Positions 1 through 64,000 of a stretch of DNA of 64,000 nt are shown here, piece after piece (position 1 is the first letter of the stretch; every line of letters begins with the position of its first letter). The stretch spans positions 1 to 64,000 of the forward strand of contig VGTG01000009.1 in the NCBI GenBank assembly GCA_016874795.1. The letters are read 5' to 3'. Made by a program: the position numbers and the translations under genes. A model generated the notes under the pieces. It ran no database searches. It worked only from the letters and a program-made list of their open reading frames with translations, and was not told where the DNA came from. Source of the stretch: Deltaproteobacteria bacterium. GTDB lineage: Bacteria > Desulfobacterota > Binatia > UBA12015.

Positions 1-1
1 G

Positions 2-928
2 CCGATCAATCCGCTCGAGCGACGGCCGATCCGCGAGCCGCTGCAGCTCGGAGTCCGCGCCCTCGACGCGCTCCTCACCTGCGGGCGCGGCCAGCGCATG
101 GGAATCTTCGCAGGCTCGGGCGTCGGGAAGAGCTCGCTCCTCGGCATGATCGCGCGCGCGACGCGTGCACAGGTGAACGTCGTCGCCTTGATCGGCGAGC
201 GCGGCCGCGAGGTGCGCGAGTTCATCGAGCGCGATCTCGGGCCCGAGGGCCTCGCCCGTTCCGTCGTCGTCGTCGCGACGTCGGACCAGCCGCCGCTCGT
301 CCGCATCCGCGGCGCCTTTCTCGCCACCGCGGTCGCCGAGTTCTTCCGCGATCGCAGGATGGACGTGATGCTGATGATGGACTCGCTCACGCGCCTCGCG
401 ATGGCGCAGCGCGAGGTCGGGCTGTCCATCGGCGAGCCTCCTTCGGCGCGCGGCTACACGCCTTCGGTCTTCACCCTGCTCCCGAAGCTGCTCGAGCGCG
501 CCGGCGCCACCGAGAAGGGCAGCATCACCGGGTTGTACACGGTGCTCGTCGACGGCGACGACATGAACGAGCCGATCGCGGACGCGACGCGCGGCCTTCT
601 CGACGGCCACGTCGTTCTCTCGCGCGCTCTCGCAGACGAGGGGCACTTCCCGTCGATCGACGTCCTGCGCAGCATCTCGCGGCTGATGAACGACATCGTC
701 TCGCCCGAGCAACGCGCCGCGGCCCAGCGCCTGCGCGGCTGGCTCGCGACGTACCGAGACACGGAAGACCTCATCCACATCGGCGCCTACACGGCCGGCA
801 CCAACCCGCAGATCGACGAGGCCATCGCGCGCCGGAACCACATCGCGACGTTTCTTCGCCAGGGCCTCGACGAGCGGCCCAGCGCCAATGAAAGCGTCGC
901 GATGCTCGACTCGCTGACGGGAGCCTGA
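2..928 (+). CDS. fliI: Flagellar export ATPase FliI (5' end outside window)
   Basis: Cytoplasmic ATPase of the flagellar type III export apparatus; with FliH and FliJ it delivers substrates to the FlhAB gate. The frame is already open at base 2 and begins with the conserved PINPLERRPIREPL stretch, so only roughly the N-terminal third is missing. Visible motifs are the Walker A loop GSGVGKSS just after the internal ATG at 98, a Walker B-like hydrophobic strand ending in MMDSLTRLAMAQREVGL, and the catalytic-domain segment PPSARGYTPSVF. The C-terminal helical domain ends at a TGA two bases before fliJ, as expected for a fliI-fliJ operon. F1-beta and type III secretion homologues (SctN) are related, but the flagellar neighbours decide the assignment. 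Confidence 0.97.
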   Translation, partial: PINPLERRPIREPLQLGVRALDALLTCGRGQRMGIFAGSGVGKSSLLGMIARATRAQVNVVALIGERGREVREFIERDLGPEGLARSVVVVATSDQPPLVRIRGAFLATAVAEFFRDRRMDVMLMMDSLTRLAMAQREVGLSIGEPPSARGYTPSVFTLLPKLLERAGATEKGSITGLYTVLVDGDDMNEPIADATRGLLDGHVVLSRALADEGHFPSIDVLRSISRLMNDIVSPEQRAAAQRLRGWLATYRDTEDLIHIGAYTAGTNPQIDEAIARRNHIATFLRQGLDERPSANESVAMLDSLTGA

Positions 929-930
929 GC

Positions 931-1389
931 ATGCAGCCGTTCCGACTCGCCCGCGTCCTCCGCCTTCGCTCTCGCATGCGGCACCTTCGCCAGCTCGAAG
1001 CGGCACGCATCCGCTGGGAGCAGCAGCGCACCGCCGACCGGTGCACCGAGCTGCACGACGAGCGCGCCGACGTGCTCGCACGCGCCACGACGACCGTCGC
1101 CGGCGGAGTGGAAGGCGCGGTGTTCGGATTGCTGCGAAGCTACGACGACGTGCTGTACGAGCGGGAGACGACGGCGAAGTCCGAGCTCGCCCAGCTGGCA
1201 GTGCTCCTCGAAGGGAAGCGCACCGAGATCGCCCACGAGCGCCGCGAGGAGCGCAAGCTCGAGCACCTGGCGCAGCAACATCGCGCAAAGCTCGAGGCGG
1301 CAGCGGCGACCGAAGCCGAGCGGCTGATCGACGAGCTCGCGCTGGCACGACACGTACGAGACGGCGCGGAGGGCAAAGGTGGACGCTGA
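931..1389 (+). CDS. fliJ: Flagellar export protein FliJ
   Basis: A 152-residue, almost entirely alpha-helical, highly charged protein starting two bases after fliI. FliJ is the stalk-like coiled-coil component of the export ATPase complex; it is inserted in the FliI hexamer and contacts FlhA. The N-terminal pattern (MQPFRLARVLRLRSRMRHLRQ) is typical of the family, and heptad-like Leu/Ala spacing continues to the end. FliJ sequences diverge strongly, so the call rests on length, coiled-coil composition and position directly after fliI. Its last 11 bases overlap the GTG start of the next gene, implying translational coupling. Confidence 0.85.
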   Translation: MQPFRLARVLRLRSRMRHLRQLEAARIRWEQQRTADRCTELHDERADVLARATTTVAGGVEGAVFGLLRSYDDVLYERETTAKSELAQLAVLLEGKRTEIAHERREERKLEHLAQQHRAKLEAAAATEAERLIDELALARHVRDGAEGKGGR

Positions 1390-2071
1390 GGAGAGAACGG
1401 CTCGCTCGAACGAGCTCGAAACGGCCGCGCGTCGAGCAAAGAGATGGAACCGGGTAAAGTGGACCCTCGCGGTCGCCCTCGGGGCCAAGGTGCTGCTGCT
1501 CGCGGTCGTGCTCGTGCCGCCGAACGCGGGACGCGGGTCCGCGATCGCCCAGGAGGGCGCCGTCTCCGGTTCTCCCGCCACGCTGCCCGCCACCTCGCCG
1601 ACGAGCGCCACCGCGACGGGAGGCGCCGCCGCCCCTGCCCCGTCGGATCCGAACGACGTCACCGCCCTTCTCGACGCCGTCGGCCGGCGTCAGACCGAGC
1701 TCGACGAGCGCGAGCGCACTCTCGCGGCTCGCGACGAGACACTCGCTCTCTACGATCGCGACGTGACGGAGAAGATCGCGCGGCTCGAGGAGCTCGCTCG
1801 CAAGCTGAAGGAGGAGACGCGGCGCGTGCGGGCCGAGTCGGACCAGGCGGCGCAATCGCTCGCGAAGGTCTATGGCGCGATGAAGCCGGCCGCGGCGGCG
1901 CCTCTCCTCGACGAGCTCGACGAAGCCACGGCGCTCCGCATCCTGACCCAGATGAAGGAGAAGCAGGTCGGCGAGGTCCTGCCGCTCATGAACCGGGCCC
2001 GCGCGGTCGTGCTCACGCGCTCCCTCGCCGGGCGCGTGATGCCGCCGAAGCCCGACGCGCCACGCGGGTAG
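1379..2071 (+). CDS. MotE-like membrane coiled-coil protein with MgtE-N-like domain
   Basis: A 230-residue protein with a GTG start overlapping the fliJ end. Layout: charged N-terminus, one membrane helix at about residues 27-48, a Pro/Ala/Thr-rich periplasmic spacer, a coiled coil at about 100-160, and a C-terminal domain of about 55 residues (KVYGAMKPAAAAPLLDEL... LRILTQMKEKQVGEVL) resembling the MgtE intracellular N-terminal repeat, which is also related to FliG. Proteins with this layout sit between fliJ and fliK in many flagellar operons and are called MotE or FlbB-like. In rhizobia MotE helps place a motor protein; in spirochaetes FlbB is a motor collar base. A motor-associated scaffold is an inference from the family. 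Confidence 0.72.
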   Translation: MDAEERTARSNELETAARRAKRWNRVKWTLAVALGAKVLLLAVVLVPPNAGRGSAIAQEGAVSGSPATLPATSPTSATATGGAAAPAPSDPNDVTALLDAVGRRQTELDERERTLAARDETLALYDRDVTEKIARLEELARKLKEETRRVRAESDQAAQSLAKVYGAMKPAAAAPLLDELDEATALRILTQMKEKQVGEVLPLMNRARAVVLTRSLAGRVMPPKPDAPRG

Positions 2072-2079
2072 GTTCTTCC
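2067..2079 (+). promoter_or_regulatory. Enhancer-like dyad upstream of fliK
   Basis: GGTAGGTTCTTCC matches the 13-bp dyad GGCAG-N3-CTGCC found near other sigma-54 promoters in this window with two changes, and differs from the second flgF site GGCAGGTTCTGCC at only two positions. It overlaps the last bases of the motE-like gene, and its centre is about 116 bp upstream of the -24 element of the fliK promoter. A binding site for a sigma-54 activator is an inference. Confidence 0.45.
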
Positions 2080-2186
2080 CAGGACGGGAGCTTCCTTCCG
2101 CTCCCCGACGCTCGGCGCCTGCGCGAGCTCGCGGCGATCAACCGGGAATCGCTGCGAAATCGCCGCCGCACCGCGCGCCCGGCGGA

Positions 2187-2202
2187 CGGCACCCCGTTTG
2201 CA
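2187..2202 (+). promoter_or_regulatory. Sigma-54 promoter for fliK-flgD-flgE
   Basis: CGGCACCCCGTTTGCA fits the sigma-54 consensus TGGCACG-N4-TTGCW, with GG at 2188-2189 and GC at 2200-2201 separated by exactly 10 bases. The predicted transcription start is near 2213, six bases before the fliK ATG at 2219. Longer upstream readings of fliK (for example from the TTG at 2198) would lie inside the promoter and are rejected. Confidence 0.72.
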
Positions 2203-2218
2203 ATGTGCTCCCACGCCC

Positions 2219-3775
2219 ATGCGTGTACGAGCGATTGCCGCCGCGCCGGTGGCCGGCGCGCCCGCGGTGCGGGAGCCGGCCGGGGAAGGCGAAGCCGGCG
2301 AGGCCCCTCCGGGAACGACGTTCCTCGAGCTCGTCGCGTTCCTGGACCTCTTGCGCCGGCCGTCTGCCGAGGAAGGCGCGCAGGGGAGCATCGCCACGCT
2401 CGACGGAGCGATCGCGAACGTTGCGACACCGGAGTCCGCCGCGACGGTCGTGCCTTCACCCGACATCGCGGTAGCCGCCGACCAGAGCGCAACGGGCGCC
2501 GCCGGCCGCAGTCCAGCGGGAGCCGCGGGGCAGGTTCCGACCGGAGCCGCGGGACAGAGCCCGACGGCAATCGCGGGACAAAGCCCGGCGGCAACCGCGG
2601 GACAAAGCCCGGCGGCAACCGTGGGACAAAGCCCGGCGAGAGCTGGCGCGACCTCCGCGCCGTCGGACGGCGCCGAGCCGCCGATCGCCGGATCGGCTCC
2701 GGTCGTGCCGACGAACGTCGACGAGCCGGCGACGCGCACGACCGCTCACGCGGCGCGCGCGGCGGCGGGCTCGGCGACCTCTCGCGCACCCGCCTCGCCC
2801 GTCCCGTCCGCAAACGAGAGCGCTGCGCCGGCGGCGACGCGCTCGGAAACTCCGCCGATCGACGACGACGCGGCGACATCTTCCAAGGAAAAACGTGCAT
2901 CAGGGCACGCTGCATCGGATGCGGTGCCGGACACGCCGGCCGAGAGCACGTCTCTTCCGGAGAAAGCGCGCGTCGCCGACGTGCCCGGGAGCGACGGAGG
3001 GGCTGCCCGCTCGGATGCTTCACCGACGGAGGAGCACACCGCGACCGTCGGGAACGTCGCGAGCAGCGACGCCACCGGATCCGAGCGCGACGACGCTCCC
3101 GAGAAGGCGTCGCCCACCGGGGAGCGGACTCCCTCCGCGAGCGCCGCGAGCGCCGGCCGTACGCCCGCTTCACCGGCGAGCGCGACGGATGCGGCGACGA
3201 CGCGCGGCGACGCGTCCTTCGACACACGGCTCGAAGTGTCGGCCCGCACCGAAGCGCTCGAGCCGTCCGATCGCCACGTCCGCTCGAACGAGACGAACCG
3301 CTACGAGGCCGCTTCGCAGCGCACGAGCACGTGGCGCGCCGCCGCGACCCCGAGCGGCACGGCCGAGCTGCCGAGCTGGATCGAGCGCGTCTCGGCGACG
3401 AGGCACGCGCTCGAGCGCGGCAGCAGCGTCATCCACTTCGAGCTTGAGCCGCGCGATCTCGGTCGCATCGAGGTTCGCCTGAGCTTCGGGCGCGAGGGAC
3501 TGCACGCGCGGATCCACGCCGAGCACGAGGACGCGCGCACGCTGATCGCGAACCAGCAGCCCGCGCTCGCGGCCTCGCTCGAGCGCAACGAGGTCCGTCT
3601 CGCGAGCTTTCTCGTCGACCTCGGCCTGTCGAGCGACGACCGGCAGAGATCCCGACATCCACTGGAAGACGAATTCCTCCTCGGCTCGTCGCTTCTCGCC
3701 GGTGAGGCGGAAAGCGCGGACGAGCCCGAGCTCCACGTCGCACCGCTCGCCCGACTTCTCAGCGTGAGGGCCTGA
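2219..3775 (+). CDS. fliK: Flagellar hook-length control protein FliK
   Basis: A 518-residue molecular ruler secreted through the export gate; it switches FlhB from hook to filament substrates. The first 380 or so residues are low-complexity Ala/Pro/Ser/Thr/Gly sequence, including six 8-residue repeats (GQSPAATA type). The C-terminal domain at about 385-490 carries the conserved Flg_hook signature (FELEPRDLGRIEVRLSF, then LIANQQPALAASLERNEVRL). The ATG at 2219 is chosen because the sigma-54 promoter ends 17 bases upstream. There is no clear ribosome-binding site, consistent with a very short leader. FlgD and FlgE, the hook cap and hook subunits whose assembly it measures, follow in the same operon. 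Confidence 0.93.
   Translation: MRVRAIAAAPVAGAPAVREPAGEGEAGEAPPGTTFLELVAFLDLLRRPSAEEGAQGSIATLDGAIANVATPESAATVVPSPDIAVAADQSATGAAGRSPAGAAGQVPTGAAGQSPTAIAGQSPAATAGQSPAATVGQSPARAGATSAPSDGAEPPIAGSAPVVPTNVDEPATRTTAHAARAAAGSATSRAPASPVPSANESAAPAATRSETPPIDDDAATSSKEKRASGHAASDAVPDTPAESTSLPEKARVADVPGSDGGAARSDASPTEEHTATVGNVASSDATGSERDDAPEKASPTGERTPSASAASAGRTPASPASATDAATTRGDASFDTRLEVSARTEALEPSDRHVRSNETNRYEAASQRTSTWRAAATPSGTAELPSWIERVSATRHALERGSSVIHFELEPRDLGRIEVRLSFGREGLHARIHAEHEDARTLIANQQPALAASLERNEVRLASFLVDLGLSSDDRQRSRHPLEDEFLLGSSLLAGEAESADEPELHVAPLARLLSVRA
2504..2647 (+). repeat. Six tandem 24-bp repeats inside fliK
   Basis: In-frame 24-bp units encode the octapeptides GRSPAGAA, GQVPTGAA, GQSPTAIA, GQSPAATA, GQSPAATV and GQSPARAG. 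The fourth and fifth units are nearly identical at the DNA level, which suggests recent duplication. They lie in the disordered ruler part of FliK, so changes in copy number would alter ruler length without breaking the frame. Confidence 0.9.
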
Positions 3776-3780
3776 GTCCG

Positions 3781-4485
3781 ATGATCTCCCCTGCTCTCGC
3801 CGCCTCGGCGGCTTCGACGGCTCTCGACGTCGTCTCTTCGCTGACGAGCGATTCGGCCGCCGATCGCAACGACGTGATCGGCCAGCAGGAGTTCCTGACC
3901 CTGCTCGTCACGCAGCTGCAGAACCAGGATCCGCTGAACCCGCTCGACAGCGCCGACTTCTCCGCCCAGCTCGCGCAGTTCTCGAGCCTCGAGCAGCTCA
4001 TGCAGATCAATCAGCGGCTCGAGAACCTGGGGGAGGACGGCTCGAGCGGCCCGATCGATCCCGTCGCTCTCCTCGGTCGCGAGGTGACCGCCGTCGGCTC
4101 GTCGGTCGCGGTCGAGTCGGGCGTGGCCTCCGGGCTCGCCTATACGCTCGAGACGGCGGGACAGGTTTCGATCGAGATCAGCGACGCGGAAGGAAACGTC
4201 GTCAAGAGCGCGGTGCTCGGCTCGCAGAGCGCCGGCGAGCAGCGGCTCGATCTCGCGCGAGTTCCCGCGATCGGCGCGCTGGCCGACGGCGTCTACTCCG
4301 TCCGGCTGACCGTGCAAGGCGCCGACGGCGGCACGAAGGAGATCGCGACGCGCGTCGAGGGCCTCGTCACGGGTGTCGATCTCGACGGCACCTCACCCGT
4401 GCTGCGGATCGGCCCGCTCGAGATCCCTCTCACCGACGTTCGCGAGGTGCGCCGTCCCACCGCCGGCGATTCGAACGACGCATAG
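3781..4485 (+). CDS. flgD: Flagellar hook-capping protein FlgD
   Basis: A 234-residue scaffold that caps the growing hook and lets FlgE subunits polymerise. The N-terminal region contains the FlgD signature around QQEFLTLLVTQLQNQDPLNPLDSADFSAQLAQFSSLEQL (residues about 37-75), needed for export and capping. The rest is the Ig/tudor-like part, with the recognisable LLGREVTAVGSSV segment near residue 95 and beta-rich sequence ending in LEIPLTDVREVR. It starts three bases after the fliK stop and precedes an unknown gene and flgE, the usual fliK-flgD-flgE order with one insertion. Confidence 0.95.
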   Translation: MISPALAASAASTALDVVSSLTSDSAADRNDVIGQQEFLTLLVTQLQNQDPLNPLDSADFSAQLAQFSSLEQLMQINQRLENLGEDGSSGPIDPVALLGREVTAVGSSVAVESGVASGLAYTLETAGQVSIEISDAEGNVVKSAVLGSQSAGEQRLDLARVPAIGALADGVYSVRLTVQGADGGTKEIATRVEGLVTGVDLDGTSPVLRIGPLEIPLTDVREVRRPTAGDSNDA

Positions 4486-4504
4486 AAACGGAAAAGGAAC
4501 GATC

Positions 4505-5224
4505 ATGGCCATCTCGGGAGACTTGTCGATCTCGCGCCGCAGCCTCTTCGCGGCTCGGGAGGCACGCGACGATCGCGATGCTCGCGTCACCGTCGGTCGC
4601 ACGATCGAGCGCGACCGCGAGGGGCAGGCGCAGGAGCGCTCGGAGTTCTCCGGGCTCGTCACGCCGAGAACCGGCGAGGAGTCGTCGGCCGCAGGACGTC
4701 CTTCGGGCTCGTCGGGCAACGCCTCGTCCGACGTCGAAGAGGGCTGGTACGTGCGCCTGCAGGAAGCGATGGCGGCACCTCCTGCTCCCGAGCCTTCGCC
4801 GGATCGTCCGCCTCCCGCGAAGGAGTGGTCGCCCGCCTACGATCCGCGCGGCGGCCCGATCTGGGACGAGGAGCGCGGCAACTGGGTCCAGCTCTTCTAC
4901 GACGTCAACTGGGGCTCGCAGGACGAAGGCTACGGCCCCGGAATGCGCGTCTACACGCTCAATCAATACGGCGGCACGGGGCACACGCCGCCGGTTCGCC
5001 CCGACTACGTCGACGACCACGAGCCTGCGGGTCCGCCCGACGGCCCCTCGGTGCAGGAGCAGAGGTTCCAGGCGCTCGCCGAAGGCAACGCGTGGACGGA
5101 GGGCAGCATCGAGCTGTCGCATTCCGACCTCGAGAGGTGGGCGTCGAATCCGTACGTCCAGGCGAAATACGAACGCTGGCTCGCCGAATCGGGTGAGTCT
5201 GACGGTAACGGCTCGGCAGTCTAG
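4505..5224 (+). CDS. Unknown protein with hook/HAP-like N-terminal sequence
   Basis: A 239-residue protein between flgD and flgE that I do not recognise. The ATG at 4505 follows a GGAAAAGGAA ribosome-binding site. The first 20 residues (MAISGDLSISRRSLFAARE) closely resemble the starts of FlgE (MAILGALSIARSGLIATGE) and FlgK (MAILDLLSIGRSSLLAHQR), and the similarity to flgE extends to the DNA and the sequence just before the ATG. The remainder is unrelated to axial proteins: charged and Pro-rich to about 110, then a Trp/Tyr-rich segment (PIWDEERGNWVQLFYDVNWG) and an acidic end. FlgE and FlgK N-termini carry export signals, so export through the flagellar gate is a reasonable inference. Its function is unknown; it could be a hook-associated accessory or assembly protein. 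Confidence 0.75.
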   Translation: MAISGDLSISRRSLFAAREARDDRDARVTVGRTIERDREGQAQERSEFSGLVTPRTGEESSAAGRPSGSSGNASSDVEEGWYVRLQEAMAAPPAPEPSPDRPPPAKEWSPAYDPRGGPIWDEERGNWVQLFYDVNWGSQDEGYGPGMRVYTLNQYGGTGHTPPVRPDYVDDHEPAGPPDGPSVQEQRFQALAEGNAWTEGSIELSHSDLERWASNPYVQAKYERWLAESGESDGNGSAV

Positions 5225-5244
5225 GAACGGGAAGGAATACAGCC

Positions 5245-6519
5245 ATGGCCATTCTGGGAGCATTGTCCATCGCCCGTAGCGGTCTCATCGCCACCGGCGA
5301 AGCGCTCGGCGTGACGAGCAACAACATCGCGAACGTCAACACCATCGCGTTCAAGGGAAGTCGCTCGGAGTTCGCCGACCTGTTCGCCGGCGGCGTCGGC
5401 GGCGAGGTCGGGCTGGGCACGCGCCTCTCGGGCGTGAGCCCGAGCTTCACGCAGGGGAGCATCGAGGCGACCGGGCGCGCGACCGACATCGCGATCGAAG
5501 GAAACGGCTTCTTCGTCGTCCGGGGCCTCGACGGCCTCTTCTACACGCGTCAGGGGAACTTCAGCCTCAGCCTCGACGAGGTGCTGCAGACGCAGCAGGG
5601 ACAACAGCTCCAGGGCTTCGCCGTGGACGCCGCAGGCAACGCGATCGGCCCCCTCGTCGACATCGATTTCGGCGGCGCGGCGGGGGCGCCGTCTCCGACG
5701 ACGCGGATCGACTTCAAGAACAACCTCGATGCGGGCTCGCCGCTTCTCGGTGCGTTCGACGGCACCGATTACGAGTCCGCCTACGCGACGTCGAACGTGA
5801 CGACCTCGGTTCAGGTCCACGATTCGCTCGGTGAGGCGCACGAGCTGACGCTCTTCTTCACGCGCACGGGACCCAACGCCTGGTCGCTCGCCGTCGGCGT
5901 CGACGACGGCGAGCTCGGCGGCACTCCGGGCGACCTGAACATCATCGGCACGCAAGCGATCACCTTCAATACGGACGGCTCGCTCAGCGATCCGGTGCCC
6001 ACCGACCTCGCTGCGGTGACGTTCAGCGGCGCCGCGGCGCAGACGATCCAGCTCAACTTCGGCACGCCGAACACGACGCCGACACCCGGCGAGGGCCTCG
6101 ACGGGCTCACGCAGTTCGGCAGCGCTTCGAACGTCGCCGGCGTCTCGAACGGCTATGGCGCGGGCCAGCTCGCAGGGATCGAGCTCTCGGACGAAGGCCT
6201 CCTGACCGCGATCTTCGAGAACGGCCAGAGCCGTGCCCTCTTCCGGCTCGCGCTCGCGGACTTTGCCGCGCCGGAGGAGCTCTCGAGCCTGGGATCCGGG
6301 CTGTATCGAGAGACGTCCGCCTCGGGCGCGGCCGCGATCTCGACGGCGGGCACCGACGGGCTCGGCCGCATCGTCGGCCAAGCGGTCGAGCGCTCGAACG
6401 TCGATCTCGCGCAGGAGTTCGTCGACCTGATCTCGCTCCAGAGGAGCTTTCAGGCGAACGCGCGAGTGATCACGACGAGCGACGGCTTGCTCAACGACTT
6501 GATCAACATCGTCCGCTGA
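5245..6519 (+). CDS. flgE: Flagellar hook protein FlgE
   Basis: A 424-residue hook subunit exported by the flagellar gate and polymerised under the FlgD cap. The N-terminal D0/D1 segment contains the axial signature ALGVTSNNIANVNTIAFKGSRSEFADLF; the rod-hook motif ATDIAIEGNGFFVV occurs near residue 82. The middle is a beta-rich D2 domain, and the C-terminus has the matching SNVDLAQEFVDLISLQRSFQANARVITTSDGLL coiled-coil region. The start is the ATG at 5245, after GGGAAGGAA. The length is close to that of other hook proteins. It ends the fliK operon; the next gene, fliL, has its own promoter 130 bases downstream. Confidence 0.97.
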   Translation: MAILGALSIARSGLIATGEALGVTSNNIANVNTIAFKGSRSEFADLFAGGVGGEVGLGTRLSGVSPSFTQGSIEATGRATDIAIEGNGFFVVRGLDGLFYTRQGNFSLSLDEVLQTQQGQQLQGFAVDAAGNAIGPLVDIDFGGAAGAPSPTTRIDFKNNLDAGSPLLGAFDGTDYESAYATSNVTTSVQVHDSLGEAHELTLFFTRTGPNAWSLAVGVDDGELGGTPGDLNIIGTQAITFNTDGSLSDPVPTDLAAVTFSGAAAQTIQLNFGTPNTTPTPGEGLDGLTQFGSASNVAGVSNGYGAGQLAGIELSDEGLLTAIFENGQSRALFRLALADFAAPEELSSLGSGLYRETSASGAAAISTAGTDGLGRIVGQAVERSNVDLAQEFVDLISLQRSFQANARVITTSDGLLNDLINIVR

Positions 6520-6561
6520 TTCGTCAGACTCCTGACAGCACTGTCGCGGTTCCTGAACGGC

Positions 6562-6574
6562 GGCAGAATCTTCC
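6562..6574 (+). promoter_or_regulatory. Enhancer-like dyad upstream of fliL
   Basis: GGCAGAATCTTCC matches the shared dyad GGCAG-N3-CTGCC except for one base in the right arm. Its centre is about 85 bp before the -24 GG of the fliL sigma-54 promoter, a normal distance for an activator site acting by DNA looping. Preceded at about 6524-6537 by a short GTCAG-ACTC-CTGAC hairpin of unknown meaning. Confidence 0.5.
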
Positions 6575-6650
6575 CCGTGTCGTGAGCGCGACTTTCGTCG
6601 CGAAATCGCGGACGTCCGCTCGCAAAGGCGCGTGTGTCAGCCCCGCCTGG

Positions 6651-6666
6651 CGGCACATCCCTTGCT
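6651..6666 (+). promoter_or_regulatory. Sigma-54 promoter for the fliL-flhA-fliA operon
   Basis: CGGCACATCCCTTGCT fits TGGCACG-N4-TTGCW, with GG at 6652-6653, GC at 6664-6665 and the required 10-base gap. The predicted start near 6677 leaves a 48-base leader with a GGGGGAG ribosome-binding site before fliL. This promoter probably serves the whole tightly packed run up to 17.1 kb. Confidence 0.75.
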
Positions 6667-6724
6667 CGAACGCAGCGAGCGCTCCGAGGCATCTGGAGCG
6701 GTCTCGTAAAAAGGGGGAGCCAGG

Positions 6725-7267
6725 ATGGCGACTGCAGCGGAAAGCGTTGACGGGGTCGAGGTTGCTGCGCCGGAGAGCAAGAAGAGCAAGAAGTCCCTGC
6801 TGCTGCTCCTCCTCCTGCTGCTTCTCCTCGTCGTCGTCGGGGCCGGCGCCGCAGCTTGGTTTCTTGGCTTGATCCCACACGGACAGGCCGGAGAAGCGGC
6901 TCCCGAGCATGCGGCTCCGGAAGCGGCTGCCGCCTCGGACCACGGTGCCAAACCGACGCACGGCCCCGACGTCGGCCCGATGCGCGCCCTCGAGCCGTTC
7001 GTCGCGAACCTCGCCGACCGGGAAAGCCGCTACCTGAAAATCACGCTCCAGGTCGAGTTCGCGGCCTCCGAGCCTCCGGCGTTCGATGCGCGGATGCCGC
7101 AAGTCCGCGACGTGATCCTGACGCTCATCACCAGCAAGACATTCGCGGACATCCGCACGCCCGAGGGCAAGGAGCGGATGCGCGAGGAGGTCATCGACCG
7201 CATCAATCACGTCGTGGGCCAGTCCACGGTCAAGTCGATCTACTTCACCGACTTCATCGTCCAGTAG
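6725..7267 (+). CDS. fliL: Flagellar basal body-associated protein FliL
   Basis: A 180-residue single-pass inner-membrane protein that surrounds stators and modulates torque. It has a short cytoplasmic tail with a lysine cluster, an unusually Leu-rich membrane helix at about 25-50 (eleven consecutive leucines), an Ala/Pro/His linker, and the periplasmic FliL domain from about 78 (MRALEPFVANLADRESRYLKITLQVEF) to the conserved end VIDRINHVVGQSTVKSIYFTDFIVQ. The start at 6725 follows GGGGGAGCCAGG. It is the first gene after a sigma-54 promoter and lies directly before fliM, as in most flagellar operons. Confidence 0.95.
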   Translation: MATAAESVDGVEVAAPESKKSKKSLLLLLLLLLLLVVVGAGAAAWFLGLIPHGQAGEAAPEHAAPEAAAASDHGAKPTHGPDVGPMRALEPFVANLADRESRYLKITLQVEFAASEPPAFDARMPQVRDVILTLITSKTFADIRTPEGKERMREEVIDRINHVVGQSTVKSIYFTDFIVQ

Positions 7268-7275
7268 CACGCGCC

Positions 7276-8259
7276 GTGGCGGATACGCTTTCCAAGGACG
7301 AAGTCGACGCCCTTCTGAAGGGCATGTCGGACGGCGACGTCGTGATGGACGGGGACGAAGCCTCGCCCGGAGTCGCGACGACCATCTCGCTCACCGCCGC
7401 GCAGGACGAGAGCCCGGCGCGACGATTCCCCGTGCTCTCGATCGTGCACGAGCGCTTCGCGCGCGGACTCGAGCAAACGCTCGGGACGATCTTCGAGAGC
7501 GATCCCGCGGTCGACCGGCGCGAGCTCTCGACGCTCGACTCCTCGACGCTGCGAAATCGCCTCGTGCCGGGCTCGTTGATGAGCCTCTTCAGCGCGGCGC
7601 CGCTCGTCGGTCAGGGACTCCTCCTGCTGCCTCCTCCGCTCGGCTGCGAGATGGTCGATCGCCTCTTCGGAGGGCCCGGTCGGGTTCCGCCGGAGCTCGC
7701 GGAGCGGCCGCTGTCGCCGATCGCCCTGCGCACCGTCGAAGGGATCGCCGCGCACATGCTGACCGCGTTCGCGGGAGCGTGGGCCTCTCTCCTGCGGCTC
7801 GAGACCAAGCTCGTGCGAAGCGAGTCGAACCCGATGCTGGTGACGTTCGATGCGGATGCCGAGTTCATCGTCTTCGAGACCGCGTGCGATCTCGGCAACG
7901 GCGACGCCTCGGTGCTGATCGCCCTCCCGCGGACCGGCCTCGAACCGCTCCGGGCGAAGATGAACGAGAACAAGCCGGCTCCGGCGCATCTCGATCGCAC
8001 GTGGCTCGATGCTCTCCGATCGGCCGTCGTTCAGACCGACGTGCTGCTGACGGCCGATCTCGGTCGCCTCGATCTCTCTGCGCGAGACGTCCTCGCGCTG
8101 CGCCCGGGCGACGTGCTCCACCTGCCGACCCGCGCCGAGGACGCGCTCGTCGTGCGGGTCGAGGGAACGCCGTTGCTCTCCGGGCTCGCGGGAGTGAGCC
8201 GAGGCAGGAATGCGGTGCGCGTCCTCGAGAGGGACGCCGACGTCGGCGTGGAGGGATGA
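7276..8259 (+). CDS. fliM: Flagellar motor switch protein FliM
   Basis: A 327-residue C-ring component that binds CheY-P and couples it to FliG and FliN. The GTG at 7276 is chosen because it is eight bases after the fliL stop and yields the normal N-terminus VADTLSKDEVDALLKGM; upstream in-frame sequence is fliL read in another frame. The middle domain is recognisable from LSIVHERFARGLEQTLGTIF and LLPPPLGCEMVDRLFGGPG, and the end has the SpoA-like domain (VQTDVLLTADLGRLDLSARDVLALRPGDVLHL). The N-terminus lacks the classical LSQxEIDALL spelling but keeps its pattern as LSKDEVDALL. It overlaps fliN by four bases. Confidence 0.96.
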   Translation: MADTLSKDEVDALLKGMSDGDVVMDGDEASPGVATTISLTAAQDESPARRFPVLSIVHERFARGLEQTLGTIFESDPAVDRRELSTLDSSTLRNRLVPGSLMSLFSAAPLVGQGLLLLPPPLGCEMVDRLFGGPGRVPPELAERPLSPIALRTVEGIAAHMLTAFAGAWASLLRLETKLVRSESNPMLVTFDADAEFIVFETACDLGNGDASVLIALPRTGLEPLRAKMNENKPAPAHLDRTWLDALRSAVVQTDVLLTADLGRLDLSARDVLALRPGDVLHLPTRAEDALVVRVEGTPLLSGLAGVSRGRNAVRVLERDADVGVEG

Positions 8260-8573
8260 ACGTGTCGGAAAAGCTCGCGACGTCCGCGCTGCCGGATCCT
8301 GGCGAAGAAGGACGGAGGAACCTGGACCTCCTTCTCGACGTACCGCTCTCGGTGACCGTCGAGCTCGGCCGCATCAAGATGCCCGTGCGCCAGCTCCTGA
8401 GCCTCTCCGCCGGCGCCGTGATCGAGCTCGCCAAGAACGCCGGCGAGCCGCTCGACGTCCTGATCAACGGAAAGGCGGTGGCGCGCGGCGAAGCCGTGAT
8501 CGTGAACGAGCGCTTCGGCGTTCGCCTCACCGAGGTCGTGAGCCCGAACGAGCGCGTCGAGCGGCTGCGATGA
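8256..8573 (+). CDS. fliN: Flagellar motor switch protein FliN
   Basis: A 105-residue C-ring subunit made mostly of one SpoA domain: DLLLDVPLSVTVELGRIKMPVRQLLSLSAGAVIELAKNAGEPLDVLINGKAVARGEAVIVNERFGVRLTEV shows every conserved block. FliN forms the lower ring and docks FliH-bound export cargo. The ATG overlaps the fliM stop as ATGA, and the end overlaps fliO in the same way. The length matches the short FliN type without an N-terminal CheC-like extension. Confidence 0.97.
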   Translation: MNVSEKLATSALPDPGEEGRRNLDLLLDVPLSVTVELGRIKMPVRQLLSLSAGAVIELAKNAGEPLDVLINGKAVARGEAVIVNERFGVRLTEVVSPNERVERLR

Positions 8574-8881
8574 TCTCGGAGGCGACCGACGCCCAGTTCT
8601 CCGCGGTGCTGCTGATCGCGCTGGTCGCGGCCTGCGCCGTGGGGCTCGCGTGGTGGCAGAGAACGCGCGGCACGCGCACCGGCGGCGACTCGATCCAGCT
8701 TCTCGCCGTGCGTGCCATGGGCGGCAAACGTCTGCTGGCTCTCGTCGAGGTCGAGCACGAGCGCTTCCTGCTCGGTCTCACGGACGATCGAATCTCCTGT
8801 CTCGCCCGCGTCGACCACCGCGACAGGGCCTCGGACGGTCCGCCCGGGGACGTTCAGACATGGCTCGAGCAGAGCGCTTGA
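8570..8881 (+). CDS. fliO: Flagellar biosynthesis protein FliO
   Basis: A 103-residue small membrane protein that assists assembly of the FliP pentamer. It has an N-terminal membrane helix (FSAVLLIALVAACAVGLAWW, about residues 10-29), then a short cytoplasmic domain with the family core (LLAVRAMGGKRLLALVEVEHERFLLGLTDDRISCLARV). FliO is poorly conserved, so the slot between fliN and fliP and the membrane topology carry much of the weight. The start overlaps fliN as ATGA, and its end overlaps the fliP start by 22 bases. Confidence 0.88.
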   Translation: MISEATDAQFSAVLLIALVAACAVGLAWWQRTRGTRTGGDSIQLLAVRAMGGKRLLALVEVEHERFLLGLTDDRISCLARVDHRDRASDGPPGDVQTWLEQSA

Positions 8882-9639
8882 GATCGCGCGACGGCGTCGG
8901 GCTCGCGACGGTCGCGCTCGTGACTCTCGTGACTCTCGTGGCGGCGACGCCCGCGGTCGCGGCGAGCGGTCCCACGTTCTCGCTCGACCTCGGCGGGAGT
9001 GGTGACGGCGATCAGCTCAGCACGGGAATCCAGCTCGTCATCCTCTTTTCGCTTCTGTCGTTCGCACCCGCTCTGCTGATCGGCCTCTCGGCCTTCGTCC
9101 GCGTCGTGATCGTCCTCGCCTTCGTCCGCCAGGCGGTCGGCACGCAGCAGATGCCTCCGAACCAGGTGATCCTCGCGCTCGCTCTATTCTTGACGTTCTT
9201 CGTGATGATGCCGACCTTCCGGGAGATCAACCAGGTCGCCGTCGTCCCCTACCTCGAGGAGGACGTCGGTCCTTCCGAGGCGATGGAGCGTGGCTTCGCG
9301 CCCCTTCGAGCGTTCATGCTGCGCCAGACGCGCGAGAAGGATCTCGGCCTCTTCCTCGACATCAACGGAGGAGAGCGGCCGAAGACGCCGGCGGACCTGC
9401 CGGCCGACGTGATCGTGCCGGCGTTCCTGATCTCCGAGCTGAAGAGCGCGTTCCAGATCAGCTTCCTGGTCTACATCCCCTTCCTCGTCCTCGACATGGT
9501 CGTCGCGTCGATCCTCACCTCGATGGGCATGATCACGCTGCCGCCGGTGCTCGTCTCCCTCCCCTTCAAGCTCATGATCTTCGTGCTGGTCGACGGCTGG
9601 AACCTGCTCGTCGGCGCGCTCGTCAAGAGCTTCCACTGA
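8860..9639 (+). CDS. fliP: Flagellar export gate protein FliP
   Basis: A 259-residue core of the export gate (FliP5Q4R1). A signal peptide (VGLATVALVTLVTLVAATPAVAA) is followed by four membrane helices. Conserved segments are LLSFAPALLIGLSAFVRVVIVLAFVRQAVGTQQMPPNQVILALALFLTFFVM and, near the end, AFLISELKSAFQISFLVYIPFLVLDMVVASILTSMGMITLPPVLVSLPFKLMIFVLVDGWNLLVGALV. The ATG at 8860 is chosen because it gives the cleavable signal typical of FliP. It overlaps fliO by 22 bases and is followed ten bases later by fliQ. Confidence 0.97.
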   Translation: MARAERLRSRDGVGLATVALVTLVTLVAATPAVAASGPTFSLDLGGSGDGDQLSTGIQLVILFSLLSFAPALLIGLSAFVRVVIVLAFVRQAVGTQQMPPNQVILALALFLTFFVMMPTFREINQVAVVPYLEEDVGPSEAMERGFAPLRAFMLRQTREKDLGLFLDINGGERPKTPADLPADVIVPAFLISELKSAFQISFLVYIPFLVLDMVVASILTSMGMITLPPVLVSLPFKLMIFVLVDGWNLLVGALVKSFH

Positions 9640-9649
9640 GGACCGCTCG

Positions 9650-9919
9650 ATGACGCCCGAAATGGTCCTGCAGCTCGGACGGAACGCGCTCGAGATCACG
9701 TTGATCCTCGCCGGGCCGGTGCTGCTCTTCGGCCTCGTCGCCGGCCTGATCGTCGCGGTGTTCCAGGCGCTGACGCAGGTCAACGAGATGACGCTGATCT
9801 TCATCCCGAAGATCGCCGCGACGGTGCTCGCCATCGCGCTCTTCGGGCCCTGGATGCTGCAGAAGATGATCAACTACACGACGGCGCTCTTCGAATCGAT
9901 TCCGGGCGTGACGCGATGA
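9650..9919 (+). CDS. fliQ: Flagellar export gate protein FliQ
   Basis: An 89-residue protein with two membrane helices, the small subunit of the FliPQR export gate. The sequence follows the family closely: MTPEMVLQLGRNALEITLILAGPVLLFGLVAGLIVAVFQALTQVNEMTLIFIPKIAATVLAIALFGPWMLQKMINY. The QALTQVNEMTLIFIPK loop forms part of the gate constriction in known structures. The end overlaps fliR by four bases (ATGA). Confidence 0.98.
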   Translation: MTPEMVLQLGRNALEITLILAGPVLLFGLVAGLIVAVFQALTQVNEMTLIFIPKIAATVLAIALFGPWMLQKMINYTTALFESIPGVTR

Positions 9920-10707
9920 GCTCCGTCGGCGCGGCCCTCGAGCCGGCTCGCCTGGTCGCCTTCATGCTCGTGCTCGCGCGCGCAGTCGGTCTCGTGGCGA
10001 ACGCCCCGATCTTCGGCGCACGGATGGTGCCGGTCCGCGTGCGAGCTGCTTGCGCCTTCGTGCTCGCGGTCGCGATGCTGCCGATCGCCTCGCGGGCCCC
10101 GCTGCCGGCGCCCGAGCTCGACTCGGCGCTCGGCCTGACGCTCGCCATCGCGGTCGAGGCGTCCGTCGGCTTCCTGCTCGGCCTGATCGTGCAGCTCGTC
10201 TTCGGCGCCGTGCAGATGGCGGGAGAGCTCTCGGGAATCCAGATGGGCCTCGGCCTCGCGAGCCTCATCGACCCACAATATGAGGACCGGCTCGCCGTCC
10301 TCGGCCAGTGGCAGAACCTCTTCGCGCTCCTGCTCTTCCTCGCCGTCGATGGACATCACATGCTGATCGAGGCTCTCGCGGAGAGCTTCCGCCGCGTCCC
10401 CGCCGGAACGGCGGGTCTCACCGCCGAGAGCTTGCAGATGACGCTCGCGTTCGCCGCCGGGATGTTCGTCCTGGCGCTGAAGGTCGCGGCGCCCGTGCTG
10501 ATCCTGCTCCTTCTCGTGAACGGCGGCCTCGGCGCCCTCGCGAAGCTGATCCCGCAGCTCAACGTGATGGTGGTCGGGTTCCCGATCAACGTCGCGGCGG
10601 GCTTCTTCATCCTGGCTGCAGCGGAGCCCTTCACGCTCCGACTGCTCACCGGCGCCTTCTCCGACGTGAGTCGAGCTCTCGGCCTGGTGATCGAAAGTCT
10701 GGCCTGA
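9916..10707 (+). CDS. fliR: Flagellar export gate protein FliR
   Basis: A 263-residue multi-pass protein of the flagellar export gate, present in one copy in the FliPQR complex. Recognisable features are the N-terminal RAVGLVANAPIFGARMVPVRVR, the glycine-rich GAVQMAGELSGIQMGLGLASLIDPQ and the C-terminal PQLNVMVVGFPINVAAGFFILAAAEPF. About six hydrophobic segments can be counted. The ATG overlaps the fliQ stop. FlhB starts three bases after the fliR stop, the usual gene pair whose products contact each other in the gate. Confidence 0.97.
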   Translation: MSSVGAALEPARLVAFMLVLARAVGLVANAPIFGARMVPVRVRAACAFVLAVAMLPIASRAPLPAPELDSALGLTLAIAVEASVGFLLGLIVQLVFGAVQMAGELSGIQMGLGLASLIDPQYEDRLAVLGQWQNLFALLLFLAVDGHHMLIEALAESFRRVPAGTAGLTAESLQMTLAFAAGMFVLALKVAAPVLILLLLVNGGLGALAKLIPQLNVMVVGFPINVAAGFFILAAAEPFTLRLLTGAFSDVSRALGLVIESLA

Positions 10708-10710
10708 GCG

Positions 10711-11781
10711 ATGGCCGAAGAAGATCTCGGGAGCAAAACCGAAGAACCGACTCCCCGGCGACGCGAGAAGGCCCAGGAAGAAGGCCAGGTCGCACGCTCG
10801 CCGGACCTGAACGCGGCAGCGGTCCTTCTCACGGGCATCATCGTGATGTCGCAGACCGGGGGCGACACGTTCGGGACCGTGCGCGACATGATGCAGCGGG
10901 AGCTCACGTATCTCGCCACGGCGGACCTGACGCCGGCGCACGCCGCGCAAGTGCTGGTGAGCGCGGGCAGCACGATCCTCGCGGCCGCGGCTCCAGTCGC
11001 TCTCGCGATGGCGCTCGCCGGAGTGGCGACCAGCATCGCGCAGGTCGGCCTCGGCTTCTACCCGAAGCTGCTGCTGCCGAATCCGACGCGCCTCTCGCCG
11101 GGCAACGGCATCAAGCGCATCTTCTCGAGCAAGGGCGCCGTCGATCTCCTGAAGTCGGTCCTGAAGATCGGCCTCGTCTCCTGGGTCGCCTGGAAGCTCC
11201 TCCTCTCGACACAGATGCAGCTTCCCGCGATCGGCCTCCAATCGCCGAACGAGATCCTCGCCATCGGCGCCGCCGACCTGATGCGGATGCTCGGCTGGGT
11301 CGCCACGACGCTCGCCGCGCTCGCCGCGCTCGACTACGGGTGGCAACGCTTCAACCACCAGCGCAGCCTCCGGATGACGCGGCAGGAGGTGAAGGAGGAG
11401 CTGCGCCAGTCCGAAGGCGATCCGAAGCTCCGCCAGCGCATGAAGCGCGCATTCCGCGACCTGACCAGCAATCGGATGCTGAGCGACGTCGCGCAAGCCG
11501 ACGTCGTGATCACGAACCCGACGCACGTCGCGGTCGCACTTCGCTACCGCACGAACGAGAACGGCGCGCCGCGCGTCGTGGCCAAGGGCGCCGACGAGGT
11601 CTGCGAGCGCATCAAGCAGCTCGCGCGCGCGAACGGCGTACCGATCATCGAGCGGCGCGCGCTCGCGCGAGCGCTGTTCCGCAGCGTCAAGGTCGGGAGC
11701 GAGATCCCGTCGACGCTGTACCGCGCCGTCGCCGAGGTCCTCGCCTACATCTACGGCCTGTCCGAGAGGAAGGCGGGCTGA
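10711..11781 (+). CDS. flhB: Flagellar export switch protein FlhB
   Basis: A 356-residue membrane protein that wraps around the FliPQR gate and sets export specificity. The N-terminus (EDLGSKTEEPTPRRREKAQEEGQVARSPDL) is typical, followed by four membrane helices to about residue 215. The cytoplasmic domain contains the self-cleavage motif NPTH at residues 269-272, the same numbering as in enterobacterial FlhB, so autocleavage and the FliK-driven switch should operate. KRAFRDLTSNRMLSDVAQADVVITNPTHVAVALRY and VPIIERRALARALFRSVKVGSEIP are further family blocks. It lies three bases before flhA. Confidence 0.98.
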   Translation: MAEEDLGSKTEEPTPRRREKAQEEGQVARSPDLNAAAVLLTGIIVMSQTGGDTFGTVRDMMQRELTYLATADLTPAHAAQVLVSAGSTILAAAAPVALAMALAGVATSIAQVGLGFYPKLLLPNPTRLSPGNGIKRIFSSKGAVDLLKSVLKIGLVSWVAWKLLLSTQMQLPAIGLQSPNEILAIGAADLMRMLGWVATTLAALAALDYGWQRFNHQRSLRMTRQEVKEELRQSEGDPKLRQRMKRAFRDLTSNRMLSDVAQADVVITNPTHVAVALRYRTNENGAPRVVAKGADEVCERIKQLARANGVPIIERRALARALFRSVKVGSEIPSTLYRAVAEVLAYIYGLSERKAG

Positions 11782-11784
11782 GCG

Positions 11785-13959
11785 ATGCCGACCGTGAACA
11801 CGGGCGGGCTGCGAGGCCTCCTCTCGGGCGGCGAGGCACTCCTGCCGATCGGCTTCGTCGTCGTCGTCATGCTGATGGTCGTGCCGATCCCGACCGCCCT
11901 CCTCGATCTCTTCCTCGCGCTCAGCATCTCGCTCTCGTTGATGACGCTGCTGCTCGCGATCTACTCGACGAAGCCTCTCGAGTTCTCGACGTTTCCCTCC
12001 GTCCTGCTCGTCCTGACGCTGTTCCGTCTGGCGCTCAACGTCGCCACGACGCGGCTGATCCTGGGCCACGGAAGCGAAGGCGACGCCGCCGCGGGAAGCG
12101 TGATCCAGACCTTCGGCACCTTCGTCGTCGGCGGCAGCTACGTCGTCGGCCTGGTGATCTTCCTGATCCTGCTCGTGATCAACTTCGTGGTGATCACGAA
12201 GGGCGCGGGACGAATCGCCGAGGTCGCCGCGCGGTTCACTCTCGACGCCATGCCCGGAAAGCAGCTCGCCGTCGATGCGGAGCTGAACGCCGGCTTGCTT
12301 TCGGAGCGCGAGGCACGCGAGCGGCGCCGCAGCATCGAAGCGGAGGCGGACTTCTACGGCGCGATGGACGGCGCGAGCAAGTTCGTGCGCGGTGACGCGA
12401 TCGCCGGATTGCTCATCGCGGCGATCAACATCATCGGCGGCCTCGCGATCGGCGTCGTCCAGGGAGACCTCGGACTGCGCGAAGCGGCCGAGATCTACAC
12501 GACGCTGACGATCGGCGACGGCCTCGTCTCGCAGGTGCCCGCTCTCCTCACCTCGACGGCGGCGGGCATCATCGTCACACGCGCTGCTTCCGGAACCGAC
12601 CTCGGAAGCGAGGTCACTTCGCAGCTCTTCCTGAACCCGCGCGTGCTCGGCACCGTCTCGTTGATCCTGCTCGGCTTCGCGATCACGCCGGGCCTGCCGA
12701 TGCTTCCGTTTCTGGTCCTCTCGGGTGGCATGGCGGCGCTCGCCCGCGTGGCGAAACAGGATTCAGCCGCACCGGCCGCCAAGGGCGAAGCCGCTCCGGC
12801 CGGCGAGCCGGCCTCGGGCGAGCGCAGCGACGGCACCGCGCGCGCGATGCTGCCGACCCCGCTCGACGTCCTCGAGCTCGAGGTGGGCTACGAGCTCGTG
12901 CCGCTCGTCGACGGACGTCAGGGCGGCGAGCTGATCGAGCGGATCCGGACGATGCGCTCGCAGCTCGGCCAGGACCTCGGCATCGCGATCCCGCCGGTCC
13001 ACATCCGCGACAACCTGCAGCTCAAGCCGGGCGAGTACGCGTTCCTCCTGAAGGGGGTCGAGATCGCGCGCGCCGAAACGCGGGTCGGCTACGCCCTGGC
13101 GATCAGCCCCGGAGGTGCCGATCCCGCGATCGGCGGCATCCCGTGCAAGGAGCCCGCATTCGGGCTCGACGCGCTCTGGATCCCCGTCGCCGACCGCGAG
13201 CGCGCGCAGATCTCGGGCTACACCGTCGTCGACGTCTCGACGGTCGTCGTGACGCACTTGACGGAGGTGATCCGGACCCACGCGCACGAGCTGATCGGCC
13301 GTCAGGAGGTGCAGTCGCTGCTCGACGCTCTCGCGAAGACGCACGCGAAGGCCGTCGAAGAGCTCGTGCCCCAGCTCCTCACGGTCGGCGGCGTCCAGAA
13401 GGTGCTCCAGGCCCTGCTGCGCGAGAACGTGAGCGTCCGCGACCTGCTGAGCATCGTGGAATCGCTCGCCGATCACGCCTCGACGACGAAGGACCCGCAG
13501 CTCCTGACCGAGCGCGCGCGCCATGCGCTCTCACGCTCGATCGTGCAGCGCTTCCTCGACCCGGAGCGCGTCCTGCACGTGATGACGCTCGCGCCCGCGC
13601 TCGAGCGGGCGATCGGAGACGCGCTCCACCGGGGCGAGGACGGAACGACGCTCGCGCTCGAACCGACGACGGCGCATCGCCTCCTGACGAAGCTCGCCGA
13701 GGTCGCCGAGCCCTTCGCGCTTCAGGGGAAGCAACCGGTGCTGCTGTGCTCGGGCACGATCCGCGGGCCTCTGCGGCGCTTCCTCGAGCGCCTGCTGCCG
13801 AGCGTCGCGCTGCTCGCACCGGGCGAGATCCCGCCGAACGTGCGGATCCAGTCGCTCGGGATCGTGCGCCTCGACGAAGGCGAAGGAAGCGACGGCGTCC
13901 AGGCCGTGTTCAGCGTACCGCGGCGAGAAGCGATCGCCGCCGCAGGAGGAGCGCTCTGA
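11785..13959 (+). CDS. flhA: Flagellar export gate protein FlhA
   Basis: A 724-residue protein forming the nonameric export ring. The N-terminal half has eight predicted membrane helices and the cytoplasmic loop signature RFTLDAMPGKQLAVDAELNAG. A Pro/Ala/Gly-rich linker at about 330-350 leads to the cytoplasmic domain, whose chaperone-binding part includes LEVGYELVPLVDGRQGGELIERI and VVVTHLTEVIRTHAHELIGRQEVQSLLD. It is slightly longer than enterobacterial FlhA (692), mainly because of the linker. The stop overlaps the flhF start by one base. The strong GC bias produces a long antisense open frame that is not a gene. Confidence 0.98.
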   Translation: MPTVNTGGLRGLLSGGEALLPIGFVVVVMLMVVPIPTALLDLFLALSISLSLMTLLLAIYSTKPLEFSTFPSVLLVLTLFRLALNVATTRLILGHGSEGDAAAGSVIQTFGTFVVGGSYVVGLVIFLILLVINFVVITKGAGRIAEVAARFTLDAMPGKQLAVDAELNAGLLSEREARERRRSIEAEADFYGAMDGASKFVRGDAIAGLLIAAINIIGGLAIGVVQGDLGLREAAEIYTTLTIGDGLVSQVPALLTSTAAGIIVTRAASGTDLGSEVTSQLFLNPRVLGTVSLILLGFAITPGLPMLPFLVLSGGMAALARVAKQDSAAPAAKGEAAPAGEPASGERSDGTARAMLPTPLDVLELEVGYELVPLVDGRQGGELIERIRTMRSQLGQDLGIAIPPVHIRDNLQLKPGEYAFLLKGVEIARAETRVGYALAISPGGADPAIGGIPCKEPAFGLDALWIPVADRERAQISGYTVVDVSTVVVTHLTEVIRTHAHELIGRQEVQSLLDALAKTHAKAVEELVPQLLTVGGVQKVLQALLRENVSVRDLLSIVESLADHASTTKDPQLLTERARHALSRSIVQRFLDPERVLHVMTLAPALERAIGDALHRGEDGTTLALEPTTAHRLLTKLAEVAEPFALQGKQPVLLCSGTIRGPLRRFLERLLPSVALLAPGEIPPNVRIQSLGIVRLDEGEGSDGVQAVFSVPRREAIAAAGGAL

Positions 13960-15065
13960 TGATCTATCGCCGATTCAGCGCGGCGAGCACGGAAGAGGCG
14001 CTGCGCCGGCTCCGGGAGACGCTCGGCGACGACGTCCTCGTGCTTTCGACCGAGAGCGAGCCGGCGGGCGGCGTCGTCATCACGGCCGCCGTCGACGACG
14101 ACCCGGGCGCTCTCGAAGCGCTCGGCGCGTCGGTCGGGAGCGCCTCGGTCGGCAGCGCGCCGGACCCGCAGGCGATCGGCGCTTCGCGGAGCGACCCGCT
14201 GCTCGGTCTCGACCTGGCGATGATCCGGACGCAGCTCGACCAGCTCGGGCAGCGGATGCACCAGATGCACGACGTCCTCGTCGATCGCGAGGAAGCCGAC
14301 CCCACGCTCGGGGCCGAGGCACGCGATCTCGTGAAGCGTCTTCTCTCGAGCGGTCTCGGCCGGCGGCTCGCCGACCGCATCGCACACAGCTACGAGCGCG
14401 AGCTGACGCTTCTCGCGTCGCGCAGCGAGGCGCTCCACGCGAGCCTCGCGGAGCACGTGGCGGTCGCACCCGAGGTCGACCGTCGCCGTCTCGTGGCCTT
14501 CGTCGGCCCGACCGGCAGCGGCAAGACGACGACGATCGCCAAGGTCGCCGCGCGACGCGTGCTCGAGGGCGGCGAGCCGCCCGGGCTCGTCGTCGCGGAC
14601 AATCAGCGCATCGGTGCCGTGGAGCAGCTCGGCGCGTATGCGCGGCTGCTCTCGGCGCCGCTGCACGTCGCACGCGACGTGGACGAGATGCGTACGGCGC
14701 TCGCCTCCCTCGCCGATCGCAAGATGGTCCTCGTCGACACCGCCGCCCTGTCGAGCGATCCCGCCGGCTGCGCCGAGGTGAAGGCGCTTCTCGCACCTGG
14801 AGGCAGAGAGATGCACGTGTCGGCGGTCGTCAGCGCGTCCTGCTCGTCGCGATCGCTCGAGCGAGTGTGGCCGCAGCTCGCGCAGCTGCGGGCGGAGAGC
14901 TGTGTCGTCACGAGGCTCGACGAATGCGGCGATCCGGGAACGGCCTGCACGTGGCTCTCGGAGGTCGGGTTGCCTCTCTCGTGGCTCGGAACCGGGCAAC
15001 GCGTTCCGGACGACATCGTACCGGCGAGCGCAGCGGGTCTCGCCCGCTGGCTGGTGGCCGCGTGA
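13959..15065 (+). CDS. flhF: Flagellar SRP-like GTPase FlhF
   Basis: A 368-residue signal-recognition-particle-type GTPase that sets the number and polar position of flagella with FlhG. The N-terminal basic domain starts MIYRRFSAASTEEALRRLRETLGDDVLVLST; the N domain lies at about 105-170; the G domain begins with the Walker A loop GPTGSGKTTT near residue 183. Two guanine-binding motifs deviate from the family: DTAG is written DTAA and TKLDE is written TRLDE. Whether this lowers nucleotide affinity cannot be told from sequence. The ATG shares its first base with the flhA stop, and the end overlaps flhG by four bases. Confidence 0.94.
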   Translation: MIYRRFSAASTEEALRRLRETLGDDVLVLSTESEPAGGVVITAAVDDDPGALEALGASVGSASVGSAPDPQAIGASRSDPLLGLDLAMIRTQLDQLGQRMHQMHDVLVDREEADPTLGAEARDLVKRLLSSGLGRRLADRIAHSYERELTLLASRSEALHASLAEHVAVAPEVDRRRLVAFVGPTGSGKTTTIAKVAARRVLEGGEPPGLVVADNQRIGAVEQLGAYARLLSAPLHVARDVDEMRTALASLADRKMVLVDTAALSSDPAGCAEVKALLAPGGREMHVSAVVSASCSSRSLERVWPQLAQLRAESCVVTRLDECGDPGTACTWLSEVGLPLSWLGTGQRVPDDIVPASAAGLARWLVAA

Positions 15066-15919
15066 GCGCGCTCGGGGCAGCAGGGAGCTTCGCCGTGGAC
15101 GGCTTCGAGCCGACGGCGTTCGTGCCGCTGGTGGGACGGACGCGCACGATCGCCGTGACCAGCGGAAAGGGCGGCGTCGGCAAGACGTGCCTCACGGCGA
15201 ACCTCGCCGTCGCTCTCGCGCGGCAGGGAAGCCGCGTGCTCGTGATCGACGCCGATCTCGGTCTCGCCAACGTCGACACGATGCTCGGCCTGCACGCGGA
15301 CACCACGCTGCGGCAGGTCCTGCAAGGGGAGTGCGGCCTGGAGGAGGTTCTCCTCGACGGTCCCCACGGGATCAAGGTCGTACCCGCCGCGAGCGGCTTC
15401 GAGGACATGTCTCGGCCAGGCGGCGCACCGTTCGTCGATCTGCTGGGAGAGATCGATCGGCTCTCCCAGAGCTTCGACGCCGTGCTCATCGACACGAGCG
15501 CCGGAATCTCGCCGGCGGTCCTGTGCTTCACGCTCGCCGCGAGCGAGAGGCTGGTCGTCGCCACGCCCGAGCCGACGTCCCTCACCGACGCGTACGCGGT
15601 GATGAAGATCCTCTCGACGCGCTACGGCGAGCGGACCTTCGGCGTCCTCATGAACATGGTGCGCAATCGCGCGGACGCGCTGCGCGCCTTCGAGCACCTC
15701 GCGCGCGTCACGACGCGCTTCCTCGGCTTCACACCCGACTATCGCGGCTGCCTCCCCTGGGATCCGACGGTGCCCGAGGCGATCCGGCGACAGCAGCCCC
15801 TCCTCTCGGTCGCGCCACGCGCACCGATCAGCCTCGCGATCGACGACGTCGCGGCTCGCCTTCGCGCCGAGCCTTCCACGCAGCGTCCGATGGCGAGCTC
15901 GGCGGAACAGGTCCGATGA
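15062..15919 (+). CDS. flhG: MinD-like ATPase FlhG (FleN/YlxH)
   Basis: A 285-residue ParA/MinD-type ATPase that limits flagellar number and stimulates the FlhF GTPase. It shows a deviant Walker A motif SGKGGVGKT near residue 37, the DADLGLANVDTMLGLH switch segment and the Walker B strand DAVLIDTSAGISPAVL. The GTG start overlaps the flhF stop (GTGA), and the roughly 30-residue N-terminal extension resembles the activator helix of FlhG, although the conserved DQAxxLR motif is not obvious. In relatives with FleQ/FlrA control, FlhG also antagonises the sigma-54 activator, which would fit the sigma-54 promoters in this cluster. Confidence 0.93.
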   Translation: MSALGAAGSFAVDGFEPTAFVPLVGRTRTIAVTSGKGGVGKTCLTANLAVALARQGSRVLVIDADLGLANVDTMLGLHADTTLRQVLQGECGLEEVLLDGPHGIKVVPAASGFEDMSRPGGAPFVDLLGEIDRLSQSFDAVLIDTSAGISPAVLCFTLAASERLVVATPEPTSLTDAYAVMKILSTRYGERTFGVLMNMVRNRADALRAFEHLARVTTRFLGFTPDYRGCLPWDPTVPEAIRRQQPLLSVAPRAPISLAIDDVAARLRAEPSTQRPMASSAEQVR

Positions 15920-16695
15920 CGACGACCTCTGCAGAGGATCTGTATTCCCCTCGCCCGGGCGGCCTTGCGGAGCAGGATCCGGCAGCCGTCGAAGCGGCGT
16001 TGCGCGCGCATCTGCCGCTCGTCCGCAGCGTCGTGCGACGGCTTCTCCTGCGCAAGCCTCCGCACATCGAGGCCGAGGAGCTGATGAACTGGGGGCTCGA
16101 CGGCCTCCTCACCGCGCTGCAGCGCTACGATCCGAGCCGGGGCGTCGCCTTCCAAGCGTACGCGCGTCCGCGTATCCGCGGCGCGATCCTCGATCGCCTG
16201 CGCGCGACGGACTTCATGGCGCGCGGTCTGCGACGCAAGGCGAAGCGGCTCGAGCGCACGTACGAGGTCGTCGAGGCGCGCCTCGGCAGACCCGCGACCG
16301 AAGAAGAGATCGCCGCCGAGCTGCAGATCGAGGTCGCCGAGCTGCACGAGCTCCTCGTCTCGATCGGACAGAGCGGTGCCGTCGGGATCGAGGACCTCGG
16401 CGTGCCTCTCGCGGCGGAGACGCCCGCGATCGAGGAGATCGTCGACCCGAGCCGCGCCGATCCGCTCGACGTCCTCCTCTCGCGCGAGCGCGTGCAGATC
16501 GTCTCCGACGCGATCCAGGCGCTGCCCGAGCGCGAGCGGACGGTGATCGCGCTCTACTATCGGGAAGAGATCACGATGCGCGAGGTCGCCGCCGTGATGG
16601 GCGTGACCGAGTCGCGCGTCTCGCAGCTCCATTCGCAGGCCCTGCTCCGCCTGGGCGGCCGGCTCAACCGGCATTTCCGTTCGGAGGGAAGATGA
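15916..16695 (+). CDS. fliA: FliA-type sigma factor (sigma-28), first copy
   Basis: A 259-residue sigma-70-family factor of the FliA subgroup, directing late flagellar genes. Region 2 is HLPLVRSVVRRLLLRKPPHIEAEELMNWG with ARPRIRGAILDRLRATD. Region 3 follows as GRPATEEEIAAELQI, and region 4 as LPERERTVIALYYREEITMREVAAVMGVTESRVSQLHSQALLRL. The segment after region 2 reads DFMARGLRRKAK instead of the DWxPRSxR usual in FliA and kept in the second copy at 42.9-43.8 kb, so promoter discrimination may differ. The ATG overlaps flhG, and the end overlaps the next gene by four bases. FlgM, its expected antagonist, lies at 22.5 kb. Confidence 0.92.
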   Translation: MTTTSAEDLYSPRPGGLAEQDPAAVEAALRAHLPLVRSVVRRLLLRKPPHIEAEELMNWGLDGLLTALQRYDPSRGVAFQAYARPRIRGAILDRLRATDFMARGLRRKAKRLERTYEVVEARLGRPATEEEIAAELQIEVAELHELLVSIGQSGAVGIEDLGVPLAAETPAIEEIVDPSRADPLDVLLSRERVQIVSDAIQALPERERTVIALYYREEITMREVAAVMGVTESRVSQLHSQALLRLGGRLNRHFRSEGR

Positions 16696-17129
16696 ACTGG
16701 CAAGCGATCGTCTCCTCGAGTGGGCTCCTCGGCGACGTCGCGGTGATCGTCGCGCTCGCCGTGGTGCTGTGGCGCTTCCGCGGCGACCCGACGAAGGCGT
16801 GGAGCGAGTACGAGGCGCGCCTGCGCGAGCTGCAGGAGAACTTGCGCCTTCTCGTCGCGCAAGCCGAAGGAGAAGCGCGCGCGCTCGACAAGAGACTCGC
16901 CGCCTACGCGGAGCAGCTCGACCGCGCCGCCGAGCCATATCCACCGCCGGAGCCGCGCGCACGGGAGATCCGGTCGAGCACGACGGAAGCGCCGCTCGCG
17001 GAGCGCGCACGTCGGCTCGTCGCGGCGCGGATGCCGATCACCGAGATCGCGCGCACGCTCGAGCTGTCGGTCGCGGAGGCGCGCGTCCTGACGGGCCTCG
17101 CCGCCCGCGCCGGCGATGGTCATGCCTGA
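16692..17129 (+). CDS. DUF2802-like membrane-anchored coiled-coil/HTH protein
   Basis: A 145-residue protein with an N-terminal membrane helix (LLGDVAVIVALAVVLWRF, about 11-28), a coiled coil at about 35-75, a Pro-rich linker, and a C-terminal helix-turn-helix-like segment (ARRLVAARMPITEIARTLELSVAEARVLTGLAAR). This layout matches the DUF2802 family, often found next to fliA or chemotaxis genes in polar flagellar clusters and of unknown function. The ATG overlaps the fliA stop (ATGA), so it is translated with it. The HTH is more likely a protein-contact helix pair than a DNA reader, since the protein is membrane anchored. Confidence 0.7.
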   Translation: MNWQAIVSSSGLLGDVAVIVALAVVLWRFRGDPTKAWSEYEARLRELQENLRLLVAQAEGEARALDKRLAAYAEQLDRAAEPYPPPEPRAREIRSSTTEAPLAERARRLVAARMPITEIARTLELSVAEARVLTGLAARAGDGHA

Positions 17130-17132
17130 GGC

Positions 17133-17159
17133 GGCAGAAACTGCCGGGCAGGTTCTGCC
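17133..17159 (+). promoter_or_regulatory. Two adjacent enhancer-like palindromes upstream of flgF
   Basis: GGCAGAAACTGCC (17133-17145) and GGCAGGTTCTGCC (17147-17159) are perfect 5-bp-arm palindromes with 3-base centres, spaced 14 bp centre to centre. They lie about 73 and 59 bp before the -24 element of the flgF sigma-54 promoter. They are the best copies of the dyad seen near other sigma-54 promoters here. The first also resembles the Caulobacter ftr element bound by FlbD (CGGC-N2-AAA-N2-GC, from memory). Confidence 0.6.
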
Positions 17160-17209
17160 CCTCGGGCGGGAGCATGCACGAGTCCCGCACGCCACGCGGC
17201 GTGACCCGG

Positions 17210-17225
17210 TGGCATGCCCGTTGCG
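17210..17225 (+). promoter_or_regulatory. Sigma-54 promoter for flgFGAHIJ
   Basis: TGGCATGCCCGTTGCG matches TGGCACG-N4-TTGCW with one -24 change, GG at 17211-17212 and GC at 17223-17224. The predicted start near 17236 gives a 38-base leader to the GTG at 17274 and includes its GGAG ribosome-binding site. It excludes the in-frame ATG at 17214 as a start codon, because that ATG lies inside the promoter. Confidence 0.78.
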
Positions 17226-17273
17226 AGCTCGATTCCGCTCGACGGTGACGGATTCGGTGACGGAGACAACCCA

Positions 17274-18011
17274 GTGAATCACGCGATCTACTCGACGGCC
17301 TCGGGAAGCCTGTCGGCGCTCGACCGGCTCGATGCGATCACGCACAACCTCGCGAACGCGAGCACGCCCGGGTTCAAGGCACAGCTCGTGGTGCAGGGCG
17401 CGCACCCGATCCAGCACGCCCAGGGGAAGGGCCCTTCGGTCTCCACGCCGATCAACCGGAGCCGGGTCGAAACCGACTTCTCCCAGGGATCGATCGTGCC
17501 CGACGGGGACGCGTTCCATCTCGCACTCTCCGGCGAGGGCTTCTTCGTCGTCGACGGGCCGACAGGCGAGCGCCTCACGCGTCGCGGCAGCTTCTCGCTC
17601 GACGAGCAGGGCTTCCTCGTGACGAGCGACGGCATGCGCGTGCAGGGGGACGGAGGCAACGTCGCCCTCGGCGACGCCGCGACCGACGGGACGATCGAGA
17701 TCTCGCCGGACGGAACGATCCAGGCGGGCGAGAACCGGCTCGGACGCGTGCGCGTCGCGACGGTCGCCGATCCGCAGAGCCTCGTGCGCGAGGGCTCCGC
17801 CGTGTTCGCGCCGAACGGACAGACGATCAGCGACGCCGCCGACGGAACGTTCCACGTCCGGCAAGGAGCTCTCGAAAGCTCCAACGCGACGCCCATCACC
17901 AATCTGGTCGCCTTGATCGAGACGATGCGCGGCTTCGAGGCGTACATGACCGCGACGACGCGCATCGACCAGGTGAACGAGCGCACGATCAACGACGTGG
18001 CGCGTACTTGA
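17274..18011 (+). CDS. flgF: Flagellar basal-body rod protein FlgF
   Basis: A 245-residue proximal rod protein. The GTG start at 17274 is preferred over the upstream ATG because it follows GGAG by eight bases, lies downstream of the sigma-54 promoter and gives the family N-terminus ([37 protein letters not shown]). The rod signature recurs as [40 protein letters not shown]. The C-terminus carries the matching helix [39 protein letters not shown]. It forms the usual pair with flgG, 19 bases downstream. Confidence 0.95.
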
Positions 18012-18030
18012 TCGAACGGGAGAAGCGACG

Positions 18031-18819
18031 ATGATTCGTGCCCTCTTCACCGCTGCGACCGGCATGGAAGCGCAGCAGCTCAACATCGACGTCATCGCCA
18101 ACAACCTGGCGAACGTCAGCACGACGGGCTTCAAGCGGAGCCGCGCCGACTTCCAGGACCTGCTCTACAACACGCTGCGCGAGCCCGGCAGCGCGGCGAC
18201 GGGAACGACGCAGTTCTCGACCGGGATCCAGGTCGGTCTCGGCGCGAAGCCGGCGGCGATCCAGCGCGTCTACCTGCAGGGTGACTTCACGCAGACGGCG
18301 AACCCGCTCGACGTCGCGGTCCGCGGCGACGGGCTCTTCCAGATCACGCTGCCCGACGGCAGCCTCGCCTACACGCGCTCCGGCGCCTTCAAGCTCGATT
18401 CGACCGGATCGTTCGTCACCTCCGACGGCGACCCGATCACGCCGGCGATCACCATCCCCGCCGAGAGCGAAGCGATCTCGATTGGCACCGACGGCACCGT
18501 GACCGTGCAGATCCCCGGTCAAACGACGCCGACGCAGATCGGCCAGATCCAGACGGTGCGCTTCGCCAATCCCGCCGGCCTGCGCGCGGAAGGTCGCAAC
18601 CTCTTCACCGAGACGGAGACCTCCGGCACGCCGCAGCTCGGCACGCCGGGACAGGAAGGATTCGGCGAGCTGACGCAGGGATTCCTCGAGAGCTCGAACG
18701 TGAGCGTCGTCGAGGAGCTCGTGGCGATGATCACGGGACAGCGCGCCTACGAGATCAACTCGCGCGCGGTTTCGGCCGCCGACGAGATGCTGCGCACGTC
18801 CGCCGCGATCGTCCGGTAG
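18031..18819 (+). CDS. flgG: Distal rod protein FlgG
   Basis: A 262-residue distal rod subunit, the best conserved axial protein, with nearly canonical sequence: [46 protein letters not shown] at the start, a central [40 protein letters not shown], and the C-terminal [35 protein letters not shown]. The length equals that of enterobacterial FlgG (260). The rod built from it passes through the FlgI and FlgH rings encoded downstream. Confidence 0.98.
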
Positions 18820-18823
18820 GCCC

Positions 18824-19804
18824 ATGACCACGCGCCACGCTTCGAAGTGCGCAGGGCGGCTCGCGCTCGCGATCGCCCTCGCCGCGGTCGCCTCTCTCGT
18901 GCCTCTCGATCCGGCTTCGGCGACGTCAGCGGGCCGCATCCAGGTCGTGCCGCACGCGACCGTCGTCGACTCCACGGCGAGGCTCTCCGATCTCGCGGCG
19001 CCCGAAGGGGACGCGGCGAAGCTCGCGGAAGTCGAGCTCGCGACCGGCCTCGCACCCGGTGAAGCGCGTCGCATCGGCGGTCAGATGCTGCTCGGACGCT
19101 TGCGCGACGCCGGTCTCGACGACTCGATCGCGTACACGATCCCCGCGGCGGTCACGGTGACGCGAGCGTTCCAGCCTCTCGGCGAAGCCGATCTCCAGCC
19201 GGAGGTCGAGGCGCGGCTCGGCGAGCGGCTCGCTCCCGGCGATCGGCTGGAAGGATTCGAGCTCGCGAAGCCCATGCGCATCCCGCTCGGCTCCTACCGG
19301 GTCGAGGTCGGCGAGCTCGGAGATCACCGCACGGGCGCGGGCTACCGGAGCCTCGAGCTGCGCGTCGTCCAGGACGACGGCGAGGTGACGACCGCGACGG
19401 CACGAGTGAAGATCGCGACGTTCGGTCCGGTCGTCGTGATGCGGCAACCGGTCGAGCGCGGTGCGGTGCTTCGCGCGGAGGACCTCCGCATCGAGGAGCG
19501 GCGTCTCGACGACCTGCCGGGAGCGGTCGTCGCGGACGTCGACGAGGTCGTCGGCAAGCAAGCGCGCGTCGCGCTCGCGGCGGGACGCGCTCTCACGAAC
19601 CAGGCCCTCGCGAACGCCTCGTTGATCCGCCGCGGAGACGTGGTGCGCGTCATCGTCGAGCACGACCATCTCCGCCTCAGCGCTTCCGCGGAGGCTCTCG
19701 ACAATGCCGGCGCCGGCGAGCGCGTGCGCGTCGTCAACTCCAGCTCGGGTCGCGAGCTGACCGGACGAGTGATCGATCATGGAACGGTTCTGGTCGCGTA
19801 CTGA
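18824..19804 (+). CDS. flgA: P-ring assembly chaperone FlgA
   Basis: A 326-residue periplasmic chaperone for FlgI. It has a Sec-type signal peptide (LALAIALAAVASLVPLDPASA, about residues 13-33), a middle region, and the C-terminal SAF/ChapFlgA domain from about 205 (VVMRQPVERGAVLRAEDLRIEERRL... LANASLIRRGDVVRVIVEHDHLRLSASAEALDNAGAGERVRVVNSSSGRELTGRV). It is longer than the E. coli protein (219), as in many non-enterics. The start lies four bases after the flgG stop, and the end overlaps the flgH start by 26 bases. Confidence 0.94.
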   Translation: MTTRHASKCAGRLALAIALAAVASLVPLDPASATSAGRIQVVPHATVVDSTARLSDLAAPEGDAAKLAEVELATGLAPGEARRIGGQMLLGRLRDAGLDDSIAYTIPAAVTVTRAFQPLGEADLQPEVEARLGERLAPGDRLEGFELAKPMRIPLGSYRVEVGELGDHRTGAGYRSLELRVVQDDGEVTTATARVKIATFGPVVVMRQPVERGAVLRAEDLRIEERRLDDLPGAVVADVDEVVGKQARVALAAGRALTNQALANASLIRRGDVVRVIVEHDHLRLSASAEALDNAGAGERVRVVNSSSGRELTGRVIDHGTVLVAY

Positions 19805-20501
19805 GCTTCGTCGATTCGCGGTGGCGGTCGGCCTCGCGAGCCTCGGGCTTTCCGGCTGCCTCTCGTTCTTCGAGCGGGATCCGGTTCCCGTGCTCGGAGG
19901 CGAGGTGCTCATTCCGCCGCCGACGCCGCTCGAGCGGAGCACCGGCTCGCTCTGGCGCAACAACGTCAGCGCCAACTACCCGTTCACCGACGTCCGCGCG
20001 GGCCTGCCGGGCGATCTCCTCACCGTGGTCGTCCTCGAGGACGACTCGGGTGCGAAGGAAGCCGCGACCGACACCGAGAGCACGGCGAGCGTGCTCGAGG
20101 GCATCTCGCAGTTCTTCGGGCTTCCGCAGCAGCTCCAGAAGAAGAACCCCGACATCGATCCGGCGGCGCTCATCCAGGCGGACTCGGAGCGCACCTGGGA
20201 AGGCTCGGGCGCGACCGTGCGCAAGGGAAGGCTGCAGGCGCGCATGACGGTCGAGGTCAAGGCGATCGGGCCGACCGGCAACCTCTGGGTGCAGGGCGAC
20301 AAGATCGTCGCGGTGAACAACGAAGACCAGCACGTGGTCCTCTCCGGCTGGGTGCGCCCGGTCGACATCAACGCGCGCAACGAGGTCGAGTCGACGCGTC
20401 TCGCCGACGCGCGGATCGACTACTACGGGATCGGCGAGGTCGGACGGCAGCAACGCGCCGGTTGGGGCATGGTCGTCCTGGATTGGGTATGGCCGTTCTG
20501 A
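19779..20501 (+). CDS. flgH: Flagellar L-ring lipoprotein FlgH
   Basis: A 240-residue outer-membrane lipoprotein forming the L-ring. The lipobox LSGC ends the signal peptide near residue 27. Family blocks include SLWRNN near 65, FTDVRAGLPGDLLTVVV, GRLQARMTVEVKAIGPTGNLWVQGDKIVAVNNEDQHVVLSGWVRPVDINARNEVESTRLADARIDYYGIGEV and the tail QQRAGWGMVVLDWVWPF. It overlaps flgA upstream and flgI downstream, which supports translational coupling through the ring genes. Confidence 0.96.
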   Translation: MERFWSRTELRRFAVAVGLASLGLSGCLSFFERDPVPVLGGEVLIPPPTPLERSTGSLWRNNVSANYPFTDVRAGLPGDLLTVVVLEDDSGAKEAATDTESTASVLEGISQFFGLPQQLQKKNPDIDPAALIQADSERTWEGSGATVRKGRLQARMTVEVKAIGPTGNLWVQGDKIVAVNNEDQHVVLSGWVRPVDINARNEVESTRLADARIDYYGIGEVGRQQRAGWGMVVLDWVWPF

Positions 20502-21619
20502 GCTCCCACCTGCGGATCGTTCTTCTGCTGGCCGTGGTCGTCGGACTCGGTCTCGCCGAGCCGCGCGCGGCGCTCTCGGCGCGCATCAAGGACATCGCGC
20601 AGGTCGAGGGCATTCGTCCGAACCAGCTCTCCGGCTACGGCGTCGTCGTCGGCTTGCAGGGTACCGGAGACGGGCAGCAGGCGCTGTTCACGATCCAGAG
20701 CATCCTGAACGCGTTGCGGCGGCGCGGCGTTCTGATCAGCGTCGACCCGCGGCAGATCCGCGTCAAGAACGCGGCCGCCGTGTTCGTGACCGCGAGCCTG
20801 CCGCCGTTCGCGCGCTCGGGCGACAAGCTCGACGTTCAGGTGTCGTCGATCGGCGACGCCAAGTCGCTGCGTGGCGGCACGCTGATCATGACGCCGCTCA
20901 CCGGCGGAGATCAGCAGGTGTACGTCGTCGCGCAGGGCGCCGTCTCGCTCGGCGGAGGCTTCTCTCTCTCGGCCCCGGGCGCTTCGGAGACGAGCGGGCA
21001 TCCGACGGTCGGCATCGTCCCCGACGGCGGCCTCGTCGAGCGCGAGCTGCCGGTCGACCTCGGCAACGAAGGGAAGCTCTTTCTCAGCCTGCATTCGCCC
21101 GACGTGACGACCGCGAACCGCGTCGCCGACGCGATCAACGTCAACACGCGCGCCGAAGCGCTCGCGATCGATCCGAAGACGGTACAGGTCGAGCTCGCCG
21201 GCAACGGGCCGATCGAGGCGATGAACGCGCTCGCGGTCATCGAGGGCCTCCAGATCGCGACCGACACGGCGGCACGCGTCCTCGTGAACGAGCGCACGGG
21301 AACGGTCATCATGGGCCAGGACGTGCGCATCTCGCCGGTCGCGATCGCGCACGGCGCGCTCCAGGTCGAGGTGAAGACGGAGTACGGCGTCTCGCAGCCG
21401 GCACCGTTCTCCGACGGACAGACCGTGGTCGTGCCCGACAGCCAGATCGTCGCCTCCGAGGGACAGAAGCAGAGCCTGAGCGTGCTGCGAACGGGAGTGA
21501 CGCTCGGACAGCTCGTCAGCGGCCTCAATGCACTCGGCGTGACGCCGCAGGACCTGATCGCCGTCCTCGAGGCGATCCAGGCCGCGGGCGCCCTGCAAGC
21601 CGAGCTGGTGATCATGTGA
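20489..21619 (+). CDS. flgI: Flagellar P-ring protein FlgI
   Basis: A 376-residue periplasmic P-ring subunit. I prefer the ATG at 20489, which begins directly with a signal peptide (MAVLSSHLRIVLLLAVVVGLGLAEPRAALS), over a start 27 bases upstream. The mature part is canonical: RIKDIAQVEGIRPNQLSGYGVVVGLQGTGDG, RVKNAAAVFVTASLPPFARSGDKLDVQVSSIGDAKSLRGGTLIMTPL and the C-terminal LVSGLNALGVTPQDLIAVLEAIQAAGALQAELVIM. It is assembled with the help of FlgA, encoded two genes upstream. The stop overlaps the flgJ GTG by four bases. Confidence 0.97.
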   Translation: MAVLSSHLRIVLLLAVVVGLGLAEPRAALSARIKDIAQVEGIRPNQLSGYGVVVGLQGTGDGQQALFTIQSILNALRRRGVLISVDPRQIRVKNAAAVFVTASLPPFARSGDKLDVQVSSIGDAKSLRGGTLIMTPLTGGDQQVYVVAQGAVSLGGGFSLSAPGASETSGHPTVGIVPDGGLVERELPVDLGNEGKLFLSLHSPDVTTANRVADAINVNTRAEALAIDPKTVQVELAGNGPIEAMNALAVIEGLQIATDTAARVLVNERTGTVIMGQDVRISPVAIAHGALQVEVKTEYGVSQPAPFSDGQTVVVPDSQIVASEGQKQSLSVLRTGVTLGQLVSGLNALGVTPQDLIAVLEAIQAAGALQAELVIM

Positions 21620-22437
21620 CGACCCCGGTGAACGCGCTCACGGCGGGTCTGACGACTCCTCTCGGCAACGACGCGGTCGAGGACCTGCGGCACAAGCCGC
21701 TTCCCGAAGTCGCGCGCGAGTTCGAGGCGATGCTCGTCGCGCAGATGATCGGCGCGATGCGAAAGAGCGTCGGTGACTCGGGCCTGCTCTCGGCCTCGCC
21801 CGAGCGGCGCATGCTCGACGGCTTCTTCGACCTCGAGCTCGCCCGAAGCGTGCTGAAGGGAACGGATCTGGGATTGGCGCGCCAGCTCACGACGCAGCTC
21901 GAAGCGCGCGTGCCCGCGGCTGCGTTCGAAGCCGCCGAGCCGATCTCGGAGCCGCTCCTGGGACCGCTCCGGGGACCGCTCCGGGGACCGCTCCTGGGAC
22001 CGCTCCGGGGACCGCTCCTGGGGCCGGTCACCGCAGAGGTCAGCTCGCCCTATGGCGAGCGCCTCGACCCGATCACGGGCGAGCCCGCGTTCCATGCCGG
22101 AGTCGATCTCGCCGCACCGGCCGGGACGCCGGTGCAGGCCGCCGCGGCGGGCGAGGTGGTCTTCAGCGGCCGGCGCGGCTCGGCAGGGAACCTCGTCGAG
22201 ATCCGCCACCCGGACGGCGCCAAGACGAGCTACGCCCACCTGCACGAGATCCACGTGGACGTGGGCGAGACGCTCGGAGCCGGAGAGGTCCTCGGATCGG
22301 TCGGGACGACGGGCCGGACGACCGGACCGCATCTCCATTTCTCCGTCGAGCACGACGGAAGGGCCGTCGACCCGGAGACCCTCTGGCGCGGTCCCAGCGG
22401 ATGGAGGAAGCCGCTGGGGGCTGAAAAAATTTCCTAA
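21616..22437 (+). CDS. flgJ: FlgJ rod-cap domain fused to an M23 endopeptidase
   Basis: A 273-residue protein with a GTG start overlapping flgI. Residues about 28-95 are the FlgJ rod-capping domain (EVAREFEAMLVAQMIGAMRKSVGDSGLLSASPERRMLDGFFDLELARSVLK). A linker of five GPLR/GPLL repeats follows, and then a LytM/M23 zinc peptidase domain with ligands in FHAGVDLAAP (His and Asp of HxxxD) and HLHF. In enteric FlgJ the second domain is a glucosaminidase that opens glycan strands; here an endopeptidase that would cut peptide crosslinks replaces it. A separate lytic transglycosylase gene at 40.7-41.5 kb may supply glycan cleavage. No signal peptide is evident, so export by the flagellar gate is expected as for FlgJ. 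Confidence 0.92.
   Translation: MTTPVNALTAGLTTPLGNDAVEDLRHKPLPEVAREFEAMLVAQMIGAMRKSVGDSGLLSASPERRMLDGFFDLELARSVLKGTDLGLARQLTTQLEARVPAAAFEAAEPISEPLLGPLRGPLRGPLLGPLRGPLLGPVTAEVSSPYGERLDPITGEPAFHAGVDLAAPAGTPVQAAAAGEVVFSGRRGSAGNLVEIRHPDGAKTSYAHLHEIHVDVGETLGAGEVLGSVGTTGRTTGPHLHFSVEHDGRAVDPETLWRGPSGWRKPLGAEKIS
21961..22020 (+). repeat. Five 12-bp tandem repeats in the flgJ linker
   Basis: Five in-frame copies of GGACCGCTCCGG or GGACCGCTCCTG encode GPLR/GPLL between the rod-cap and M23 domains. A degenerate sixth copy precedes them. The near identity at DNA level points to recent slippage, so linker length may vary between strains. Confidence 0.9.
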
Positions 22438-22462
22438 AGTTTCCCCTCGGCCGACCCGATAG
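22435..22462 (+). promoter_or_regulatory. Sigma-28-like promoter for flgMNKL-csrA-fliW
   Basis: TAAAGTTT at 22435-22442 is identical to the enteric sigma-28 -35 element. CCCGATAG at 22455-22462 matches the -10 element GCCGATAA in six of eight positions. The gap is 12 bases rather than the usual 11. A start near 22469 would leave about 26 bases before the flgM ATG. The site begins just before the flgJ stop. FlgM control by its own target sigma factor is a common feedback arrangement. Confidence 0.65.
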
Positions 22463-22494
22463 GGGTGCGTGGATTTCAGCCACCGAGCTCTGCG

Positions 22495-22812
22495 ATGAAG
22501 GTCGTCGGACAGCCACCGGACCACGTCTCCCCCTCGACCGTCGCTGCCGGCCGGACCAAGGTCGCGGGACGGGAGGATCGGACGGTCGGCGTCACCCCGA
22601 CTCCGCAAACTCCGCAAGAGGAGACCGTCGCCCTCTCTCCGCTCGCCCGGGCCCTGCAGACCCTGCGCGGCGAGCTCGGAGACGCGACGACGATCGACGA
22701 GAAGCGCGTCGCCGAGCTGCGTGCCGCCCTCGAGGCGGGAAGCTACCAGCCCTCGGCTCGCGACGTCGCGAGCGCTCTCCTGCGCGAGCTCGCAGCGAAT
22801 CGCAAACCCTGA
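22495..22812 (+). CDS. flgM: Anti-sigma-28 factor FlgM
   Basis: A 105-residue small protein, disordered in its first half and helical at the end (VALSPLARALQTLRGELGDATTIDEKRVAELRAALEAGSYQPSARDVASALLRELA), matching the sigma-28-binding C-terminal half of FlgM with the hallmark VAELRAALEAGSY. FlgM holds FliA inactive until it is exported after hook completion. The ATG at 22495 is chosen because it lies just downstream of the sigma-28-like promoter and is the only suitable start. It leads flgN-flgK-flgL. Confidence 0.88.
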   Translation: MKVVGQPPDHVSPSTVAAGRTKVAGREDRTVGVTPTPQTPQEETVALSPLARALQTLRGELGDATTIDEKRVAELRAALEAGSYQPSARDVASALLRELAANRKP

Positions 22813-22818
22813 AGGTCC

Positions 22819-23268
22819 ATGGATCGCGAGGCCACCTCGCTGGCTCGGCTCCTGGAGATCGAGCACGACTGCTGCGTGCGGCTCTTCCGGGTCGTGGATG
22901 CCGAGCGGACCGCAGTGGCGCGCCACGACGTCGCGGCGCTTCTCGAAGCCGTGAACGAGCGCGAAATCGTGCAGGCGCGCTGGCAGCGCGCTTCGAAGTC
23001 GCGCGCCGCGTGCCTTGCCGACCACGTCGTCGCGGCGAAGCTCGTGAATCACTCCGCGATCGCGCCACTTCTGGCCCGCGCCCGCCGAGAGGCGGCCGAC
23101 CTCCGCCGGGCACAGCGAATCAATGCGGCGGTCGTGCAAGGTGCGCTCGCGCACGCCGTCGAGCTTCTCGCCGCGCTGCGCCGCAATCAGCCCGGCAGCC
23201 GCTACGACGATCACGCCGCGTTGCAGGCCCCGGTTCCGTCGGCGTCGCGCGCCGGCTGGCGCGCCTGA
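22819..23268 (+). CDS. flgN: FlgK/FlgL export chaperone FlgN
   Basis: A 149-residue helical protein located exactly between flgM and flgK, where flgN normally lies. The sequence is a long Ala/Arg-rich helical bundle (LARLLEIEHDCCVRLFRVVDAERTAVARHDVAALLEAVNEREIVQARWQ) with the FlgN pattern of an N-terminal helix followed by a conserved D/N-hydrophobic repeat. FlgN chaperones the junction proteins FlgK and FlgL to FlhA. Sequence identity within the family is low, so context contributes strongly. Confidence 0.8.
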   Translation: MDREATSLARLLEIEHDCCVRLFRVVDAERTAVARHDVAALLEAVNEREIVQARWQRASKSRAACLADHVVAAKLVNHSAIAPLLARARREAADLRRAQRINAAVVQGALAHAVELLAALRRNQPGSRYDDHAALQAPVPSASRAGWRA

Positions 23269-23279
23269 GCGGAGGAACG

Positions 23280-24653
23280 ATGGCGATCCTCGACCTTCTC
23301 AGCATCGGACGGTCGTCGCTGCTCGCTCACCAGCGCGCCTTGACGACGACGGGAAACAACGTCGCCAACGTCAACACCCCCGGCTTCAGCCGGCAGCGGA
23401 CCGTGCTCGACTCGGTCGCCGCGGGCAACGGCTCCGGCGTACGCGTCGCCGGGGTCGAGCAGATCGTCGACGAGCTCCTCGAGGGGCGCGCGCTCCTGCA
23501 GGCAACCTCGCTCGGCGAGGCCGAAGCGCGCCGCGAGCTCCTCGACGTCGCGGAAGGAAACCTTCCCATCGGCACGGCCTCGATCGGCAGCGCTCTTTCG
23601 GAGCTCTTCGCGGCCGCGAGCGCGCTCTCGACCCATCCCGCCGAGATCGGCGTGCGAAGCGACTTCCTCGCCCGCGCCGAGACGGTCGCGGCGCGAATCC
23701 GCAGCGCCGCCGGCGGCATCGCGAGCCTGCAGCGCGAAGCGGACGAACGCGCGGCCGGCGCCGTCCCCGAGGTGAATCGGCTGCTCGACCGCGTCGCCGC
23801 GCTCAACGCGACGATCGCGCGCGCGCAGGCTCTCGGAGAGAACGCGAACGAGCTGCGCGATCAGCGTCGCGGAGCACTCGACGAGCTCGCCCGGGTGATC
23901 GGAGTCCGCACCGTCGCGCGCGAGGACGGCAGCGTCGACGTCCTCGCTCGTTCCGGAATCGCGCTCGTGACCGGGACGAACGCGGCGCGACTCGAGGCGC
24001 GGCCGGGAAGCGCGACCGGCGTCGACGGGCGATCGCTGCACGAGATCGGGATGGTCGCACCGGACGGAAGCTTGATCCCGCTCGGCGACGATCCGGGAGG
24101 CGAGCTCGGCGCGCACCTCGCACTTCGCGACGGCACGCTCGCGACGCTCTCCGCGGATCTCGACCTCCTCGCAACGACGCTTCGCGACGAGGTGAACGCG
24201 GTACAGACCGACCCGGCGGGGCGGGATCTCGACGGCGTCGTCGGCACCGCTCTCTTCGCGGGCACCGGCGCACTGGATCTCGAAGTCGCGCTGACGGATC
24301 CGCGCGGCATCGCCGCGGCCCAGAGCAGCAGCACCGGCGACAATGCGAACGCACTCGCTCTCGTTGCGCTTCAGAAGACCTCCGTCGCTGCGCTCGACGG
24401 TGCGACCTTCAATGACTACTTCGGGAGCCTTCAGGCCCGCATCGGCGGCCTGGCTCGCGAGGCGGAAGAGCAGGTGACCGTCGAGCGAACGCTCGCGGAC
24501 GCGGTCGCAGCGCAGCGCGAGAACGTCTCGGGCGTGAGCCTCGAGGAGGAGTTCACCGACCTGATCCGCTTCGAGCGCGGCTTCCAGGCGGCGGCACAGC
24601 TGATCGCGGTTGCCGATCGCCTCCTCGACGAGCTCCTCGTCCTTCGCCGCTGA
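23280..24653 (+). CDS. flgK: Hook-filament junction protein FlgK
   Basis: A 457-residue first hook-associated protein, started by ATG after a strong GGAGGAACG ribosome-binding site. The N-terminus MAILDLLSIGRSSLLAHQRALTTTGNNVANVNTPGFSRQRTVL is canonical, followed by a long coiled-coil region typical of HAP1 and a C-terminal end VSLEEEFTDLIRFERGFQAAAQLIAVADRLLDELL. It is shorter than enteric FlgK (547) because the surface-exposed D2/D3 domains are reduced. It overlaps flgL by one base (TGATG). Confidence 0.96.
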   Translation: MAILDLLSIGRSSLLAHQRALTTTGNNVANVNTPGFSRQRTVLDSVAAGNGSGVRVAGVEQIVDELLEGRALLQATSLGEAEARRELLDVAEGNLPIGTASIGSALSELFAAASALSTHPAEIGVRSDFLARAETVAARIRSAAGGIASLQREADERAAGAVPEVNRLLDRVAALNATIARAQALGENANELRDQRRGALDELARVIGVRTVAREDGSVDVLARSGIALVTGTNAARLEARPGSATGVDGRSLHEIGMVAPDGSLIPLGDDPGGELGAHLALRDGTLATLSADLDLLATTLRDEVNAVQTDPAGRDLDGVVGTALFAGTGALDLEVALTDPRGIAAAQSSSTGDNANALALVALQKTSVAALDGATFNDYFGSLQARIGGLAREAEEQVTVERTLADAVAAQRENVSGVSLEEEFTDLIRFERGFQAAAQLIAVADRLLDELLVLRR

Positions 24654-25546
24654 TGATCTCCCGGGTGACACAGGGGAGCTTCGTACGCGACCTTCTCCGC
24701 GGCCTCGGCCGCCTCGAGAAGAGGATCGCCGACGCGCAGGGCGACCTGAGCAGCGGGAAGCACGTTCGCGAGCCGAGCGACGATCCTTCGGGCGTCGAGC
24801 GCGCAAGCCGTCTCCGCGTGGAGAGCCGCGAGCTGGCCGCTCTGCGAGAGAGCTTCTCGTTCGCGACGTCCGTGCTCGGGTTGCAGGATGCGACCCTCGA
24901 TCAGGCCGAGGGCCTTCTCTCGCGGGCGCAGGAGATCGCCGCGCAGCATGCGAGCGGCCTCTCCACGACGGACGCGCGCCAGCAGGTCGCGATCGAGGTC
25001 GCGGACATCGAGCGTGCGCTGCTGACGCTCGCGAACACCTCGTTCGACGGACGATACGTCTTCGCCGGGCTGACATCGGGACCGACGCCCCCGTTCCTGC
25101 AGCTCGACGATCCGGGATTCGATCCGCTCGATCCGTACTCGGGGCCGAGCCAGAGCTTCGCGCTGCGCGCCGCGACGGACGAGACGATGCGCCTCACCAC
25201 TCCCGGCGACCTGGTCTTCGGGCCGGCGATCGCCGCGATCGACGAGCTTCGCGCGACTCTCGCCGCCGGCGGCGTGCCGGCGTCGAGCTTCGAAGCGCTC
25301 GACCAGGCGACCGACGTGCTGACCGCGGAGAGGGCGAGCATCGGTGCACGGGCCCGGCGCGTGGAGGAAGGAGTGGTCGACGTGCAGTCCACGCTCCTGC
25401 GAGCCGCCGAGCGCATCGCGGCGATCGAGGAGGCGGAGGTGACCGAAGTGGTCACGGAGCTGACGCGACTCCAGGCGGCGCTGCAGGCGACGCTCGAATC
25501 GGGTCGCGTTCTGCAGTCCTCGATCTTGGACCACATCCGGTTCTGA
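24653..25546 (+). CDS. flgL: Hook-filament junction protein FlgL
   Basis: A 297-residue second junction protein, homologous to flagellin N- and C-termini: ISRVTQGSFVRDLLRGLGRLEKRIADAQGDLSSGKHVREPSDDPSGVERASRLR at the start and TEVVTELTRLQAALQATLESGRVLQSSILDHIRF at the end. The DDPSG motif and the FDGRYVFAGL loop near residue 125 are family hallmarks. No flagellin gene is present in the window, so the sequence is not a flagellin by context (after flgK) and by its short C-terminal helix. Confidence 0.95.
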   Translation: MISRVTQGSFVRDLLRGLGRLEKRIADAQGDLSSGKHVREPSDDPSGVERASRLRVESRELAALRESFSFATSVLGLQDATLDQAEGLLSRAQEIAAQHASGLSTTDARQQVAIEVADIERALLTLANTSFDGRYVFAGLTSGPTPPFLQLDDPGFDPLDPYSGPSQSFALRAATDETMRLTTPGDLVFGPAIAAIDELRATLAAGGVPASSFEALDQATDVLTAERASIGARARRVEEGVVDVQSTLLRAAERIAAIEEAEVTEVVTELTRLQAALQATLESGRVLQSSILDHIRF

Positions 25547-25616
25547 GGTCTTCGAGTCTTTCCGAGTTCGTTGGTTTTGACGTCTTTGGCGACGGCCGAG
25601 TGCCATGGAGGGCATC

Positions 25617-25862
25617 GTGCTGGTTCTGACGCGAAAGGTCGGTGAGCAGGTCCGCATCGGCGATGGGGTCACGGTCCGCGTTCTCGGAGTGCGCGGTGGA
25701 CAGGTGAGCCTCGGCTTCATCGCGCCGAAGGACGTGCGTCTCTTGCGGGAGGAGGTCTCGGTCGCGATCGAGCGAGAGAACCGGAAGGCGGCTCTGGACG
25801 ACGTCGACCACGTCGGCCGGTTGGCGAGCCTCTGGAAGGAATATGGAAGCACGAAGAAGTAG
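25617..25862 (+). CDS. csrA: Carbon storage/translation regulator CsrA
   Basis: An 81-residue RNA-binding protein: VLVLTRKVGEQVRIGDGVTVRVLGVRGGQVSLGFIAPKDVRLLREEV has all five CsrA strands. The GTG at 25617 is chosen over the ATG at 25605 because it gives the universal (M)LVLTRK start, and because GGAGGG lies just before it (the ATG would be inside that ribosome-binding site). The C-terminus is about 20 residues longer than in E. coli, as in the FliW-regulated CsrA group, where the tail contacts FliW. It is expected to repress flagellin translation until the hook is complete. Confidence 0.95.
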   Translation: MLVLTRKVGEQVRIGDGVTVRVLGVRGGQVSLGFIAPKDVRLLREEVSVAIERENRKAALDDVDHVGRLASLWKEYGSTKK

Positions 25863-26334
25863 CCTCGCGGAGTCGTGCGACGTCGAGCTTGCGAAAGCCG
25901 CGGATGCGGGCACCGTTCGGCTCGAGTCGCGGCGATTCGGCAGCGCCGAGGTCCCTCTCTCGGCGGTGTTCACTCTCGACCCGGGGCTGGTCGGCTTCCC
26001 CGGAGCGCATCGCTTCGTCCTTCTCGATCGGGACGCCGGGTCGCCGTTCAAGTGGATGGTGTGCCTCGATCAACCGGAGCTCGGCTTCGTGGTGACGGAC
26101 CCGGTGGAGTGCGTCCCGGGCTACGTCTGCCCGACCGAGCGCGCCGCAGCGGTGCTGTCGTGCGAGGCCGAGGACGTCGCGCTGTTCGTGCTCGTGACGA
26201 TCCCGAAGGAGCCGAAGGAGATCTTCTTGAACCTCCTGGCACCGATCGCGGTGGATCTGAGAAGCGCGCGAGGGCTGCAGATGGTGCTCGAGGACGGGAG
26301 CCTGGACCCGGCGCACCGGGTGCCGCTCGCGTAG
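25843..26334 (+). CDS. fliW: CsrA antagonist / flagellar assembly factor FliW
   Basis: A 163-residue protein overlapping csrA by 20 bases, with a GGAAGGA ribosome-binding site inside csrA. After a 35-residue N-terminal extension the FliW fold is clear: AVFTLDPGLVGFPGAHRFVLLDRDAGSPFKWMVCLDQPELGFVVTDP and LFVLVTIPKEPKEIFLNLLAPIAVDLRSARGLQMVLED. FliW binds either flagellin or CsrA, so free flagellin in the cell restores CsrA repression. The pair controls a flagellin gene that must lie outside this window. Confidence 0.95.
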   Translation: MEARRSSLAESCDVELAKAADAGTVRLESRRFGSAEVPLSAVFTLDPGLVGFPGAHRFVLLDRDAGSPFKWMVCLDQPELGFVVTDPVECVPGYVCPTERAAAVLSCEAEDVALFVLVTIPKEPKEIFLNLLAPIAVDLRSARGLQMVLEDGSLDPAHRVPLA

Positions 26335-26761
26335 GGCGCCTCGTGGGCCGTCCGGCGCGCTGCAGTACGCTGGGACTGCCGCGTAGCGCAGCGTCGTTCG
26401 GAGGCGGGTAGCGTCCTGGTTTGATTCCGAGAGCCGGGTGACGCACTCGGCACAGATGACCCTTCGCACCTCGTCCTCGATCTCGCCGTCGCCACACGCA
26501 TGACGTGCACGGAGGATAGCGCGAGCGTAGAGGGCTCGAACCGGCGCGGCGCCGGCGCCGTGAATCAGACCGAAACGCTACCGGAGGCGGTCTCCTCGTC
26601 GCGTTCGCTTGTTCGCTTGGATGATGGCGTGAGATCCCGAATGGGGAACCGGCCAGCCGAGGAACAGCGCCCTATTCAATCACTCGCATTCGCGTCGCAA
26701 CTCGACGTTTCACACCAATTTTTTTCTTGCGCAGCGCGCGAGTCTCTGGTACCTTCGCGGT
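26335..26761 (+). other. Intergenic stretch, no gene recognised
   Basis: About 430 bases between fliW and the transposase-like gene, with visibly lower GC than the flagellar genes, especially after 26640. I find no convincing coding sequence; short open frames here lack codon bias and ribosome-binding sites. A short GGCGCC-GGCGCC self-complementary stretch lies near 26550. The only signal I support is the promoter-like pair at 26727-26755. Confidence 0.5.
26727..26755 (+). promoter_or_regulatory. Promoter-like -35/-10 pair for the transposase gene
   Basis: TTGCGC at 26727-26732 and TACCTT at 26750-26755 are separated by 17 bases. The start codon GTG at 26762 follows the -10 by six bases, so transcription would begin at or next to the start codon (leaderless). 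Confidence 0.4.
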
Positions 26762-27562
26762 GTGAAGAGAGGCTCACGCGAGCAACTCTCCTTCGATGAC
26801 TTCCGCCGTCGCACGGGCCGAGGCGGACCGAGGTCCGGAGCAGGAAGACCGGCGGGTGCGCGTCCACGTGTGCGCCATCGCCCCAGGGCCGACTTCTCGG
26901 GAACGTGCCCCGCGCACGTGACGATTCGGCTGCGGCGCGGCCTACCGAGCCTCCGCTCTCGCAAGCTCGTGCGCGAGTTCCGGCGGAGCCTCGCAGTCGC
27001 CTGTGAGCGGAGCGAGTTTCGCGTTCTCCACTTCTCCCTCCAGCGGGATCATGCGCACTTCCTCGTCGAAGCGGACGGCACCGAGTCCCTCGCACGCGGC
27101 ATGAAATCGATCGCGGCGAGGCTCGCGCGCGCCGTGAATCGCGTGTTCGAGCGAGTCGGCAAAGTCCTCGACGGCCGGTATCACCTGCACCTCCTCCGGA
27201 CGCCGCGGGAGGTCCGCCACGCTCTCGCCTACGTGCTTCTCAATGCGCGCCGTCACTGGGCGAAGCGATTCGGCACGGCTCCGCCGGTGCGGATCGACGA
27301 AGCGTCTTCAGGCCGCTGGTTCCGTGGCTGGTCGAGGGACGTTCCTGGAGCCGACGTGCGCGGCAGTCCCGATGTCGCGTCCGCGCGCACGTGGCTCGCC
27401 CGCTCGGGCTGGCGACTCCACGGCCTCATCGACCCGGGTGGCGTACCCGGTCCAGGCGAGGGCCGAGCCCGATCCTGGCTCGGTCGCGATCGTGCCGAGC
27501 TTGGCAATCGTACTATAGGACGCAGGGCTCGTGGTCCGATCGAGGGGTCAAGAACGCCTTGA
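26762..27562 (+). CDS. REP-associated tyrosine (Y1/HUH) transposase-like protein
   Basis: A 266-residue member of the Y1 single-strand transposase group. The metal-binding HUH pair is H97-A-H99 (QRDHAHFLVEA) and the candidate nucleophile is Y157 (HALAYVLLNARRH), in the usual RAYT order. The N-terminus is very basic, as is common for RAYTs. RAYTs are single-copy genes that act on short palindromic REP sequences rather than moving themselves; no IS ends flank this one. A long hairpin at 43992-44072 is a possible REP-like substrate, but nothing directly links them. The last 60 or so residues are low complexity and may be degraded. Confidence 0.78.
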   Translation: MKRGSREQLSFDDFRRRTGRGGPRSGAGRPAGARPRVRHRPRADFSGTCPAHVTIRLRRGLPSLRSRKLVREFRRSLAVACERSEFRVLHFSLQRDHAHFLVEADGTESLARGMKSIAARLARAVNRVFERVGKVLDGRYHLHLLRTPREVRHALAYVLLNARRHWAKRFGTAPPVRIDEASSGRWFRGWSRDVPGADVRGSPDVASARTWLARSGWRLHGLIDPGGVPGPGEGRARSWLGRDRAELGNRTIGRRARGPIEGSRTP

Positions 27563-28038
27563 ACGAGAAGGAAGACGGCGGCTCACCGCAAAACCCCCAG
27601 CCACCCTCCGCACCATCTACCAAACCACAACAGCCTGCACGTCGAAGCTCGACACGCCGCAGCGCCCTTCGCCAGTACCGCGCGAGGCTTCGGGGGTACA
27701 CGCCGAGTATTCAGCTCGTGTTCGAAGGGCTGATCGTGTTGTTCACGTTCGTCCTAACAGCCATCTCGATCTACCAAGGCTTTGCCATCAGGCGTCAGAT
27801 CCATCTCGCCGAAGAAGCGAATAGGACCGCCGCCGAGGCCTTGAAGAGAGACCATCAACCATCGGTTTTTCTCGAGGAGGCCTTCTTCTCCGACGAGCCA
27901 CGACGTCAGCAAGATCGCGGATCGATCGAAGCCGAGCGCGATGGCAGAATGCTCGCTGGCGACGCTGCGGCAACGACGGACCGCTACGCCGGGGCCGGTG
28001 CCGCGGCGCGCGAGCCGCCGATTGCTTCCGCCAGCTGA
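27559..28038 (+). pseudogene. Possible truncated single-pass membrane protein
   Basis: An open frame with a doubtful TTG start at 27559, just after the transposase end. It reads a Pro/Gln/Ser-rich N-terminus, a basic stretch, one convincing membrane helix (LVFEGLIVLFTFVLTAISIYQGFAI) and a short helix (RQIHLAEEANRTAAEALKRDHQPSVFLEE). This resembles the N-terminal part of many uncharacterised membrane proteins. After about 27890 the sequence loses any protein-like pattern and runs into the opposite-strand glycosyltransferase gene, so the C-terminal part is probably lost. I do not recognise a family, and it may be non-functional. Confidence 0.35.
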
Positions 28039-30407
28039 TCCAGCCCGTTCAGCGTCGGAGCCACGCTACGCAAGCGCTCGTACTCCGCGCGAGCCCCGTC
28101 GAGCTGCGACAGCCGCACGTACACGCCCGCGAGCGCGAAGCGCATCGAAGCGTCCTCTTGGTTTCGCTCGACGTAGGCAGCGAGGATCGCGCGAAGGCGA
28201 TCCCAGCGCTCGAGCGCGGAGCCCGCACGGAGGAGCCAGTGCAGGACCTCCGCGTCGTCGGGCCACTCGCGCGCGAGCTCCGCGAACACGGTCCACGCAC
28301 TCTTCGCGTCGCCCTGCCCGAGGAGAGCCATGCCGAGACCGAGATGCGCCTTGCGACGCTCGCCTCCGTATCTCTCGCTCGTCCGGAACGCTTCGGCGGC
28401 CCGGTCCCAGCCGGCGAGCTGCAGCTCGATCACCCCCCGGAGGAGCCAGCCACGCGCATGCTCCGGCGCGTGCGCGAGAAGCGCGTCGACGTCGCGCTCG
28501 GCTCCAGACAGGTCGCCGTGCTCGACGGCCTCCGTCGCCAGCGCGCAACGCGCCTCGGCGTTCTCCTCGAGCTCGAGCAGCCGACGCCAGAAGGCGAGCG
28601 CGCGCCCGGGAACACCGGCGCGAGCGCAGAGCTTTGCGCCGAAGCGAAGGACGCCTGCGTCGGCAGGCCAGCGGTCGGGATCGTCCAGCAGCTCTTCCAG
28701 ACCCGCGAAGCCCGCGCTCGCACGCGCCTCCGCCTCCCGAACCCTCTCCCAAGCATCGACTTCCGCCCGATCGACGCCCGCGACGACGCGCCTCGTCGCC
28801 CCGTCGAGCTCGCTCGAGCGGACGATCCACCCGTCGGAGAGCATCTGCGTGAGCTCGTCCGTGAACGAGCGCTCCGACCAGCGTGCGCGGAGACGCGCTC
28901 CGTTCTGCGCGTCGTGATCGTGGCGCCCGGCGGTCTGGCTCTCGAGGTGGAACAGCACGCTCTCCGGCGCGTACGCCACGCGCGCCCCTCGCGCGCCGAT
29001 CCGGAGGCAGAGGTCGACGTCTTCGAACGAGTTGCGGAAGCCCTCGTCGAAGCCGCCGACGGCGGAGAACGCTTCGCGGCGCACGAGCATGCACGCAGCC
29101 GTCACGGCCTGCAGATCGCGAGGCCGGTTCGCCGCGGCGAAGTCACCGGGGCACCTCGCATAGAGATGATACGGCCGGTCGTCGGGATCGAAGACGACGC
29201 CCGCGTGCTGGATCGTACCGTCCGGATAGAGCAGCTTGCTGCCGACGACGGCGACCTCGGCCCGCCGCTCGACGACGTCGATCATCGCGCGCAGCCAGCC
29301 CGCGAGGGGGATCGTGTCGTTGTTGAGGAACACGAGATGCTTCCCGCGCGCCGCTTGCGCTCCTTGGTTGCAAGCGCGCGCGAAGCCGAGGTTCTCGGTG
29401 TTGCGGACGATCTGCACGTCTCCGCCGAGCTTCGCGAGCAAAGCCGCGGTCCCGTCGGTGGAGGCGTTGTCGACGAGAACCACCTCGTAGTGGACGTCCT
29501 CGGTGACGCGGGCGAGCTCCATCAAGCACTGCCGCGTGAGCTCGGCGCGATTGAAGAGCGGGATCACGATCGAGCACTCGTACGAAGTCGGCTGTGAAGC
29601 GTGTCTCTCGCGCGCACGCCGCTGGGCCTCGACGACCCCGGGCGCTCCCGCGGCGAGGTGCGCGTAGCGCCCGTGCACGAGCGCGAGCGTACGGACGAAG
29701 TCGTCGCGGTGACGGCTCGACGTCGAGCTCCCGTCGGTGCGCCAGCTGAAGCTGCACGTCACCTCCTGCACCTGCACGAAGTCGTGACGCTCGGCGAGAC
29801 GGATCAGGAGGTCCCAGTCCTCGTGCGTGAACATGTCCTCGTCGAAGCCGCCGACCGCGTCGATGCAGTCGCGGCGGTGCATCAAGCACGGGAGCGGGAT
29901 GAAGTTCTCGACCAGGAGGACGTCGCGCCGGAACGGAGCGCAGTAGATCGGCTCCGGCGGCGACTGGACCCAGGTCTCTCCCCGCCGCTGCTCGTGCACG
30001 CGCTGCGCGAAACCGTACGCGACGGCGGCGCCTTCTCTCTCGAGGGCGGCGACCAGCAGCTCGAGATGCCGCGGCAGGTACCAGTCGTCGTCGTCGAGAT
30101 AGGCGACGTACTTCCCGCGCGCGAGCCGGAGGCCGGCGTTCCGCGCCGCCGAGCGATTCAGGTTGCGCGCGAGGCGCACGTAGTGGACGTCACGATCAAA
30201 GGCGGAGGCGGAAGCAGCGGCGGCGACCTTGCGGACGACGTGCTCGACCGGCGCTCCGCCGTCGTTCACGACGATCACCTCGACGTGCGGATGCGTCTGC
30301 GCCAGTACGCTCCGGAGGGCACGCTCGAGCCACTCCGGGCGCTCGAACGTCGGCACGATCACGGAGACGAGCGGCTGCCCGCGGGTCGTCGATGCTTCGG
30401 CGATCAT
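27984..30407 (-). CDS. Double GT2 glycosyltransferase with C-terminal TPR-like repeats
   Basis: An 807-residue cytoplasmic protein. The first GT-A domain (about 12-250) has VSVIVPTFERPEWLERALRSVL and the metal site YLDDDDW. The second (about 295-520) has CSIVIPLFNRAELTRQCL, DNASTDGT and FLNNDT, as in rhamnosyltransferase-like GT2 enzymes. The rest (about 590-800) consists of helical TPR-type repeats. The ATG at 30407 overlaps the methyltransferase stop (ATGA) and is preferred to longer readings that would enter that gene. Two fused GT2 units suggest alternating or sequential sugar transfer. As the last gene of a sigma-54-driven operon beside stator genes, it may glycosylate flagellin or a flagellar surface component; that is inference. 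Confidence 0.88.
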   Translation of the reverse strand: MIAEASTTRGQPLVSVIVPTFERPEWLERALRSVLAQTHPHVEVIVVNDGGAPVEHVVRKVAAAASASAFDRDVHYVRLARNLNRSAARNAGLRLARGKYVAYLDDDDWYLPRHLELLVAALEREGAAVAYGFAQRVHEQRRGETWVQSPPEPIYCAPFRRDVLLVENFIPLPCLMHRRDCIDAVGGFDEDMFTHEDWDLLIRLAERHDFVQVQEVTCSFSWRTDGSSTSSRHRDDFVRTLALVHGRYAHLAAGAPGVVEAQRRARERHASQPTSYECSIVIPLFNRAELTRQCLMELARVTEDVHYEVVLVDNASTDGTAALLAKLGGDVQIVRNTENLGFARACNQGAQAARGKHLVFLNNDTIPLAGWLRAMIDVVERRAEVAVVGSKLLYPDGTIQHAGVVFDPDDRPYHLYARCPGDFAAANRPRDLQAVTAACMLVRREAFSAVGGFDEGFRNSFEDVDLCLRIGARGARVAYAPESVLFHLESQTAGRHDHDAQNGARLRARWSERSFTDELTQMLSDGWIVRSSELDGATRRVVAGVDRAEVDAWERVREAEARASAGFAGLEELLDDPDRWPADAGVLRFGAKLCARAGVPGRALAFWRRLLELEENAEARCALATEAVEHGDLSGAERDVDALLAHAPEHARGWLLRGVIELQLAGWDRAAEAFRTSERYGGERRKAHLGLGMALLGQGDAKSAWTVFAELAREWPDDAEVLHWLLRAGSALERWDRLRAILAAYVERNQEDASMRFALAGVYVRLSQLDGARAEYERLRSVAPTLNGLDQLAEAIGGSRAAAPAPA

Positions 30408-31534
30408 ACTCCCCGCCCTTCCGAGGCCGAGCGATCCGGCCGGATGACGACGGACAAGCCGCCCGGATGGATCCGGATGGGCTCCGTCGGGTACGACGCG
30501 CACAGCCGGCGAAGGCCTTCGGGCGCGAAGAAGTTGACGTGACCCGAGCCGGCGTCACGCCGCCCGTCGGGAACGGACAGGAACACCGAGCCTCCCGGAC
30601 GCGCCACGCGGACGAGCTCGGCGAGTGCCGCCTCCGGCCGATCGACGTGCTCGAGGACGTCCGTGCAGAGCACGACGTCGAAGGACGCGCTCGCCCGCGC
30701 GATCGCCGTGATCTCGCCCACCTGGAAGTCGACGCCGGGCACGCTCGCCTCGACGATCGCACGCAGCGTCGACGAGTTGTCCTGCGCGAACGGAACGACC
30801 GCGAAGCGCTCGACGAGCTTCTGGAGCACCCACCCGTTGCCGCAGCCCGCGTCGAACACGCGCGCGCCACGCGAAAAGGAGACCTGCGACACGACGGTCT
30901 CGAGGAGCTTCTCGAGACGCGCGCCGTTGTACTGCATGAACTTCGCCTGGTTCACGAAGTAGCGATCCGTGAACCGCGTCGAGTTGAAGACGGAGGGCAG
31001 GAAGAAGTAGAGCGCCTTGACGTCCTCGACGAAGCGGTCCGACACGACCACCGGCCACCCCGGGCCGACGCGGATCGTCGCGCCGGGCTGGCTCTCCAGC
31101 GCTTCGAGGTGGCCGAGAAGCGCCACGCAGCACTCGAAAAGCCTTTCCCCGACGTCGACGTCGCGACACATCGCCTCCTCGACGTCACCGAGCGAGCCCG
31201 CGATCTCGCCGCGCTCCATGCGCTGCAGGAACCGCGCGAGCGTGGCCTCGGTATCGTCCGGTCGCAGCTCGAGGAGCCGCCCGAGCGATTCTTCGGCGGC
31301 TTCGACGTCGCCGAGGTGCTTCGCGACCCGCGCGCTCTGGAGGATCGCTTGCGCGTGCGTGGGATGGATGTCGAGGATCGTCGCGAGCACGCCACGGGCT
31401 TCGCGAAGCGCGCCGCGCTCCTCGAGCCGCGTCGCGCCTTCGAGGAGCAGCTCGACGATCAGATCGGGGTCGCGCTCCGCGCGCGAGGCTTCCGGAACGG
31501 CGAGCGGATCGGAAGAGAGGGCCACCGCGCTCAT
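30404..31534 (-). CDS. TPR-containing class I SAM methyltransferase
   Basis: A 376-residue protein. Residues about 25-130 are TPR-like helices (LEERGALREARGVLATILDIHPTHAQAILQSARVAKHLGDVEAAEESLGRLLELRPDD). A class I methyltransferase domain follows, with motif I VFDAGCGNGWVLQKL near 228 and the motif IV/V region FDVVLCTDVLEHVDRPEAALAELVRVARPGGSVFLSVPDG. Its start overlaps the stop of the radical-SAM gene, and its stop overlaps the start of the glycosyltransferase, so the three are translated together. Methylation of a sugar or of protein-bound glycan is plausible; the substrate is unknown. Confidence 0.87.
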   Translation of the reverse strand: MSAVALSSDPLAVPEASRAERDPDLIVELLLEGATRLEERGALREARGVLATILDIHPTHAQAILQSARVAKHLGDVEAAEESLGRLLELRPDDTEATLARFLQRMERGEIAGSLGDVEEAMCRDVDVGERLFECCVALLGHLEALESQPGATIRVGPGWPVVVSDRFVEDVKALYFFLPSVFNSTRFTDRYFVNQAKFMQYNGARLEKLLETVVSQVSFSRGARVFDAGCGNGWVLQKLVERFAVVPFAQDNSSTLRAIVEASVPGVDFQVGEITAIARASASFDVVLCTDVLEHVDRPEAALAELVRVARPGGSVFLSVPDGRRDAGSGHVNFFAPEGLRRLCASYPTEPIRIHPGGLSVVIRPDRSASEGRGV

Positions 31535-33552
31535 GCGTGCTCCACCAAAGCCGCGTCTTCTCGCGCCGCTGCGACCGCTTGCCCGCTCGCCAGCGCCAGG
31601 CGCGCCGCCGCGCCGATCGAAGCGTCGTCGTACGCCTGCCAGTTGTTGAGGACGATGCGCGCGGCGAGCGCGTCGAAGTTCGCGAGGACCTCCTGGAACA
31701 AGCCGGTGTCGTGGCGGCGATAGCAGAACAGCGGCTCGGGGATGCGGCGGCCGTGGAAGCCGCGCGCACCGGCGGCGACCCAGAAGTCCCAGTCCTCGCA
31801 GCCCTTCACGTTCGTCCGGTAGCCGCCGACGGCCTCCCAGACCGCGCGCCGGAAGAGCGCGCAGTACGAGATGTGGTTCGCGAAGCGAAGGCGGGCGAAG
31901 TCGTAGTCGCCCGCGAGCACCACCTGCTCGACGCCGTCGAAGTCGCGCCGATCCGTGTACGCGATCGCGATCGTCGGATCGGACTCGAGCACCTCGAGGC
32001 AGCGCTCGAGCATCGTCGGCGCGATCAGGTCGTCCGCGTCGAGGCAGAGGACGTACTCGCCGCGGGCCTCCGCGATGCCGCGGTTCCTCGAGATCGCCGG
32101 CTGGCCCGAGTTCTCCTGGCGGATCGATCGAATCGTGCGGTGCGGATGACGCTCGAGAAGCTCGGCGACGACCGCCGGCGTCTCGTCCGTGCTTCCGTCG
32201 TCGACGATCACGACCTCGACCTCGCGCACCGTCTGGCAGAGGACGCTGCCGACCGCTTCCGGGAGATAGCGCGCGTAGTTGTGGCATGGGATCACGACCG
32301 AGATGCGCGGTGCCTTCTCGATCGCCATCGCAGGCGGGGCGAGCGCAGGTGCGCTGCGGTCGACGAGGAGCGGCGCGACCGCCGCGCGCATGTCCTCCTC
32401 CGGGCTCGTCTTCACGAGGAACGGTGCGCCGTAGCGCCCGCGCGGGCCGTGCACCGGCGCCGTCCAGTCTCCCGCGTCGTACGGACGAAGCTCGTCCTCG
32501 CCGTAGAGCGCGAGGTAGTTGGGATCGACTCCGTCGCACGCCGGGCGAGCGGCGCAGCCCGAGCACTTCGAGGCGAAGAGCTTGCGTCGCTCCCCGCGCA
32601 TCCCGACGATGCGAACGCCGTTCGGCAGGAGCTCGTCCGCCGGACGTGCTTCGAACGCGGCGTCGATCTGTCCGCGCGCGAGAGGAAGCGGCCGCGCGCA
32701 GATCTCCGGAGACCCGCCGAAATGGCCGGCCTCGTTCATCCACTCGTAGGGGTCGTAGCGGACGCCCACGACGCCGACGAGGTTCTTCTCGAAGCCGCGC
32801 ACCGTGCAGAGCGGCGCGTACCGAACGTTCACGGCGACGCCGCCCTCCTCGAGGATCGTGATCGCCTCCTCGAGATGCGGTCGGATGTCCGAGTAGCGCG
32901 CCTGGACGCCGAACGCGCGCCCGTCGCGGTTCCACTCGTAGTACGCGTTCATGATGATGAAGTTGTGGAGGTAGACGCGATGCCGGAGAACCTCGCGGGC
33001 GATCTCCGGCAGATGGCGGAAGTTCCACTCGAACACCGTCGTGTTCGAGCAGTACTGGAAGCCCCGTCCGTCGAGGTGGTCCATCGCCGAGCGGAGCCGT
33101 TCGAAGCTCTCGCCGGTGATGCGGTGGAAGAGCTCCTCGTCGACGGCGTGCACCGAGAGCAGGAAGTTGACGATTCCGGCTTCGAGCAGGTCGTCGACGA
33201 GCCGCTCGGTCGCGCAATTGGGCATCTTCCGCATCAGGAATTGCGCGAGCGTGATCATGCGGCCCGCGAGGCCGAGCTCGCGATGCGCGTAGCGCGTGAT
33301 CTCGACGATGTCGGGATGCAGGCTCGGCTCGCCGCCCGTGTAGTCGAAGTGGAGGAAGCCCGCTTCCTTCAGCCGGAAGAGGATTTCCTTGCACTCGTCG
33401 AGCGAGCGAAACTTCGCTCGGCGCATGCCGCGGAACTGATCGTCGCTCTGATCGAGGTGGCTGTAGTAGCAGAAGCGGCACGAGTGAGTGCACTTCAGGC
33501 CCACGTCGAGAACCGCGCTCCGGCTGAGCGCACCGATGGGATGGCTGTACAT
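31531..33552 (-). CDS. Radical SAM (SPASM-like) enzyme fused to a GT2 glycosyltransferase
   Basis: A 673-residue fusion. The radical-SAM cluster cysteines are C21, C25 and C28 in KCTHSCRFCYY, followed by DYTGGEPSLHPDI. A second Cys group near 330-345 (CSGCAARPACDG) resembles a SPASM auxiliary-cluster region. From about 395 a GT2 domain begins (ISVVIPCHNYARYLPEAVGSVLCQT), with VDDGSTDETP and the metal site CLDADD. The ATG at 33552 follows GGAGGAG, and a sigma-54 promoter starts the transcript about 50 bases upstream. SPASM enzymes modify peptides or oxidise sugars. Fusion to a sugar transferase within a flagellar regulon suggests a combined peptide/sugar modification step. The exact reaction cannot be read from sequence. 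Confidence 0.88.
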   Translation of the reverse strand: MYSHPIGALSRSAVLDVGLKCTHSCRFCYYSHLDQSDDQFRGMRRAKFRSLDECKEILFRLKEAGFLHFDYTGGEPSLHPDIVEITRYAHRELGLAGRMITLAQFLMRKMPNCATERLVDDLLEAGIVNFLLSVHAVDEELFHRITGESFERLRSAMDHLDGRGFQYCSNTTVFEWNFRHLPEIAREVLRHRVYLHNFIIMNAYYEWNRDGRAFGVQARYSDIRPHLEEAITILEEGGVAVNVRYAPLCTVRGFEKNLVGVVGVRYDPYEWMNEAGHFGGSPEICARPLPLARGQIDAAFEARPADELLPNGVRIVGMRGERRKLFASKCSGCAARPACDGVDPNYLALYGEDELRPYDAGDWTAPVHGPRGRYGAPFLVKTSPEEDMRAAVAPLLVDRSAPALAPPAMAIEKAPRISVVIPCHNYARYLPEAVGSVLCQTVREVEVVIVDDGSTDETPAVVAELLERHPHRTIRSIRQENSGQPAISRNRGIAEARGEYVLCLDADDLIAPTMLERCLEVLESDPTIAIAYTDRRDFDGVEQVVLAGDYDFARLRFANHISYCALFRRAVWEAVGGYRTNVKGCEDWDFWVAAGARGFHGRRIPEPLFCYRRHDTGLFQEVLANFDALAARIVLNNWQAYDDASIGAAARLALASGQAVAAAREDAALVEHA

Positions 33553-33612
33553 GTCTCCTCCGGCCGGCCGACGCGGCGCACGAGAGCTGGAGCTGGCCTT
33601 CGCCGCGTGGCG

Positions 33613-33628
33613 AGCAAGGCGAGTGCCA
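33613..33628 (-). promoter_or_regulatory. Sigma-54 promoter for the radical-SAM/glycosyltransferase operon
   Basis: Read on the minus strand, TGGCACTCGCCTTGCT differs from TGGCACG-N4-TTGCW at one position. GG (33627-33626) and GC (33615-33614) have the exact 10-base gap. The predicted start near 33602 leaves 50 bases of leader, containing GGAGGAG, before the ATG at 33552. This is the best sigma-54 match in the window, and it places the modification operon in the same regulon as the flagellar genes. Confidence 0.8.
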
Positions 33629-33694
33629 CCGCGCTCGATCGATCGACGAACGACTGCTTCGCGACGGAGGCTCCGTCCCGTCCCCGAGGGGGGA

Positions 33695-33726
33695 GGAAGA
33701 AAGTTCCGCCTCCGGCAGGGTTTGCG
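33695..33726. promoter_or_regulatory. Shared enhancer-like dyads between two divergent sigma-54 promoters
   Basis: GGAAGAAAGTTCC (33695-33707) is a perfect 5-bp-arm palindrome related to GGCAG-N3-CTGCC. GGCAGGGTTTGCG (33714-33726) keeps the left arm of the dyad. They sit 75 and 94 bp from the -24 element of the minus-strand promoter, and 91 and 72 bp from that of the plus-strand promoter, so one bound activator could serve both. Confidence 0.45.
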
Positions 33727-33789
33727 CGTCTCCGGCGCTCCCGGTCTCGTCCGGAACGCTCGCGGCCCCGCCGATTCACGGCTCCCGGA

Positions 33790-33805
33790 CGGCACGGTTG
33801 CTGCA
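33790..33805 (+). promoter_or_regulatory. Sigma-54 promoter for motA2-motB2
   Basis: CGGCACGGTTGCTGCA matches TGGCACG-N4-TTGCW with two changes (first base and first T of the -12 box). GG is at 33791-33792 and GC at 33803-33804. The predicted start near 33816 is two bases before the ATG at 33818, so the message would be essentially leaderless; the next ATG at 33839 would leave 23 bases. Confidence 0.62.
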
Positions 33806-33817
33806 GCTTCCACGGTC

Positions 33818-34636
33818 ATGAAGCTCGAGCCGCCCCGGATGCGAGCGCGCACGCTGCGAGCGCTCGCCCCACTCTCGTTGCTGGTCGCGACGGCCTGCGG
33901 GGCCGCCTTCTCGGGACTGCTCGAGCCCGTCGCTTTGCTCTTGACGGTCGGCGGCAGCCTCGGCGTGACGTGGCTCACCTTCTCTCGCGCGCGTCTCGAG
34001 AGCGCGTGGAAGCACGTCGTCGCTCTCTTGCGGGAGAGGCCCACGGGCGACGAGGACGGCGAAGCGGTGATCGCCTCCCTGAAGCGACTGGCCCGCATCT
34101 ACCGCGTCGAGGGTGGACCGGCTCTCGAACGGGCCGCCGGCCGCGAGCGCGACGTCTTCCTCCGGACCGCTGTCGAGCGAACGCTCGAATGCGCGGACGT
34201 CGACGAGCTACGCGACTCGCTGCTCGGCGACGTGCGCCGTCTGGTGAACGAGGGAGAAGCGGCGCGCGCCGTGCTGCTGACGCTCGGCAAGCTCCTCCCG
34301 GCCTTCGGCTTGATCGGAACGCTGATCGGCCTCGCGATCCTCCTGCCGGCGGTCGGCGCCGGAGACGTCGCGGCGGCAGGGCCGAGCCTCGGTCTTTCGA
34401 TCTTGACGACGCTCTACGGCGCCGTGCTCTCGAACGTCGTCGTGCTGCCGATCGCGACGAAGCTGCAGTCGGCGCTCGCACGACGTGCTCTCGTCCTGCA
34501 GATGATCGTCCTCGGAGCCGAGCTCCTGCACCGGCGCGCGTACCCGACCGAGGTCGAGCGCTCGCTGCGCTCCTTCGGCGGGCTGGCAACGCTGCCTCCG
34601 ACGGAAGTCACTCTCCTGACCGACCGTGCTGCCTGA
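33818..34636 (+). CDS. Second MotA-like stator protein
   Basis: A 272-residue MotA/TolQ/ExbB-type protein with four membrane helices. Two are near the N-terminus (LAPLSLLVATACGAAFSGLLEPVALLLTVGGSLGVTWLTF) and two near the end (LGKLLPAFGLIGTLIGLAILLPAVGAG and LSILTTLYGAVLSNVVVLPIATKLQ). The proline of LLPAFGLIG corresponds to the conserved TM3 proline of MotA. The cytoplasmic loop at about 60-160 is charged. The ATG at 33818 has no ribosome-binding site, and an ATG at 33839 is an alternative. With the overlapping motB-like gene it forms a stator pair additional to motAB at 37.8-39.7 kb; ion specificity cannot be assigned. Confidence 0.85.
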   Translation: MKLEPPRMRARTLRALAPLSLLVATACGAAFSGLLEPVALLLTVGGSLGVTWLTFSRARLESAWKHVVALLRERPTGDEDGEAVIASLKRLARIYRVEGGPALERAAGRERDVFLRTAVERTLECADVDELRDSLLGDVRRLVNEGEAARAVLLTLGKLLPAFGLIGTLIGLAILLPAVGAGDVAAAGPSLGLSILTTLYGAVLSNVVVLPIATKLQSALARRALVLQMIVLGAELLHRRAYPTEVERSLRSFGGLATLPPTEVTLLTDRAA

Positions 34637-35531
34637 CGTCGCGAGCCTGCCCGCCGCCGCTCCGCAGGGGGACGACCAGGATTCCTGGTCGTGGCTGGTC
34701 ACCTTCAGCGATCTCGTGCTGCAGCTCTTCGGGTTCTCGATCGTGGCCATGGTGATCGGCGCGGGCCAGGTCGCGAGCCACCGAGCGCCTGTCGCGAACG
34801 ACGTCGCCCTCGAGGAGAGCTCGGCCGCAGCATCGGTCGAGCTCGCGGCGAGCGGGAGCGCAATCGAGATCGCTTCGAGCGCGTCGTCGAGTCTGCGCGA
34901 GGCCGAGGTGGCCGAGGATCGCGACCGCATGCCCACGCCCGAGCCCAAGCTCGAGCCCGCCAAGCCCGCCGAGCCCGCCGAGCCCGCCGAGCCCGCCGCC
35001 GTGATCGCTGCCGAGACCGCGGTCGCCGCTGCTTTGCCGAAGCCCGCCGGCATTCCGCCGCCGGGCGTCGTGCCGCAGAGCGCCCGCCTGACGGCGCTCG
35101 TCCGTTACCTCGAAGAGCTTCTGCCCTCGCAGGACGATGCGCTCGTCGCCACCGTCGAACGGACCGACGGCGCCGTCGTCGTCGCGGTCGCGGACGGCTT
35201 CGCCTCGGGAAGTGCCGAGCCGTCGCCTGCGATGCGCCCTCTCCTCGCGGAAATCGGCACGCTCGCCGGCGCCTCGCCGGACGTCTCCATCGAGGTCGCG
35301 GGGCATACCGACGACCGACCCATCCACACGACGGCGTACGCGTCGAACCTCGAGCTGTCCCTCGCGCGCGCCTCGCGCATCGCTCGCGACCTCGTGGCGG
35401 CGGAGCCGGGGATCGCGGAGCGCGTGTTCGCTTCCGGCTACGGCGAGCAGCGACCGGTCGCCGCGAACGACGAAGCTCGAGGCCGCGCGCGCAACCGCCG
35501 CATCGAGATCCGCCTCTCGCCCCTCTCCTGA
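34626..35531 (+). CDS. Second MotB-like stator protein
   Basis: A 301-residue protein with a GTG start overlapping motA2 by 11 bases. A single membrane helix begins at the conserved WSWLVTFSDLVLQLFGFSIVAMVIG, with the ion-binding Asp in TFSDL. An Ala/Glu/Pro-rich linker includes five EPA-type repeats. The C-terminal OmpA/MotB peptidoglycan-binding domain shows IEVAGHTDDRPIHTTAYASNLELSLARASRIARDLV and GYGEQRPVAANDEARGRARNRRIEIRLSP. The linker is longer than in MotB1, which might suit a different wall distance. Chemical partners and ion type are not readable. Confidence 0.88.
   Translation: MLPDVASLPAAAPQGDDQDSWSWLVTFSDLVLQLFGFSIVAMVIGAGQVASHRAPVANDVALEESSAAASVELAASGSAIEIASSASSSLREAEVAEDRDRMPTPEPKLEPAKPAEPAEPAEPAAVIAAETAVAAALPKPAGIPPPGVVPQSARLTALVRYLEELLPSQDDALVATVERTDGAVVVAVADGFASGSAEPSPAMRPLLAEIGTLAGASPDVSIEVAGHTDDRPIHTTAYASNLELSLARASRIARDLVAAEPGIAERVFASGYGEQRPVAANDEARGRARNRRIEIRLSPLS
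34953..34997 (+). repeat. Five 9-bp tandem repeats in motB2
   Basis: Five in-frame copies of (G/A)AGCCCGCC encode EPA-KPA-EPA-EPA-EPA in the periplasmic linker. The units are identical apart from one base, so the linker length is probably variable. Confidence 0.85.
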
Positions 35532-35547
35532 GGGAGCTCGTGCTCCC
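35532..35547. terminator. Hairpin between convergent motB2 and sthA
   Basis: GGGAGC-TCGT-GCTCCC begins on the base after the motB2 stop codon, in the 22-base gap between convergent genes. The six-base stem has no T-run on either side, so it is at best a weak bidirectional terminator. Confidence 0.35.
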
Positions 35548-35553
35548 CGAGCT

Positions 35554-36978
35554 TCAGGCGGCTCGACCGGGCGCGGAGCAGAGTCCGGCCCGCGTGGTCG
35601 GCCGCTGGCGTGCGACGTCGAACGCCGCGACGCGGTACGCCTCCGCGAGGGTCGGGAAGTTGAAGATGTTCTCGATGAAGGCGTCGACCTCGAGCCCCGA
35701 GAGGATCGCGAGCTGCGCGACGTGGATCAGCTCCGTCGCACCCTCGCCGACGATCTGCGCCCCGAGGAGCTTCCTTCCGCTCGGGTCGGAGACGAGCTTC
35801 AGCAAGCCGTCGGTGATGCCGCCGATCTGTCCGCGCGCGACCTCGTCGAAGCGCGACCGGCCGATCAGGACCGATCCGTACCGCTTGGTCGCGTCGCCCT
35901 CGCTCAAGCCGACCGTCGCGATCTCCGGGATCGTGTAGATCCCGATCGGCGAGAGCTCCGGAGGATGTCCGGGCTCGAGACCGAGGGCGTGGCAGACCGC
36001 GCGACGGCCCTGCTCCATCGAAGTCGCCGCGAGCGCGGGAGGCCCGATCACGTCCCCCACCGCGTAGATGTTCGGTCGTGCGGTGCGGCAGTTCTCGTCG
36101 ACGGCCATCACGCCTCTATCGTTCAGCTGGAGCCCGGCCGCTTCGAGGCCGAGGTCCTCGACGTTCGCGACGCGCCCGAGAGCCACGAGCATCTTCTCGC
36201 TCGCGATCTCGGTGCCGTTCGCGAGCCTCGTTCGTGCCGAGGCCAGCCCGTCCCAGCGGACCGACTCGATGCGCTGCCCGCCGATGTAGCGCCCGCCGTG
36301 CATGGCGAAGCCCGCGACGAAGCGCTCGACGATCTCCTCGTCGACGAATCGGAGAGGACGCGGTGACGAGTCGATCATCGTCACCTGCACGCCGAGACGT
36401 GCGAAGATCGAAGCGTACTCGCTCGCGATGACGCCGCCGCCGAGGACGGTCAGCGAGCGCGGCAGGTAGATCATCGACAGGATCGAGTCGCTGTCCAGGA
36501 TGTTCTCGTGGTCGACCGGAATGTCCGACGGCGCGCGCGGCCGGGAGCCCGTCGCGATCACGAAGAACTCGGCGCAGAGCGATCTTCGTTTGCCGTCGCG
36601 GAACTGGATCTCGACCCGCTCCGGCGACGTGAAGCGCACCTTGCCCTGGATCCACTGGATGCCGTTCCGTTGGATCTGCCGCTCCATGTAGACGGCGTGC
36701 GCGCGGACGACCTGATCGAGCCGTCCGGTGAGGCTTCCGACCTCGACGTCGGCGGCGATGCGGTCGCCGTCGCCGGCCCAATCGATCGTCGTGTGAAGCG
36801 CCGAGTCCCGCAGGGTCTTGCTCGGGATCGTACCGCGGCGGACGCAGGCACCTCCGACGAAGGCCTCGCGCTCCACGAGCGCAACCGTGCGGCCTGCCTT
36901 CGCCGCCTGGATCGCGGCCTTCTGGCCCGCCGGACCGCTCCCGATGACGACCAGATCGAAACGTTCGCTCGTGCTCAT
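35554..36978 (-). CDS. sthA: Soluble pyridine nucleotide transhydrogenase
   Basis: A 474-residue flavoprotein disulfide reductase relative that transfers hydride between NADPH and NAD+. The FAD site VVIGSGPAGQKAAIQAAKAG is at the N-terminus. The active-site region reads GGACVRRGTIPSKTLR, lacking the second redox cysteine of lipoamide dehydrogenases, as is typical of SthA (CxxxGTIPSKTLR). The NAD site is VLGGGVIASEYASIFARLG and the second FAD motif NIYAVGDVIG. The ATG overlaps the stop of the HDOD gene (ATGA), making it the last gene of motA-motB-HDOD-sthA. Its presence in a motility operon is unusual and could be positional chance. Confidence 0.9.
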   Translation of the reverse strand: MSTSERFDLVVIGSGPAGQKAAIQAAKAGRTVALVEREAFVGGACVRRGTIPSKTLRDSALHTTIDWAGDGDRIAADVEVGSLTGRLDQVVRAHAVYMERQIQRNGIQWIQGKVRFTSPERVEIQFRDGKRRSLCAEFFVIATGSRPRAPSDIPVDHENILDSDSILSMIYLPRSLTVLGGGVIASEYASIFARLGVQVTMIDSSPRPLRFVDEEIVERFVAGFAMHGGRYIGGQRIESVRWDGLASARTRLANGTEIASEKMLVALGRVANVEDLGLEAAGLQLNDRGVMAVDENCRTARPNIYAVGDVIGPPALAATSMEQGRRAVCHALGLEPGHPPELSPIGIYTIPEIATVGLSEGDATKRYGSVLIGRSRFDEVARGQIGGITDGLLKLVSDPSGRKLLGAQIVGEGATELIHVAQLAILSGLEVDAFIENIFNFPTLAEAYRVAAFDVARQRPTTRAGLCSAPGRAA

Positions 36979-37859
36979 AGGACCATCGTCCGTAACGCCG
37001 CGGAAACGGCCTCGTGCTTCGCGAGCACGGCTTCGGCGTCGTCGGGATAGAGGTTCAAGTCCGCCCAGCCGCGGTGACTCCGCACGAGGTCGTCGTCCAG
37101 CGTTTCCGAGAGAAGGTGACGGGCGAGATGATCGGCGAGGCCCGTGATCACGGGCTCCTGCGCAAGGATCTCGTGAGAGTCGTACGTCGCGTACGACTCG
37201 ATGCAGCTCCGAACCGCGGCCGTAAGAGACCACTTCTCCGCGAGAAGACCTCCTGCCGTCACGTGGAACTCCTCGAGCAGCGAAGCGAGCTCGTCGTCTC
37301 GAAGGGGAGCGCGCAGGCTCGCTTCGAGGTCGACGGCGGCCTGCAGCACGAGCGGCTTTCCGATCGTGTGGAGAAGCCCGCACAAGAACGCGCTCTCGAC
37401 GTTGCAGCGCAGCGCCCGCGCGATCTCGCGACCGAACGCCGCGGATGCGAGCGCGTGGCGCCAGATCGCGCGCAGCTCCACCCGACGACCGCGCACGTCG
37501 AAGACTCCGCTCTGCAGCGAAGCGATCAAAGCGATCTCTCCCAGCAAGCGGACCCCGAGCCGGGTGATCGCCTGCTGCAGGGAAACGATCGGGGACCGGG
37601 GCATGTAGGCAGGCGAGTTCGCGATGCGCAGCACGTGTCCCGCGAGAGCCGGATCTTGCTGGAGCAGGCGTGCGATACTGTTCGCGCCCTGCTCCTCGTC
37701 GCGCGCGAGCGTGAAGACCTCCGTCGCGACCCGCGGCAAGAGCGGGAGCTCGACCTCGCCCCCGGCGAACCGTGCGGAGAGCGCTTCACCCACGAGGGCG
37801 AGCGGCTCCTTCGCGGTCGGTCGGGTGGCCTGTGAGGAGACCGCTTCGCTCGTGTTCAC
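36975..37859 (-). CDS. HDOD-domain protein with degenerate HD motif
   Basis: A 294-residue signalling protein. The HDOD domain spans about 30-235: LPLLPRVATEVFTLARDEEQGANSIARLLQQDPALAGHVLRIANSPAYMPRSPIVSLQQAITRLGVRLLGEIAL. The position of the HD pair reads LLHTIGK, with Thr in place of Asp, so hydrolase activity is unlikely, as for most HDOD proteins. The GTG start overlaps motB (GTGA) and the end overlaps sthA. HDOD proteins often act as adaptors in motility and c-di-GMP circuits; the stator neighbourhood is consistent with that. Confidence 0.88.
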   Translation of the reverse strand: MNTSEAVSSQATRPTAKEPLALVGEALSARFAGGEVELPLLPRVATEVFTLARDEEQGANSIARLLQQDPALAGHVLRIANSPAYMPRSPIVSLQQAITRLGVRLLGEIALIASLQSGVFDVRGRRVELRAIWRHALASAAFGREIARALRCNVESAFLCGLLHTIGKPLVLQAAVDLEASLRAPLRDDELASLLEEFHVTAGGLLAEKWSLTAAVRSCIESYATYDSHEILAQEPVITGLADHLARHLLSETLDDDLVRSHRGWADLNLYPDDAEAVLAKHEAVSAALRTMVL

Positions 37860-38800
37860 CCGGTGACCCCCGTTCCGTTCGCTTCCCGCGGTGTCGCGGC
37901 GACGGGGATCTCGTCCCTGGGAAGCACGATCGGGCCTTCCTGCTTCTCTCCGCTCGAGCCCGCCTTGGCCCCCTCTGTCCGCTCGGCGAGGATCGACAGA
38001 CGGCGATTCTCGTGGGCGAGCGGCGCGCCGGGATCGAGCGGCTCGCTGTCGGCGTACGAGAGCACGCGCTTCACCTGCTTCGGACGGAGCCCGCTCGTCT
38101 CGAGAACGAGACGAGCGTTGTCGGCGCGCTCGAACGAGAGCTCCCAGTTCGTCTTGCCGGAAGCCGCCGGATACGGGCGAGAGTCGGTGTGGCCGCCGAC
38201 CTGGACCGGATTCGGAAGCTCGCCCAGAACGCCCGCGACCTTTTTCAAGAGCGAGACGAGAGGCGGCTTCAGGTCGGACGACGAGAGATCGAAGAGCAGC
38301 GTCGGGTCGCGCGCCTGGTCGATCACCTGGATGCTGAGCCCGGAGTCGCGGACCTCGATGATGACCTGGTCGCGCAGCTTCTCGAGCGAAGGATCCTTCG
38401 CACCGGCCCGCTGGATCGCGTCCTCGAGCGCCTTGGCATGGCTCTCGAGAGCCTCTTGCTCTTGCGAAGCCTTGGAATCGGCGGACTCCTGCTTCTTGGG
38501 CACGCCCGTCCGGACGAGGACCATGTCGTTCTCGATCAGGCTTTGCTCGAGCCGGTGCGCTGCGCTCTTCTCGTCGCTGACCACGCTGCCGCCCGGCAGG
38601 ATCCCGGGATCGCGGAAGTACTGCGCGATCTGCGAGCGGAGCTTCACGTCGGCCTGCGTCAGCAGCCAGAGCACCATGAAGAGCGCCATCATCGCCGTCA
38701 CGAAGTCGGCGTAGGCGACCTTCCACGCTCCGCCGTGGTGAGCCGCATGAGCGGCCTTCTTCTTGATGACGATCCGGACGGTCTCGGCTTCCTTCGGCAT
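37856..38800 (-). CDS. motB: Flagellar stator protein MotB
   Basis: A 314-residue stator B subunit. The ATG at 38800 follows GAGAGG and starts four bases after motA; longer readings would overlap motA. A basic N-terminal tail (VRIVIKKKAAHAAHHGGAWKVAYADFVTAMMALFMVLWLL) leads to the membrane helix containing the ion-binding Asp in AYADF. The OmpA-like domain at about 200-290 includes PVQVGGHTDSRPYPAASGKTNWELSFERADNARLVLE and RVLSYADSEPLDPGAPLAHENRRLSI. The long periplasmic helical region is of the large MotB type found in alpha/deltaproteobacteria and pseudomonads. Confidence 0.95.
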   Translation of the reverse strand: MPKEAETVRIVIKKKAAHAAHHGGAWKVAYADFVTAMMALFMVLWLLTQADVKLRSQIAQYFRDPGILPGGSVVSDEKSAAHRLEQSLIENDMVLVRTGVPKKQESADSKASQEQEALESHAKALEDAIQRAGAKDPSLEKLRDQVIIEVRDSGLSIQVIDQARDPTLLFDLSSSDLKPPLVSLLKKVAGVLGELPNPVQVGGHTDSRPYPAASGKTNWELSFERADNARLVLETSGLRPKQVKRVLSYADSEPLDPGAPLAHENRRLSILAERTEGAKAGSSGEKQEGPIVLPRDEIPVAATPREANGTGVTG

Positions 38801-38804
38801 CCTC

Positions 38805-39671
38805 TCAGCTCCCGCCCGCCTTGACCTCGCGACAAGCCGCGTCCGTCTCCTCGCTCGTCGGACGGTTCGCCGAGAAGATCGATTTTCGCGCGAACTCGAT
38901 GGCAACGATCGGCGCGGCTCCGCGGAGGGAAGCGACGACGCCTTCCTTGATGCAACGCAGGTAACGGGTGGCCATGTTCGTCTGGACCTCGATCGTCGTC
39001 GCGAGCGGCGACAGGAGCCCGTACGAGAGCAGAATGCCGAGGAACGTTCCGACGAGCGCGGCCGCGACGTGGTGTCCGATCACCTCCGGGCCGCCGTCGA
39101 GGTGCCCCATCGTGACGATGATGCCGAGCACCGCGGCGACGATGCCGAGACCGGGAAGAGCGTCGCTGGTCGTGCGGATGAGGCTGATCGGAACGTGCGC
39201 TTCTTCGTGATGCGTCTCGATCTCGTTGTCGAGCAGAATGTTCAGCTCTTCCGGAGACGCGGTGCCGTTGACGATCTGCTTCAGCGCGTCGCGAAAGAAT
39301 TCCACGGCATGGTGGTTCTTGAGGAAGCTCGGATACTTCGAGAAGATCGAGCTCTTCTCCATGTCGTTCACGTGCTCGTCGAGCGCGACGGCGCCGCTCT
39401 TCCGGATGAACGAGTAGAGCTCGTATTGCAGCTTGAGAAGCTGCACGTAGTCTTCCTTCGACGGCATCGTGGCCGAGAACGCCGCGCCGAAGGCCCGGAA
39501 GACTTGACCTCGGATCTGACCGGGCGCGGAGACGATCAGCGCCCCGAGTGCGGCTCCGCCGATGACGACGAGCTCGCTCGGCTGAATCAGGATGGCGAAG
39601 TTGCCACCGACCATGGCGAACCCGCCCATGACCGACGCAAAGACCACTACGAGGCCGATCGCGGTGAACAT
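38805..39671 (-). CDS. motA: Flagellar stator protein MotA
   Basis: A 288-residue stator A subunit with four membrane helices: FTAIGLVVVFASVMGGFAMVGGNFAILIQPSELVVIGGAALGALIV, and the TM3-TM4 pair LPGLGIVAAVLGIIVTMGHLDGGPEVIGHHVAAALVGTFLGILLSYGLLSPLATTIE, where the conserved proline is in LPGLG. The ATG at 39671 is used; a GTG two codons upstream is possible. There is no good ribosome-binding site and only about 52 bases separate the start from an upstream terminator hairpin, so the transcript probably starts very near the ATG. First gene of motA-motB-HDOD-sthA. Confidence 0.96.
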   Translation of the reverse strand: MFTAIGLVVVFASVMGGFAMVGGNFAILIQPSELVVIGGAALGALIVSAPGQIRGQVFRAFGAAFSATMPSKEDYVQLLKLQYELYSFIRKSGAVALDEHVNDMEKSSIFSKYPSFLKNHHAVEFFRDALKQIVNGTASPEELNILLDNEIETHHEEAHVPISLIRTTSDALPGLGIVAAVLGIIVTMGHLDGGPEVIGHHVAAALVGTFLGILLSYGLLSPLATTIEVQTNMATRYLRCIKEGVVASLRGAAPIVAIEFARKSIFSANRPTSEETDAACREVKAGGS

Positions 39672-39722
39672 GACCACCCGCTAGTCGGCTCCGACTTCGC
39701 CGGTGTTGAGAGGCGAATGTCG

Positions 39723-39749
39723 AAAAAATGCCTCCTGCGAGAGGGAGGC
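39723..39749 (-). terminator. Rho-independent terminator upstream of motA
   Basis: On the minus strand GCCTCC-(8 nt)-GGAGGC is followed by ATTTTTT. It ends transcripts of the small minus-strand gene at 39795-40043 and separates them from the motA operon, which therefore needs its own promoter within the following 50 bases. Confidence 0.7.
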
Positions 39750-39794
39750 TCGCGACCGGGAGGGCGCTAGAGCGTCGGCGTTGGCGCCGGCCGC

Positions 39795-40043
39795 TCAGCC
39801 GCAGACGGGAAGGACCTGCGCGAGCGGAACGAAGGTCGAAGTCGTCGCCGGAGTCGTCGGCGGGATCGCCGGCGCGAGCTGACCGGCGAGGCAGCGCGCC
39901 GTCTCGCGGGCGTGCCGGCCGACGGCGCTCACGAGCGCGTCCTCCCACGCCGGACCGTCGACGTCGAGCTCGACGGTACGAGACACCTGCACCGCCTCGA
40001 GCGAAGAGGTCTCCTCGGCGAGCAGCAGAATTCTGACGACCAT
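39795..40043 (-). CDS. Small unknown protein under a sigma-54-like promoter
   Basis: An 82-residue protein with no recognised family. The N-terminus (MVVRILLLAEETSSLEAVQVSRTVELDVDGPAWEDALVSAVGRHARETARCLAGQL) looks soluble and mixed alpha/beta; the tail is Thr/Pro-rich and ends VLPVCG. The ATG at 40043 is three bases after the start predicted from the sigma-54-like promoter, so the message would be near-leaderless. A later GTG around residue 20 is an alternative. It lies between a terminator (downstream) and the secreted-protein gene (upstream). A link to flagellar function rests only on position and promoter. Confidence 0.5.
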   Translation of the reverse strand: MVVRILLLAEETSSLEAVQVSRTVELDVDGPAWEDALVSAVGRHARETARCLAGQLAPAIPPTTPATTSTFVPLAQVLPVCG

Positions 40044-40056
40044 GCGCCAGACGGAA

Positions 40057-40072
40057 TGCAACCGTGATGCCG
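40057..40072 (-). promoter_or_regulatory. Sigma-54-like promoter for the small gene at 39795-40043
   Basis: Minus-strand CGGCATCACGGTTGCA fits TGGCACG-N4-TTGCW with GG at 40071-40070, GC at 40059-40058 and a 10-base gap. The predicted start is near 40046. Only a half-site (CGGCAGA, minus strand, near 40187) of the shared dyad lies upstream, so this assignment is weaker than the others. Confidence 0.5.
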
Positions 40073-40208
40073 AGCGGGCGGCGAGAAACCGAGCCGCGGC
40101 GAGAGGTTCAAAGAGAACGAGCCTTGCAAAGCTGAGAGACGGCCCGCTCGTCGCGCGAACCGTTGCGCCGTTGCGCGCATCTGCCGTGCGAAGTGGAGGC
40201 GCGCGCGC

Positions 40209-40733
40209 TCAGCGCCCGCCCGCTTCGACGACCGGTGCGGGGCCCGGTGCGGGGCCCGCCCCCGGTCCCGCCCCGGGCCCCATCGGGGCCGAAGGGAAGA
40301 CGTACGGATAGATGTTCATCGGGTACGCGGCGGCGCCGGTCCCCGGCACGCTCGGATCGAAGACGTCCCTGCTCGGGTTCGCCGCGCCCGTCGAGAGCAC
40401 GGTTCGTCCGTCGCTCGTGTTCCAGGTGCCGATGTTGTCGTTGGCGAACTTCTGCTCCTGCTGTGCCGCCGTCGCGCCGTCGTTCTTGTCCTGCTGCTCC
40501 TGCTCGAGACGGTCGTTCTCGAGCATCTGCTGTATGGTCGCGTCGCTCACACCCGCCTTCTTGAGCTTCAGCACCTCGTCGGCGGTCAGAGCCTGCGCGA
40601 CGGAGCTGCCGATGAAGGTGGCGCACAGCGCGCCGAGGATCGCGCTCTTCACCCGGATCTCGCGCCTTCCGCAAAGCGCACGCCCGAGCATCGGTGCTCC
40701 GTTGCTGTCGCTTCCGTTCGCACGATCGTTCAC
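40209..40733 (-). CDS. Secreted small protein with a helical SHOCT-like segment
   Basis: A 174-residue protein with a GTG start overlapping the transglycosylase stop (GTGA). After 27 residues comes a signal-peptide-like stretch (VKSAILGALCATFIGSSVAQA), so translation might alternatively begin at the GTG at 40652. The mature start LTADEVLKLKKAGVSDATIQQMLEND is a short helical pair common in secreted or envelope proteins and reminiscent of SHOCT. Gln/Asp-rich sequence and a Gly/Pro repeat (GPGAGPGAGPAPGPAPV) follow. No function is known. Co-transcription with a peptidoglycan lyase suggests an envelope role. Confidence 0.6.
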   Translation of the reverse strand: MNDRANGSDSNGAPMLGRALCGRREIRVKSAILGALCATFIGSSVAQALTADEVLKLKKAGVSDATIQQMLENDRLEQEQQDKNDGATAAQQEQKFANDNIGTWNTSDGRTVLSTGAANPSRDVFDPSVPGTGAAAYPMNIYPYVFPSAPMGPGAGPGAGPAPGPAPVVEAGGR

Positions 40734-41515
40734 GACCAGACCCTCCGTTCGCTCGCGGCCCGCAAGCCTTCCCGTGCGCGGCCGGCGTAGTGCATCACGC
40801 GGTCGACGTATTGCTGCGTGATCTTCGGTAAGAACGCGCGAATGCTTTCGTATCGCGTCGGGTCGCTTCGCAGCCGCTCTGCTCGTTCCTGTGCTGCCGC
40901 GACGCGTCCCTCGCCGGCGTTGTATGCGGCGACGGCGAATCGGATTCGCTCGGCCGGGTCGTCGACGGCGACCGTGCGGAGCGAGCGCCCCAGGGATGCG
41001 TCGCGCTCGAACAGGTCGTCGAGGTAGCGAAGGTGCGCGACGCCGATCGCCACGTCGTCGGTTCCCGGCGGCCGGACGAGCTCCCCTCGCGCGAAGCGAC
41101 GGCGGACGTCCGCCTCCGTCGGCTCGGTGACCTGAAACGTACCCGTGCTGAGCCCGTCGGAGCTGCGCGCGGTCGGATCGAGGCTCGACTCGGCGACCGC
41201 GACCGCCAGCGAGAGATCCGGCTCGAGCCCGGCGTGGTTCGATGCGCGTGTGATCTCGGCCGCGAGCGCGCGGCGGGACGGGGTCCGGAGCCAGGGGGAC
41301 AGACGCTCCGAGGCGTCCGCGCTCGGGACTTCGTCGGGCGCACTCTTCGTTTCGTCGCTGCGCCGAGGCTCCGTCGCCCGGCGAGCGCGCGAGGCGTCGA
41401 GCTGCGCGAAGAACGCGGATACGTCACGGCGCCACGGCAGCGGGCGCAGACGATGCGCGGGCTCGCTCGCGGAAGACGGGCGCAGGATCTGCACCTGGAC
41501 GATGCGCGGCACCAT
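40730..41515 (-). CDS. Lytic transglycosylase (SLT domain)
   Basis: A 261-residue protein. The SLT fold occupies about 85-245, with the catalytic glutamate in LAVAVAESSLDPTARSSDGLSTGTFQV and the substrate-groove region RIRFAVAAYNAGEGRVAAAQ. The tail FLPKITQQYVDRVMHYAGR is also typical. No clear signal peptide is visible at the chosen ATG (41515), which is four bases from the predicted sigma-54 start; a GTG at 41494 is an alternative. It could cut glycan strands for rod passage, a task for which the FlgJ of this cluster has only a peptidase domain; export through the flagellar gate is possible. Confidence 0.82.
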   Translation of the reverse strand: MVPRIVQVQILRPSSASEPAHRLRPLPWRRDVSAFFAQLDASRARRATEPRRSDETKSAPDEVPSADASERLSPWLRTPSRRALAAEITRASNHAGLEPDLSLAVAVAESSLDPTARSSDGLSTGTFQVTEPTEADVRRRFARGELVRPPGTDDVAIGVAHLRYLDDLFERDASLGRSLRTVAVDDPAERIRFAVAAYNAGEGRVAAAQERAERLRSDPTRYESIRAFLPKITQQYVDRVMHYAGRAREGLRAASERRVWS

Positions 41516-41529
41516 TGCGCCTTCGCTCA

Positions 41530-41545
41530 CGCAAGCGGGATGCCG
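41530..41545 (-). promoter_or_regulatory. Sigma-54 promoter for the lytic transglycosylase gene
   Basis: Minus-strand CGGCATCCCGCTTGCG fits TGGCACG-N4-TTGCW and closely resembles the flgF promoter. GG is at 41544-41543, GC at 41532-41531, and the predicted start is near 41519. It therefore excludes the GTG at 41530 as start codon. Confidence 0.68.
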
Positions 41546-41602
41546 CGAGGAGACACCGAGCGGCGGGGCTTTCTCTCTCGCGTGCGGGGAACGAAGATCC
41601 GG

Positions 41603-41623
41603 CCCCGGCAGAAGTTGCCGGGG
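41603..41623. promoter_or_regulatory. Long palindrome containing the enhancer-like dyad
   Basis: CCCCGGCA-GAAGT-TGCCGGGG is a perfect 8-bp-arm palindrome whose core GGCAGAAGTTGCC (41607-41619) matches the dyad GGCAG-N3-CTGCC with one change. It is about 70 bp before the -24 element of the minus-strand promoter. A terminator role for the upstream gene is less likely, because no T-run follows. Confidence 0.5.
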
Positions 41624-41658
41624 CGAGAAGAGAAGAGGGGCGGCTCGCCTCCCGTCGA

Positions 41659-42903
41659 CTAATTGGTCGTGACGAGCATGAGGTCGTCGTGACGCACTTC
41701 GCGCAGCCGCTTCGTGCGCAGGACTCGTGCGAGCGCTTCCTCCCAGGGGCGCTCGAAGACCTGGACCGAGACGCGCCCGACGACGTCGGGAGTGAAGATG
41801 GCCCGGTATCCACCCGCGCTTGCGAGGAGATCGATCACCGTGCGCACGTCGGTGTTCGCGAAGTCGACCGAGACGCGCTTGTCGCGCGCCTCGTTCGCGG
41901 GAGCGGGCGACGGTTCCTCCGGCACGGGCGCGACCTCCTCGGGAGCGGGAATCGACCTGGCGATGACCGGCAGGACGGCCGATCCCGGCGTGACGGTGCC
42001 CTCCGCACCTCCCAATGCCGCGAGCGCCTGCGTGGCTTCGGCGGGGGACGAAGGCGCGATCGTCGAGGCTTCCGTCGCCGTCGCGAGCGAAGGCTCGGTA
42101 CTCGTGGGCGCCGATGCGGTCGGCGCCGGACGCAAACCGAAAGTCGCTGCCGCGAGCTCCCGCTTGGCGGCGGTTCTCGACCTCGCGCGAGACGTCTTCG
42201 GCGACGTACGACCCGTTCCCGACGAAGCGTGCACGACCTTGGGCATCACCGCCTCGGCCTTCTGCGCCGGCACCGCGAGAGCGACCTCCTCCGGCACCGG
42301 AGGCGACGTCGTCTCGGGTGCGGCGTCGGCCGCGTTCGCGAGCCCGACGATCACGCGGTCGCCTTCGCTGCGGATCGTGAAGTCGACGCGGCGGCGAAGC
42401 TCGAGGACGAGCCTCGTCTCACGATCGGGCTGCGCGGAGGCGCAGGTTCGGACGCGCTCGAGAACCGCATCTTCGGTCTCGGTCTCGATCTCGATCTCGT
42501 CCTGCTCCGCCGCGCACGCGGCGCCCGGGAGATCCAGGATCAAGAGCCGGTTCGCCCACAGCGAGACTTCGGGATCGGCGAATCCGTCGAGCTGGACCAC
42601 GACGCGCGTCGCGTCGGCTCCGGGCTCGATGGTGACGTCCTCGACGCGCGTCGCGGGAGGAAGGTTCTTCGCCGCGGTCACGGCGACTTCCTGCGCCTCA
42701 GACGGGGTCGTCGACGGCTCGTTCGAAGCCGTCTCCGCAACCTCGGGAGCGTGCATCGAAGCGACCCCGGGGATCGCGTCTCCGACGAGATTCCCGGCCG
42801 ATGCCATCCAGCCGCAGCCGACGAGCATCGAGGCGGACGCGATCGCGCAAGCGCGCGTCGCCGCCGTCCGGATCGGGTGTGACGGCCTCTCGGCTGCGCT
42901 CAC
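41659..42903 (-). CDS. Lipoprotein with AMIN and secretin-N-like (STN) domains
   Basis: A 414-residue protein. The GTG at 42903, six bases after GGGAG, is preferred to a TTG at 42909. The signal peptide ends in a lipobox (MLVGC). An AMIN-type domain at about 90-190 (VEDVTIEPGADATRVVVQLDGFADPEVSLWANRLLILDLPG) is followed by a 140-residue Pro/Ala/Thr-rich spacer and a C-terminal STN-like domain (RVSVDFANTDVRTVIDLLASAGGYRAIFTPDVVGRVSVQVFERPWEEALARVL). This is the PilQ domain order without the secretin barrel. AMIN binds peptidoglycan, so a periplasmic scaffold, perhaps around the motor or a secretin, is plausible. It follows the second FliA-like gene by 36 bases. Confidence 0.8.
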   Translation of the reverse strand: MSAAERPSHPIRTAATRACAIASASMLVGCGWMASAGNLVGDAIPGVASMHAPEVAETASNEPSTTPSEAQEVAVTAAKNLPPATRVEDVTIEPGADATRVVVQLDGFADPEVSLWANRLLILDLPGAACAAEQDEIEIETETEDAVLERVRTCASAQPDRETRLVLELRRRVDFTIRSEGDRVIVGLANAADAAPETTSPPVPEEVALAVPAQKAEAVMPKVVHASSGTGRTSPKTSRARSRTAAKRELAAATFGLRPAPTASAPTSTEPSLATATEASTIAPSSPAEATQALAALGGAEGTVTPGSAVLPVIARSIPAPEEVAPVPEEPSPAPANEARDKRVSVDFANTDVRTVIDLLASAGGYRAIFTPDVVGRVSVQVFERPWEEALARVLRTKRLREVRHDDLMLVTTN

Positions 42904-42939
42904 GTTCAACTCCCTCTCGCCGGGCCTTCGCCGGCGCTT

Positions 42940-43803
42940 TCAGCAGTCGAAGGCGATCTCCGCCCGCGTCTCCGCGAGCTCGGTGCGCAGCCGGGCCATC
43001 GCCTGGCTGTGGAGCTGCGAGATGCGTCCCTCGGTGAGGTGCATCGCGTCCGCCATCTCCCGCATCGTCAGACCCTCGTAGTAGTAGAAGGAGACGACGA
43101 TCCGCTCCTTCTCCGGCAGCGCCTCGATGGCGCGCGCGAGGATCTCGACACGCTCCTTCTGGAGCACGTTCTTCATCGGACCGCGGTCGCCCGCGTCCGA
43201 GTACTCGTGGTCCTCGGTCAGGATCTCTTCCCCGCGGCCGCACGCGAGGTCCGCCGTCGGGACCATCGACTGGGCGCCGAGCGCCGCGACGGTGCGCGCG
43301 TACTCGTCCAGCGAAAGATTCATCTCCTTCGCGACTTCGTCGTCCGCGGGCGGGCGGCCGAAGCGGCGCTCGAGCCGGATCGTCGCCTCCTCCACGTCGT
43401 GCGACTTCTGGCGGATGCTGCGTGGCAGCCAGTCGCAGCGGCGCAGGTAATCGAGGATCGAGCCGCGGATGCGGTACTGCGCGTAGGTCGCGAACGACGC
43501 TTCGCGCGTCGAGTCGTACTTCCGCATCGCGTCGAGCAGGCCGACGGTGCCCCAGCTGATCAGGTCTTCGGTCGGGATCTCGGGCGGCTTGCGCGGCATC
43601 ATGCGCTGGACAACCTGCCGAACGAGGGCGAGATGGGTCTTGACATCCGCGTCCTGGAAGCCGCGCGAGCGTCGCTGCCCCGAAGCGCCTGCCGGGCCGA
43701 ACCGCTTCGTGCCGGGCACCCGCTGCGGCGCCGTCGGCACGGGGCGCACGCGGCGCGCCGCACCGGATCCCGAGACCTCCCCTTCGTTGACCGTAGCCCG
43801 CAT
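42940..43803 (-). CDS. Second FliA-type sigma factor
   Basis: A 287-residue sigma-70-family protein of the FliA/WhiG subgroup. The ATG at 43803 follows AAGGGGGGG. A basic disordered N-terminus of about 50 residues precedes region 2 (HLALVRQVVQRMMPRKPPEIPTEDLISWGTVGLLDAMRKYD), the canonical YRIRGSILDYLRRCDWLPRSIRQK, region 3 (GRPPADDEVAKEMNLSLDEY) and region 4 (LPEKERIVVSFYYYEGLTMREMADAMHLTEGRISQLHSQAMARL). It keeps the DWxPRSxR motif that the first copy (15.9-16.7 kb) has lost, so it may be the classical sigma-28 for flagellar promoters. It heads an apparent minus-strand group with the AMIN lipoprotein. Confidence 0.9.
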   Translation of the reverse strand: MRATVNEGEVSGSGAARRVRPVPTAPQRVPGTKRFGPAGASGQRRSRGFQDADVKTHLALVRQVVQRMMPRKPPEIPTEDLISWGTVGLLDAMRKYDSTREASFATYAQYRIRGSILDYLRRCDWLPRSIRQKSHDVEEATIRLERRFGRPPADDEVAKEMNLSLDEYARTVAALGAQSMVPTADLACGRGEEILTEDHEYSDAGDRGPMKNVLQKERVEILARAIEALPEKERIVVSFYYYEGLTMREMADAMHLTEGRISQLHSQAMARLRTELAETRAEIAFDC

Positions 43804-43991
43804 CGTCCCCCCCCTTACGGCCGCCGAAGCGACCGCGGGGGCGACGGGGAGCGAGTTCCGTTCCAATCCGGAGAGGGACGATTCCCCCTGGATTCACTAA
43901 AAAATTCTGCGAGCGACGGCTCGGCGAGTCAGGAAGCCGCGCCGCCCTCCCCTGTCGGAATTTTGCCACAGGTCGGGTGCTCTGACCAAAG

Positions 43992-44072
43992 GGGGTCCGG
44001 TTCGTTCGGGCGCATCTGCACCCAGGCTGCGAATGAGGCTGGGTGCAGATGCAGCCGAACGAACCGGACCCC
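43992..44072. repeat. Long inverted repeat (34-bp arms), REP-like or terminator
   Basis: Arms 43992-44025 and 44039-44072 are complementary at 32 of 34 positions around a 13-base loop; the arms begin GGGGTCCGGTTCG. The right arm ends two bases from the stop codon of the permease gene, so the structure could end that minus-strand transcript, although only a short T-run follows. Its size and near-perfect arms are more like a REP/MITE-type palindrome than an ordinary terminator. No second copy is visible in this window. A REP-type transposase gene lies at 26.8-27.6 kb, but a link is conjecture. Confidence 0.75.
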
Positions 44073-44073
44073 G

Positions 44074-45504
44074 TTAGGGGTGGGCGAGCTTCGAGTGGCG
44101 GCGGCCGTAGACGAAGTAGATCGCGAGGCCGATCCCGAGCCACACCGCGAGACGGAGCCAGTTCTCCCAGCCGAGCGAGAGCATCATCGCGAGGTTCACG
44201 ACGATGCCGCCGATCGGCACCCACGGCATGAGCGGCGTGCGGAAGGGGCGATGCAGGTCCGGGTGCGTGCGCCGCATCACCATCACCGCGCCGCACACCA
44301 CCACGAACGCCATCAGCGTCCCGATGTTCACGAGGTCGGCGAGGAGCTTCAAAGGGAGGAGCGCTCCGGCGAGGCCGACGAGGATGCCGGTCAGGATCGT
44401 CGCCTTGTGCGGCGTGCGAAAACGCGGATGCACCGCGCCGAAGAAGCTCCGCGAGATGAGCCCGTCTCGTGCGAGCGCGAGAAGGATTCTCGCCTGGCTC
44501 AGCAGCAGCACCAGAAGGACGCTCGTGATTCCGACGACGGCTCCCGCCGCGACGAGGAGCTGGGCCGCCGCGAGTCCGCGCGCGCCGAAGGCCTCCGCGA
44601 CCGGGGCGTCGAGATGGATCGACTTGTAGGGAACCATTCCCGTCAGCACCGCCGCCACGAGGATGTACAAGATCGTGCAGAGGAGCAGCGAGACGATGAT
44701 TCCGATCGGTACGTCGCGCTGCGGGTTCTTCGCCTCCTCCGCGTGCGTCGAGACCGAGTCGAACCCGATGTACGCGAAGAAGATGTAGGCGGCTCCCTTG
44801 AGGACACCCGAGAAGCCGTACGGCATGTACGGATCCCAGTTTGCCGTGTCGACGTAGCCCGCGCCGACGACGATGACGAAGAGCACGACGGCAACCTTGA
44901 GGATCACCATCGCCGCATTGAACCGCGCGCTCTCGCGAATCCCGAGGACGAGGATCGCCGTGACGAGCATCACGACGAGAAACGCCGGGAGGTTCATGAT
45001 CGCTCCCGTCGCGACCCAGCTCCCCGTCGCGGGGTCGTAGTCGAACGGGTTCCCGACCCACATGTGCGGCAGCTCGATGCCGAAGATGCCGAGGAACAAA
45101 ACGAAGTAGTGCGACCAGCCGTGCGCCACCGTGCTCGAGGCGACCGCGTACTCGAGCACGAGGTCCCACCCGATGATCCACGCGAGGAGCTCGCCGAGCG
45201 TCGCGTAGGCGTAGGTGTAGGCGCTCCCGGCGACGGGCACCGTCGAAGCGAACTCCGCGTAGCAGAGCGCCGCGAGCGTACAGCCGAGCCCCGCGACGAC
45301 GAACGAGAGCGTCAGCGCCGGTCCGGCGTACTGGTTCGCCGCGAGCCCGGTCAGGACGAAGATGCCGGCGCCGATGATGCAGCCGACACCGAGCGCCGTC
45401 AGGGCGACGGGGCCGAGGACCTTGCGAAGTCCGTGCTCGCCCTCCGTCTCGGCGAGGAGCACCTCGATCGACTTTCGCGCGAAAAGCTGCTCGCTGAGCT
45501 TCAT
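44074..45504 (-). CDS. APC-family amino acid permease (CAT-like)
   Basis: A 476-residue inner-membrane transporter with about 12-14 hydrophobic helices. The start (LSEQLFARKSIEVLLAETEGEHGLRKVLGPVALTALGVGCIIGAGIFVLTGLAANQYAGPAL) is typical of the cationic amino acid transporter branch of the APC superfamily, with the GxGIFV-type unwound helix TM1. FAYIGFDSVSTHAEEAKNPQRDVPIGI is the TM6 signature of the same group. The substrate is probably a basic or other amino acid; specificity cannot be told. It is a single gene followed by the long hairpin. Confidence 0.92.
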   Translation of the reverse strand: MKLSEQLFARKSIEVLLAETEGEHGLRKVLGPVALTALGVGCIIGAGIFVLTGLAANQYAGPALTLSFVVAGLGCTLAALCYAEFASTVPVAGSAYTYAYATLGELLAWIIGWDLVLEYAVASSTVAHGWSHYFVLFLGIFGIELPHMWVGNPFDYDPATGSWVATGAIMNLPAFLVVMLVTAILVLGIRESARFNAAMVILKVAVVLFVIVVGAGYVDTANWDPYMPYGFSGVLKGAAYIFFAYIGFDSVSTHAEEAKNPQRDVPIGIIVSLLLCTILYILVAAVLTGMVPYKSIHLDAPVAEAFGARGLAAAQLLVAAGAVVGITSVLLVLLLSQARILLALARDGLISRSFFGAVHPRFRTPHKATILTGILVGLAGALLPLKLLADLVNIGTLMAFVVVCGAVMVMRRTHPDLHRPFRTPLMPWVPIGGIVVNLAMMLSLGWENWLRLAVWLGIGLAIYFVYGRRHSKLAHP

Positions 45505-45531
45505 CGTTTGCGCAAAGGACGAAGCCTGATC

Positions 45532-45657
45532 CTAGCTCGCGGGCCGCTTCTTCTTGCCGGAAGAGGCCGCGGCGATCGCCTCCTTCTTGCGAAGCTTGAG
45601 CCGCTTCTCGCGGCGACGACGCCGCCGGTCGAGCTCCTTTCGTCTCTCCGATGCCAT
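45532..45657 (-). CDS. Very small basic protein, DUF6800-like
   Basis: A 41-residue, extremely basic protein (MASERRKELDRRRRRREKRLKLRKKEAIAAASSGKKKRPAS) with an AGGAG ribosome-binding site eight bases before the ATG. The pattern (S/V)ERRxELxRRRxRxxKxxxL resembles a small conserved family (DUF6800) of unknown role that I recall from several phyla. It could bind nucleic acid or the ribosome. It lies alone, 27 bases upstream of the permease start on the same strand. Confidence 0.6.
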   Translation of the reverse strand: MASERRKELDRRRRRREKRLKLRKKEAIAAASSGKKKRPAS

Positions 45658-45761
45658 GATTCCGCTCCTCGCTGGGGCCGGCGAAGGGACGCCGGCGATT
45701 CGAACCGCTCCGCCGGGGCGGCGGAGACCCGGTGCTGATACCACGGCCCTCCGCGGAACGC

Positions 45762-46466
45762 TCAACGGTCGGCGGCGAGGAGACGGCGTCCGAGGACCAC
45801 GGCCCCGACGAAGAGGAGCCCGATCAGAGCCGCCGGGATCAAGACGTTCGGCCGGAGCCAGTCGCCCGTCTCCATCGCCCTGGCGATCGCGCCCCCGAAG
45901 TAGGCGAACAAGGCGACGCTCGGGATCACACCGACCGCGGTGCCCGCGACGTAGCTCGGAAGCGGAATGCTCATCGCGCCGACGGCCCAGTTCAGCGGCG
46001 GCGCAAGGCCCATCACGACACGCAGCACGATCATCCAGCGGAACCCGTCCTGCGCGAAGCGCTCGTCGACGCGCCGGAAGCGCGCCGAGCGGCCTCCTAC
46101 GATCCGCTGCACGTAGTCGTGCGCGAGGTAGCGAACGATCAGGAAGGTGAGCGTCGTGCCGACGACTGCTCCGATCCAGCCGTAGAAGAAGGCCGCCCAC
46201 CCGCCGAACAAAGCGCCGCCGAACGCGATGAGGACGCTCTCCGGCAGCGTCAGCAGGATTCCCGCGATGCAGAGCGCGACGTAGACGACGGGACCGTAAT
46301 CGCCCCAGGACGAGACCATCTGCCGCATGCCCTCGAGCGTCAGAGCTTGATCGAGCCCGGTGAGACGTGCGCCGAAGAGAACCGCGGCGATCACGGCCAC
46401 GATGAGGCCGAGTCGGACGACCCGGCTCATCACTCTCGGCGGCTCCTCGTCGGGGATCGCGTCCAC
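45762..46466 (-). CDS. TVP38/TMEM64 (DedA-like) membrane protein
   Basis: A 234-residue protein of the SNARE-associated/VTT group. The hallmark segment near residue 80 is LPESVLIAFGGALFGGWAAFFYGWIGAVVGTTLTFLIVRYLAHDY, followed by RFRRVDERFAQDGFRWMIVLRVVMGLAPPLNWAVGAMSIPL. Five or six hydrophobic stretches are visible. The family is thought to act as lipid scramblases or polyprenyl-phosphate transporters. A GTG start at 46466 is used; the ATG at 46430 is equally possible. It follows the CrtC-like gene by 16 bases. Confidence 0.85.
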   Translation of the reverse strand: MDAIPDEEPPRVMSRVVRLGLIVAVIAAVLFGARLTGLDQALTLEGMRQMVSSWGDYGPVVYVALCIAGILLTLPESVLIAFGGALFGGWAAFFYGWIGAVVGTTLTFLIVRYLAHDYVQRIVGGRSARFRRVDERFAQDGFRWMIVLRVVMGLAPPLNWAVGAMSIPLPSYVAGTAVGVIPSVALFAYFGGAIARAMETGDWLRPNVLIPAALIGLLFVGAVVLGRRLLAADR

Positions 46467-46482
46467 GCGCTTCCGCCGTCGC

Positions 46483-47892
46483 TCAGGCGCTGCCGAGCAC
46501 GTCGAGAAGATCGTCGAAGATCCGACCGACGACCTCGCGCCCGGGCGCGGGAAGCATCGCGAGACCCGGCGCCACCTCGCTCAGGAGGTGACGCCGCGCG
46601 CCCGCCTGGTCGCGTCGCGCCAGCAGGACGTCGCACTGCCAGACGCGATTCGCGAGCGCCTCCGGGGAAAGCTCCGCCGCTCCGCCCGGAGGGAGCCGCA
46701 GCAGCGTCTCGCGGAGCACGAAGACCAGGTCGTGCGGCTGCCAGTAGAGCTTGGAGCGCTCGTGGAAGCCGAAGCCCGAGACCGAGCGTCCCGCCATCTC
46801 GCCGATCAGGCGGACCGGCCCGTTCCAGTACTCGACGGGCATGAGATGCGCGGGCGCCGAGACGTATGGCTCGGCGGTGACGGAAAGCCCGAGGCTCCGC
46901 ACGCGGAGATGGAAGCGGTCCGTCAAGTAGGCGAGCTTCGGAGCGAGAGGCTTCTCGGGAAGGACGCAGCGAGGATCGCGCACGAAAGAGAGCCGCTCGA
47001 TCTGGAAGTCCGTCGTCGTGCGGACCTCGCCGTCGGGGGCCTGCGCCGTCACGCCGCTGAACGGGATCGGCCGATCGCCGCGCTGAGCGTCGTACTGCGA
47101 CCACACGCTCAGGTCCCAGCCGTTGTCGAGGTGCAGGACGCGCCACTCGTGGCGGTTTCGCGTGTTGAGCCGGTCGGTGTACGCGCCGAAGTGCTCGTGC
47201 GCGTACTGTCGGTCGATCCAGCCGCAGTCGCCTTCGACGTCGTCCTCGAAGTCCCCCCACCCGAGACGGCCGCGCGCCGTGAGCCCGGTCTGGAAGTACG
47301 AGAACGTGCCGAGCTGCGCGCAGCAGGTCTTCACGCCGTGCAGCTCGTCGCCCCCGACCGGAGCGGGCGGCTTCTGCGAGACGACGTCGAGGGAGAGATG
47401 CATCGGGCGCTGCTCGCGATCGCGGCCGCGCAGATCGAGCGCGTACGAGAACGGCACCGGTGCTCCCGCGGCGTCGCGTCGTGACGACCACCGCGCCTGC
47501 CCCTCGCTGCCTTGAAAGCGGACGTCGAGCAGACCACGCGAGACGGAGAGTCGATGCTGCCTGCGGATGCGCGGGGGACGCGGCAGATCGAACTCCGTCA
47601 TCGTGCCGTACGTTCCATTCGAAAGATCGAAGAACGAGAGGATGAAGAAGCTCGCCTGGATCGGCGGAAGCGGCCCGATCGGGACGCGCATCGCCGCGAA
47701 GATCACGAGGAAGGCGAGCTCCCGTCCGCTCTTGACGCCACGTAGGCGCGTCTCGAGGAAGTACGTGTTCGCGCCCATCCCGAGGTCGCCCTCCGCCGCG
47801 GGAAGGGTGAACCAACGCTCGTCGCAGCCCGGGATGACGTAGGGGTATCGGTTCCAGTCCCGCGCGGGACCGGCGGCGGCGGCGCTGCTCAT
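46483..47892 (-). CDS. CrtC/lipocalin-like protein
   Basis: A 469-residue protein with the lipocalin-like CrtC/AttH pattern. The ATG at 47892 gives the start MSSAAAAGPARDWNRYPYVIPGCDERWFTLPAAE. Conserved parts are the N-terminal WFTLP/ANTYFLETRLRG strand region, FDLPRPPRIRRQH, the central YFQTGLTARGRLGW, and the motif CGWIDRQYAHEHFGAYTDRLNTRNRHEWRVLHLDNGWDLSVW. Related proteins hydrate carotenoids (CrtC) or are secreted hydrolase-like proteins of unknown substrate. No signal peptide is evident and there are no carotenoid genes nearby, so the exact role is open. Confidence 0.7.
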   Translation of the reverse strand: MSSAAAAGPARDWNRYPYVIPGCDERWFTLPAAEGDLGMGANTYFLETRLRGVKSGRELAFLVIFAAMRVPIGPLPPIQASFFILSFFDLSNGTYGTMTEFDLPRPPRIRRQHRLSVSRGLLDVRFQGSEGQARWSSRRDAAGAPVPFSYALDLRGRDREQRPMHLSLDVVSQKPPAPVGGDELHGVKTCCAQLGTFSYFQTGLTARGRLGWGDFEDDVEGDCGWIDRQYAHEHFGAYTDRLNTRNRHEWRVLHLDNGWDLSVWSQYDAQRGDRPIPFSGVTAQAPDGEVRTTTDFQIERLSFVRDPRCVLPEKPLAPKLAYLTDRFHLRVRSLGLSVTAEPYVSAPAHLMPVEYWNGPVRLIGEMAGRSVSGFGFHERSKLYWQPHDLVFVLRETLLRLPPGGAAELSPEALANRVWQCDVLLARRDQAGARRHLLSEVAPGLAMLPAPGREVVGRIFDDLLDVLGSA

Positions 47893-47975
47893 TGCGACGT
47901 TCTCGGCTTGGCTCCGGTGCCGACACACCGGTGGAAGAGCGAGTGGAGGCAGAGTATGGACGAATCGAAGCCCGC

Positions 47976-48986
47976 ATGCGAGCCGCGATTCTGAGCGAAG
48001 GCCGCTTCTCCGTGGAGACGGTTCCCGACCCCACACCCGCGCCCGACGGGGTCGTGCTCGCGGTGTCGGCGTGCGGACTCTGCGGGACGGATCACAGCAT
48101 CTATCGGAGCCGCCTCCTGCCGGACGGCGCCATTCTCGGACACGAGTTCGCCGGAACGGTCGTCGAGGTCGGCGCGCACGTGCGCGAGTGGGAAGTCGGT
48201 GATCGCGCGGCGGTTCTCCCGATCCCGTACTGCGGACGCTGCGAGCTCTGCGCCGCGGGACGACAGAACCTCTGCATCGCGGGCCTCGGCGAGATGATGG
48301 GCTGCGGAGGAGCGCCCGGCGCTCTCGCCGAGCTCGTCGCGGCGCCGCTCTCGTCGCTGCGTCGTTTGCCGAGCTCTCTCGAGCCGCATCTGGGCGCGCT
48401 CGTCGAGCCGCTCGCCGTCGCTTGGCGTGCCGTCAATCTCGGCGACGTCTCGCCGGGAACGCGCGTGGGCGTGATCGGCCTCGGACCGCTCGGGCTCTTC
48501 GCGGGCCTGATCGCGCGCCAGAAGGGAGCTCTGGTCTTCGGCACCGACATCCGCCCGAAGCGCGTCGCGTGGGCGCATCGTCTCGGGCTCGGCGCGTTTC
48601 TCGCAGACGATCAGCCGGACGTGCGCATTCGCGATCTCACGGGCGGTGGGCCGGAGGTGGTGTTCGAAGCGAGCGGCCGTCCGGAGGCGATCGAGCGCGC
48701 GGCGAATCTCTCGCGCGTCGGCGGGCGCGTCGTGCTCGTCGCTTCGTACCACACGCCCGCGCAGATGACGCCGGGAAGCTGGTTCAATCGCGGCGTCTCG
48801 CTCTTGCCGTCGATTGCGTACACGCCCGGAGAGTTCGAGGAAGCGCTGGACTCGATCGCGAGCCGCCGCATCGACGTCGCGCCGCTGATCACGAGCGTGC
48901 ATCCGCTCGCCGAGGTGGGAGCCGTCTTCGAGCGGTTCGCGACGCAGAGCGAAGACGTCAAGCTACTGATCGACCCCGCTCGCTGA
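47976..48986 (+). CDS. Zinc-dependent alcohol dehydrogenase (MDR family)
   Basis: A 336-residue medium-chain dehydrogenase. The ATG at 47976 gives MRAAILSEGRFSVETVPDP. Catalytic zinc ligands are in SACGLCGTDH (C36) and GHEF (H56, E57). The structural zinc site is C86, C89, C92 and C100 (YCGRCELCAAGRQNLC). The Rossmann motif is GVIGLGPLGLFAGL near residue 160. The pattern is closest to threonine/sorbitol-dehydrogenase-like enzymes; the substrate is unknown. It is divergent from the CrtC-like gene, with an 83-base gap. Confidence 0.9.
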   Translation: MRAAILSEGRFSVETVPDPTPAPDGVVLAVSACGLCGTDHSIYRSRLLPDGAILGHEFAGTVVEVGAHVREWEVGDRAAVLPIPYCGRCELCAAGRQNLCIAGLGEMMGCGGAPGALAELVAAPLSSLRRLPSSLEPHLGALVEPLAVAWRAVNLGDVSPGTRVGVIGLGPLGLFAGLIARQKGALVFGTDIRPKRVAWAHRLGLGAFLADDQPDVRIRDLTGGGPEVVFEASGRPEAIERAANLSRVGGRVVLVASYHTPAQMTPGSWFNRGVSLLPSIAYTPGEFEEALDSIASRRIDVAPLITSVHPLAEVGAVFERFATQSEDVKLLIDPAR

Positions 48987-48991
48987 AACGC

Positions 48992-49709
48992 TCAGCCTGC
49001 GGCCGCGTCGCCGCTTCCCGCGGAGATGTAGAGAACCATGCCGCGTCGCCCGTCCGGGTACTCCGCCTCGGACGTCGTGACGCTCGGCAGCGTCGGACCG
49101 AGTCGGTGCAGGAGAAGCGGCAGCGACCGGGTCATCTCTCCGGCCTCGTCCTGCACGACCTCGACGCGGCACGTCTCGGTGCGACACTCGAGGCTCACGA
49201 CTTCGATCCTGCTGCCCGCGTCGCTCTCGAGCGCGTCGAGAACGGCCGAGGACGCCTCCTTCGACCACGGCGTGTCGGCCGGCTCCTTCCAGAAGGCCGA
49301 CTCGGTCTCCGCCACGACCGCGCGGCGCTCGCTCTCGGCGCTCGCCAGCGCTTCGGCGTCGTACGGGGATGCCGGCTCTTCGGCGGGCTCGGTTCGGGCG
49401 ATTCGAACGTCTTGAAGGGAGGCGATCTCCCGACGGAGATCGTCCCGGATGGAGCCGCTCGCCGCGGCCAGAGCGGAGACCTGCTCCTTCAGCGATGCGA
49501 GCTCCGCCCGAAGATCCGCGAGCTCGCCGGAAGCGGGCGGCCCGGTCTCGACCACCTCGCCACGCGGGCTCGCCGGGTGCCCCCGCCCCCGCCGGAGGCG
49601 GCGCGTCGCCGCTCCAAACGCGGGTCCAGGTACCGATCGCATGGCCGAGCGCCAGGGAAAGGCCGCTCAGCACGACGATCCTGAGAAGCGGGCTTAACGG
49701 CGAGCGCAT
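48992..49709 (-). pseudogene. Membrane-anchored coiled-coil protein, interrupted by a frameshift
   Basis: Two reading frames together make one plausible protein. The 5' part, from the ATG at 49709, encodes a membrane anchor (MRSPLSPLLRIVVLSGLSLALGHAIGTWTR). The 3' part, in another frame, encodes a coiled coil (LADLRAELASLKEQVSALAAASGS) and a C-terminal domain with a CRTETCRVEV motif. The frames switch inside a G-run on the minus strand near 49580-49590. A one-base indel, either biological or a sequencing error, would explain it. The C-terminal domain resembles small uncharacterised domains of myxobacterial-type secreted proteins; no function is known. Confidence 0.6.
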
Positions 49710-49743
49710 CGGAAACGTCCTTCCGTCGTGCGGAACGACCGGC

Positions 49744-50268
49744 TCACTTCTCGTCGAGGTTGATCGAGACGATGCTCGCGTCCGCGGCGAGCGAGCAGAA
49801 GACCATATAGCTGCTGCACGCGTTGCTCTTGCCGGAACCCGCGAGGCCGATCTTGAGGGACTGGTTCCCCGCGCCGGACACGCCGCCGTAGCCGGAGGCC
49901 AGCATGAAGGGCCTTCCGGCGTTCAGCTCGCTCGTGCAGTTGTTGCTGTAGCCGTTTCAGCCCGTCGTGCCCGCCCCGCCGCCCGCGCTCACCTCGACGA
50001 GAATATCGGCGCCACGGGGGGCAACGGTCTTCCGGACGACCGGGCAAACGACCAGCTTCGCGGCGCTCGCGTCGTTGTACAGACCCGCCGGGTCCGCGAG
50101 GAGATACGGTGCGTCCGAGGCCGCGTACTCCTTGCAGACGCTGCCCGAGTGCAGGCTCCACGTGCCGGCCGAGGCCATGGAGGCCGCTGCAAGAGAGCCG
50201 ACGAGAGCCGAGAGAGTGGCGAATCGCGCCGAACGGCGCGTGCTGACGATGATGTTCCGCTTGTTCAT
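49744..50268 (-). pseudogene. Secreted protein gene with an in-frame TGA
   Basis: The ATG at 50268 (after GAGAGGA) starts a signal peptide (ARFATLSALVGSLAAASMASA) and a mature region with Cys (SVCKEY, VVCPVV). At 49957-49959 the frame meets TGA, but the same frame continues for 71 codons with clearly protein-like sequence (NGYSNNCTSELNAGRPFML... CSSYMVFCSLAADASIVSINLDEK) to a second stop at 49744. The likely explanation is a nonsense mutation of a Cys or Trp codon. Short secreted, cysteine-paired proteins of this kind are common and uncharacterised. A sequencing error or stop read-through cannot be excluded. Confidence 0.6.
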
Positions 50269-50377
50269 GATCATTCCTCTCCGGCGGGCTTTGCCCGCGT
50301 GTTTCGTCTCGGCCGGTTTGCAAGAGCCCGGCCAGCGAGGAACGACCCGAGGGTCGCGGAACGTCGGTGATTGACGC

Positions 50378-51286
50378 TCAGTGATGAGGACGCGGGCGCG
50401 GCTGCAACCGCTCTGCGGCGGCGATCAGATCCGCTCCGATCTGCGTGATCTCGTCGCGAAGGGCCGCAGGCTCGTTGGAGAACGCCATCAGGATCACCTG
50501 ATCGACGCCGGCTTCCGCGTACCTCTCGAGCGCCGCGACGTCGCGCGCGGGCTTCAAGTACGGGGAGACGCTGACCTCGATCGAGTCGGGGCGTCGGCCG
50601 CGCCGCGAAAGCACGGCGTTCAGCTGCTCGATCTTCTCCGCGGCTTCGTCGGGCAGCAAGCTGAAGCCGAACCAGCCCTGGCCGAGGTCCGCGACGCGGC
50701 GGAGCGCGTTCATGCTCTCGCCGCCGAAGAGGATCGGCGGATGCGGCTTCTGGATCGGCTTCGGATTCATGCGCACGGGCGGGATCTCGAGAAGGTTCCC
50801 GCGATGGGACGAGACGTCCTCCGTCCACAGAGAGACCATCGCCGCGAGATACTCCCGGCAAAGATGCGCACGCTCGTCGAAGTCCGCGCCCAGAGCCTCG
50901 AATTCCTCGCGGAGCCAGCCGATCCCGACGCCGAAATCGAGTCTGCCGCCCGACAGCACGTCGCAGTCGGCCACCTGCTTCGCCGTGTAGATCGGCGGGC
51001 GCTGCGGCACGAGACAGATCCCCGTGCCGAGCCGGATTCTCTTCGTCACCATCGCCGCCGCGGCGATCGCAACGAACGGCTCGAGCATGCCGTTCTCGGG
51101 CCCGAGCGGGAGGTTTCCGTCCTGTGAGTACGGATACTTCGAGCGCGGGTTGTCCACGAGGACGACGTGCTCGGGGAACCAGAGCGAATGGAAGCCCGCT
51201 TCCTCGGCGGCGGTCGCGCCCGCGACCAAGAGCTCGCGAAGCTTCGCCGCGTCGCCGATCATCGGAAGGAAGATGCCGAGCTTCAT
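50378..51286 (-). CDS. LLM-class (luciferase-like) F420-dependent oxidoreductase
   Basis: A 302-residue TIM-barrel protein of the luciferase-like monooxygenase superfamily. Family features are MKLGIFLPMIGDAAKLRELLVAGATAAEEAGFHSLWFPEHVVLVD at the start, RIRLGTGICLVPQRPPIYTAKQVADCDVLSGGRLDFGVGIGWLREEFEALG, and PKPIQKPHPPILFGGES. The sequence is closest to the F420-dependent actinobacterial-type group, although FMN cannot be excluded. The start follows GGGAGACGGGA. No partner gene is obvious; the substrate is unknown. Confidence 0.9.
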   Translation of the reverse strand: MKLGIFLPMIGDAAKLRELLVAGATAAEEAGFHSLWFPEHVVLVDNPRSKYPYSQDGNLPLGPENGMLEPFVAIAAAAMVTKRIRLGTGICLVPQRPPIYTAKQVADCDVLSGGRLDFGVGIGWLREEFEALGADFDERAHLCREYLAAMVSLWTEDVSSHRGNLLEIPPVRMNPKPIQKPHPPILFGGESMNALRRVADLGQGWFGFSLLPDEAAEKIEQLNAVLSRRGRRPDSIEVSVSPYLKPARDVAALERYAEAGVDQVILMAFSNEPAALRDEITQIGADLIAAAERLQPRPRPHH

Positions 51287-51394
51287 TCCCGTCTCCCGAG
51301 TTCACCGGACGTCCCCGAGACGCCCGAGAGTCGCGATGTAGCCGACACCTCCCCCGACAGGCAAGCGAGCCCTCCATCCGCCGAGGATTCGCCG

Positions 51395-51658
51395 TCAGAT
51401 GACGCCGACGCGCGCAAGGACGCGGCGGATGAAGTGAGGGATCAGAGCGCCGACGTCAATGGCGAAACGGCCGACGCCAATGAAGAGATGGCCGACGTCG
51501 GCAAGACGCAAGCGGACGGCGCCTACGAGGTCGCGACGGCGAAGGCCGCCGGCGAGCACGAGATCGCCACGCAGCAGTTCGAAGCGATGAGCGGCGACGC
51601 GCGGGAGGCGTGCAAAGAGCGTGCGGACGCGAATTACGACTCTGCGAAGGCGGCGCCG
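51395..51658 (+). pseudogene. Remnant of a charged, helical envelope-type protein
   Basis: In the roughly 490-base gap before the next gene, one plus-strand frame reads like a true protein fragment: Asp/Ala-rich sequence followed by EVATAKAAGEHEIATQQFEAMSGDAREACKERADANYDSAKAA. This resembles small lipoproteins with a C...SGDAR..C pattern. There is no convincing start (a GTG at 51434 is possible), signal peptide or stop in a sensible place, and beyond 51660 the pattern disappears. I read it as a decayed gene. Confidence 0.4.
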
Positions 51659-51763
51659 ATAGCCCGGATGACACCGACAACCCTGTCGCTTCCACGATCG
51701 GCCGACGCCACTGCCGAGAGCCCGTCACCGGCCGCGCGTGCCTTCGCCCGCGAATTTCTGCAC

Positions 51764-51769
51764 TATACG
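51764..51769 (+). promoter_or_regulatory. -10-like element just before the acyl-CoA synthetase start
   Basis: TATACG lies seven bases before the ATG at 51777, in a locally AT-rich patch. Transcription would then start at or beside the ATG. No clear -35 is visible. Confidence 0.35.
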
Positions 51770-51776
51770 TGCCCGG

Positions 51777-53774
51777 ATGGGGAGCGAGTGGACCTGGCGG
51801 CCGGATCCCGAGCGCGTCGCGGCGACTCGGCTCGGACGCTTCCTCCGCCGCTGCGGCTTCGAGGTCTCGACCGGCGGCTATGCCGAGATGCACCGGTGGT
51901 CGGTCGAGGATCCCGAGCGGTTCTGGCGCGCGGCGATCCAGGAGCTCGGGATCGAGTTCCAAACTCCGTTCTCGCGCGTTCTCGACGCGAGCCGGGGTCC
52001 GGCCTGGCCGCGCTGGTTCGAGGGCGGGCGCATCAACGCCGCGCACAACTGCATCGACCGCTGGCGAGCAGGGCGGGCACCCGCCGTCGTCCTCGTCTGG
52101 GAGGGCGACGACGGCGAGCAGCGCACCTGGACGCTCGACGAGCTCGCGAGCGAGGTCGAGCGCGCGGCGGCCGCGCTCGCGGAGTGCGGCGTCGAAGCGG
52201 GCGATCGCGTCGCGCTCTACCTGCCGATGCTGCCCGAGACGGCTGCGGCGCTCGTCGCGACGCTTCGTCTCGGCGCGGTCGCCGTTCCGTGCTTCTCCGG
52301 CTACGGCGCGGAGGCGGTCGCGACGCGGCTCGCGGATTCGGAAGCGAAGGTGGTGATCACCGCCGACGGCTTCCGGCGTCGAGGCAGCGCCGTCCCGATG
52401 AAGGAGACCGCGGACCGTGCGATCGAGATCGGCGGCGCTTCGGTGCGCCACGTCCTCGTCGTGCGACGGCTCGGACGCGAGCCCGGAGACCTCGGCTGGA
52501 TCGAAGGTCGCGATGTCTTCTGGCCTGCTCCGGACGCGTCCGGCAGCGCTTCCGCAGCGCCGGAGATCGCCGACACCGCGGCCTCCGATCCCGCGCTCCT
52601 CATGTACACGTCCGGCACGACCGGTCGTCCGAAGGGCGTCGTCGCGACGCAGGCCGGCTTCCCTCTCAAGATCGCGACGGACATGGCGTACTGCTTCGAC
52701 GTCGAAGCCGGCGACCGCGTCCTCTGGGTGACCGACATCGGCTGGGTGATGGGACCATGGGAAGTTCTCGGCACGCTGACGCTCGGCGCTTCGATGGTGC
52801 TCCTCGAAGGCGCACCCGACTACCCCGGTCCGAACCGGCTCTGGCAGATGGTCGAGCGTCACCGCGTGACCCATCTCGGCGTCTCGCCGACGCTCGTGCG
52901 CGCGCTCCTCGAGCACGGCGACACGTGGGTCGTGAAGCACGACCGCTCGAGCCTCCGCGTCCTCGGCTCGACGGGCGAGCCGTGGAATCCCGATCCCTAC
53001 CTCTGGTTCTCGCGCGTCGTCGGCGGCGGCCGCTGTCCGATCATCAACTACAGCGGCGGGACCGAGATCGGCGGCGGCATCCTCGGCTGCACCCTGCTCC
53101 ACCCGCTCGCGCCGTGCACGTTCTCCGTGCCCATCCTCGGCGTCGACGCCGACGTGTGGGACGAGAGCGGCAAGCCGGTGCGCGGCGCGGTCGGCGAGCT
53201 CGTCGTGAAGCGTCCCTGGCCCGGCATGACCGACGGATTCTGGCGCGACCCGAAGCGCTACGAGGAGACCTACTGGTCGCGCTGGCCGAACACCTGGGTC
53301 CATGGAGATTGGGCGCGAGTTGCCGATAACGGGCTCTGGGTGATCGAGGGACGCTCGGATGACACGATCAAGATCGCAGGGAAGCGCCTCGGCCCGGCCG
53401 AAGCCGAATCTCTCCTCGTCGCGCACCCCGACGTCATCGAGGCCGCCGCGATCGAGGTCCCGCACGAGAAGAAGGGCGGCGCGCTCGTCTGCTACGTCGT
53501 GCTCCAGAAGTCGCGCGTTCCGGACGAGACGCTGCGGAACGAGCTCAAAGCTCTCGTCGCGGACGGCCTCGGCAAGGCGATGAGGCCGGAGGCGGTCCGC
53601 TTTGCGCGAGAGCTCCCGAAGACCCGCAACGCCAAGATCATGCGCCGCCTCGTCCGCGCCGTGCACCTCGAGGCCGCGGGAGGAGCGGCCGGGCAAGGTC
53701 CGGCGAGCGCGCTCGGCGACATCTCGTCCCTCGAGAACCCCTCGGCTCTTGACGCCATCCGCGAAGCGCGCTGA
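51777..53774 (+). CDS. Acetyl-CoA-synthetase-like AMP-forming ligase
   Basis: A 665-residue ANL-superfamily enzyme that activates a carboxylic acid to acyl-AMP and then acyl-CoA. The ATP/AMP loop is LLMYTSGTTGRPKGVV near 280, followed by WVTDIGWVMGPWEVLGTL. Motifs A5 (NYSGGTEIGGG), A7 (GDWARVADNGLWVIEGRSDDTIKIAGKRLGPAEAE) and the catalytic Lys region (ELPKTRNAKIMRRLVR) are intact. The length and the N-terminal EDPERFWRAAIQELGIEF point to the acetyl/propionyl/acetoacetyl-CoA synthetase branch. The substrate is not assigned. It ends ten bases before the RND efflux operon. Confidence 0.93.
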   Translation: MGSEWTWRPDPERVAATRLGRFLRRCGFEVSTGGYAEMHRWSVEDPERFWRAAIQELGIEFQTPFSRVLDASRGPAWPRWFEGGRINAAHNCIDRWRAGRAPAVVLVWEGDDGEQRTWTLDELASEVERAAAALAECGVEAGDRVALYLPMLPETAAALVATLRLGAVAVPCFSGYGAEAVATRLADSEAKVVITADGFRRRGSAVPMKETADRAIEIGGASVRHVLVVRRLGREPGDLGWIEGRDVFWPAPDASGSASAAPEIADTAASDPALLMYTSGTTGRPKGVVATQAGFPLKIATDMAYCFDVEAGDRVLWVTDIGWVMGPWEVLGTLTLGASMVLLEGAPDYPGPNRLWQMVERHRVTHLGVSPTLVRALLEHGDTWVVKHDRSSLRVLGSTGEPWNPDPYLWFSRVVGGGRCPIINYSGGTEIGGGILGCTLLHPLAPCTFSVPILGVDADVWDESGKPVRGAVGELVVKRPWPGMTDGFWRDPKRYEETYWSRWPNTWVHGDWARVADNGLWVIEGRSDDTIKIAGKRLGPAEAESLLVAHPDVIEAAAIEVPHEKKGGALVCYVVLQKSRVPDETLRNELKALVADGLGKAMRPEAVRFARELPKTRNAKIMRRLVRAVHLEAAGGAAGQGPASALGDISSLENPSALDAIREAR

Positions 53775-53784
53775 AGAGTGCCGG

Positions 53785-55365
53785 ATGGGAAGGAGGGGTG
53801 GTGCATGGGCGGCGGCCGGCGTCGGCCTGCTGCTCGGCGGCTGCATGATCGGGCCGAGCTTCCAGTTGCCGCAGGCGCCGCTCGCGCAACGCTGGTCGGA
53901 GGCGGTCGGCGACTCCGTCGACACGACGCGGCAGGACTACCGCGAATGGTGGGATGTCTTCGGCGATCGGGTGCTGAGCCGCCTCGTCGAGACCGCGTAC
54001 CAGCAGAACCTGACGCTGCAGATGGCCGGCGTCCGCGTGCTCGAGGCGCGTGCGCAGCTCGGCCTCGCGATCGGCGAGCTCTATCCGCAAGAGCAGCAGA
54101 TCAGCGGCGAGGTGAGCTACAACCGCATCCCCGTCTCGATTCCCTACAACATCATCAACAGCAACTACTGGCAGGGCCTCGTCGGCGCGCAGGCCGCGTG
54201 GGAGATCGACCTCTGGGGGAAGATCCGCCGCGAGGTGCAATCCGCCGACTACGCGTTCCTCGCTTCCGTCGCGGACTACGACGACGTGCTCGTCACGCTG
54301 ACGGCCGACGTCGCGAGCGCCTACGTGCAGCTCCGCACGCTCGAGAAGCGGCTCGCGATCGCGCGCGAGAACGTCGAGCGGCAGAAGTTCGCCGTGCGCA
54401 TCGCCGACTCGCGCTTCCGCGGCGGCGTCGTCTCGAAGCTCGACGTCTATCAGGCAGAGAACGTCCTCGGTGCGACGGAGGCGGCGATCCCCGCTCTGAC
54501 GATCGAGCTCGAGGAGACGAAGAACGGGCTCGCGGTGCTGCTCGGCATCCCGCCCGACCAGATCGAAGCGCACCTGACGGTCTCGGCGGACATCCCCGAA
54601 GCGCCGCCGCAGGTCGCGGTCGGGATTCCGGCCGAGCTCCTGCGCCGTCGCCCGGACATCCGCGCCGCGGAGCTCGACGCCGCGGCGCAGTGCTCGCAGA
54701 TCGGCGTCGCGAAGGCGGACCTGCTGCCGGCGTTCACGCTCCTCGGGAACGTCGGCACGCTCGCGACGGACGTCGGCCGTGGCGATCTCGGCGACCTCTT
54801 CTCGGCGAAGAGCCTGAGCTACTCCGCCGGGCCGGCCGTGCAGTGGAACATCCTCAACTACGGACAGATCACGAACAACGTCCGCATCCAGGACGCGCGC
54901 TTCCAGGAGCTCCTCGCGAGCTACCAGAACACCGTCCTCGCGGCGCAGGAAGAAGTCGAGAACGGCATCACCGTGTTCTCGCAGTCGCGCATCCAGGCGG
55001 ACCGCCTCGCCTACAGCGCGAAAGCGGCCGCCGGCGCGGTCCGGATCGCAATGAACCAGTACAAGGAAGGCACGGCCGACTTCACGACCGTCCTCACCGC
55101 CGAGGAGAACCTCTACACGGCGCAGGACAACCTCGCGGTGGCTCGCGGCAACATCCCGCTCGGCTTGATCGCGACGTACCGCGCTCTCGGCGGCGGCTGG
55201 CAGATCCGCGAAGGAAACGACTTCGTTCCGGCCGCGACGCGCGAAGAGATGGCGGAGCGGACGAACTGGGGAGAATGGCTCAGCCCCGAGCTGCTGTCGC
55301 CCGAGACGCCCGGCTTGCCGGGACCCGAGGACGCCGGCTCGGTCGTGCGACCGCCGGAGTGGTGA
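53785..55365 (+). CDS. RND efflux outer-membrane lipoprotein (OprM/NodT family)
   Basis: A 526-residue outer-membrane channel. The ATG at 53785 starts a lipoprotein signal with lipobox LGGC near residue 20 (GLLLGGCMIGPSF). The two TolC-type repeats are visible as WWDVFGDRVLSRLVETAYQQNLTLQMAGVRVLEARAQLGLA and, later, VEIPAELLRRRPDIRAAELDAAAQCSQIGVAKADLLPAFTLLG (RRPDI hallmark). It is the first of three genes for a tripartite pump; the adaptor gene follows 20 bases downstream. Confidence 0.94.
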   Translation: MGRRGGAWAAAGVGLLLGGCMIGPSFQLPQAPLAQRWSEAVGDSVDTTRQDYREWWDVFGDRVLSRLVETAYQQNLTLQMAGVRVLEARAQLGLAIGELYPQEQQISGEVSYNRIPVSIPYNIINSNYWQGLVGAQAAWEIDLWGKIRREVQSADYAFLASVADYDDVLVTLTADVASAYVQLRTLEKRLAIARENVERQKFAVRIADSRFRGGVVSKLDVYQAENVLGATEAAIPALTIELEETKNGLAVLLGIPPDQIEAHLTVSADIPEAPPQVAVGIPAELLRRRPDIRAAELDAAAQCSQIGVAKADLLPAFTLLGNVGTLATDVGRGDLGDLFSAKSLSYSAGPAVQWNILNYGQITNNVRIQDARFQELLASYQNTVLAAQEEVENGITVFSQSRIQADRLAYSAKAAAGAVRIAMNQYKEGTADFTTVLTAEENLYTAQDNLAVARGNIPLGLIATYRALGGGWQIREGNDFVPAATREEMAERTNWGEWLSPELLSPETPGLPGPEDAGSVVRPPEW

Positions 55366-55385
55366 CGATGCGGGAGGGAGATGGT

Positions 55386-56582
55386 ATGTCGTCGCGGAAG
55401 AAGCGCAGCCTCACCACGGCGCTGCTCGGCCTCGTCGCGGGAGCGGCGGTCGCCGGCTGTGGCGGGAGCTCGACTCCCGCGACGCCACCGCCGGAGGTGA
55501 CGGTCGCGCAGCCGACCGCCGGAGAGGTGACGAGCTATGTCGAGTTCACGGGAAACACGGCGGCGACCGACTCCGTCACGCTCGTCGCGCGCGTCGAGGG
55601 CTATCTCGAGGAGATCCACTTCACGGACGGAGCGGTGGTGAAGAAGGGGGATCTGCTCTTCACGATCCAGCAGAGCCAGTACGAGGCGCAGCTCCAGCAG
55701 GCGCAGGCGGAGGTCGCGGCGCAGAAGGCGGCCCTCGTGCACGCGAAGACGGAGCTCGGCCGCTACACGCAGCTCGTCAAGGAGGACTCGGCGCCGCAGA
55801 CGCAGGTCGACCGCTGGGTCTATCAGCGCGACGCAGCGATCGCGGCGCTCTCGAGCGCCGAAGCGCAGGTGCGGCTCGCGCAGCTCAACCTGAGCTACAC
55901 GGAAGTCCGCGCGCCGTTCGACGGCCGGATGGGACGTCACCTCGTCGACCCCGGAAACCTCGTGAAGGCCGCGGGCGGGGCGACGAACCTCGCCGAGATC
56001 GACAAGACCGATCCGCTCTACGTCTACTTCACGATCGACGAGCGCGAGCTGCTCCGCCTGCGCGAGATGCGAAAGCGGCAGAAGGATACGGCCGGCCCCG
56101 GAGGGCTCGCGCGGCGCGCGATTCCCGCCGAGTACGGACTCCTCGACGAAGACGGCTTTCCCCACCAGGGAACGCTCGACTTCGCTTCGCTGAGCGTCGC
56201 GCCGACGACGGGGACGCTGCAGGTGCGCGGCGTCTTCCCGAATCCCGACCCGGGCGTCCTCCCGGGGCTCTTCGTCCGGTTGCGCGTGCCGATGGGCGAG
56301 TCTCCCGACGCGATCCAGATCGCCGGCGAGGCGATCAGCTTCGACCAGCAGGGCGAGTACGTGCTCGTCGTCAACTCGGACGACGTCGTCGAGCGCCGCG
56401 CGATCGAGACCGGTGCGCAGGTCGACGATCGGTTCGTCGTCGTGAGCGGACTTTCGACCTCCGACTGGGTCGTCACCGCGGGTCTCGCGCGCGCGATCCC
56501 GGGACGAAAGGTCGCGCCGGATCGGACGGGCTCCGCGCCGCAGCCGTCGCCGACCGAGTCGCCTGCCGGGTCGCCGTCGTAG
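55386..56582 (+). CDS. RND efflux periplasmic adaptor (MFP) lipoprotein
   Basis: A 398-residue membrane fusion protein. The ATG at 55386 follows GGGAG, and the signal ends in a lipobox (AVAGC). The lipoyl halves surround a helical hairpin: VTLVARVEGYLEEIHFTDGAVVKKGDLLFTIQQSQYEAQLQQAQAEVAAQKAAL and LNLSYTEVRAPFDGRMGRHLVDPGNLV. The beta-barrel and membrane-proximal parts follow to AGLARAIPGRKV. The tail is Pro/Ser-rich. It links the pump encoded 15 bases downstream to the OprM-like channel. Confidence 0.95.
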   Translation: MSSRKKRSLTTALLGLVAGAAVAGCGGSSTPATPPPEVTVAQPTAGEVTSYVEFTGNTAATDSVTLVARVEGYLEEIHFTDGAVVKKGDLLFTIQQSQYEAQLQQAQAEVAAQKAALVHAKTELGRYTQLVKEDSAPQTQVDRWVYQRDAAIAALSSAEAQVRLAQLNLSYTEVRAPFDGRMGRHLVDPGNLVKAAGGATNLAEIDKTDPLYVYFTIDERELLRLREMRKRQKDTAGPGGLARRAIPAEYGLLDEDGFPHQGTLDFASLSVAPTTGTLQVRGVFPNPDPGVLPGLFVRLRVPMGESPDAIQIAGEAISFDQQGEYVLVVNSDDVVERRAIETGAQVDDRFVVVSGLSTSDWVVTAGLARAIPGRKVAPDRTGSAPQPSPTESPAGSPS

Positions 56583-56597
56583 AGCGAAGATCCGGCG

Positions 56598-59500
56598 ATG
56601 TCCAGGTTCTTCATCGAGCGGCCGATCCTGGCGAACGTCATCGCCATCATCACGATGGTGATCGGTGTCGTCTGCCTGCTGAGCCTTCCCGTCTCGGAGT
56701 ATCCCGCGATCGTCCCGCCGACGATCCAGGTGAGCACGAACTATCCGGGCGCGAGCGCCGAGATCGTCGCGCAGACCGTCGGCATCCCGATCGAGCAGGC
56801 CGTGAACGGCGTCGAGGACTCGATCTACATGGAGTCCACGAGCGGCAGCGACGGCAGCTACACGCTCACGATCACCTTCTCGATCGGAACGGACCTCGAT
56901 ACGTCGCTCGCACTCGTGCAGAACGCCGCGAACGGCGCGGTCGCGCAGCTCCCGTCGCCCGTGCAGGCGCAGGGAGTCAACGTCCGGAAGGTCAGCACCA
57001 ACATCCTCCTGATCGAGAGCCTCTACTCGGACGATGACCGCTTCGACGAGACCTTCCTCAGCAACTACGCGCTCATCAACCTGCAGAACCCGATCGCGCG
57101 ACTCCCCGGCGTCGGCCAGGTCACGATTTTCGGTGCCGGCCCGTACAGCATGCGCATCTGGCTCGATCCGCAGAAGCTCGACGCGTTCGGCTTGACGGTC
57201 CTCGACGTGCAGAACGCGATCCAGGCGCAGAACGTCCAGGTCGCGGCGGGGCAGCTCGGCGGACCGCCGGTCGACGCGGATCAGGTCTTCCAGTTCACCG
57301 TCAACACGCTCGGACGGCTCTCGACGGTCAGCGAGTTCGAGAACATCATCGTTCAGGCGAAGACGCCGTCGACGGAGGTCTCGCAGCTCCAGCAGGGACG
57401 CAACCAGACGCCGAGCGCCGCCATCGTGCGCGTGAAGGACGTCGCACGCGTCGAGCTCGGACAGCAGGTCTTCTCGATCTTCTCCGGCATCAGCGGCAAG
57501 AAGGCCGCGCACATCGCCATCTTCGCGCTCCCCGGCGCGAACGCGCTCGACGTCGGCGTCGAGACGCGCGTGCTGATGGAGAAGATGAGCCAGTCGTTCC
57601 CGGAGGGGCTGAAGTACACGTCCCTGTACGACACGACGGTCTTCGTCGAGCAGTCGATCGACGCGGTCTACCAGACGCTCCTGATCGCAGGCGTGCTGGT
57701 CCTGATCGTGATCATGCTGTTCCTGCAGAACTTCCGCGCGATGCTCGTACCGGCGACGACGGTCCCGGTGACGATCATCGGCGCTTTCGCGGCGATGGCC
57801 CTCCTCGGCTTCACCGTAAACTTGATGACGCTCTTCGCGCTGATCCTGGCGATCGGCATCGTCGTCGACGACGCGATCGTGATCGTCGAGAACGCCTCGC
57901 GGCACATCGAGCGCGGGCTTCCGCCGAAGGAGGCCGCGATCCAGGCGATGGCGGAGCTGACGGGACCGGTCCTCGGGATCACGCTCGTGCTGACGGCCGT
58001 GTTCCTGCCGGCCGCGTTCCTCCCCGGGATCACCGGGCAGATGTTCCAGCAGTTCGCCCTCGTCATCACCGCGACCGCGATCATCAGCGCGATGAACGCG
58101 CTCACGCTGAAGCCGACGCAATGCGCGCTCTACCTGAAGCCGATCCCCAAGGACCGGCAGCCGAACCGCTTCTACCGCGGCTTCAACGCGCTGTACGCCG
58201 CCGTCGAGCGCCACTACGTCTCGCTCGTGACGCGGATGGTGAAGCGGCCGCGCACGATGGCGGCGATCTTCCTCTCCGTCGTCGGAATCGCGTTCTACGC
58301 GTTCACGGTCTACCCGACCGCGCTGATGCCGCTCGAGGACCAAGGGTACTGCGTCATCGTCGCGGAGCTCCCGCCGGGCGCGGCGCAGCCGCGCGTGCGC
58401 GAGGTCGCGAACGAGATCGGCGACGTCCTCTCGAAGGCTCCCGGCATCAAGGGCTGGGTCTCGATCGGCGGATACTCGGCGCTCGATTCCGCGAAGATCT
58501 CGAACGTCGTCACGGTGTTCGCGATCTACGAGGCCTGGGACAAGCGACCGCCCGGTGTGAGCCAGGCGACCATCCTCCCCGACCTCCAGCAGCGCTTCAA
58601 CGCGATCCGGAAGGCGACCTTCGCGGTGCTGCCGCCCTCCCCGATCCCCGGCCTCGGCGTCGCGTTCGGCTTCGCGATGATGATCGAGGACCGCGCGAGC
58701 GCCGGCCTCGCGGAGCTGCAGAAGGCGGTGAACGAAGTCCTGCACGCGGCGCAGGACAAGGAGGGCTTCCTCCGCATCGGGTTCACGACCTTCAGCGCCT
58801 CGTCGCCGCAGCTCTACCTCGAGATCGATCGCACGATGGTGGAGTCGCTCGGGCTCGAGATGAACGACGTCTTCCAGACGCTGCAGACGTACCTCGGCTC
58901 GACGTACGTCAACCAGTTCGACAAGTTCAATCAGAGCTTCCAGGTCCGCATGCAGGCCGGCGCGGACTATCGCCGCAAGCTCGACGACATCGGGCGGCTC
59001 TACGTCGCGAACCGCGACGAGCAGATGGTCCCGCTCGGTGCGCTGCTGAGCGTACGGCGCGTGCTCGGCTCGGAGCTCGTCACGCGCTACGACCTCTATC
59101 CGGCCGCCCAGATCACCGGGATCCCGATGCCGCGCTACAGCTCCGGCGAGGCCATGGACATCATGCAGGGCTACGCGGAGCAGCTCCTGCCCGCGGGATT
59201 CGCCTACGATTGGACGGGCCTCTCGTACCAGGAGAAGCTCGTCGGCAGCCAGATGTACCTGATCTTCGGCTTGTCGATCCTGCTCGTCTTCCTCGTGCTG
59301 GCGGCACAGTACGAGAGCTGGACCGACCCCGCGACGGTGATCCTCGTCGTGCCGATGGGGATCGTCGGGATCATGATCGCGCTCGTCGCGCGGCGCTTCC
59401 CGATCGACCTCTACACGCAGGTCGGGCTCGTCTTGATCATCGCGCTCGCGGCGAAGAATGCGATCCTGATCGTCGAGTTCACACGCGAGCTGCGCGGCGA

Positions 59501-59777
59501 GGGCATGGGCGCGGCCGAGGCCGTCGTCGAGGCGACGCGTCGGCGCTTCCGTCCGATCCTGATGACGTCGATCGCGTTCATCCTCGGCGTCGTGCCGCTT
59601 CTCACGGCGGGCGGCGCCGGCGCGGCTTCACAGCAGGCGATCGGCACGGTGGTGTTCGGCGGGATGCTCGCCTCGACGCTGCTCGCGATCCCGTTCGTGT
59701 CGGTGTTCTACGTGCTGATCCACGAGCTCAGCGAGAAACGGGCACCGAGCCCGGTGACCACCGGACTCGGCGCCTAG
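56598..59777 (+). CDS. RND multidrug efflux transporter (AcrB/HAE1 family)
   Basis: A 1059-residue inner-membrane proton antiporter with 12 helices and two large periplasmic loops. Clear HAE1 features are MSRFFIERPILANVIAIITMVIGVVCLLSLPVSEYPAIVPPTIQVSTNYPGASAEIVAQTV, the TM4 proton relay ALILAIGIVVDDAIVIVENASRHI with the paired Asp residues, GPVLGITLVLTAVFLPAAFLPGITGQMFQQFALVI, and the TM10-12 region ALAAKNAILIVEFTRELRGEGMGAAEAVVEATRRRFRPILMTSIAFILGVVPL. The length fits AcrB (1049). Substrates are probably hydrophobic toxins or drugs. Confidence 0.97.
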   Translation: MSRFFIERPILANVIAIITMVIGVVCLLSLPVSEYPAIVPPTIQVSTNYPGASAEIVAQTVGIPIEQAVNGVEDSIYMESTSGSDGSYTLTITFSIGTDLDTSLALVQNAANGAVAQLPSPVQAQGVNVRKVSTNILLIESLYSDDDRFDETFLSNYALINLQNPIARLPGVGQVTIFGAGPYSMRIWLDPQKLDAFGLTVLDVQNAIQAQNVQVAAGQLGGPPVDADQVFQFTVNTLGRLSTVSEFENIIVQAKTPSTEVSQLQQGRNQTPSAAIVRVKDVARVELGQQVFSIFSGISGKKAAHIAIFALPGANALDVGVETRVLMEKMSQSFPEGLKYTSLYDTTVFVEQSIDAVYQTLLIAGVLVLIVIMLFLQNFRAMLVPATTVPVTIIGAFAAMALLGFTVNLMTLFALILAIGIVVDDAIVIVENASRHIERGLPPKEAAIQAMAELTGPVLGITLVLTAVFLPAAFLPGITGQMFQQFALVITATAIISAMNALTLKPTQCALYLKPIPKDRQPNRFYRGFNALYAAVERHYVSLVTRMVKRPRTMAAIFLSVVGIAFYAFTVYPTALMPLEDQGYCVIVAELPPGAAQPRVREVANEIGDVLSKAPGIKGWVSIGGYSALDSAKISNVVTVFAIYEAWDKRPPGVSQATILPDLQQRFNAIRKATFAVLPPSPIPGLGVAFGFAMMIEDRASAGLAELQKAVNEVLHAAQDKEGFLRIGFTTFSASSPQLYLEIDRTMVESLGLEMNDVFQTLQTYLGSTYVNQFDKFNQSFQVRMQAGADYRRKLDDIGRLYVANRDEQMVPLGALLSVRRVLGSELVTRYDLYPAAQITGIPMPRYSSGEAMDIMQGYAEQLLPAGFAYDWTGLSYQEKLVGSQMYLIFGLSILLVFLVLAAQYESWTDPATVILVVPMGIVGIMIALVARRFPIDLYTQVGLVLIIALAAKNAILIVEFTRELRGEGMGAAEAVVEATRRRFRPILMTSIAFILGVVPLLTAGGAGAASQQAIGTVVFGGMLASTLLAIPFVSVFYVLIHELSEKRAPSPVTTGLGA

Positions 59778-59786
59778 TCAGACGAT

Positions 59787-60011
59787 CTACTCGACGCGGT
59801 TGGTCGCGCGGTAGAAGAGGTAGTCGGTCTCGTAGGGCACGAGCTGCCGCGCTCCGACGTGCGCGGCTTCGCTGCAGCCCGTCGTCGGCTTGACGCCGCC
59901 GGAGGTGTTGATCCGCTGAATGTACGAGGCACGCGCAATCCGGATGCCGCCGGTCGGACCCGCTTCCGCGCCGACGACCTTCAGGCGCAGCCAGAGGATG
60001 GTTCCCGGCAC
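59787..60011 (-). pseudogene. 3' fragment of a DUF3455 protein
   Basis: 74 codons before the TAG at 59787 match the C-terminal half of DUF3455 proteins: VPGTILWLRLKVV, IARASYIQRINTSGGVKPTTGC and ARQLVPYETDYLFYRA. Upstream of about 60011 the similarity stops abruptly and no start codon is usable, so the 5' half is missing. The breakpoint lies 11 bases from the start of a second truncated gene on the other strand. Confidence 0.65.
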
Positions 60012-60022
60012 GACGTGCTCCC

Positions 60023-60121
60023 GGTCCAGGCGCCTCGCTCGCGAGGATCGACGGCGGTCACTTCCTGATGGAGGAGCGGCCCGCCGAAGTACTCGAAGCG
60101 CTGCGCGCGTTCGGGCTCTGA
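60023..60121 (+). pseudogene. 3' fragment of an alpha/beta hydrolase
   Basis: 32 codons ending at the TGA at 60119-60121 read GPGASLARIDGGHFLMEERPAEVLEALRAFGL, the standard tail of an alpha/beta hydrolase, with the catalytic histidine in GGHFL. No 5' part exists: just upstream lies the truncated DUF3455 gene on the other strand. It differs from the intact hydrolase immediately downstream and is not its duplicate in sequence. Confidence 0.65.
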
Positions 60122-60158
60122 GAGAGCGCTGCGTTCGGCTCGGCGAGCCGCATTGCGA

Positions 60159-60164
60159 TAGAAT
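60159..60164 (+). promoter_or_regulatory. -10 element giving a leaderless hydrolase transcript
   Basis: TAGAAT is a good -10 hexamer and ends eight bases before the GTG at 60173. There is no ribosome-binding site between them. The start of transcription would coincide with the start codon. Confidence 0.5.
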
Positions 60165-60172
60165 CACCGCGC

Positions 60173-60928
60173 GTGGTTCTCGCCTACGACGACGCCGGCT
60201 CGAGCGGCCCTCCGATCGTGCTGGTGCACGGCTGGTGCTGTCACCGCGGGCACATGGGAGCGCTCCTGCGACGCCTCTCTTCGCCGCACCGCGTTCTCGC
60301 GGTCGACCTCCCGGGACACGGCGAAACCCCGCGTGCCGAAGGTCCCGCGACGTTCGAGACGCTCTCCGCGGCGCTCGCGTCCTTCCTCGAGGAGCACGAC
60401 CTCCTCGGAGCGGTCCTCGTCGGCCACAGCATGGGAGGCGTCGTCTCCGCGATGACCGCGACGCGCGCACCCGACCGGGTCGCGGCCGTCGTGAACCTCG
60501 ACGGCGCCTTGCCGCTTCCGCCGGCCGTGCGCGAAGCCTACCGCGCGCTCTTCGACGACATCCGCGCGAAGGGCTTTCGTGCGGCCGTCGAGCCCTTCCT
60601 GCGAAGGACCTTCTTCCTTCCGTGGGAGCGGGGACCGATCGCGGACGGGATCCTCGCCGACATGCTCGCGGAGCCGGAGGATCTCGCGGTCGAGCTCCTC
60701 GCGCAATTTCCGATCCTCGACGCCGGGCCGGTCCTCTCCGCGCAGCGGGTGCCCGTGCTCTACGTCGGAAGCGCGCACCCGCGCTTCGACGAGGCGGAAG
60801 CCGTTCGGCTCCTGCCCGAGCTTTTCGTCGCGCGGGTCGCAGCGGCCGGACACTTCGTCCAGGTCTTCGCGACGGATCAGGTGGCAGCGATGATCGAGAG
60901 CTTCCTTCGAGACGTCGTAGACGCTTGA
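60173..60928 (+). CDS. Alpha/beta hydrolase
   Basis: A 251-residue enzyme of the alpha/beta-hydrolase fold. The oxyanion/strand region is IVLVHGWCCHRGHMGALLRRL, the second conserved block VLAVDLPGHGETPR and the nucleophile elbow GHSMGG (Ser near 88). The acid is probably in the VLYVGSAHPRFDEAEAV region and the histidine in AAGHFVQVF. Esterase, lactonase or C-C hydrolase activity is possible. The GTG at 60173 directly follows a -10-like TAGAAT. Convergent with the acyl-CoA synthetase gene downstream (seven-base gap). Confidence 0.92.
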   Translation: MVLAYDDAGSSGPPIVLVHGWCCHRGHMGALLRRLSSPHRVLAVDLPGHGETPRAEGPATFETLSAALASFLEEHDLLGAVLVGHSMGGVVSAMTATRAPDRVAAVVNLDGALPLPPAVREAYRALFDDIRAKGFRAAVEPFLRRTFFLPWERGPIADGILADMLAEPEDLAVELLAQFPILDAGPVLSAQRVPVLYVGSAHPRFDEAEAVRLLPELFVARVAAAGHFVQVFATDQVAAMIESFLRDVVDA

Positions 60929-60935
60929 CGCGAGG

Positions 60936-62501
60936 TTACTCGATCGGAACCGGCGAGGTCGTCGCCTCGAGCCAGAATCGCTCGGCCAAGGCCTTGTGGT
61001 CGATCTTGCCCGAGTGCGTGAGCGGCAGGAGCTCCGTCACGAGGATGCGCACCGGAATCTTGAACGCGGCGACCTGCGTCGCGAGAAACGTCTTCAGCTC
61101 GTCCTCGCTCGCGGAAGCGCCGGGCGCGAACGTGACGTAGGCGACGGGCACCTGTCCCTCGTCGGGATCGGCGACGCCGAACGCGGCCGCCTCCGCGACG
61201 GCAGGGTGCCGGTAGAGCGCCTGCTCGATCTCGCCCGGCGTGATGTTCTCGCTGCTGCGCTCGATCACCTGCTTCGACCGGCCCGTGAACCAGTAGGATC
61301 CGTCCGCGTCGCGGAGCGCGAGGTCGCCCGTGCGAAGCCATCCGTCCGCGAGCACCGCGCGATCCGCCTCCGGACGCCGCCAGTACCCCGGCGTCACCAT
61401 GGGACCGCGCACCCAGAGCTCTCCCGACGTGCCCTCCGCGACGTCGTCACCGTCGGGTCCGACGACGCGGAGCTCGACGTTCGCGACGGGACGTCCGAGA
61501 GATCCTCGCCGCCGAAGCTCCGGCTCACGCGCGATCGTGAGCCAGATCGCCTCCGTCATTCCCCAGCCCACCTGGATCGGTAGACCGGTCAGATCGAGGA
61601 ACGCGCGCTGCAGCGGCAGCGGCAGCTCGTCGCCGCCGGTGAACACGGTGTCGAGCGAAGCGAAGTCGCCGCGCACGGCGCCGGGGTGACGCACGATCTG
61701 CCAGAGATGGTCGACGTGCGCGCCGAGCACGGTCGGGCGCCACGCGCGCAGGTCGTCGTAGAACCGCGCCACTTCGAAGCCGCGCGCGAGGACGACCGTG
61801 CCGCCGCGCGCGAGGACGGGAAAGGTCTCGATCCAGCCGCCCATGTGGCTCACCGAGTCGTGCACGACGATGCGCGCGCGCGCGTCGATCCGCGGCAGAG
61901 CATCGAGGACGCTCGCGACGATCCCGGCCGCGGACGCATGCGAGTGCGTGACGCCCTTCGGCAGAGCGGTCGAGCCCGACGTGTAGAGGATGAAGGCGAG
62001 CGCGCTCGGATCGACCTCCGGCAGATCGCGCGGCGCGCTCGCGGCGAGCGCCGCGAAGGGCTCGCAGTGAATCCTCGGAGCGGCCGAGCCCTTCTCCGGC
62101 ATGCGCCCGGCGACGAAGACGCGCTCGACGCTCGTCTGCGTCAAGTCGACTGCGGCGAGATCCGCGAGCTTGTCGTCCTGCACGACGAGCCAGCGCGCGC
62201 CGGAGTCGGCGAGTCCGTAGCGGATCTCCGGCGGCGCGTCGACGTACTCGAACGGCACCGCGATCGCACCGGCGCCGAAGCAGCCGAGGTAGCAACCGAG
62301 AAGCTGCGGCCCGTTCGGGAGGAGCGTCGCGACGCGTTCGCCCGCGAGCCCTGCGTCCGCGAAGGTCGCCGCGAGTCGCGCGGCGAGGTCGCGCAACGCT
62401 GCGTAGGTGAGCCGCGTGTCGTGCGCGGCCACGGCGAGCGAATCGGGCCGCCGACGGCACGCCTCGTCGAGCAGACGGGAGAGCGAGAGCAGCTTCTCCA
62501 T
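60936..62501 (-). CDS. Acyl-CoA synthetase (AMP-binding, fatty/aryl acid type)
   Basis: A 521-residue ANL enzyme. The ATG at 62501 gives MEKLLSLSRLLDEACRRRPDSLAVAAHDTRLTYAALRD. The AMP loop is ILYTSGSTALPKGVTHSH, motif A5 GWGMTEAIWLTI, A7 ADGWLRTGDLALRDADGSYWFTGRSKQVI, and the C-terminal Lys is in LPLTHSGKIDHKAL. The size matches long-chain or aromatic acyl-CoA ligases. Its neighbours (hydrolase, monooxygenase) suggest a catabolic set, but no pathway can be fixed. Confidence 0.92.
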   Translation of the reverse strand: MEKLLSLSRLLDEACRRRPDSLAVAAHDTRLTYAALRDLAARLAATFADAGLAGERVATLLPNGPQLLGCYLGCFGAGAIAVPFEYVDAPPEIRYGLADSGARWLVVQDDKLADLAAVDLTQTSVERVFVAGRMPEKGSAAPRIHCEPFAALAASAPRDLPEVDPSALAFILYTSGSTALPKGVTHSHASAAGIVASVLDALPRIDARARIVVHDSVSHMGGWIETFPVLARGGTVVLARGFEVARFYDDLRAWRPTVLGAHVDHLWQIVRHPGAVRGDFASLDTVFTGGDELPLPLQRAFLDLTGLPIQVGWGMTEAIWLTIAREPELRRRGSLGRPVANVELRVVGPDGDDVAEGTSGELWVRGPMVTPGYWRRPEADRAVLADGWLRTGDLALRDADGSYWFTGRSKQVIERSSENITPGEIEQALYRHPAVAEAAAFGVADPDEGQVPVAYVTFAPGASASEDELKTFLATQVAAFKIPVRILVTELLPLTHSGKIDHKALAERFWLEATTSPVPIE

Positions 62502-62712
62502 CCGGGGGAATCTAGGCCCTCGCGCGAGCTCGCGCACGGCCGGCCTTTGGCGCCCCCTGTCGAGCCGAACGGCGCGTCGAAGATCCGCAGGGACGCTTCC
62601 CTGGCCGCACCCCTGCCCTGACGTCCCTCTTTGTGCTGGCATGTCGGGAGCGGCCCGGGATGAAATGCCGAGAGCGCTCCTCTAGCCTAGAGAGCCAAGC
62701 GAGAGATTCGAA

Positions 62713-64000
62713 ATGCCCGCAGAACACTTCGACGTGCTGATCGTCGGTGCCGGACTCTCCGGCGTCGGCGCCGCAGTTCACCTGCACGAGCGCTGCCCCG
62801 GCAAGAGCTACGTGATCCTCGAGGGCCGCGCGTCCATGGGCGGCACCTGGGACCTCTTCCGCTATCCCGGCATCCGCTCGGACAGCGACATGCACACGCT
62901 CGGCTATCGCTTCAAGCCGTGGCGCGCGGAGAAGGCGATCGCGGACGGGCCGGCGATCCTCGAGTACGTGAAGGAGACCGCGGCCGAGTACGGCGTCGAC
63001 CGGCACATCCGCTACGGGCACCTCGCGGCGAAGGCGACCTGGTCGAGCGAGGACGCGACGTGGACCGTCGAGGCGAAGCGCACCGACACCAGCGAGATCG
63101 CGCGCTTCACCTGCAACTTCCTCTACATGTGCGCGGGCTACTACAGCTATCGCGAGGGCTACACGCCCGAGTTCCCGGGGTTCGCGGACTATCGCGGGAA
63201 GATCGTGCACCCGCAGAAGTGGCCCGAGGACCTCGACTACCGCGGCAAGCGCGTCGTCGTGATCGGCTCCGGCGCGACGGCGATGACGCTCGTCCCCGCG
63301 ATGGCGAACGAAGTCGACCACATCGTGATGCTGCAGCGCTCGCCGACGTACGTCGTGTCCCGTCCCGCGAAGGACGTGATCGCGAACTTCCTGCGAAGGA
63401 TCCTCCCCGCAAAGTGGGCGTACGCCGCGACGCGCTGGAAGAACGTCGTCCTGCAGCAGCTCCTCTACCGCCGCACGCGCACGCATCCGGAGAAGGTGAA
63501 GAAGTTCCTCCTCGACGCGGTCCGGAAGGAGCTCGGTCCGGACTACGACGTCGACACGCATTTCACGCCGGCCTACAACCCGTGGGACCAGCGTCTCTGC
63601 CTCGTGCCGGACAGCGATCTCTTCTGCGCGATCCGCGAAGGCAAGGCGGAGGTCGTGACGGACACGATCGAGCGCTTCACCGAGACGGGCATCCAGCTCA
63701 CCTCGGGCAGGCACCTCGAAGCCGACATCATCGTGACCGCGACGGGTCTGAACCTCGTCGTCCTCGGCGAGATGCAGTTCACCGTCGACCACGAGCCCGT
63801 CGATTTCGCGAAGACGTGGACCTACAAGGGCATGATGTGCTCGGACGTTCCGAATCTGGTCTCGACGTTCGGCTACATCAACGCCTCGTGGACGCTTCGC
63901 GCGGACCTGACGGCCGAGTACGTGTGCCGGCTCCTGAACCACATGGACGCGATCGGCGCGCGGAAGGTCGTGCCGCGCCTCCGCCCGGGCGAAGAGAGCA
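62713..64000 (+). CDS. Flavin-containing Baeyer-Villiger-type monooxygenase (3' end outside window)
   Basis: The first 429 residues of a class B flavoprotein monooxygenase. The FAD site is VLIVGAGLSGVGAAVHL, followed by MGGTWDLFRYPGIRSDSDMHTLGYRF. The BVMO-type fingerprint reads FADYRGKIVHPQKWPED, and the NADPH site is VVVIGSGATAMTLVPAM near residue 185. The reading frame is open to the last base. Such enzymes insert oxygen into ketones, or N/S-oxygenate, in catabolism of terpenoids, steroids or cyclic ketones. There is a weak ribosome-binding site before the ATG. Confidence 0.94.
   Translation, partial: MPAEHFDVLIVGAGLSGVGAAVHLHERCPGKSYVILEGRASMGGTWDLFRYPGIRSDSDMHTLGYRFKPWRAEKAIADGPAILEYVKETAAEYGVDRHIRYGHLAAKATWSSEDATWTVEAKRTDTSEIARFTCNFLYMCAGYYSYREGYTPEFPGFADYRGKIVHPQKWPEDLDYRGKRVVVIGSGATAMTLVPAMANEVDHIVMLQRSPTYVVSRPAKDVIANFLRRILPAKWAYAATRWKNVVLQQLLYRRTRTHPEKVKKFLLDAVRKELGPDYDVDTHFTPAYNPWDQRLCLVPDSDLFCAIREGKAEVVTDTIERFTETGIQLTSGRHLEADIIVTATGLNLVVLGEMQFTVDHEPVDFAKTWTYKGMMCSDVPNLVSTFGYINASWTLRADLTAEYVCRLLNHMDAIGARKVVPRLRPGEES

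Follow-up and report, generated by a model that had tools for sequence, protein, structure and literature searches.

An orphan gene between flgD and flgE encodes a protein with a FlgE-like N-terminus and a putative flagellar export signal

Results

The window, that is, the whole stretch of 64,000 nucleotides analyzed here, carries a long flagellar operon in the order fliK (2198-3775), flgD (3781-4485), an orphan gene that we call X (4505-5224), flgE (5245-6519), and fliL (6725-7267); the names of fliK and fliL come from inspection of the sequence and from the matches that these genes have at the corresponding position in relatives. flgD, X, and flgE are all on the forward strand; the first encodes the hook cap (Pfam FlgD, 2e-21) and the last encodes the hook protein (Pfam and NCBIfam). 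X starts 19 nt past the flgD stop codon, behind a purine-rich leader, and flgE starts 20 nt past the stop codon of X. The sequence-only reading had rightly placed a gene between flgD and flgE and had quoted the N-termini of X, FlgE, and FlgK correctly, but the span that it gave for this one gene, 4505 to 6519, takes in both X and flgE. At the three codon positions of the X frame, the GC content is 0.69/0.55/0.83, much as in flgD, flgE, and fliL, and this coding pattern runs throughout X but is absent from the rival ORFs that overlap it (4430-5263 on the other strand and 4578-5279 in another frame). By these sequence criteria, X is a real and intact gene of 239 codons. Just downstream of the flagellar genes, at 26762-27562, lies an ORF whose product by eye resembles REP-associated/IS200-like transposases.

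The X protein is acidic (pI 4.5) and strongly hydrophilic (GRAVY of -0.97 from its composition). Residues 71 to 239 (4715-5221) consist of a Pro-rich linker followed by a Trp/Tyr-rich acidic body, for which no match was found in Pfam, NCBIfam, PHROGs, PDB, or elsewhere in the genome. The complete protein had no Pfam match at an E value of ≤1, and the curated NCBIfam and Pfam models returned only a spurious autotransporter match (E = 0.21). FlgE of the window matches the Pfam families Flg_bb_rod, D1, FlgE_D2, and Flg_bbr_C, and X matches none of them. The possibility that the body is a diverged FlgE, FlgD, or FliK was considered and dropped, as it shows no sequence likeness to any of these. An AlphaFold prediction from the single sequence was uninformative, with a pLDDT of 39.5.

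The N-terminus is the part of X that resembles another protein. Residues 1 to 20 (MAISGDLSISRRSLFAAREA; 4505-4564) are identical to those of FlgE (MAILGALSIARSGLIATGEA) at 12 of 20 positions. None of 200,000 permutations of X residues 2 to 20 reached more than 10 of 19 identities with FlgE, while X itself has 11, which bears out the initial impression of a start very like that of FlgE. We also surveyed 1373 ORFs of at least 60 amino acids from flagellar loci (the ORF of X entered from an upstream GTG and hence was not counted): ten had 13 to 19 identities with FlgE residues 2 to 20, as FlgE homologues would give, none had 9 to 12, and apart from the FlgE-like ORFs none exceeded 8 of 19. FlgK (start at 23280) comes close to FlgE in its likeness to X over this stretch of 20 residues, and the donor therefore cannot be named from the stretch alone. 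A tblastn search with X against all six frames of the window gave a single match besides X itself, and this was FlgE; the match covers X residues 1 to 70, aligns start codon with start codon, and contains one 5-residue gap (E = 0.047). A hidden Markov model built from 13 FlgE sequences of relatives placed X residues 1 to 62 collinear with FlgE 1 to 57 in the same alignment, with a score that 3 of 2000 full shuffles equalled. It is likely from these comparisons that the N-termini of X and FlgE are homologous.

The alignment falls into three zones. After the first 20 residues comes a charged spacer at 21 to 44 (4565-4636), which stands in place of the NNIANVNT segment of FlgE and shares only 2 of 19 aligned residues with it. 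At residues 45 to 52 (4637-4660) the likeness resumes, with RSEFSGLV in X facing RSEFADLF at FlgE 40 to 47, nearly in register and identical at 5 of 8 positions; within this block, X and flgE have 12 of 12 nucleotides in a row in common (CGCTCGGAGTTC). The sequence-only reading had let the similarity end at about 20 residues, which does not hold. The score of X 21 to 70 against FlgE 21 to 70 was equalled by 1 of 1000 shuffles, and identity in the two blocks (16/27) exceeds that in the spacer (2/19) with a Fisher P value of 0.0017, an optimistic value since the zones were picked after alignment. A match to the FxxxPhi pattern within residues 30 to 56 is common (48% of control ORFs; about 9% by chance from the composition of X), and the case for the second block therefore rests on its register with FlgE and the 5/8 identity. 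We regard this block as likely but not certain. The RSEFxxL block is not present in FlgK, and the NNIAN segment of FlgE is absent from X. No FlgE signal was found after X residue 70 in protein or DNA, where flgE scored no better than flgG or flgL. An alignment of the X DNA after nt 60 with flgE was likewise dropped: none of 500 codon shuffles reached the observed value, but z-scores against eleven other genes were similar.

The nucleotide sequences around the start codons are less alike than had been proposed. At the residues shared by X and FlgE, synonymous codons agree at 5 of 11 positions, against 5.9 expected from codon usage. The stretch from the flgD stop codon through the X leader (TAGAAACGGAAAAGGAACGATC; 4483-4504) resembles the flgE leader (TAGGAACGGGAAGGAATACAGCC) only modestly beyond chance. 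As much likeness (TAGRAACGGRAARG) was seen for about 3 in a set of 99 other RBS-like leaders, and the leaders TAGAAACGGAAAAGGA and TAGGAACGGGAAGGAA are closer than the flgE leaders of relatives, with about 3% of unrelated RBS-like leaders scoring as high. The sole DNA-level hint of common descent is the TTG that X and flgE both use as codon 7. TTG is rare, making up 4% of Leu codons, and it is also found there in flgE of two relatives of the same family.

Searches of 58 relatives, 148 genomes of the class, 395 genomes of the phylum, GTDB genome contigs, viral contigs, phages, and plasmids turned up no homologue of X; weak matches in distant genomes (E of 0.002 to 0.01) were taken as chance. 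The sequence-only reading had suggested looking for homologues in the same slot, and there were none: the gap between flgD and flgE is 13 to 71 bp in all 21 genomes of the class with both genes scorable, including 29 bp in the only genome of the same genus with the junction intact, and is 759 bp only in the present genome. In the same-genus genome G001 (locus L015, about 600 to 2200), flgE and its junction with flgD are interrupted by frame changes, by a stop codon, and by an apparent deletion; the flagellum seems to be disappearing from this relative or to be gone already. In Firmicutes and one Armatimonadetes record, the slot holds a protein of 125 to 149 amino acids that is unrelated to X. 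The nine slot proteins compared (L031, L036, L045, L046, L054, L057, L070, L077, and L098) have a conserved domain common to all, and all nine carry F-x-x-x-L at residues 32 to 58, upstream of this domain (background of the motif, 48%); these proteins may be early flagellar export substrates as well.

Discussion

The gate recognition motif (GRM) of early flagellar export substrates has the form F-x-x-x-hydrophobic and docks on FlhB, while the NNIAN segment of the FlgE D0 domain serves axial assembly. GRM-like motifs occur in FlgD (FLTLL, 38 to 42), FliK (FLELV), FlgE (FADLF, 43 to 47), and X (FSGLV, 48 to 52). A requirement for small hydrophobic residues close to the N-terminus is common to all early substrates, and the signals of FlgD comprise hydrophobic residues 2 to 5 and the GRM 36-FLTLL-40, which is identical to the motif in FlgD of our window; FlgD export was low when the two signals were 19 residues apart and optimal near 24 (PMC8983047). 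X has small hydrophobic residues at its extreme N-terminus (MAISGDLSISRRSLFAA), similar to FlgE, and FSGLV follows this segment after at least 30 residues, above the minimum of about 19 (PMC8983047), although the motif taken by itself is weak evidence. X therefore appears to have retained the two N-terminal signals known for early substrates of flagellar export, and the proposal that a new protein had gained a flagellar export signal fits with the parts of FlgE that were retained, since they fall on experimentally defined early-substrate signals. FlgE also has a C-terminal signal, described as facilitating targeting (PMC10936197); no counterpart was recognizable in X, whose C-terminus (SIELSHSDL versus AVERSNVDL) was no more similar to that of FlgE than shuffled sequences were.

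We favor the view, with a probability of somewhat under 60%, that X is an early-class export substrate specific to this lineage, that its signal derives from FlgE, most likely by an old duplication of the 5' end of flgE, and that it acts as a non-axial accessory. The most likely route would be the joining of such a duplicate to unrelated sequence. X is probably secreted: the hydrophobic segment within residues 2 to 17 would open the export gate, the FxxxPhi block at 48 to 52 would dock on FlhB, and the protein would leave the cell alongside FliK, FlgD, and FlgE during hook building. The part of FlgE that was lost is the NNIAN segment, which suggests a protein that is exported but does not polymerize, and X, which has neither the NNIAN/D0 segment of FlgE nor its C-terminal D0 region, should for this reason not polymerize into an axial structure. 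It may work in solution as an accessory, either at the hook as it grows or outside the cell, with logistics like those of FlgD or FliK.

With respect to the origin of X, the proposed 5' duplication of flgE is plausible as an old event. The two genes are adjacent, and two genomes from one family of the class carry a tandem pair of flgE-like genes that are complete and have diverged (L120, 202-2796; L121, 88-2796; flgE-strand coordinates), so a route for duplication exists in this class. A recent duplication is not supported because the synonymous codons show no more agreement than chance would give, as expected of saturated sites. The same codons leave some room for the strongest of the competing explanations, which we consider unlikely, namely, that X is exported but owes its FlgE-like start to convergence or to another early or hook-family gene such as flgK. 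The near-equal similarity of FlgK and the need of all early substrates for small hydrophobic residues (PMC8983047) agree with this. However, the position-by-position identity goes beyond a requirement for hydrophobicity and is unmatched among the surveyed ORFs that are not FlgE-like, and flgK as the donor is opposed by the second block, which fits FlgE and is missing in FlgK.

Still less probable is that X is a cytoplasmic protein, e.g., a regulator, with a FlgE-like tip that competes at the export gate or simply gives translation an efficient start. The most conserved region does take in the translation start, and the protein is acidic and hydrophilic, but the likeness to FlgE resumes at residues 45 to 52, farther in than translation initiation requires and where the FlhB-docking motif lies. 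The least probable explanation is that X is what remains, after decay or rearrangement, of a complete tandem copy of flgE. Its FlgE-like beginning and the tandem copies in the class could suggest this, but no FlgE signal was found past residue 70, and the frame of 239 codons is intact and shows the GC pattern of coding sequence over its whole length.

X resembles FlgE, the adjacent gene product and putative source of its signal, in residues 1 to 20 and in the GRM block but lacks the NNIAN/D0 segment, the D1 and D2 domains, and the C-terminal Flg_bbr_C domain and is not a hook protein. With FlgD and FliK, which are early, non-axial export substrates, it has in common the operon stretch, N-terminal hydrophobic residues, and an FxxLPhi motif near residues 38 to 48, but their bodies have no sequence similarity to that of X. 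The Firmicutes slot protein, presumably of the TIGR02530 type, occupies the same slot and carries F-x-x-x-L in all nine examples but is about half the size of X, without sequence similarity to it, and has a conserved domain that X lacks.

A more specific history is also plausible, at slightly less than even odds: a gene born within a flagellar operon, which took from FlgE no more than its gate-opening segment and its FlhB-docking motif, acquired a different spacer between them, lost the motif for assembly, and was joined to an orphan domain to give a species-specific cargo secreted through the flagellum during hook assembly. If true, X would be a natural experiment that shows what is enough for early flagellar type III export. 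The retention of two mapped signals with the intervening part discarded would support the dual-signal model outside Salmonella, and the gene would illustrate how new cargoes for flagellar secretion come into being.

Follow-up and report, generated by a model that had tools for sequence, protein, structure and literature searches.

Organization of the Operon and Domain Composition of Its Products

The stretch of DNA analyzed here (64,000 nucleotides from a Deltaproteobacteria bacterium, hereafter the window) contains, among flagellar genes, an operon for radical SAM, glycosyltransferase (GT) and methyltransferase proteins, which raises the question of whether these proteins modify the flagellum and, if so, by what chemistry. 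The initial annotation placed three translationally overlapping genes, here named A, B, and C, between fliW and the stator genes. Their coordinates proved exact, both ATGA junctions (A/B at 31531-31534 and B/C at 30404-30407) were read from the sequence, and Pfam analysis identified fliW to the left, motAB to the right, and, for each of the three products, the domains named in that annotation (Table 1).

Table 1. Features of the fliW-motA region, in window positions.
Feature	Position	Strand	Description
flgK	23280-24653		left flank, before fliW
flgL	24653-25546		left flank, before fliW
csrA	25605-25862		left flank, before fliW
fliW	25843-26334	+	left flank of the operon
Segment without counterpart in G006	26335-33817		fliW-motA interval; presumed insertion carrying the operon
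Y1/IS200-like transposase-type ORF	26762-27562	+	PF01797, E-value 2e-7; within the presumed insertion
Gene C	27984-30407	-	807 aa; GT2 + GT2 + TPR
Gene B	30404-31534	-	376 aa; TPR + methyltransferase
Gene A	31531-33552	-	ATG start, 673 aa; radical SAM (residues 1-400) + GT2 (GT2a, residues ~405-640)
Sigma-54-type promoter TGGCACTCGCCTTGCT	33613-33628	-	exact consensus match
motA (MotA_ExbB)	33818-34636	+	right flank, divergent from the operon
motB-like OmpA-domain stator gene	34626-35531	+	

The first half of the gene A product matches the Radical_SAM domain PF04055 at residues 20-186 (E-value 5e-21; 76 bits against a cut-off of 29.5) and carries the motifs C21xxxC25xxC28 and GGEP (G73-G74-E75-P76), both invariant across 11 aligned sequences; by these sequence motifs, gene A belongs to the radical SAM superfamily. 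After the core, C249, C330, C333, and C339 are the only further invariant cysteines in this alignment, thus they probably bind one auxiliary Fe-S cluster; an invariant YDPxEWxN-type region is a further feature of this half. Twitch radical SAM enzymes carry a single auxiliary Fe-S cluster on three to four post-core cysteines, and SPASM-domain maturases have about seven auxiliary cysteines. We rejected the latter class for gene A, which has four such cysteines and no match to the SPASM Pfam domain at an E-value of 0.01. Of the earlier description as SPASM-like, the extra invariant cysteines are retained as sufficient for one auxiliary cluster, whereas the domain itself is absent. Sequence and fold comparisons place the radical SAM core near MoaA, PqqE, BlsE, and viperins, as matches of the core that indicate no substrate class: a fold search with whole gene A returned GT2 structures only, and the radical SAM half alone returned core matches only. 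The second half, GT2a, matches Glycos_transf_2 (residues 418-539, E-value 4e-31) with the motifs DDGSTD, DADD, and ED. Its catalytic motifs are kept, since D452-S454-T455-D456, D505/D507/D508, and E586-D587 are invariant in seven family members.

The gene B product combines a TPR region (residues 39-100; TPR_19 at 39-97, E-value 3e-7) with a class I methyltransferase domain (Methyltransf_11, residues 228-318, E-value 4e-17), and has no demonstrated ortholog in related loci. Gene C encodes two Glycos_transf_2 stretches (whole-protein E-value 3e-62), GT2b at residues 15-150 and GT2c at 278-511, followed by TPRs around residues 630-754. In Pfam searches, neither Maf/DUF115 nor PqqD/RRE domains were detected in the three proteins, and the operon in the window includes no flippase, polymerase, or polyprenyl transferase.

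Sigma-54 Promoters and the Flagellin Locus

The promoter sequence TGGCACTCGCCTTGCT stands 60 bases upstream of the ATG of gene A. Exact sigma-54 sites occur 16 times in the genome, compared with 4 occurrences for a reversed-pattern control, and also precede a pilin-like gene and the ammonium transporter gene amtB. Genes of the pilin and ammonium transporter types are classical sigma-54 targets. The site that had been cited in favor of a flagellar target is exact, but sigma-54 alone is not flagellum-specific in this genome, as the sites of the pilin-like gene and amtB demonstrate.

The genome's own flagellin is encoded on another contig (C65), together with flaG-like, fliD, and fliS genes. An operon next to it, encoding a DUF3880-GT and a GT9 protein, starts 15 bases behind an exact sigma-54 site; thus, as far as these sites indicate, this flagellin-linked glycosyltransferase operon and the radical SAM operon share their promoter type. 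The DUF3880-GT and GT9 genes (L115:5759-9222) follow flagellin-flaG-fliD-fliS in the same order as in the MAG YF2.bin80 (L121:13041-16495), and they probably constitute the main flagellin glycosylation operon of the genome. A Maf assignment of the 605-aa gene beside this flagellin was rejected, since it encodes DUF3880 plus a GT. Because the flagellin is located elsewhere and has a glycosyltransferase operon of its own, the target of the radical SAM operon could instead be the hook, FlgK/L, or non-flagellar.

Probable Insertion between fliW and motA

In a genome of the same family (G006, locus L148), the gene order is flgK-flgL-csrA-fliW-motA-motB, with about 150 bp between fliW and motA. In G002, the corresponding position is occupied by an unrelated PAS-type ORF (assigned by eye). 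A search of 13 genomes from this genus and family at an E-value of 1e-8 yielded no homolog of the radical SAM part of gene A. The comparison suggests that about 7.4 kb, comprising the IS200-like ORF and the inverted operon, were probably gained here between fliW and motA. Loss in the relatives is the alternative; we infer gain, and with it the direction of transfer, because the cassette is patchily distributed in distant phyla. Two other signatures of transfer were considered and rejected: there is no tRNA between fliW and the operon that would indicate tRNA-borne integration, and the GC content of the operon matches its surroundings.

Several further features of the region were recorded. Two related IS200/Y1-type (RAYT-like) transposase ORFs are found near the two flagellar loci of the genome (window positions 26762-27562 and L115:18637-19119). 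A span of 6 kb contains two different motAB-type stator pairs that face opposite directions (33818-35531 on the plus strand and 37856-39677 on the minus strand). Just outside the window, a gene for a 564-aa radical SAM protein (G000:C9:71893-73587) is located near efflux-pump genes, with no link to the operon seen.

The Radical SAM/GT2a Module in Other Genomes

The family was collected by scans of bacterial genomes and viral contigs with the first 400 residues of gene A; searches with the full-length protein were swamped by GT2 domains. The radical SAM part, fused to or paired with GT2a, was identified in a Chloroflexi MAG (L069; 68% identity to the window in this part), a Deltaproteobacteria MAG (L073; 62%), a Magnetospirillum MAG (L074; 54%), Telmatospirillum siberiense (L071; 53%), YF2.bin80 (L072; 44%), and the phage contigs L075 and L057. 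In the Desulfobacterales MAG G249 (L070; 62%), it belongs to a multi-GT protein about 3600 aa in length. This single frame (contig C19, L058/L070:8564-19390) contains radical SAM, several GT-like, and TPR regions, lies beside flagellin, and may encode a giant glycosylation multienzyme. Searches of further genomes (385 from the Telmatospirillum class, 345 from the L073 phylum, and 380 from the phylum of the Chloroflexi MAG) yielded no new fused members. Plasmids yielded no radical SAM part and were matched by full-length gene A through the GT2 domain only; the radical SAM cluster of a Brachyspira plasmid (PMC4267127) thus gave no indication of membership in the family.

A sister set of unfused proteins, about 45-47% identical, comes from a single family (f56) within the phylum of the window. 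In the phylogenetic tree, the window, the flagellar members, and the phage members are separated from the unfused set with a support of 97/100. GT2a tracks the radical SAM part, with 37-68% identity vs. about 25-30% for other GT2s, and thus the two are inherited as a unit. The other parts are variable: GT2b is common to the window, L069, L073, and phage L075 (47, 40, and 34%), and GT2c is shared with the gene just upstream in L069. Judged by these comparisons, the radical SAM/GT2 pair is a rare, conserved module.

Association with Flagellar Loci

A search for the fusion near flagellar genes elsewhere, as had been proposed in the initial annotation, supported the flagellar reading: besides the window, all five cellular members whose flanking sequence is long enough are located in flagellar loci of independent genomes. 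In L069, 128 bp separate the end of the fusion from flagellin, which is followed by flaG-like, fliD, fliS, and rod-protein genes; in L073, flagellin is 2.4 kb away. The giant gene of G249 precedes genes for a TPR protein, FlaF, FlbT, flagellin (about 3.4 kb away), motA, and motB. The Telmatospirillum fusion is located on a 393-kb contig at 31.6 kb, with basal-body genes (FlgI, FliG, and others) on one side at 5-18 kb and NeuB/flagellin/fliD on the other; flagellin, at 55.8 kb, is 22 kb from the fusion. The YF2.bin80 fusion, at 103.7 kb, shares its contig with flagellin, flaG, fliD, fliS, GT9, and DUF3880-GT genes at 87.6-94.5 kb, flagellin being 15 kb away. For the Magnetospirillum member, no flagellar gene was seen on its 15-kb contig. 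The association thus comprises six genomes of a small family. By hand arithmetic, with 2-6 flagellin-domain genes per genome and distance cut-offs picked after the fact, the chance of random placement is roughly 0.4-0.7% each for flagellin within 5 kb (three genomes) and 5-6% each for flagellin within 25 kb (two genomes).

Two of these loci have additional genes of possible relevance to glycan structure. The Telmatospirillum island seems to encode three more proteins that resemble radical SAM enzymes but belong to other families (by eye; L071:12466-14049 and 19335-20462, L129:1418-2365), which suggests a radical-SAM-rich biosynthesis of flagellar glycans. Sulfotransferase-like and APS-kinase-like genes (by eye) are present in the flagellin island of YF2.bin80 (L072:3146-4742), hinting that its flagellar glycans are sulfated.

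The unfused clade served as a control. None of its 11 genomes, each with 3-7 flagellin-domain genes, carries such a gene on the same contig at a distance of 50 kb or less; the nearest is at about 55 kb (G592), and draft contig ends limit this comparison. The unfused copies are accompanied by genes for GT2, cytidylyltransferase, epimerase, and two other radical SAM proteins (assigned mostly by eye). Surface-sugar clusters of this kind in f56 (L098, L102, and L107-L109), with GT2s and cytidylyltransferase-like genes, contain three radical SAM families, one of which is the unfused sister of gene A, and recur over several genera.

The position of the unfused copies beside GT2 and nucleotide-sugar genes and away from flagellin brings in another explanation, namely that a cassette for a surface polysaccharide (O-antigen, capsule, or exopolysaccharide) has landed in the flagellar cluster and its radical SAM enzyme acts on a lipid-linked or nucleotide sugar. 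The resemblance of GT2a to chondroitin and heparosan synthases is in line with this explanation, as is the Brachyspira plasmid cluster of radical SAM and GT genes, which has been read as serving LOS/glycosylation (PMC4267127). We regard it as improbable, given that the five other members of the fused clade are found at flagellar loci in different phyla, that the operon in the window encodes no flippase, polymerase, or polyprenyl transferase, that its TPR domains suggest protein acceptors, and that two phage copies are surrounded by structural genes. A consistent placement in O-antigen or capsule loci, named in the initial annotation as the context that would contradict a flagellar role, does not hold for the fused clade; it does fit the separate unfused sister clade.

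Phage-Borne Copies

The module is present in three phage lineages, in two of which it lies amid head or terminase genes. In L057, the radical SAM-GT2a fusion is encoded just upstream of the terminase large subunit and portal genes, and in L076/L077, genes for radical SAM and a different, adjacent glycosyltransferase are located between those for the major head protein and the head-tail connector. In the third lineage (L075, a 116-kb IMG/VR record, IMGVR_UViG_3300028043_000001), the radical SAM gene is followed by GT2a-GT2b and these by a methyltransferase, with dUTPase and SbcC-like genes in the vicinity, and the parts are nearly those of the window; in this block, a GT2 and several methyltransferase-like genes accompany the radical SAM gene. 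Since two copies lie within head or packaging regions, their gene context suggests that a virion protein is modified, and some viruses may thus decorate their shells in a similar way. Because phages carry the module, its acceptor need not be flagellin.

Phage carriage might also reflect receptor masking, in which an altered flagellum blocks flagellum-binding phages and the phage copies counter or exploit this masking, and gene A shows weak similarity to the pVip (viperin) profile. However, the phage copies are part of head and packaging regions rather than lone accessory genes, and the viperin similarity is that of the shared core only (32.9 bits against the curated NCBIfam cut-off of 180), for which reason we also rejected a prokaryotic viperin or defense identity of gene A. 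This explanation is very improbable.

Proposed Function

We propose, with good but not full confidence, that the operon is a horizontally acquired cassette for flagellar glycan modification, inserted between fliW and motA, transcribed from a sigma-54 promoter, and working as follows. Its core would be gene A, a MoaA/PqqE-type radical SAM enzyme, probably with one auxiliary Fe-S cluster, tethered to a GT2 of the GT-A fold. Before its export, flagellin or another axial subunit, for instance the hook protein or FlgK/L, would be retained in the cytoplasm by the TPRs of B and C, in the same manner as by those of FlmG. GT2a, GT2b, and GT2c would attach sugars in succession, the radical SAM domain may carry out a radical reaction (epimerization, dehydration, or oxidation) on the sugar handled by GT2a, and the gene B product would methylate the glycan.

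Alternatively, the radical SAM enzyme may act on the flagellin backbone or a side chain, in the manner of a RiPP maturase, so that GT2a glycosylates the newly formed site. Peptide maturases (SuiB, SkfB, and PqqE) are indeed among the fold matches, and the module is found beside genes for flagellin and phage head proteins, which are abundant and self-assembling; however, gene A lacks both a PqqD-type peptide-recognition domain and a SPASM match, and the unfused sister clade belongs to sugar clusters, which favors sugar chemistry and renders the peptide alternative unlikely. One clade has this radical SAM type in sugar clusters and the other has it beside genes for flagellin or phage structural proteins, and a GT was nearby in every case seen. 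The simplest interpretation is therefore that the radical SAM enzyme alters a sugar, which the partner GT transfers to whichever acceptor the system has.

More speculatively, and with the odds still well against it, the radical SAM-GT2 pair could be a general protein-decorating machine that creates a glycan linkage or a radical-rearranged sugar so far not known from proteins, on flagellin in bacteria and capsid proteins in phages alike, the module being transferred between both; if so, self-assembling surface polymers would be the shared type of acceptor. A conserved radical SAM-GT pair tied to flagellar genes in Chloroflexi and in alpha- and deltaproteobacterial lineages offers a concrete target for study, and a radical SAM enzyme tethered to a transferase could serve as a new tool for producing modified glycoproteins.

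Comparison with Known Systems

The flagellin O-glycosyltransferase FlmG of Caulobacter binds flagellin via its TPR domain (PMC7591256). FlmG and the cassette are alike in combining TPRs with glycosyltransferases and, as proposed for the latter, in modifying flagellin in the cytoplasm; however, FlmG has one GT-B domain and uses pseudaminic acid, whereas the cassette has three GT2 domains, a TPR-methyltransferase, and a radical SAM domain. Other known flagellar glycosylation islands, such as Pseudomonas Fgt, Shewanella sfm, and the Maf islands of Campylobacter and Aeromonas, resemble the cassette in having GTs and methyltransferases by flagellin or late flagellar genes, but a radical SAM-GT2 fusion is not described for them in the literature found. 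Assignment to the Maf class of flagellin transferases was rejected, as none of the three proteins contains a Maf/DUF115 domain.

MoaA, PqqE, and BlsE rank among the top matches of gene A by sequence and fold and share its CxxxCxxC and GGEP core; the likeness is limited to this core, and the scores of gene A fall far short of all curated NCBIfam cut-offs. The substrate of BlsE is a sugar acid. The closest solved relatives of GT2a are chondroitin and heparosan synthases (PDB 2z86 and 8vh7), which have a tandem GT-A layout like that of gene C, but are capsule polymerases and, unlike gene A, contain no radical SAM domain. Campylobacter phages CP220 and CPt10 carry radical SAM genes that were noted as unusual (PMC2853527). 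Like the phages described above they encode phage-borne radical SAM proteins, with a nucleotide-sugar epimerase nearby; however, the identity is only about 25%, and these proteins have no GT2 fusion.

A literature search on radical SAM enzymes in flagellin, protein, or capsid glycosylation, covering mostly open papers and no preprints, found no such system described, in agreement with the initial annotation, which knew of no radical SAM-GT2 flagellar system. To our knowledge, no known flagellin glycosylation system uses radical chemistry. Thus, islands for flagellar glycosylation are familiar, whereas the module of radical SAM and GT2 appears to be a new addition to them.
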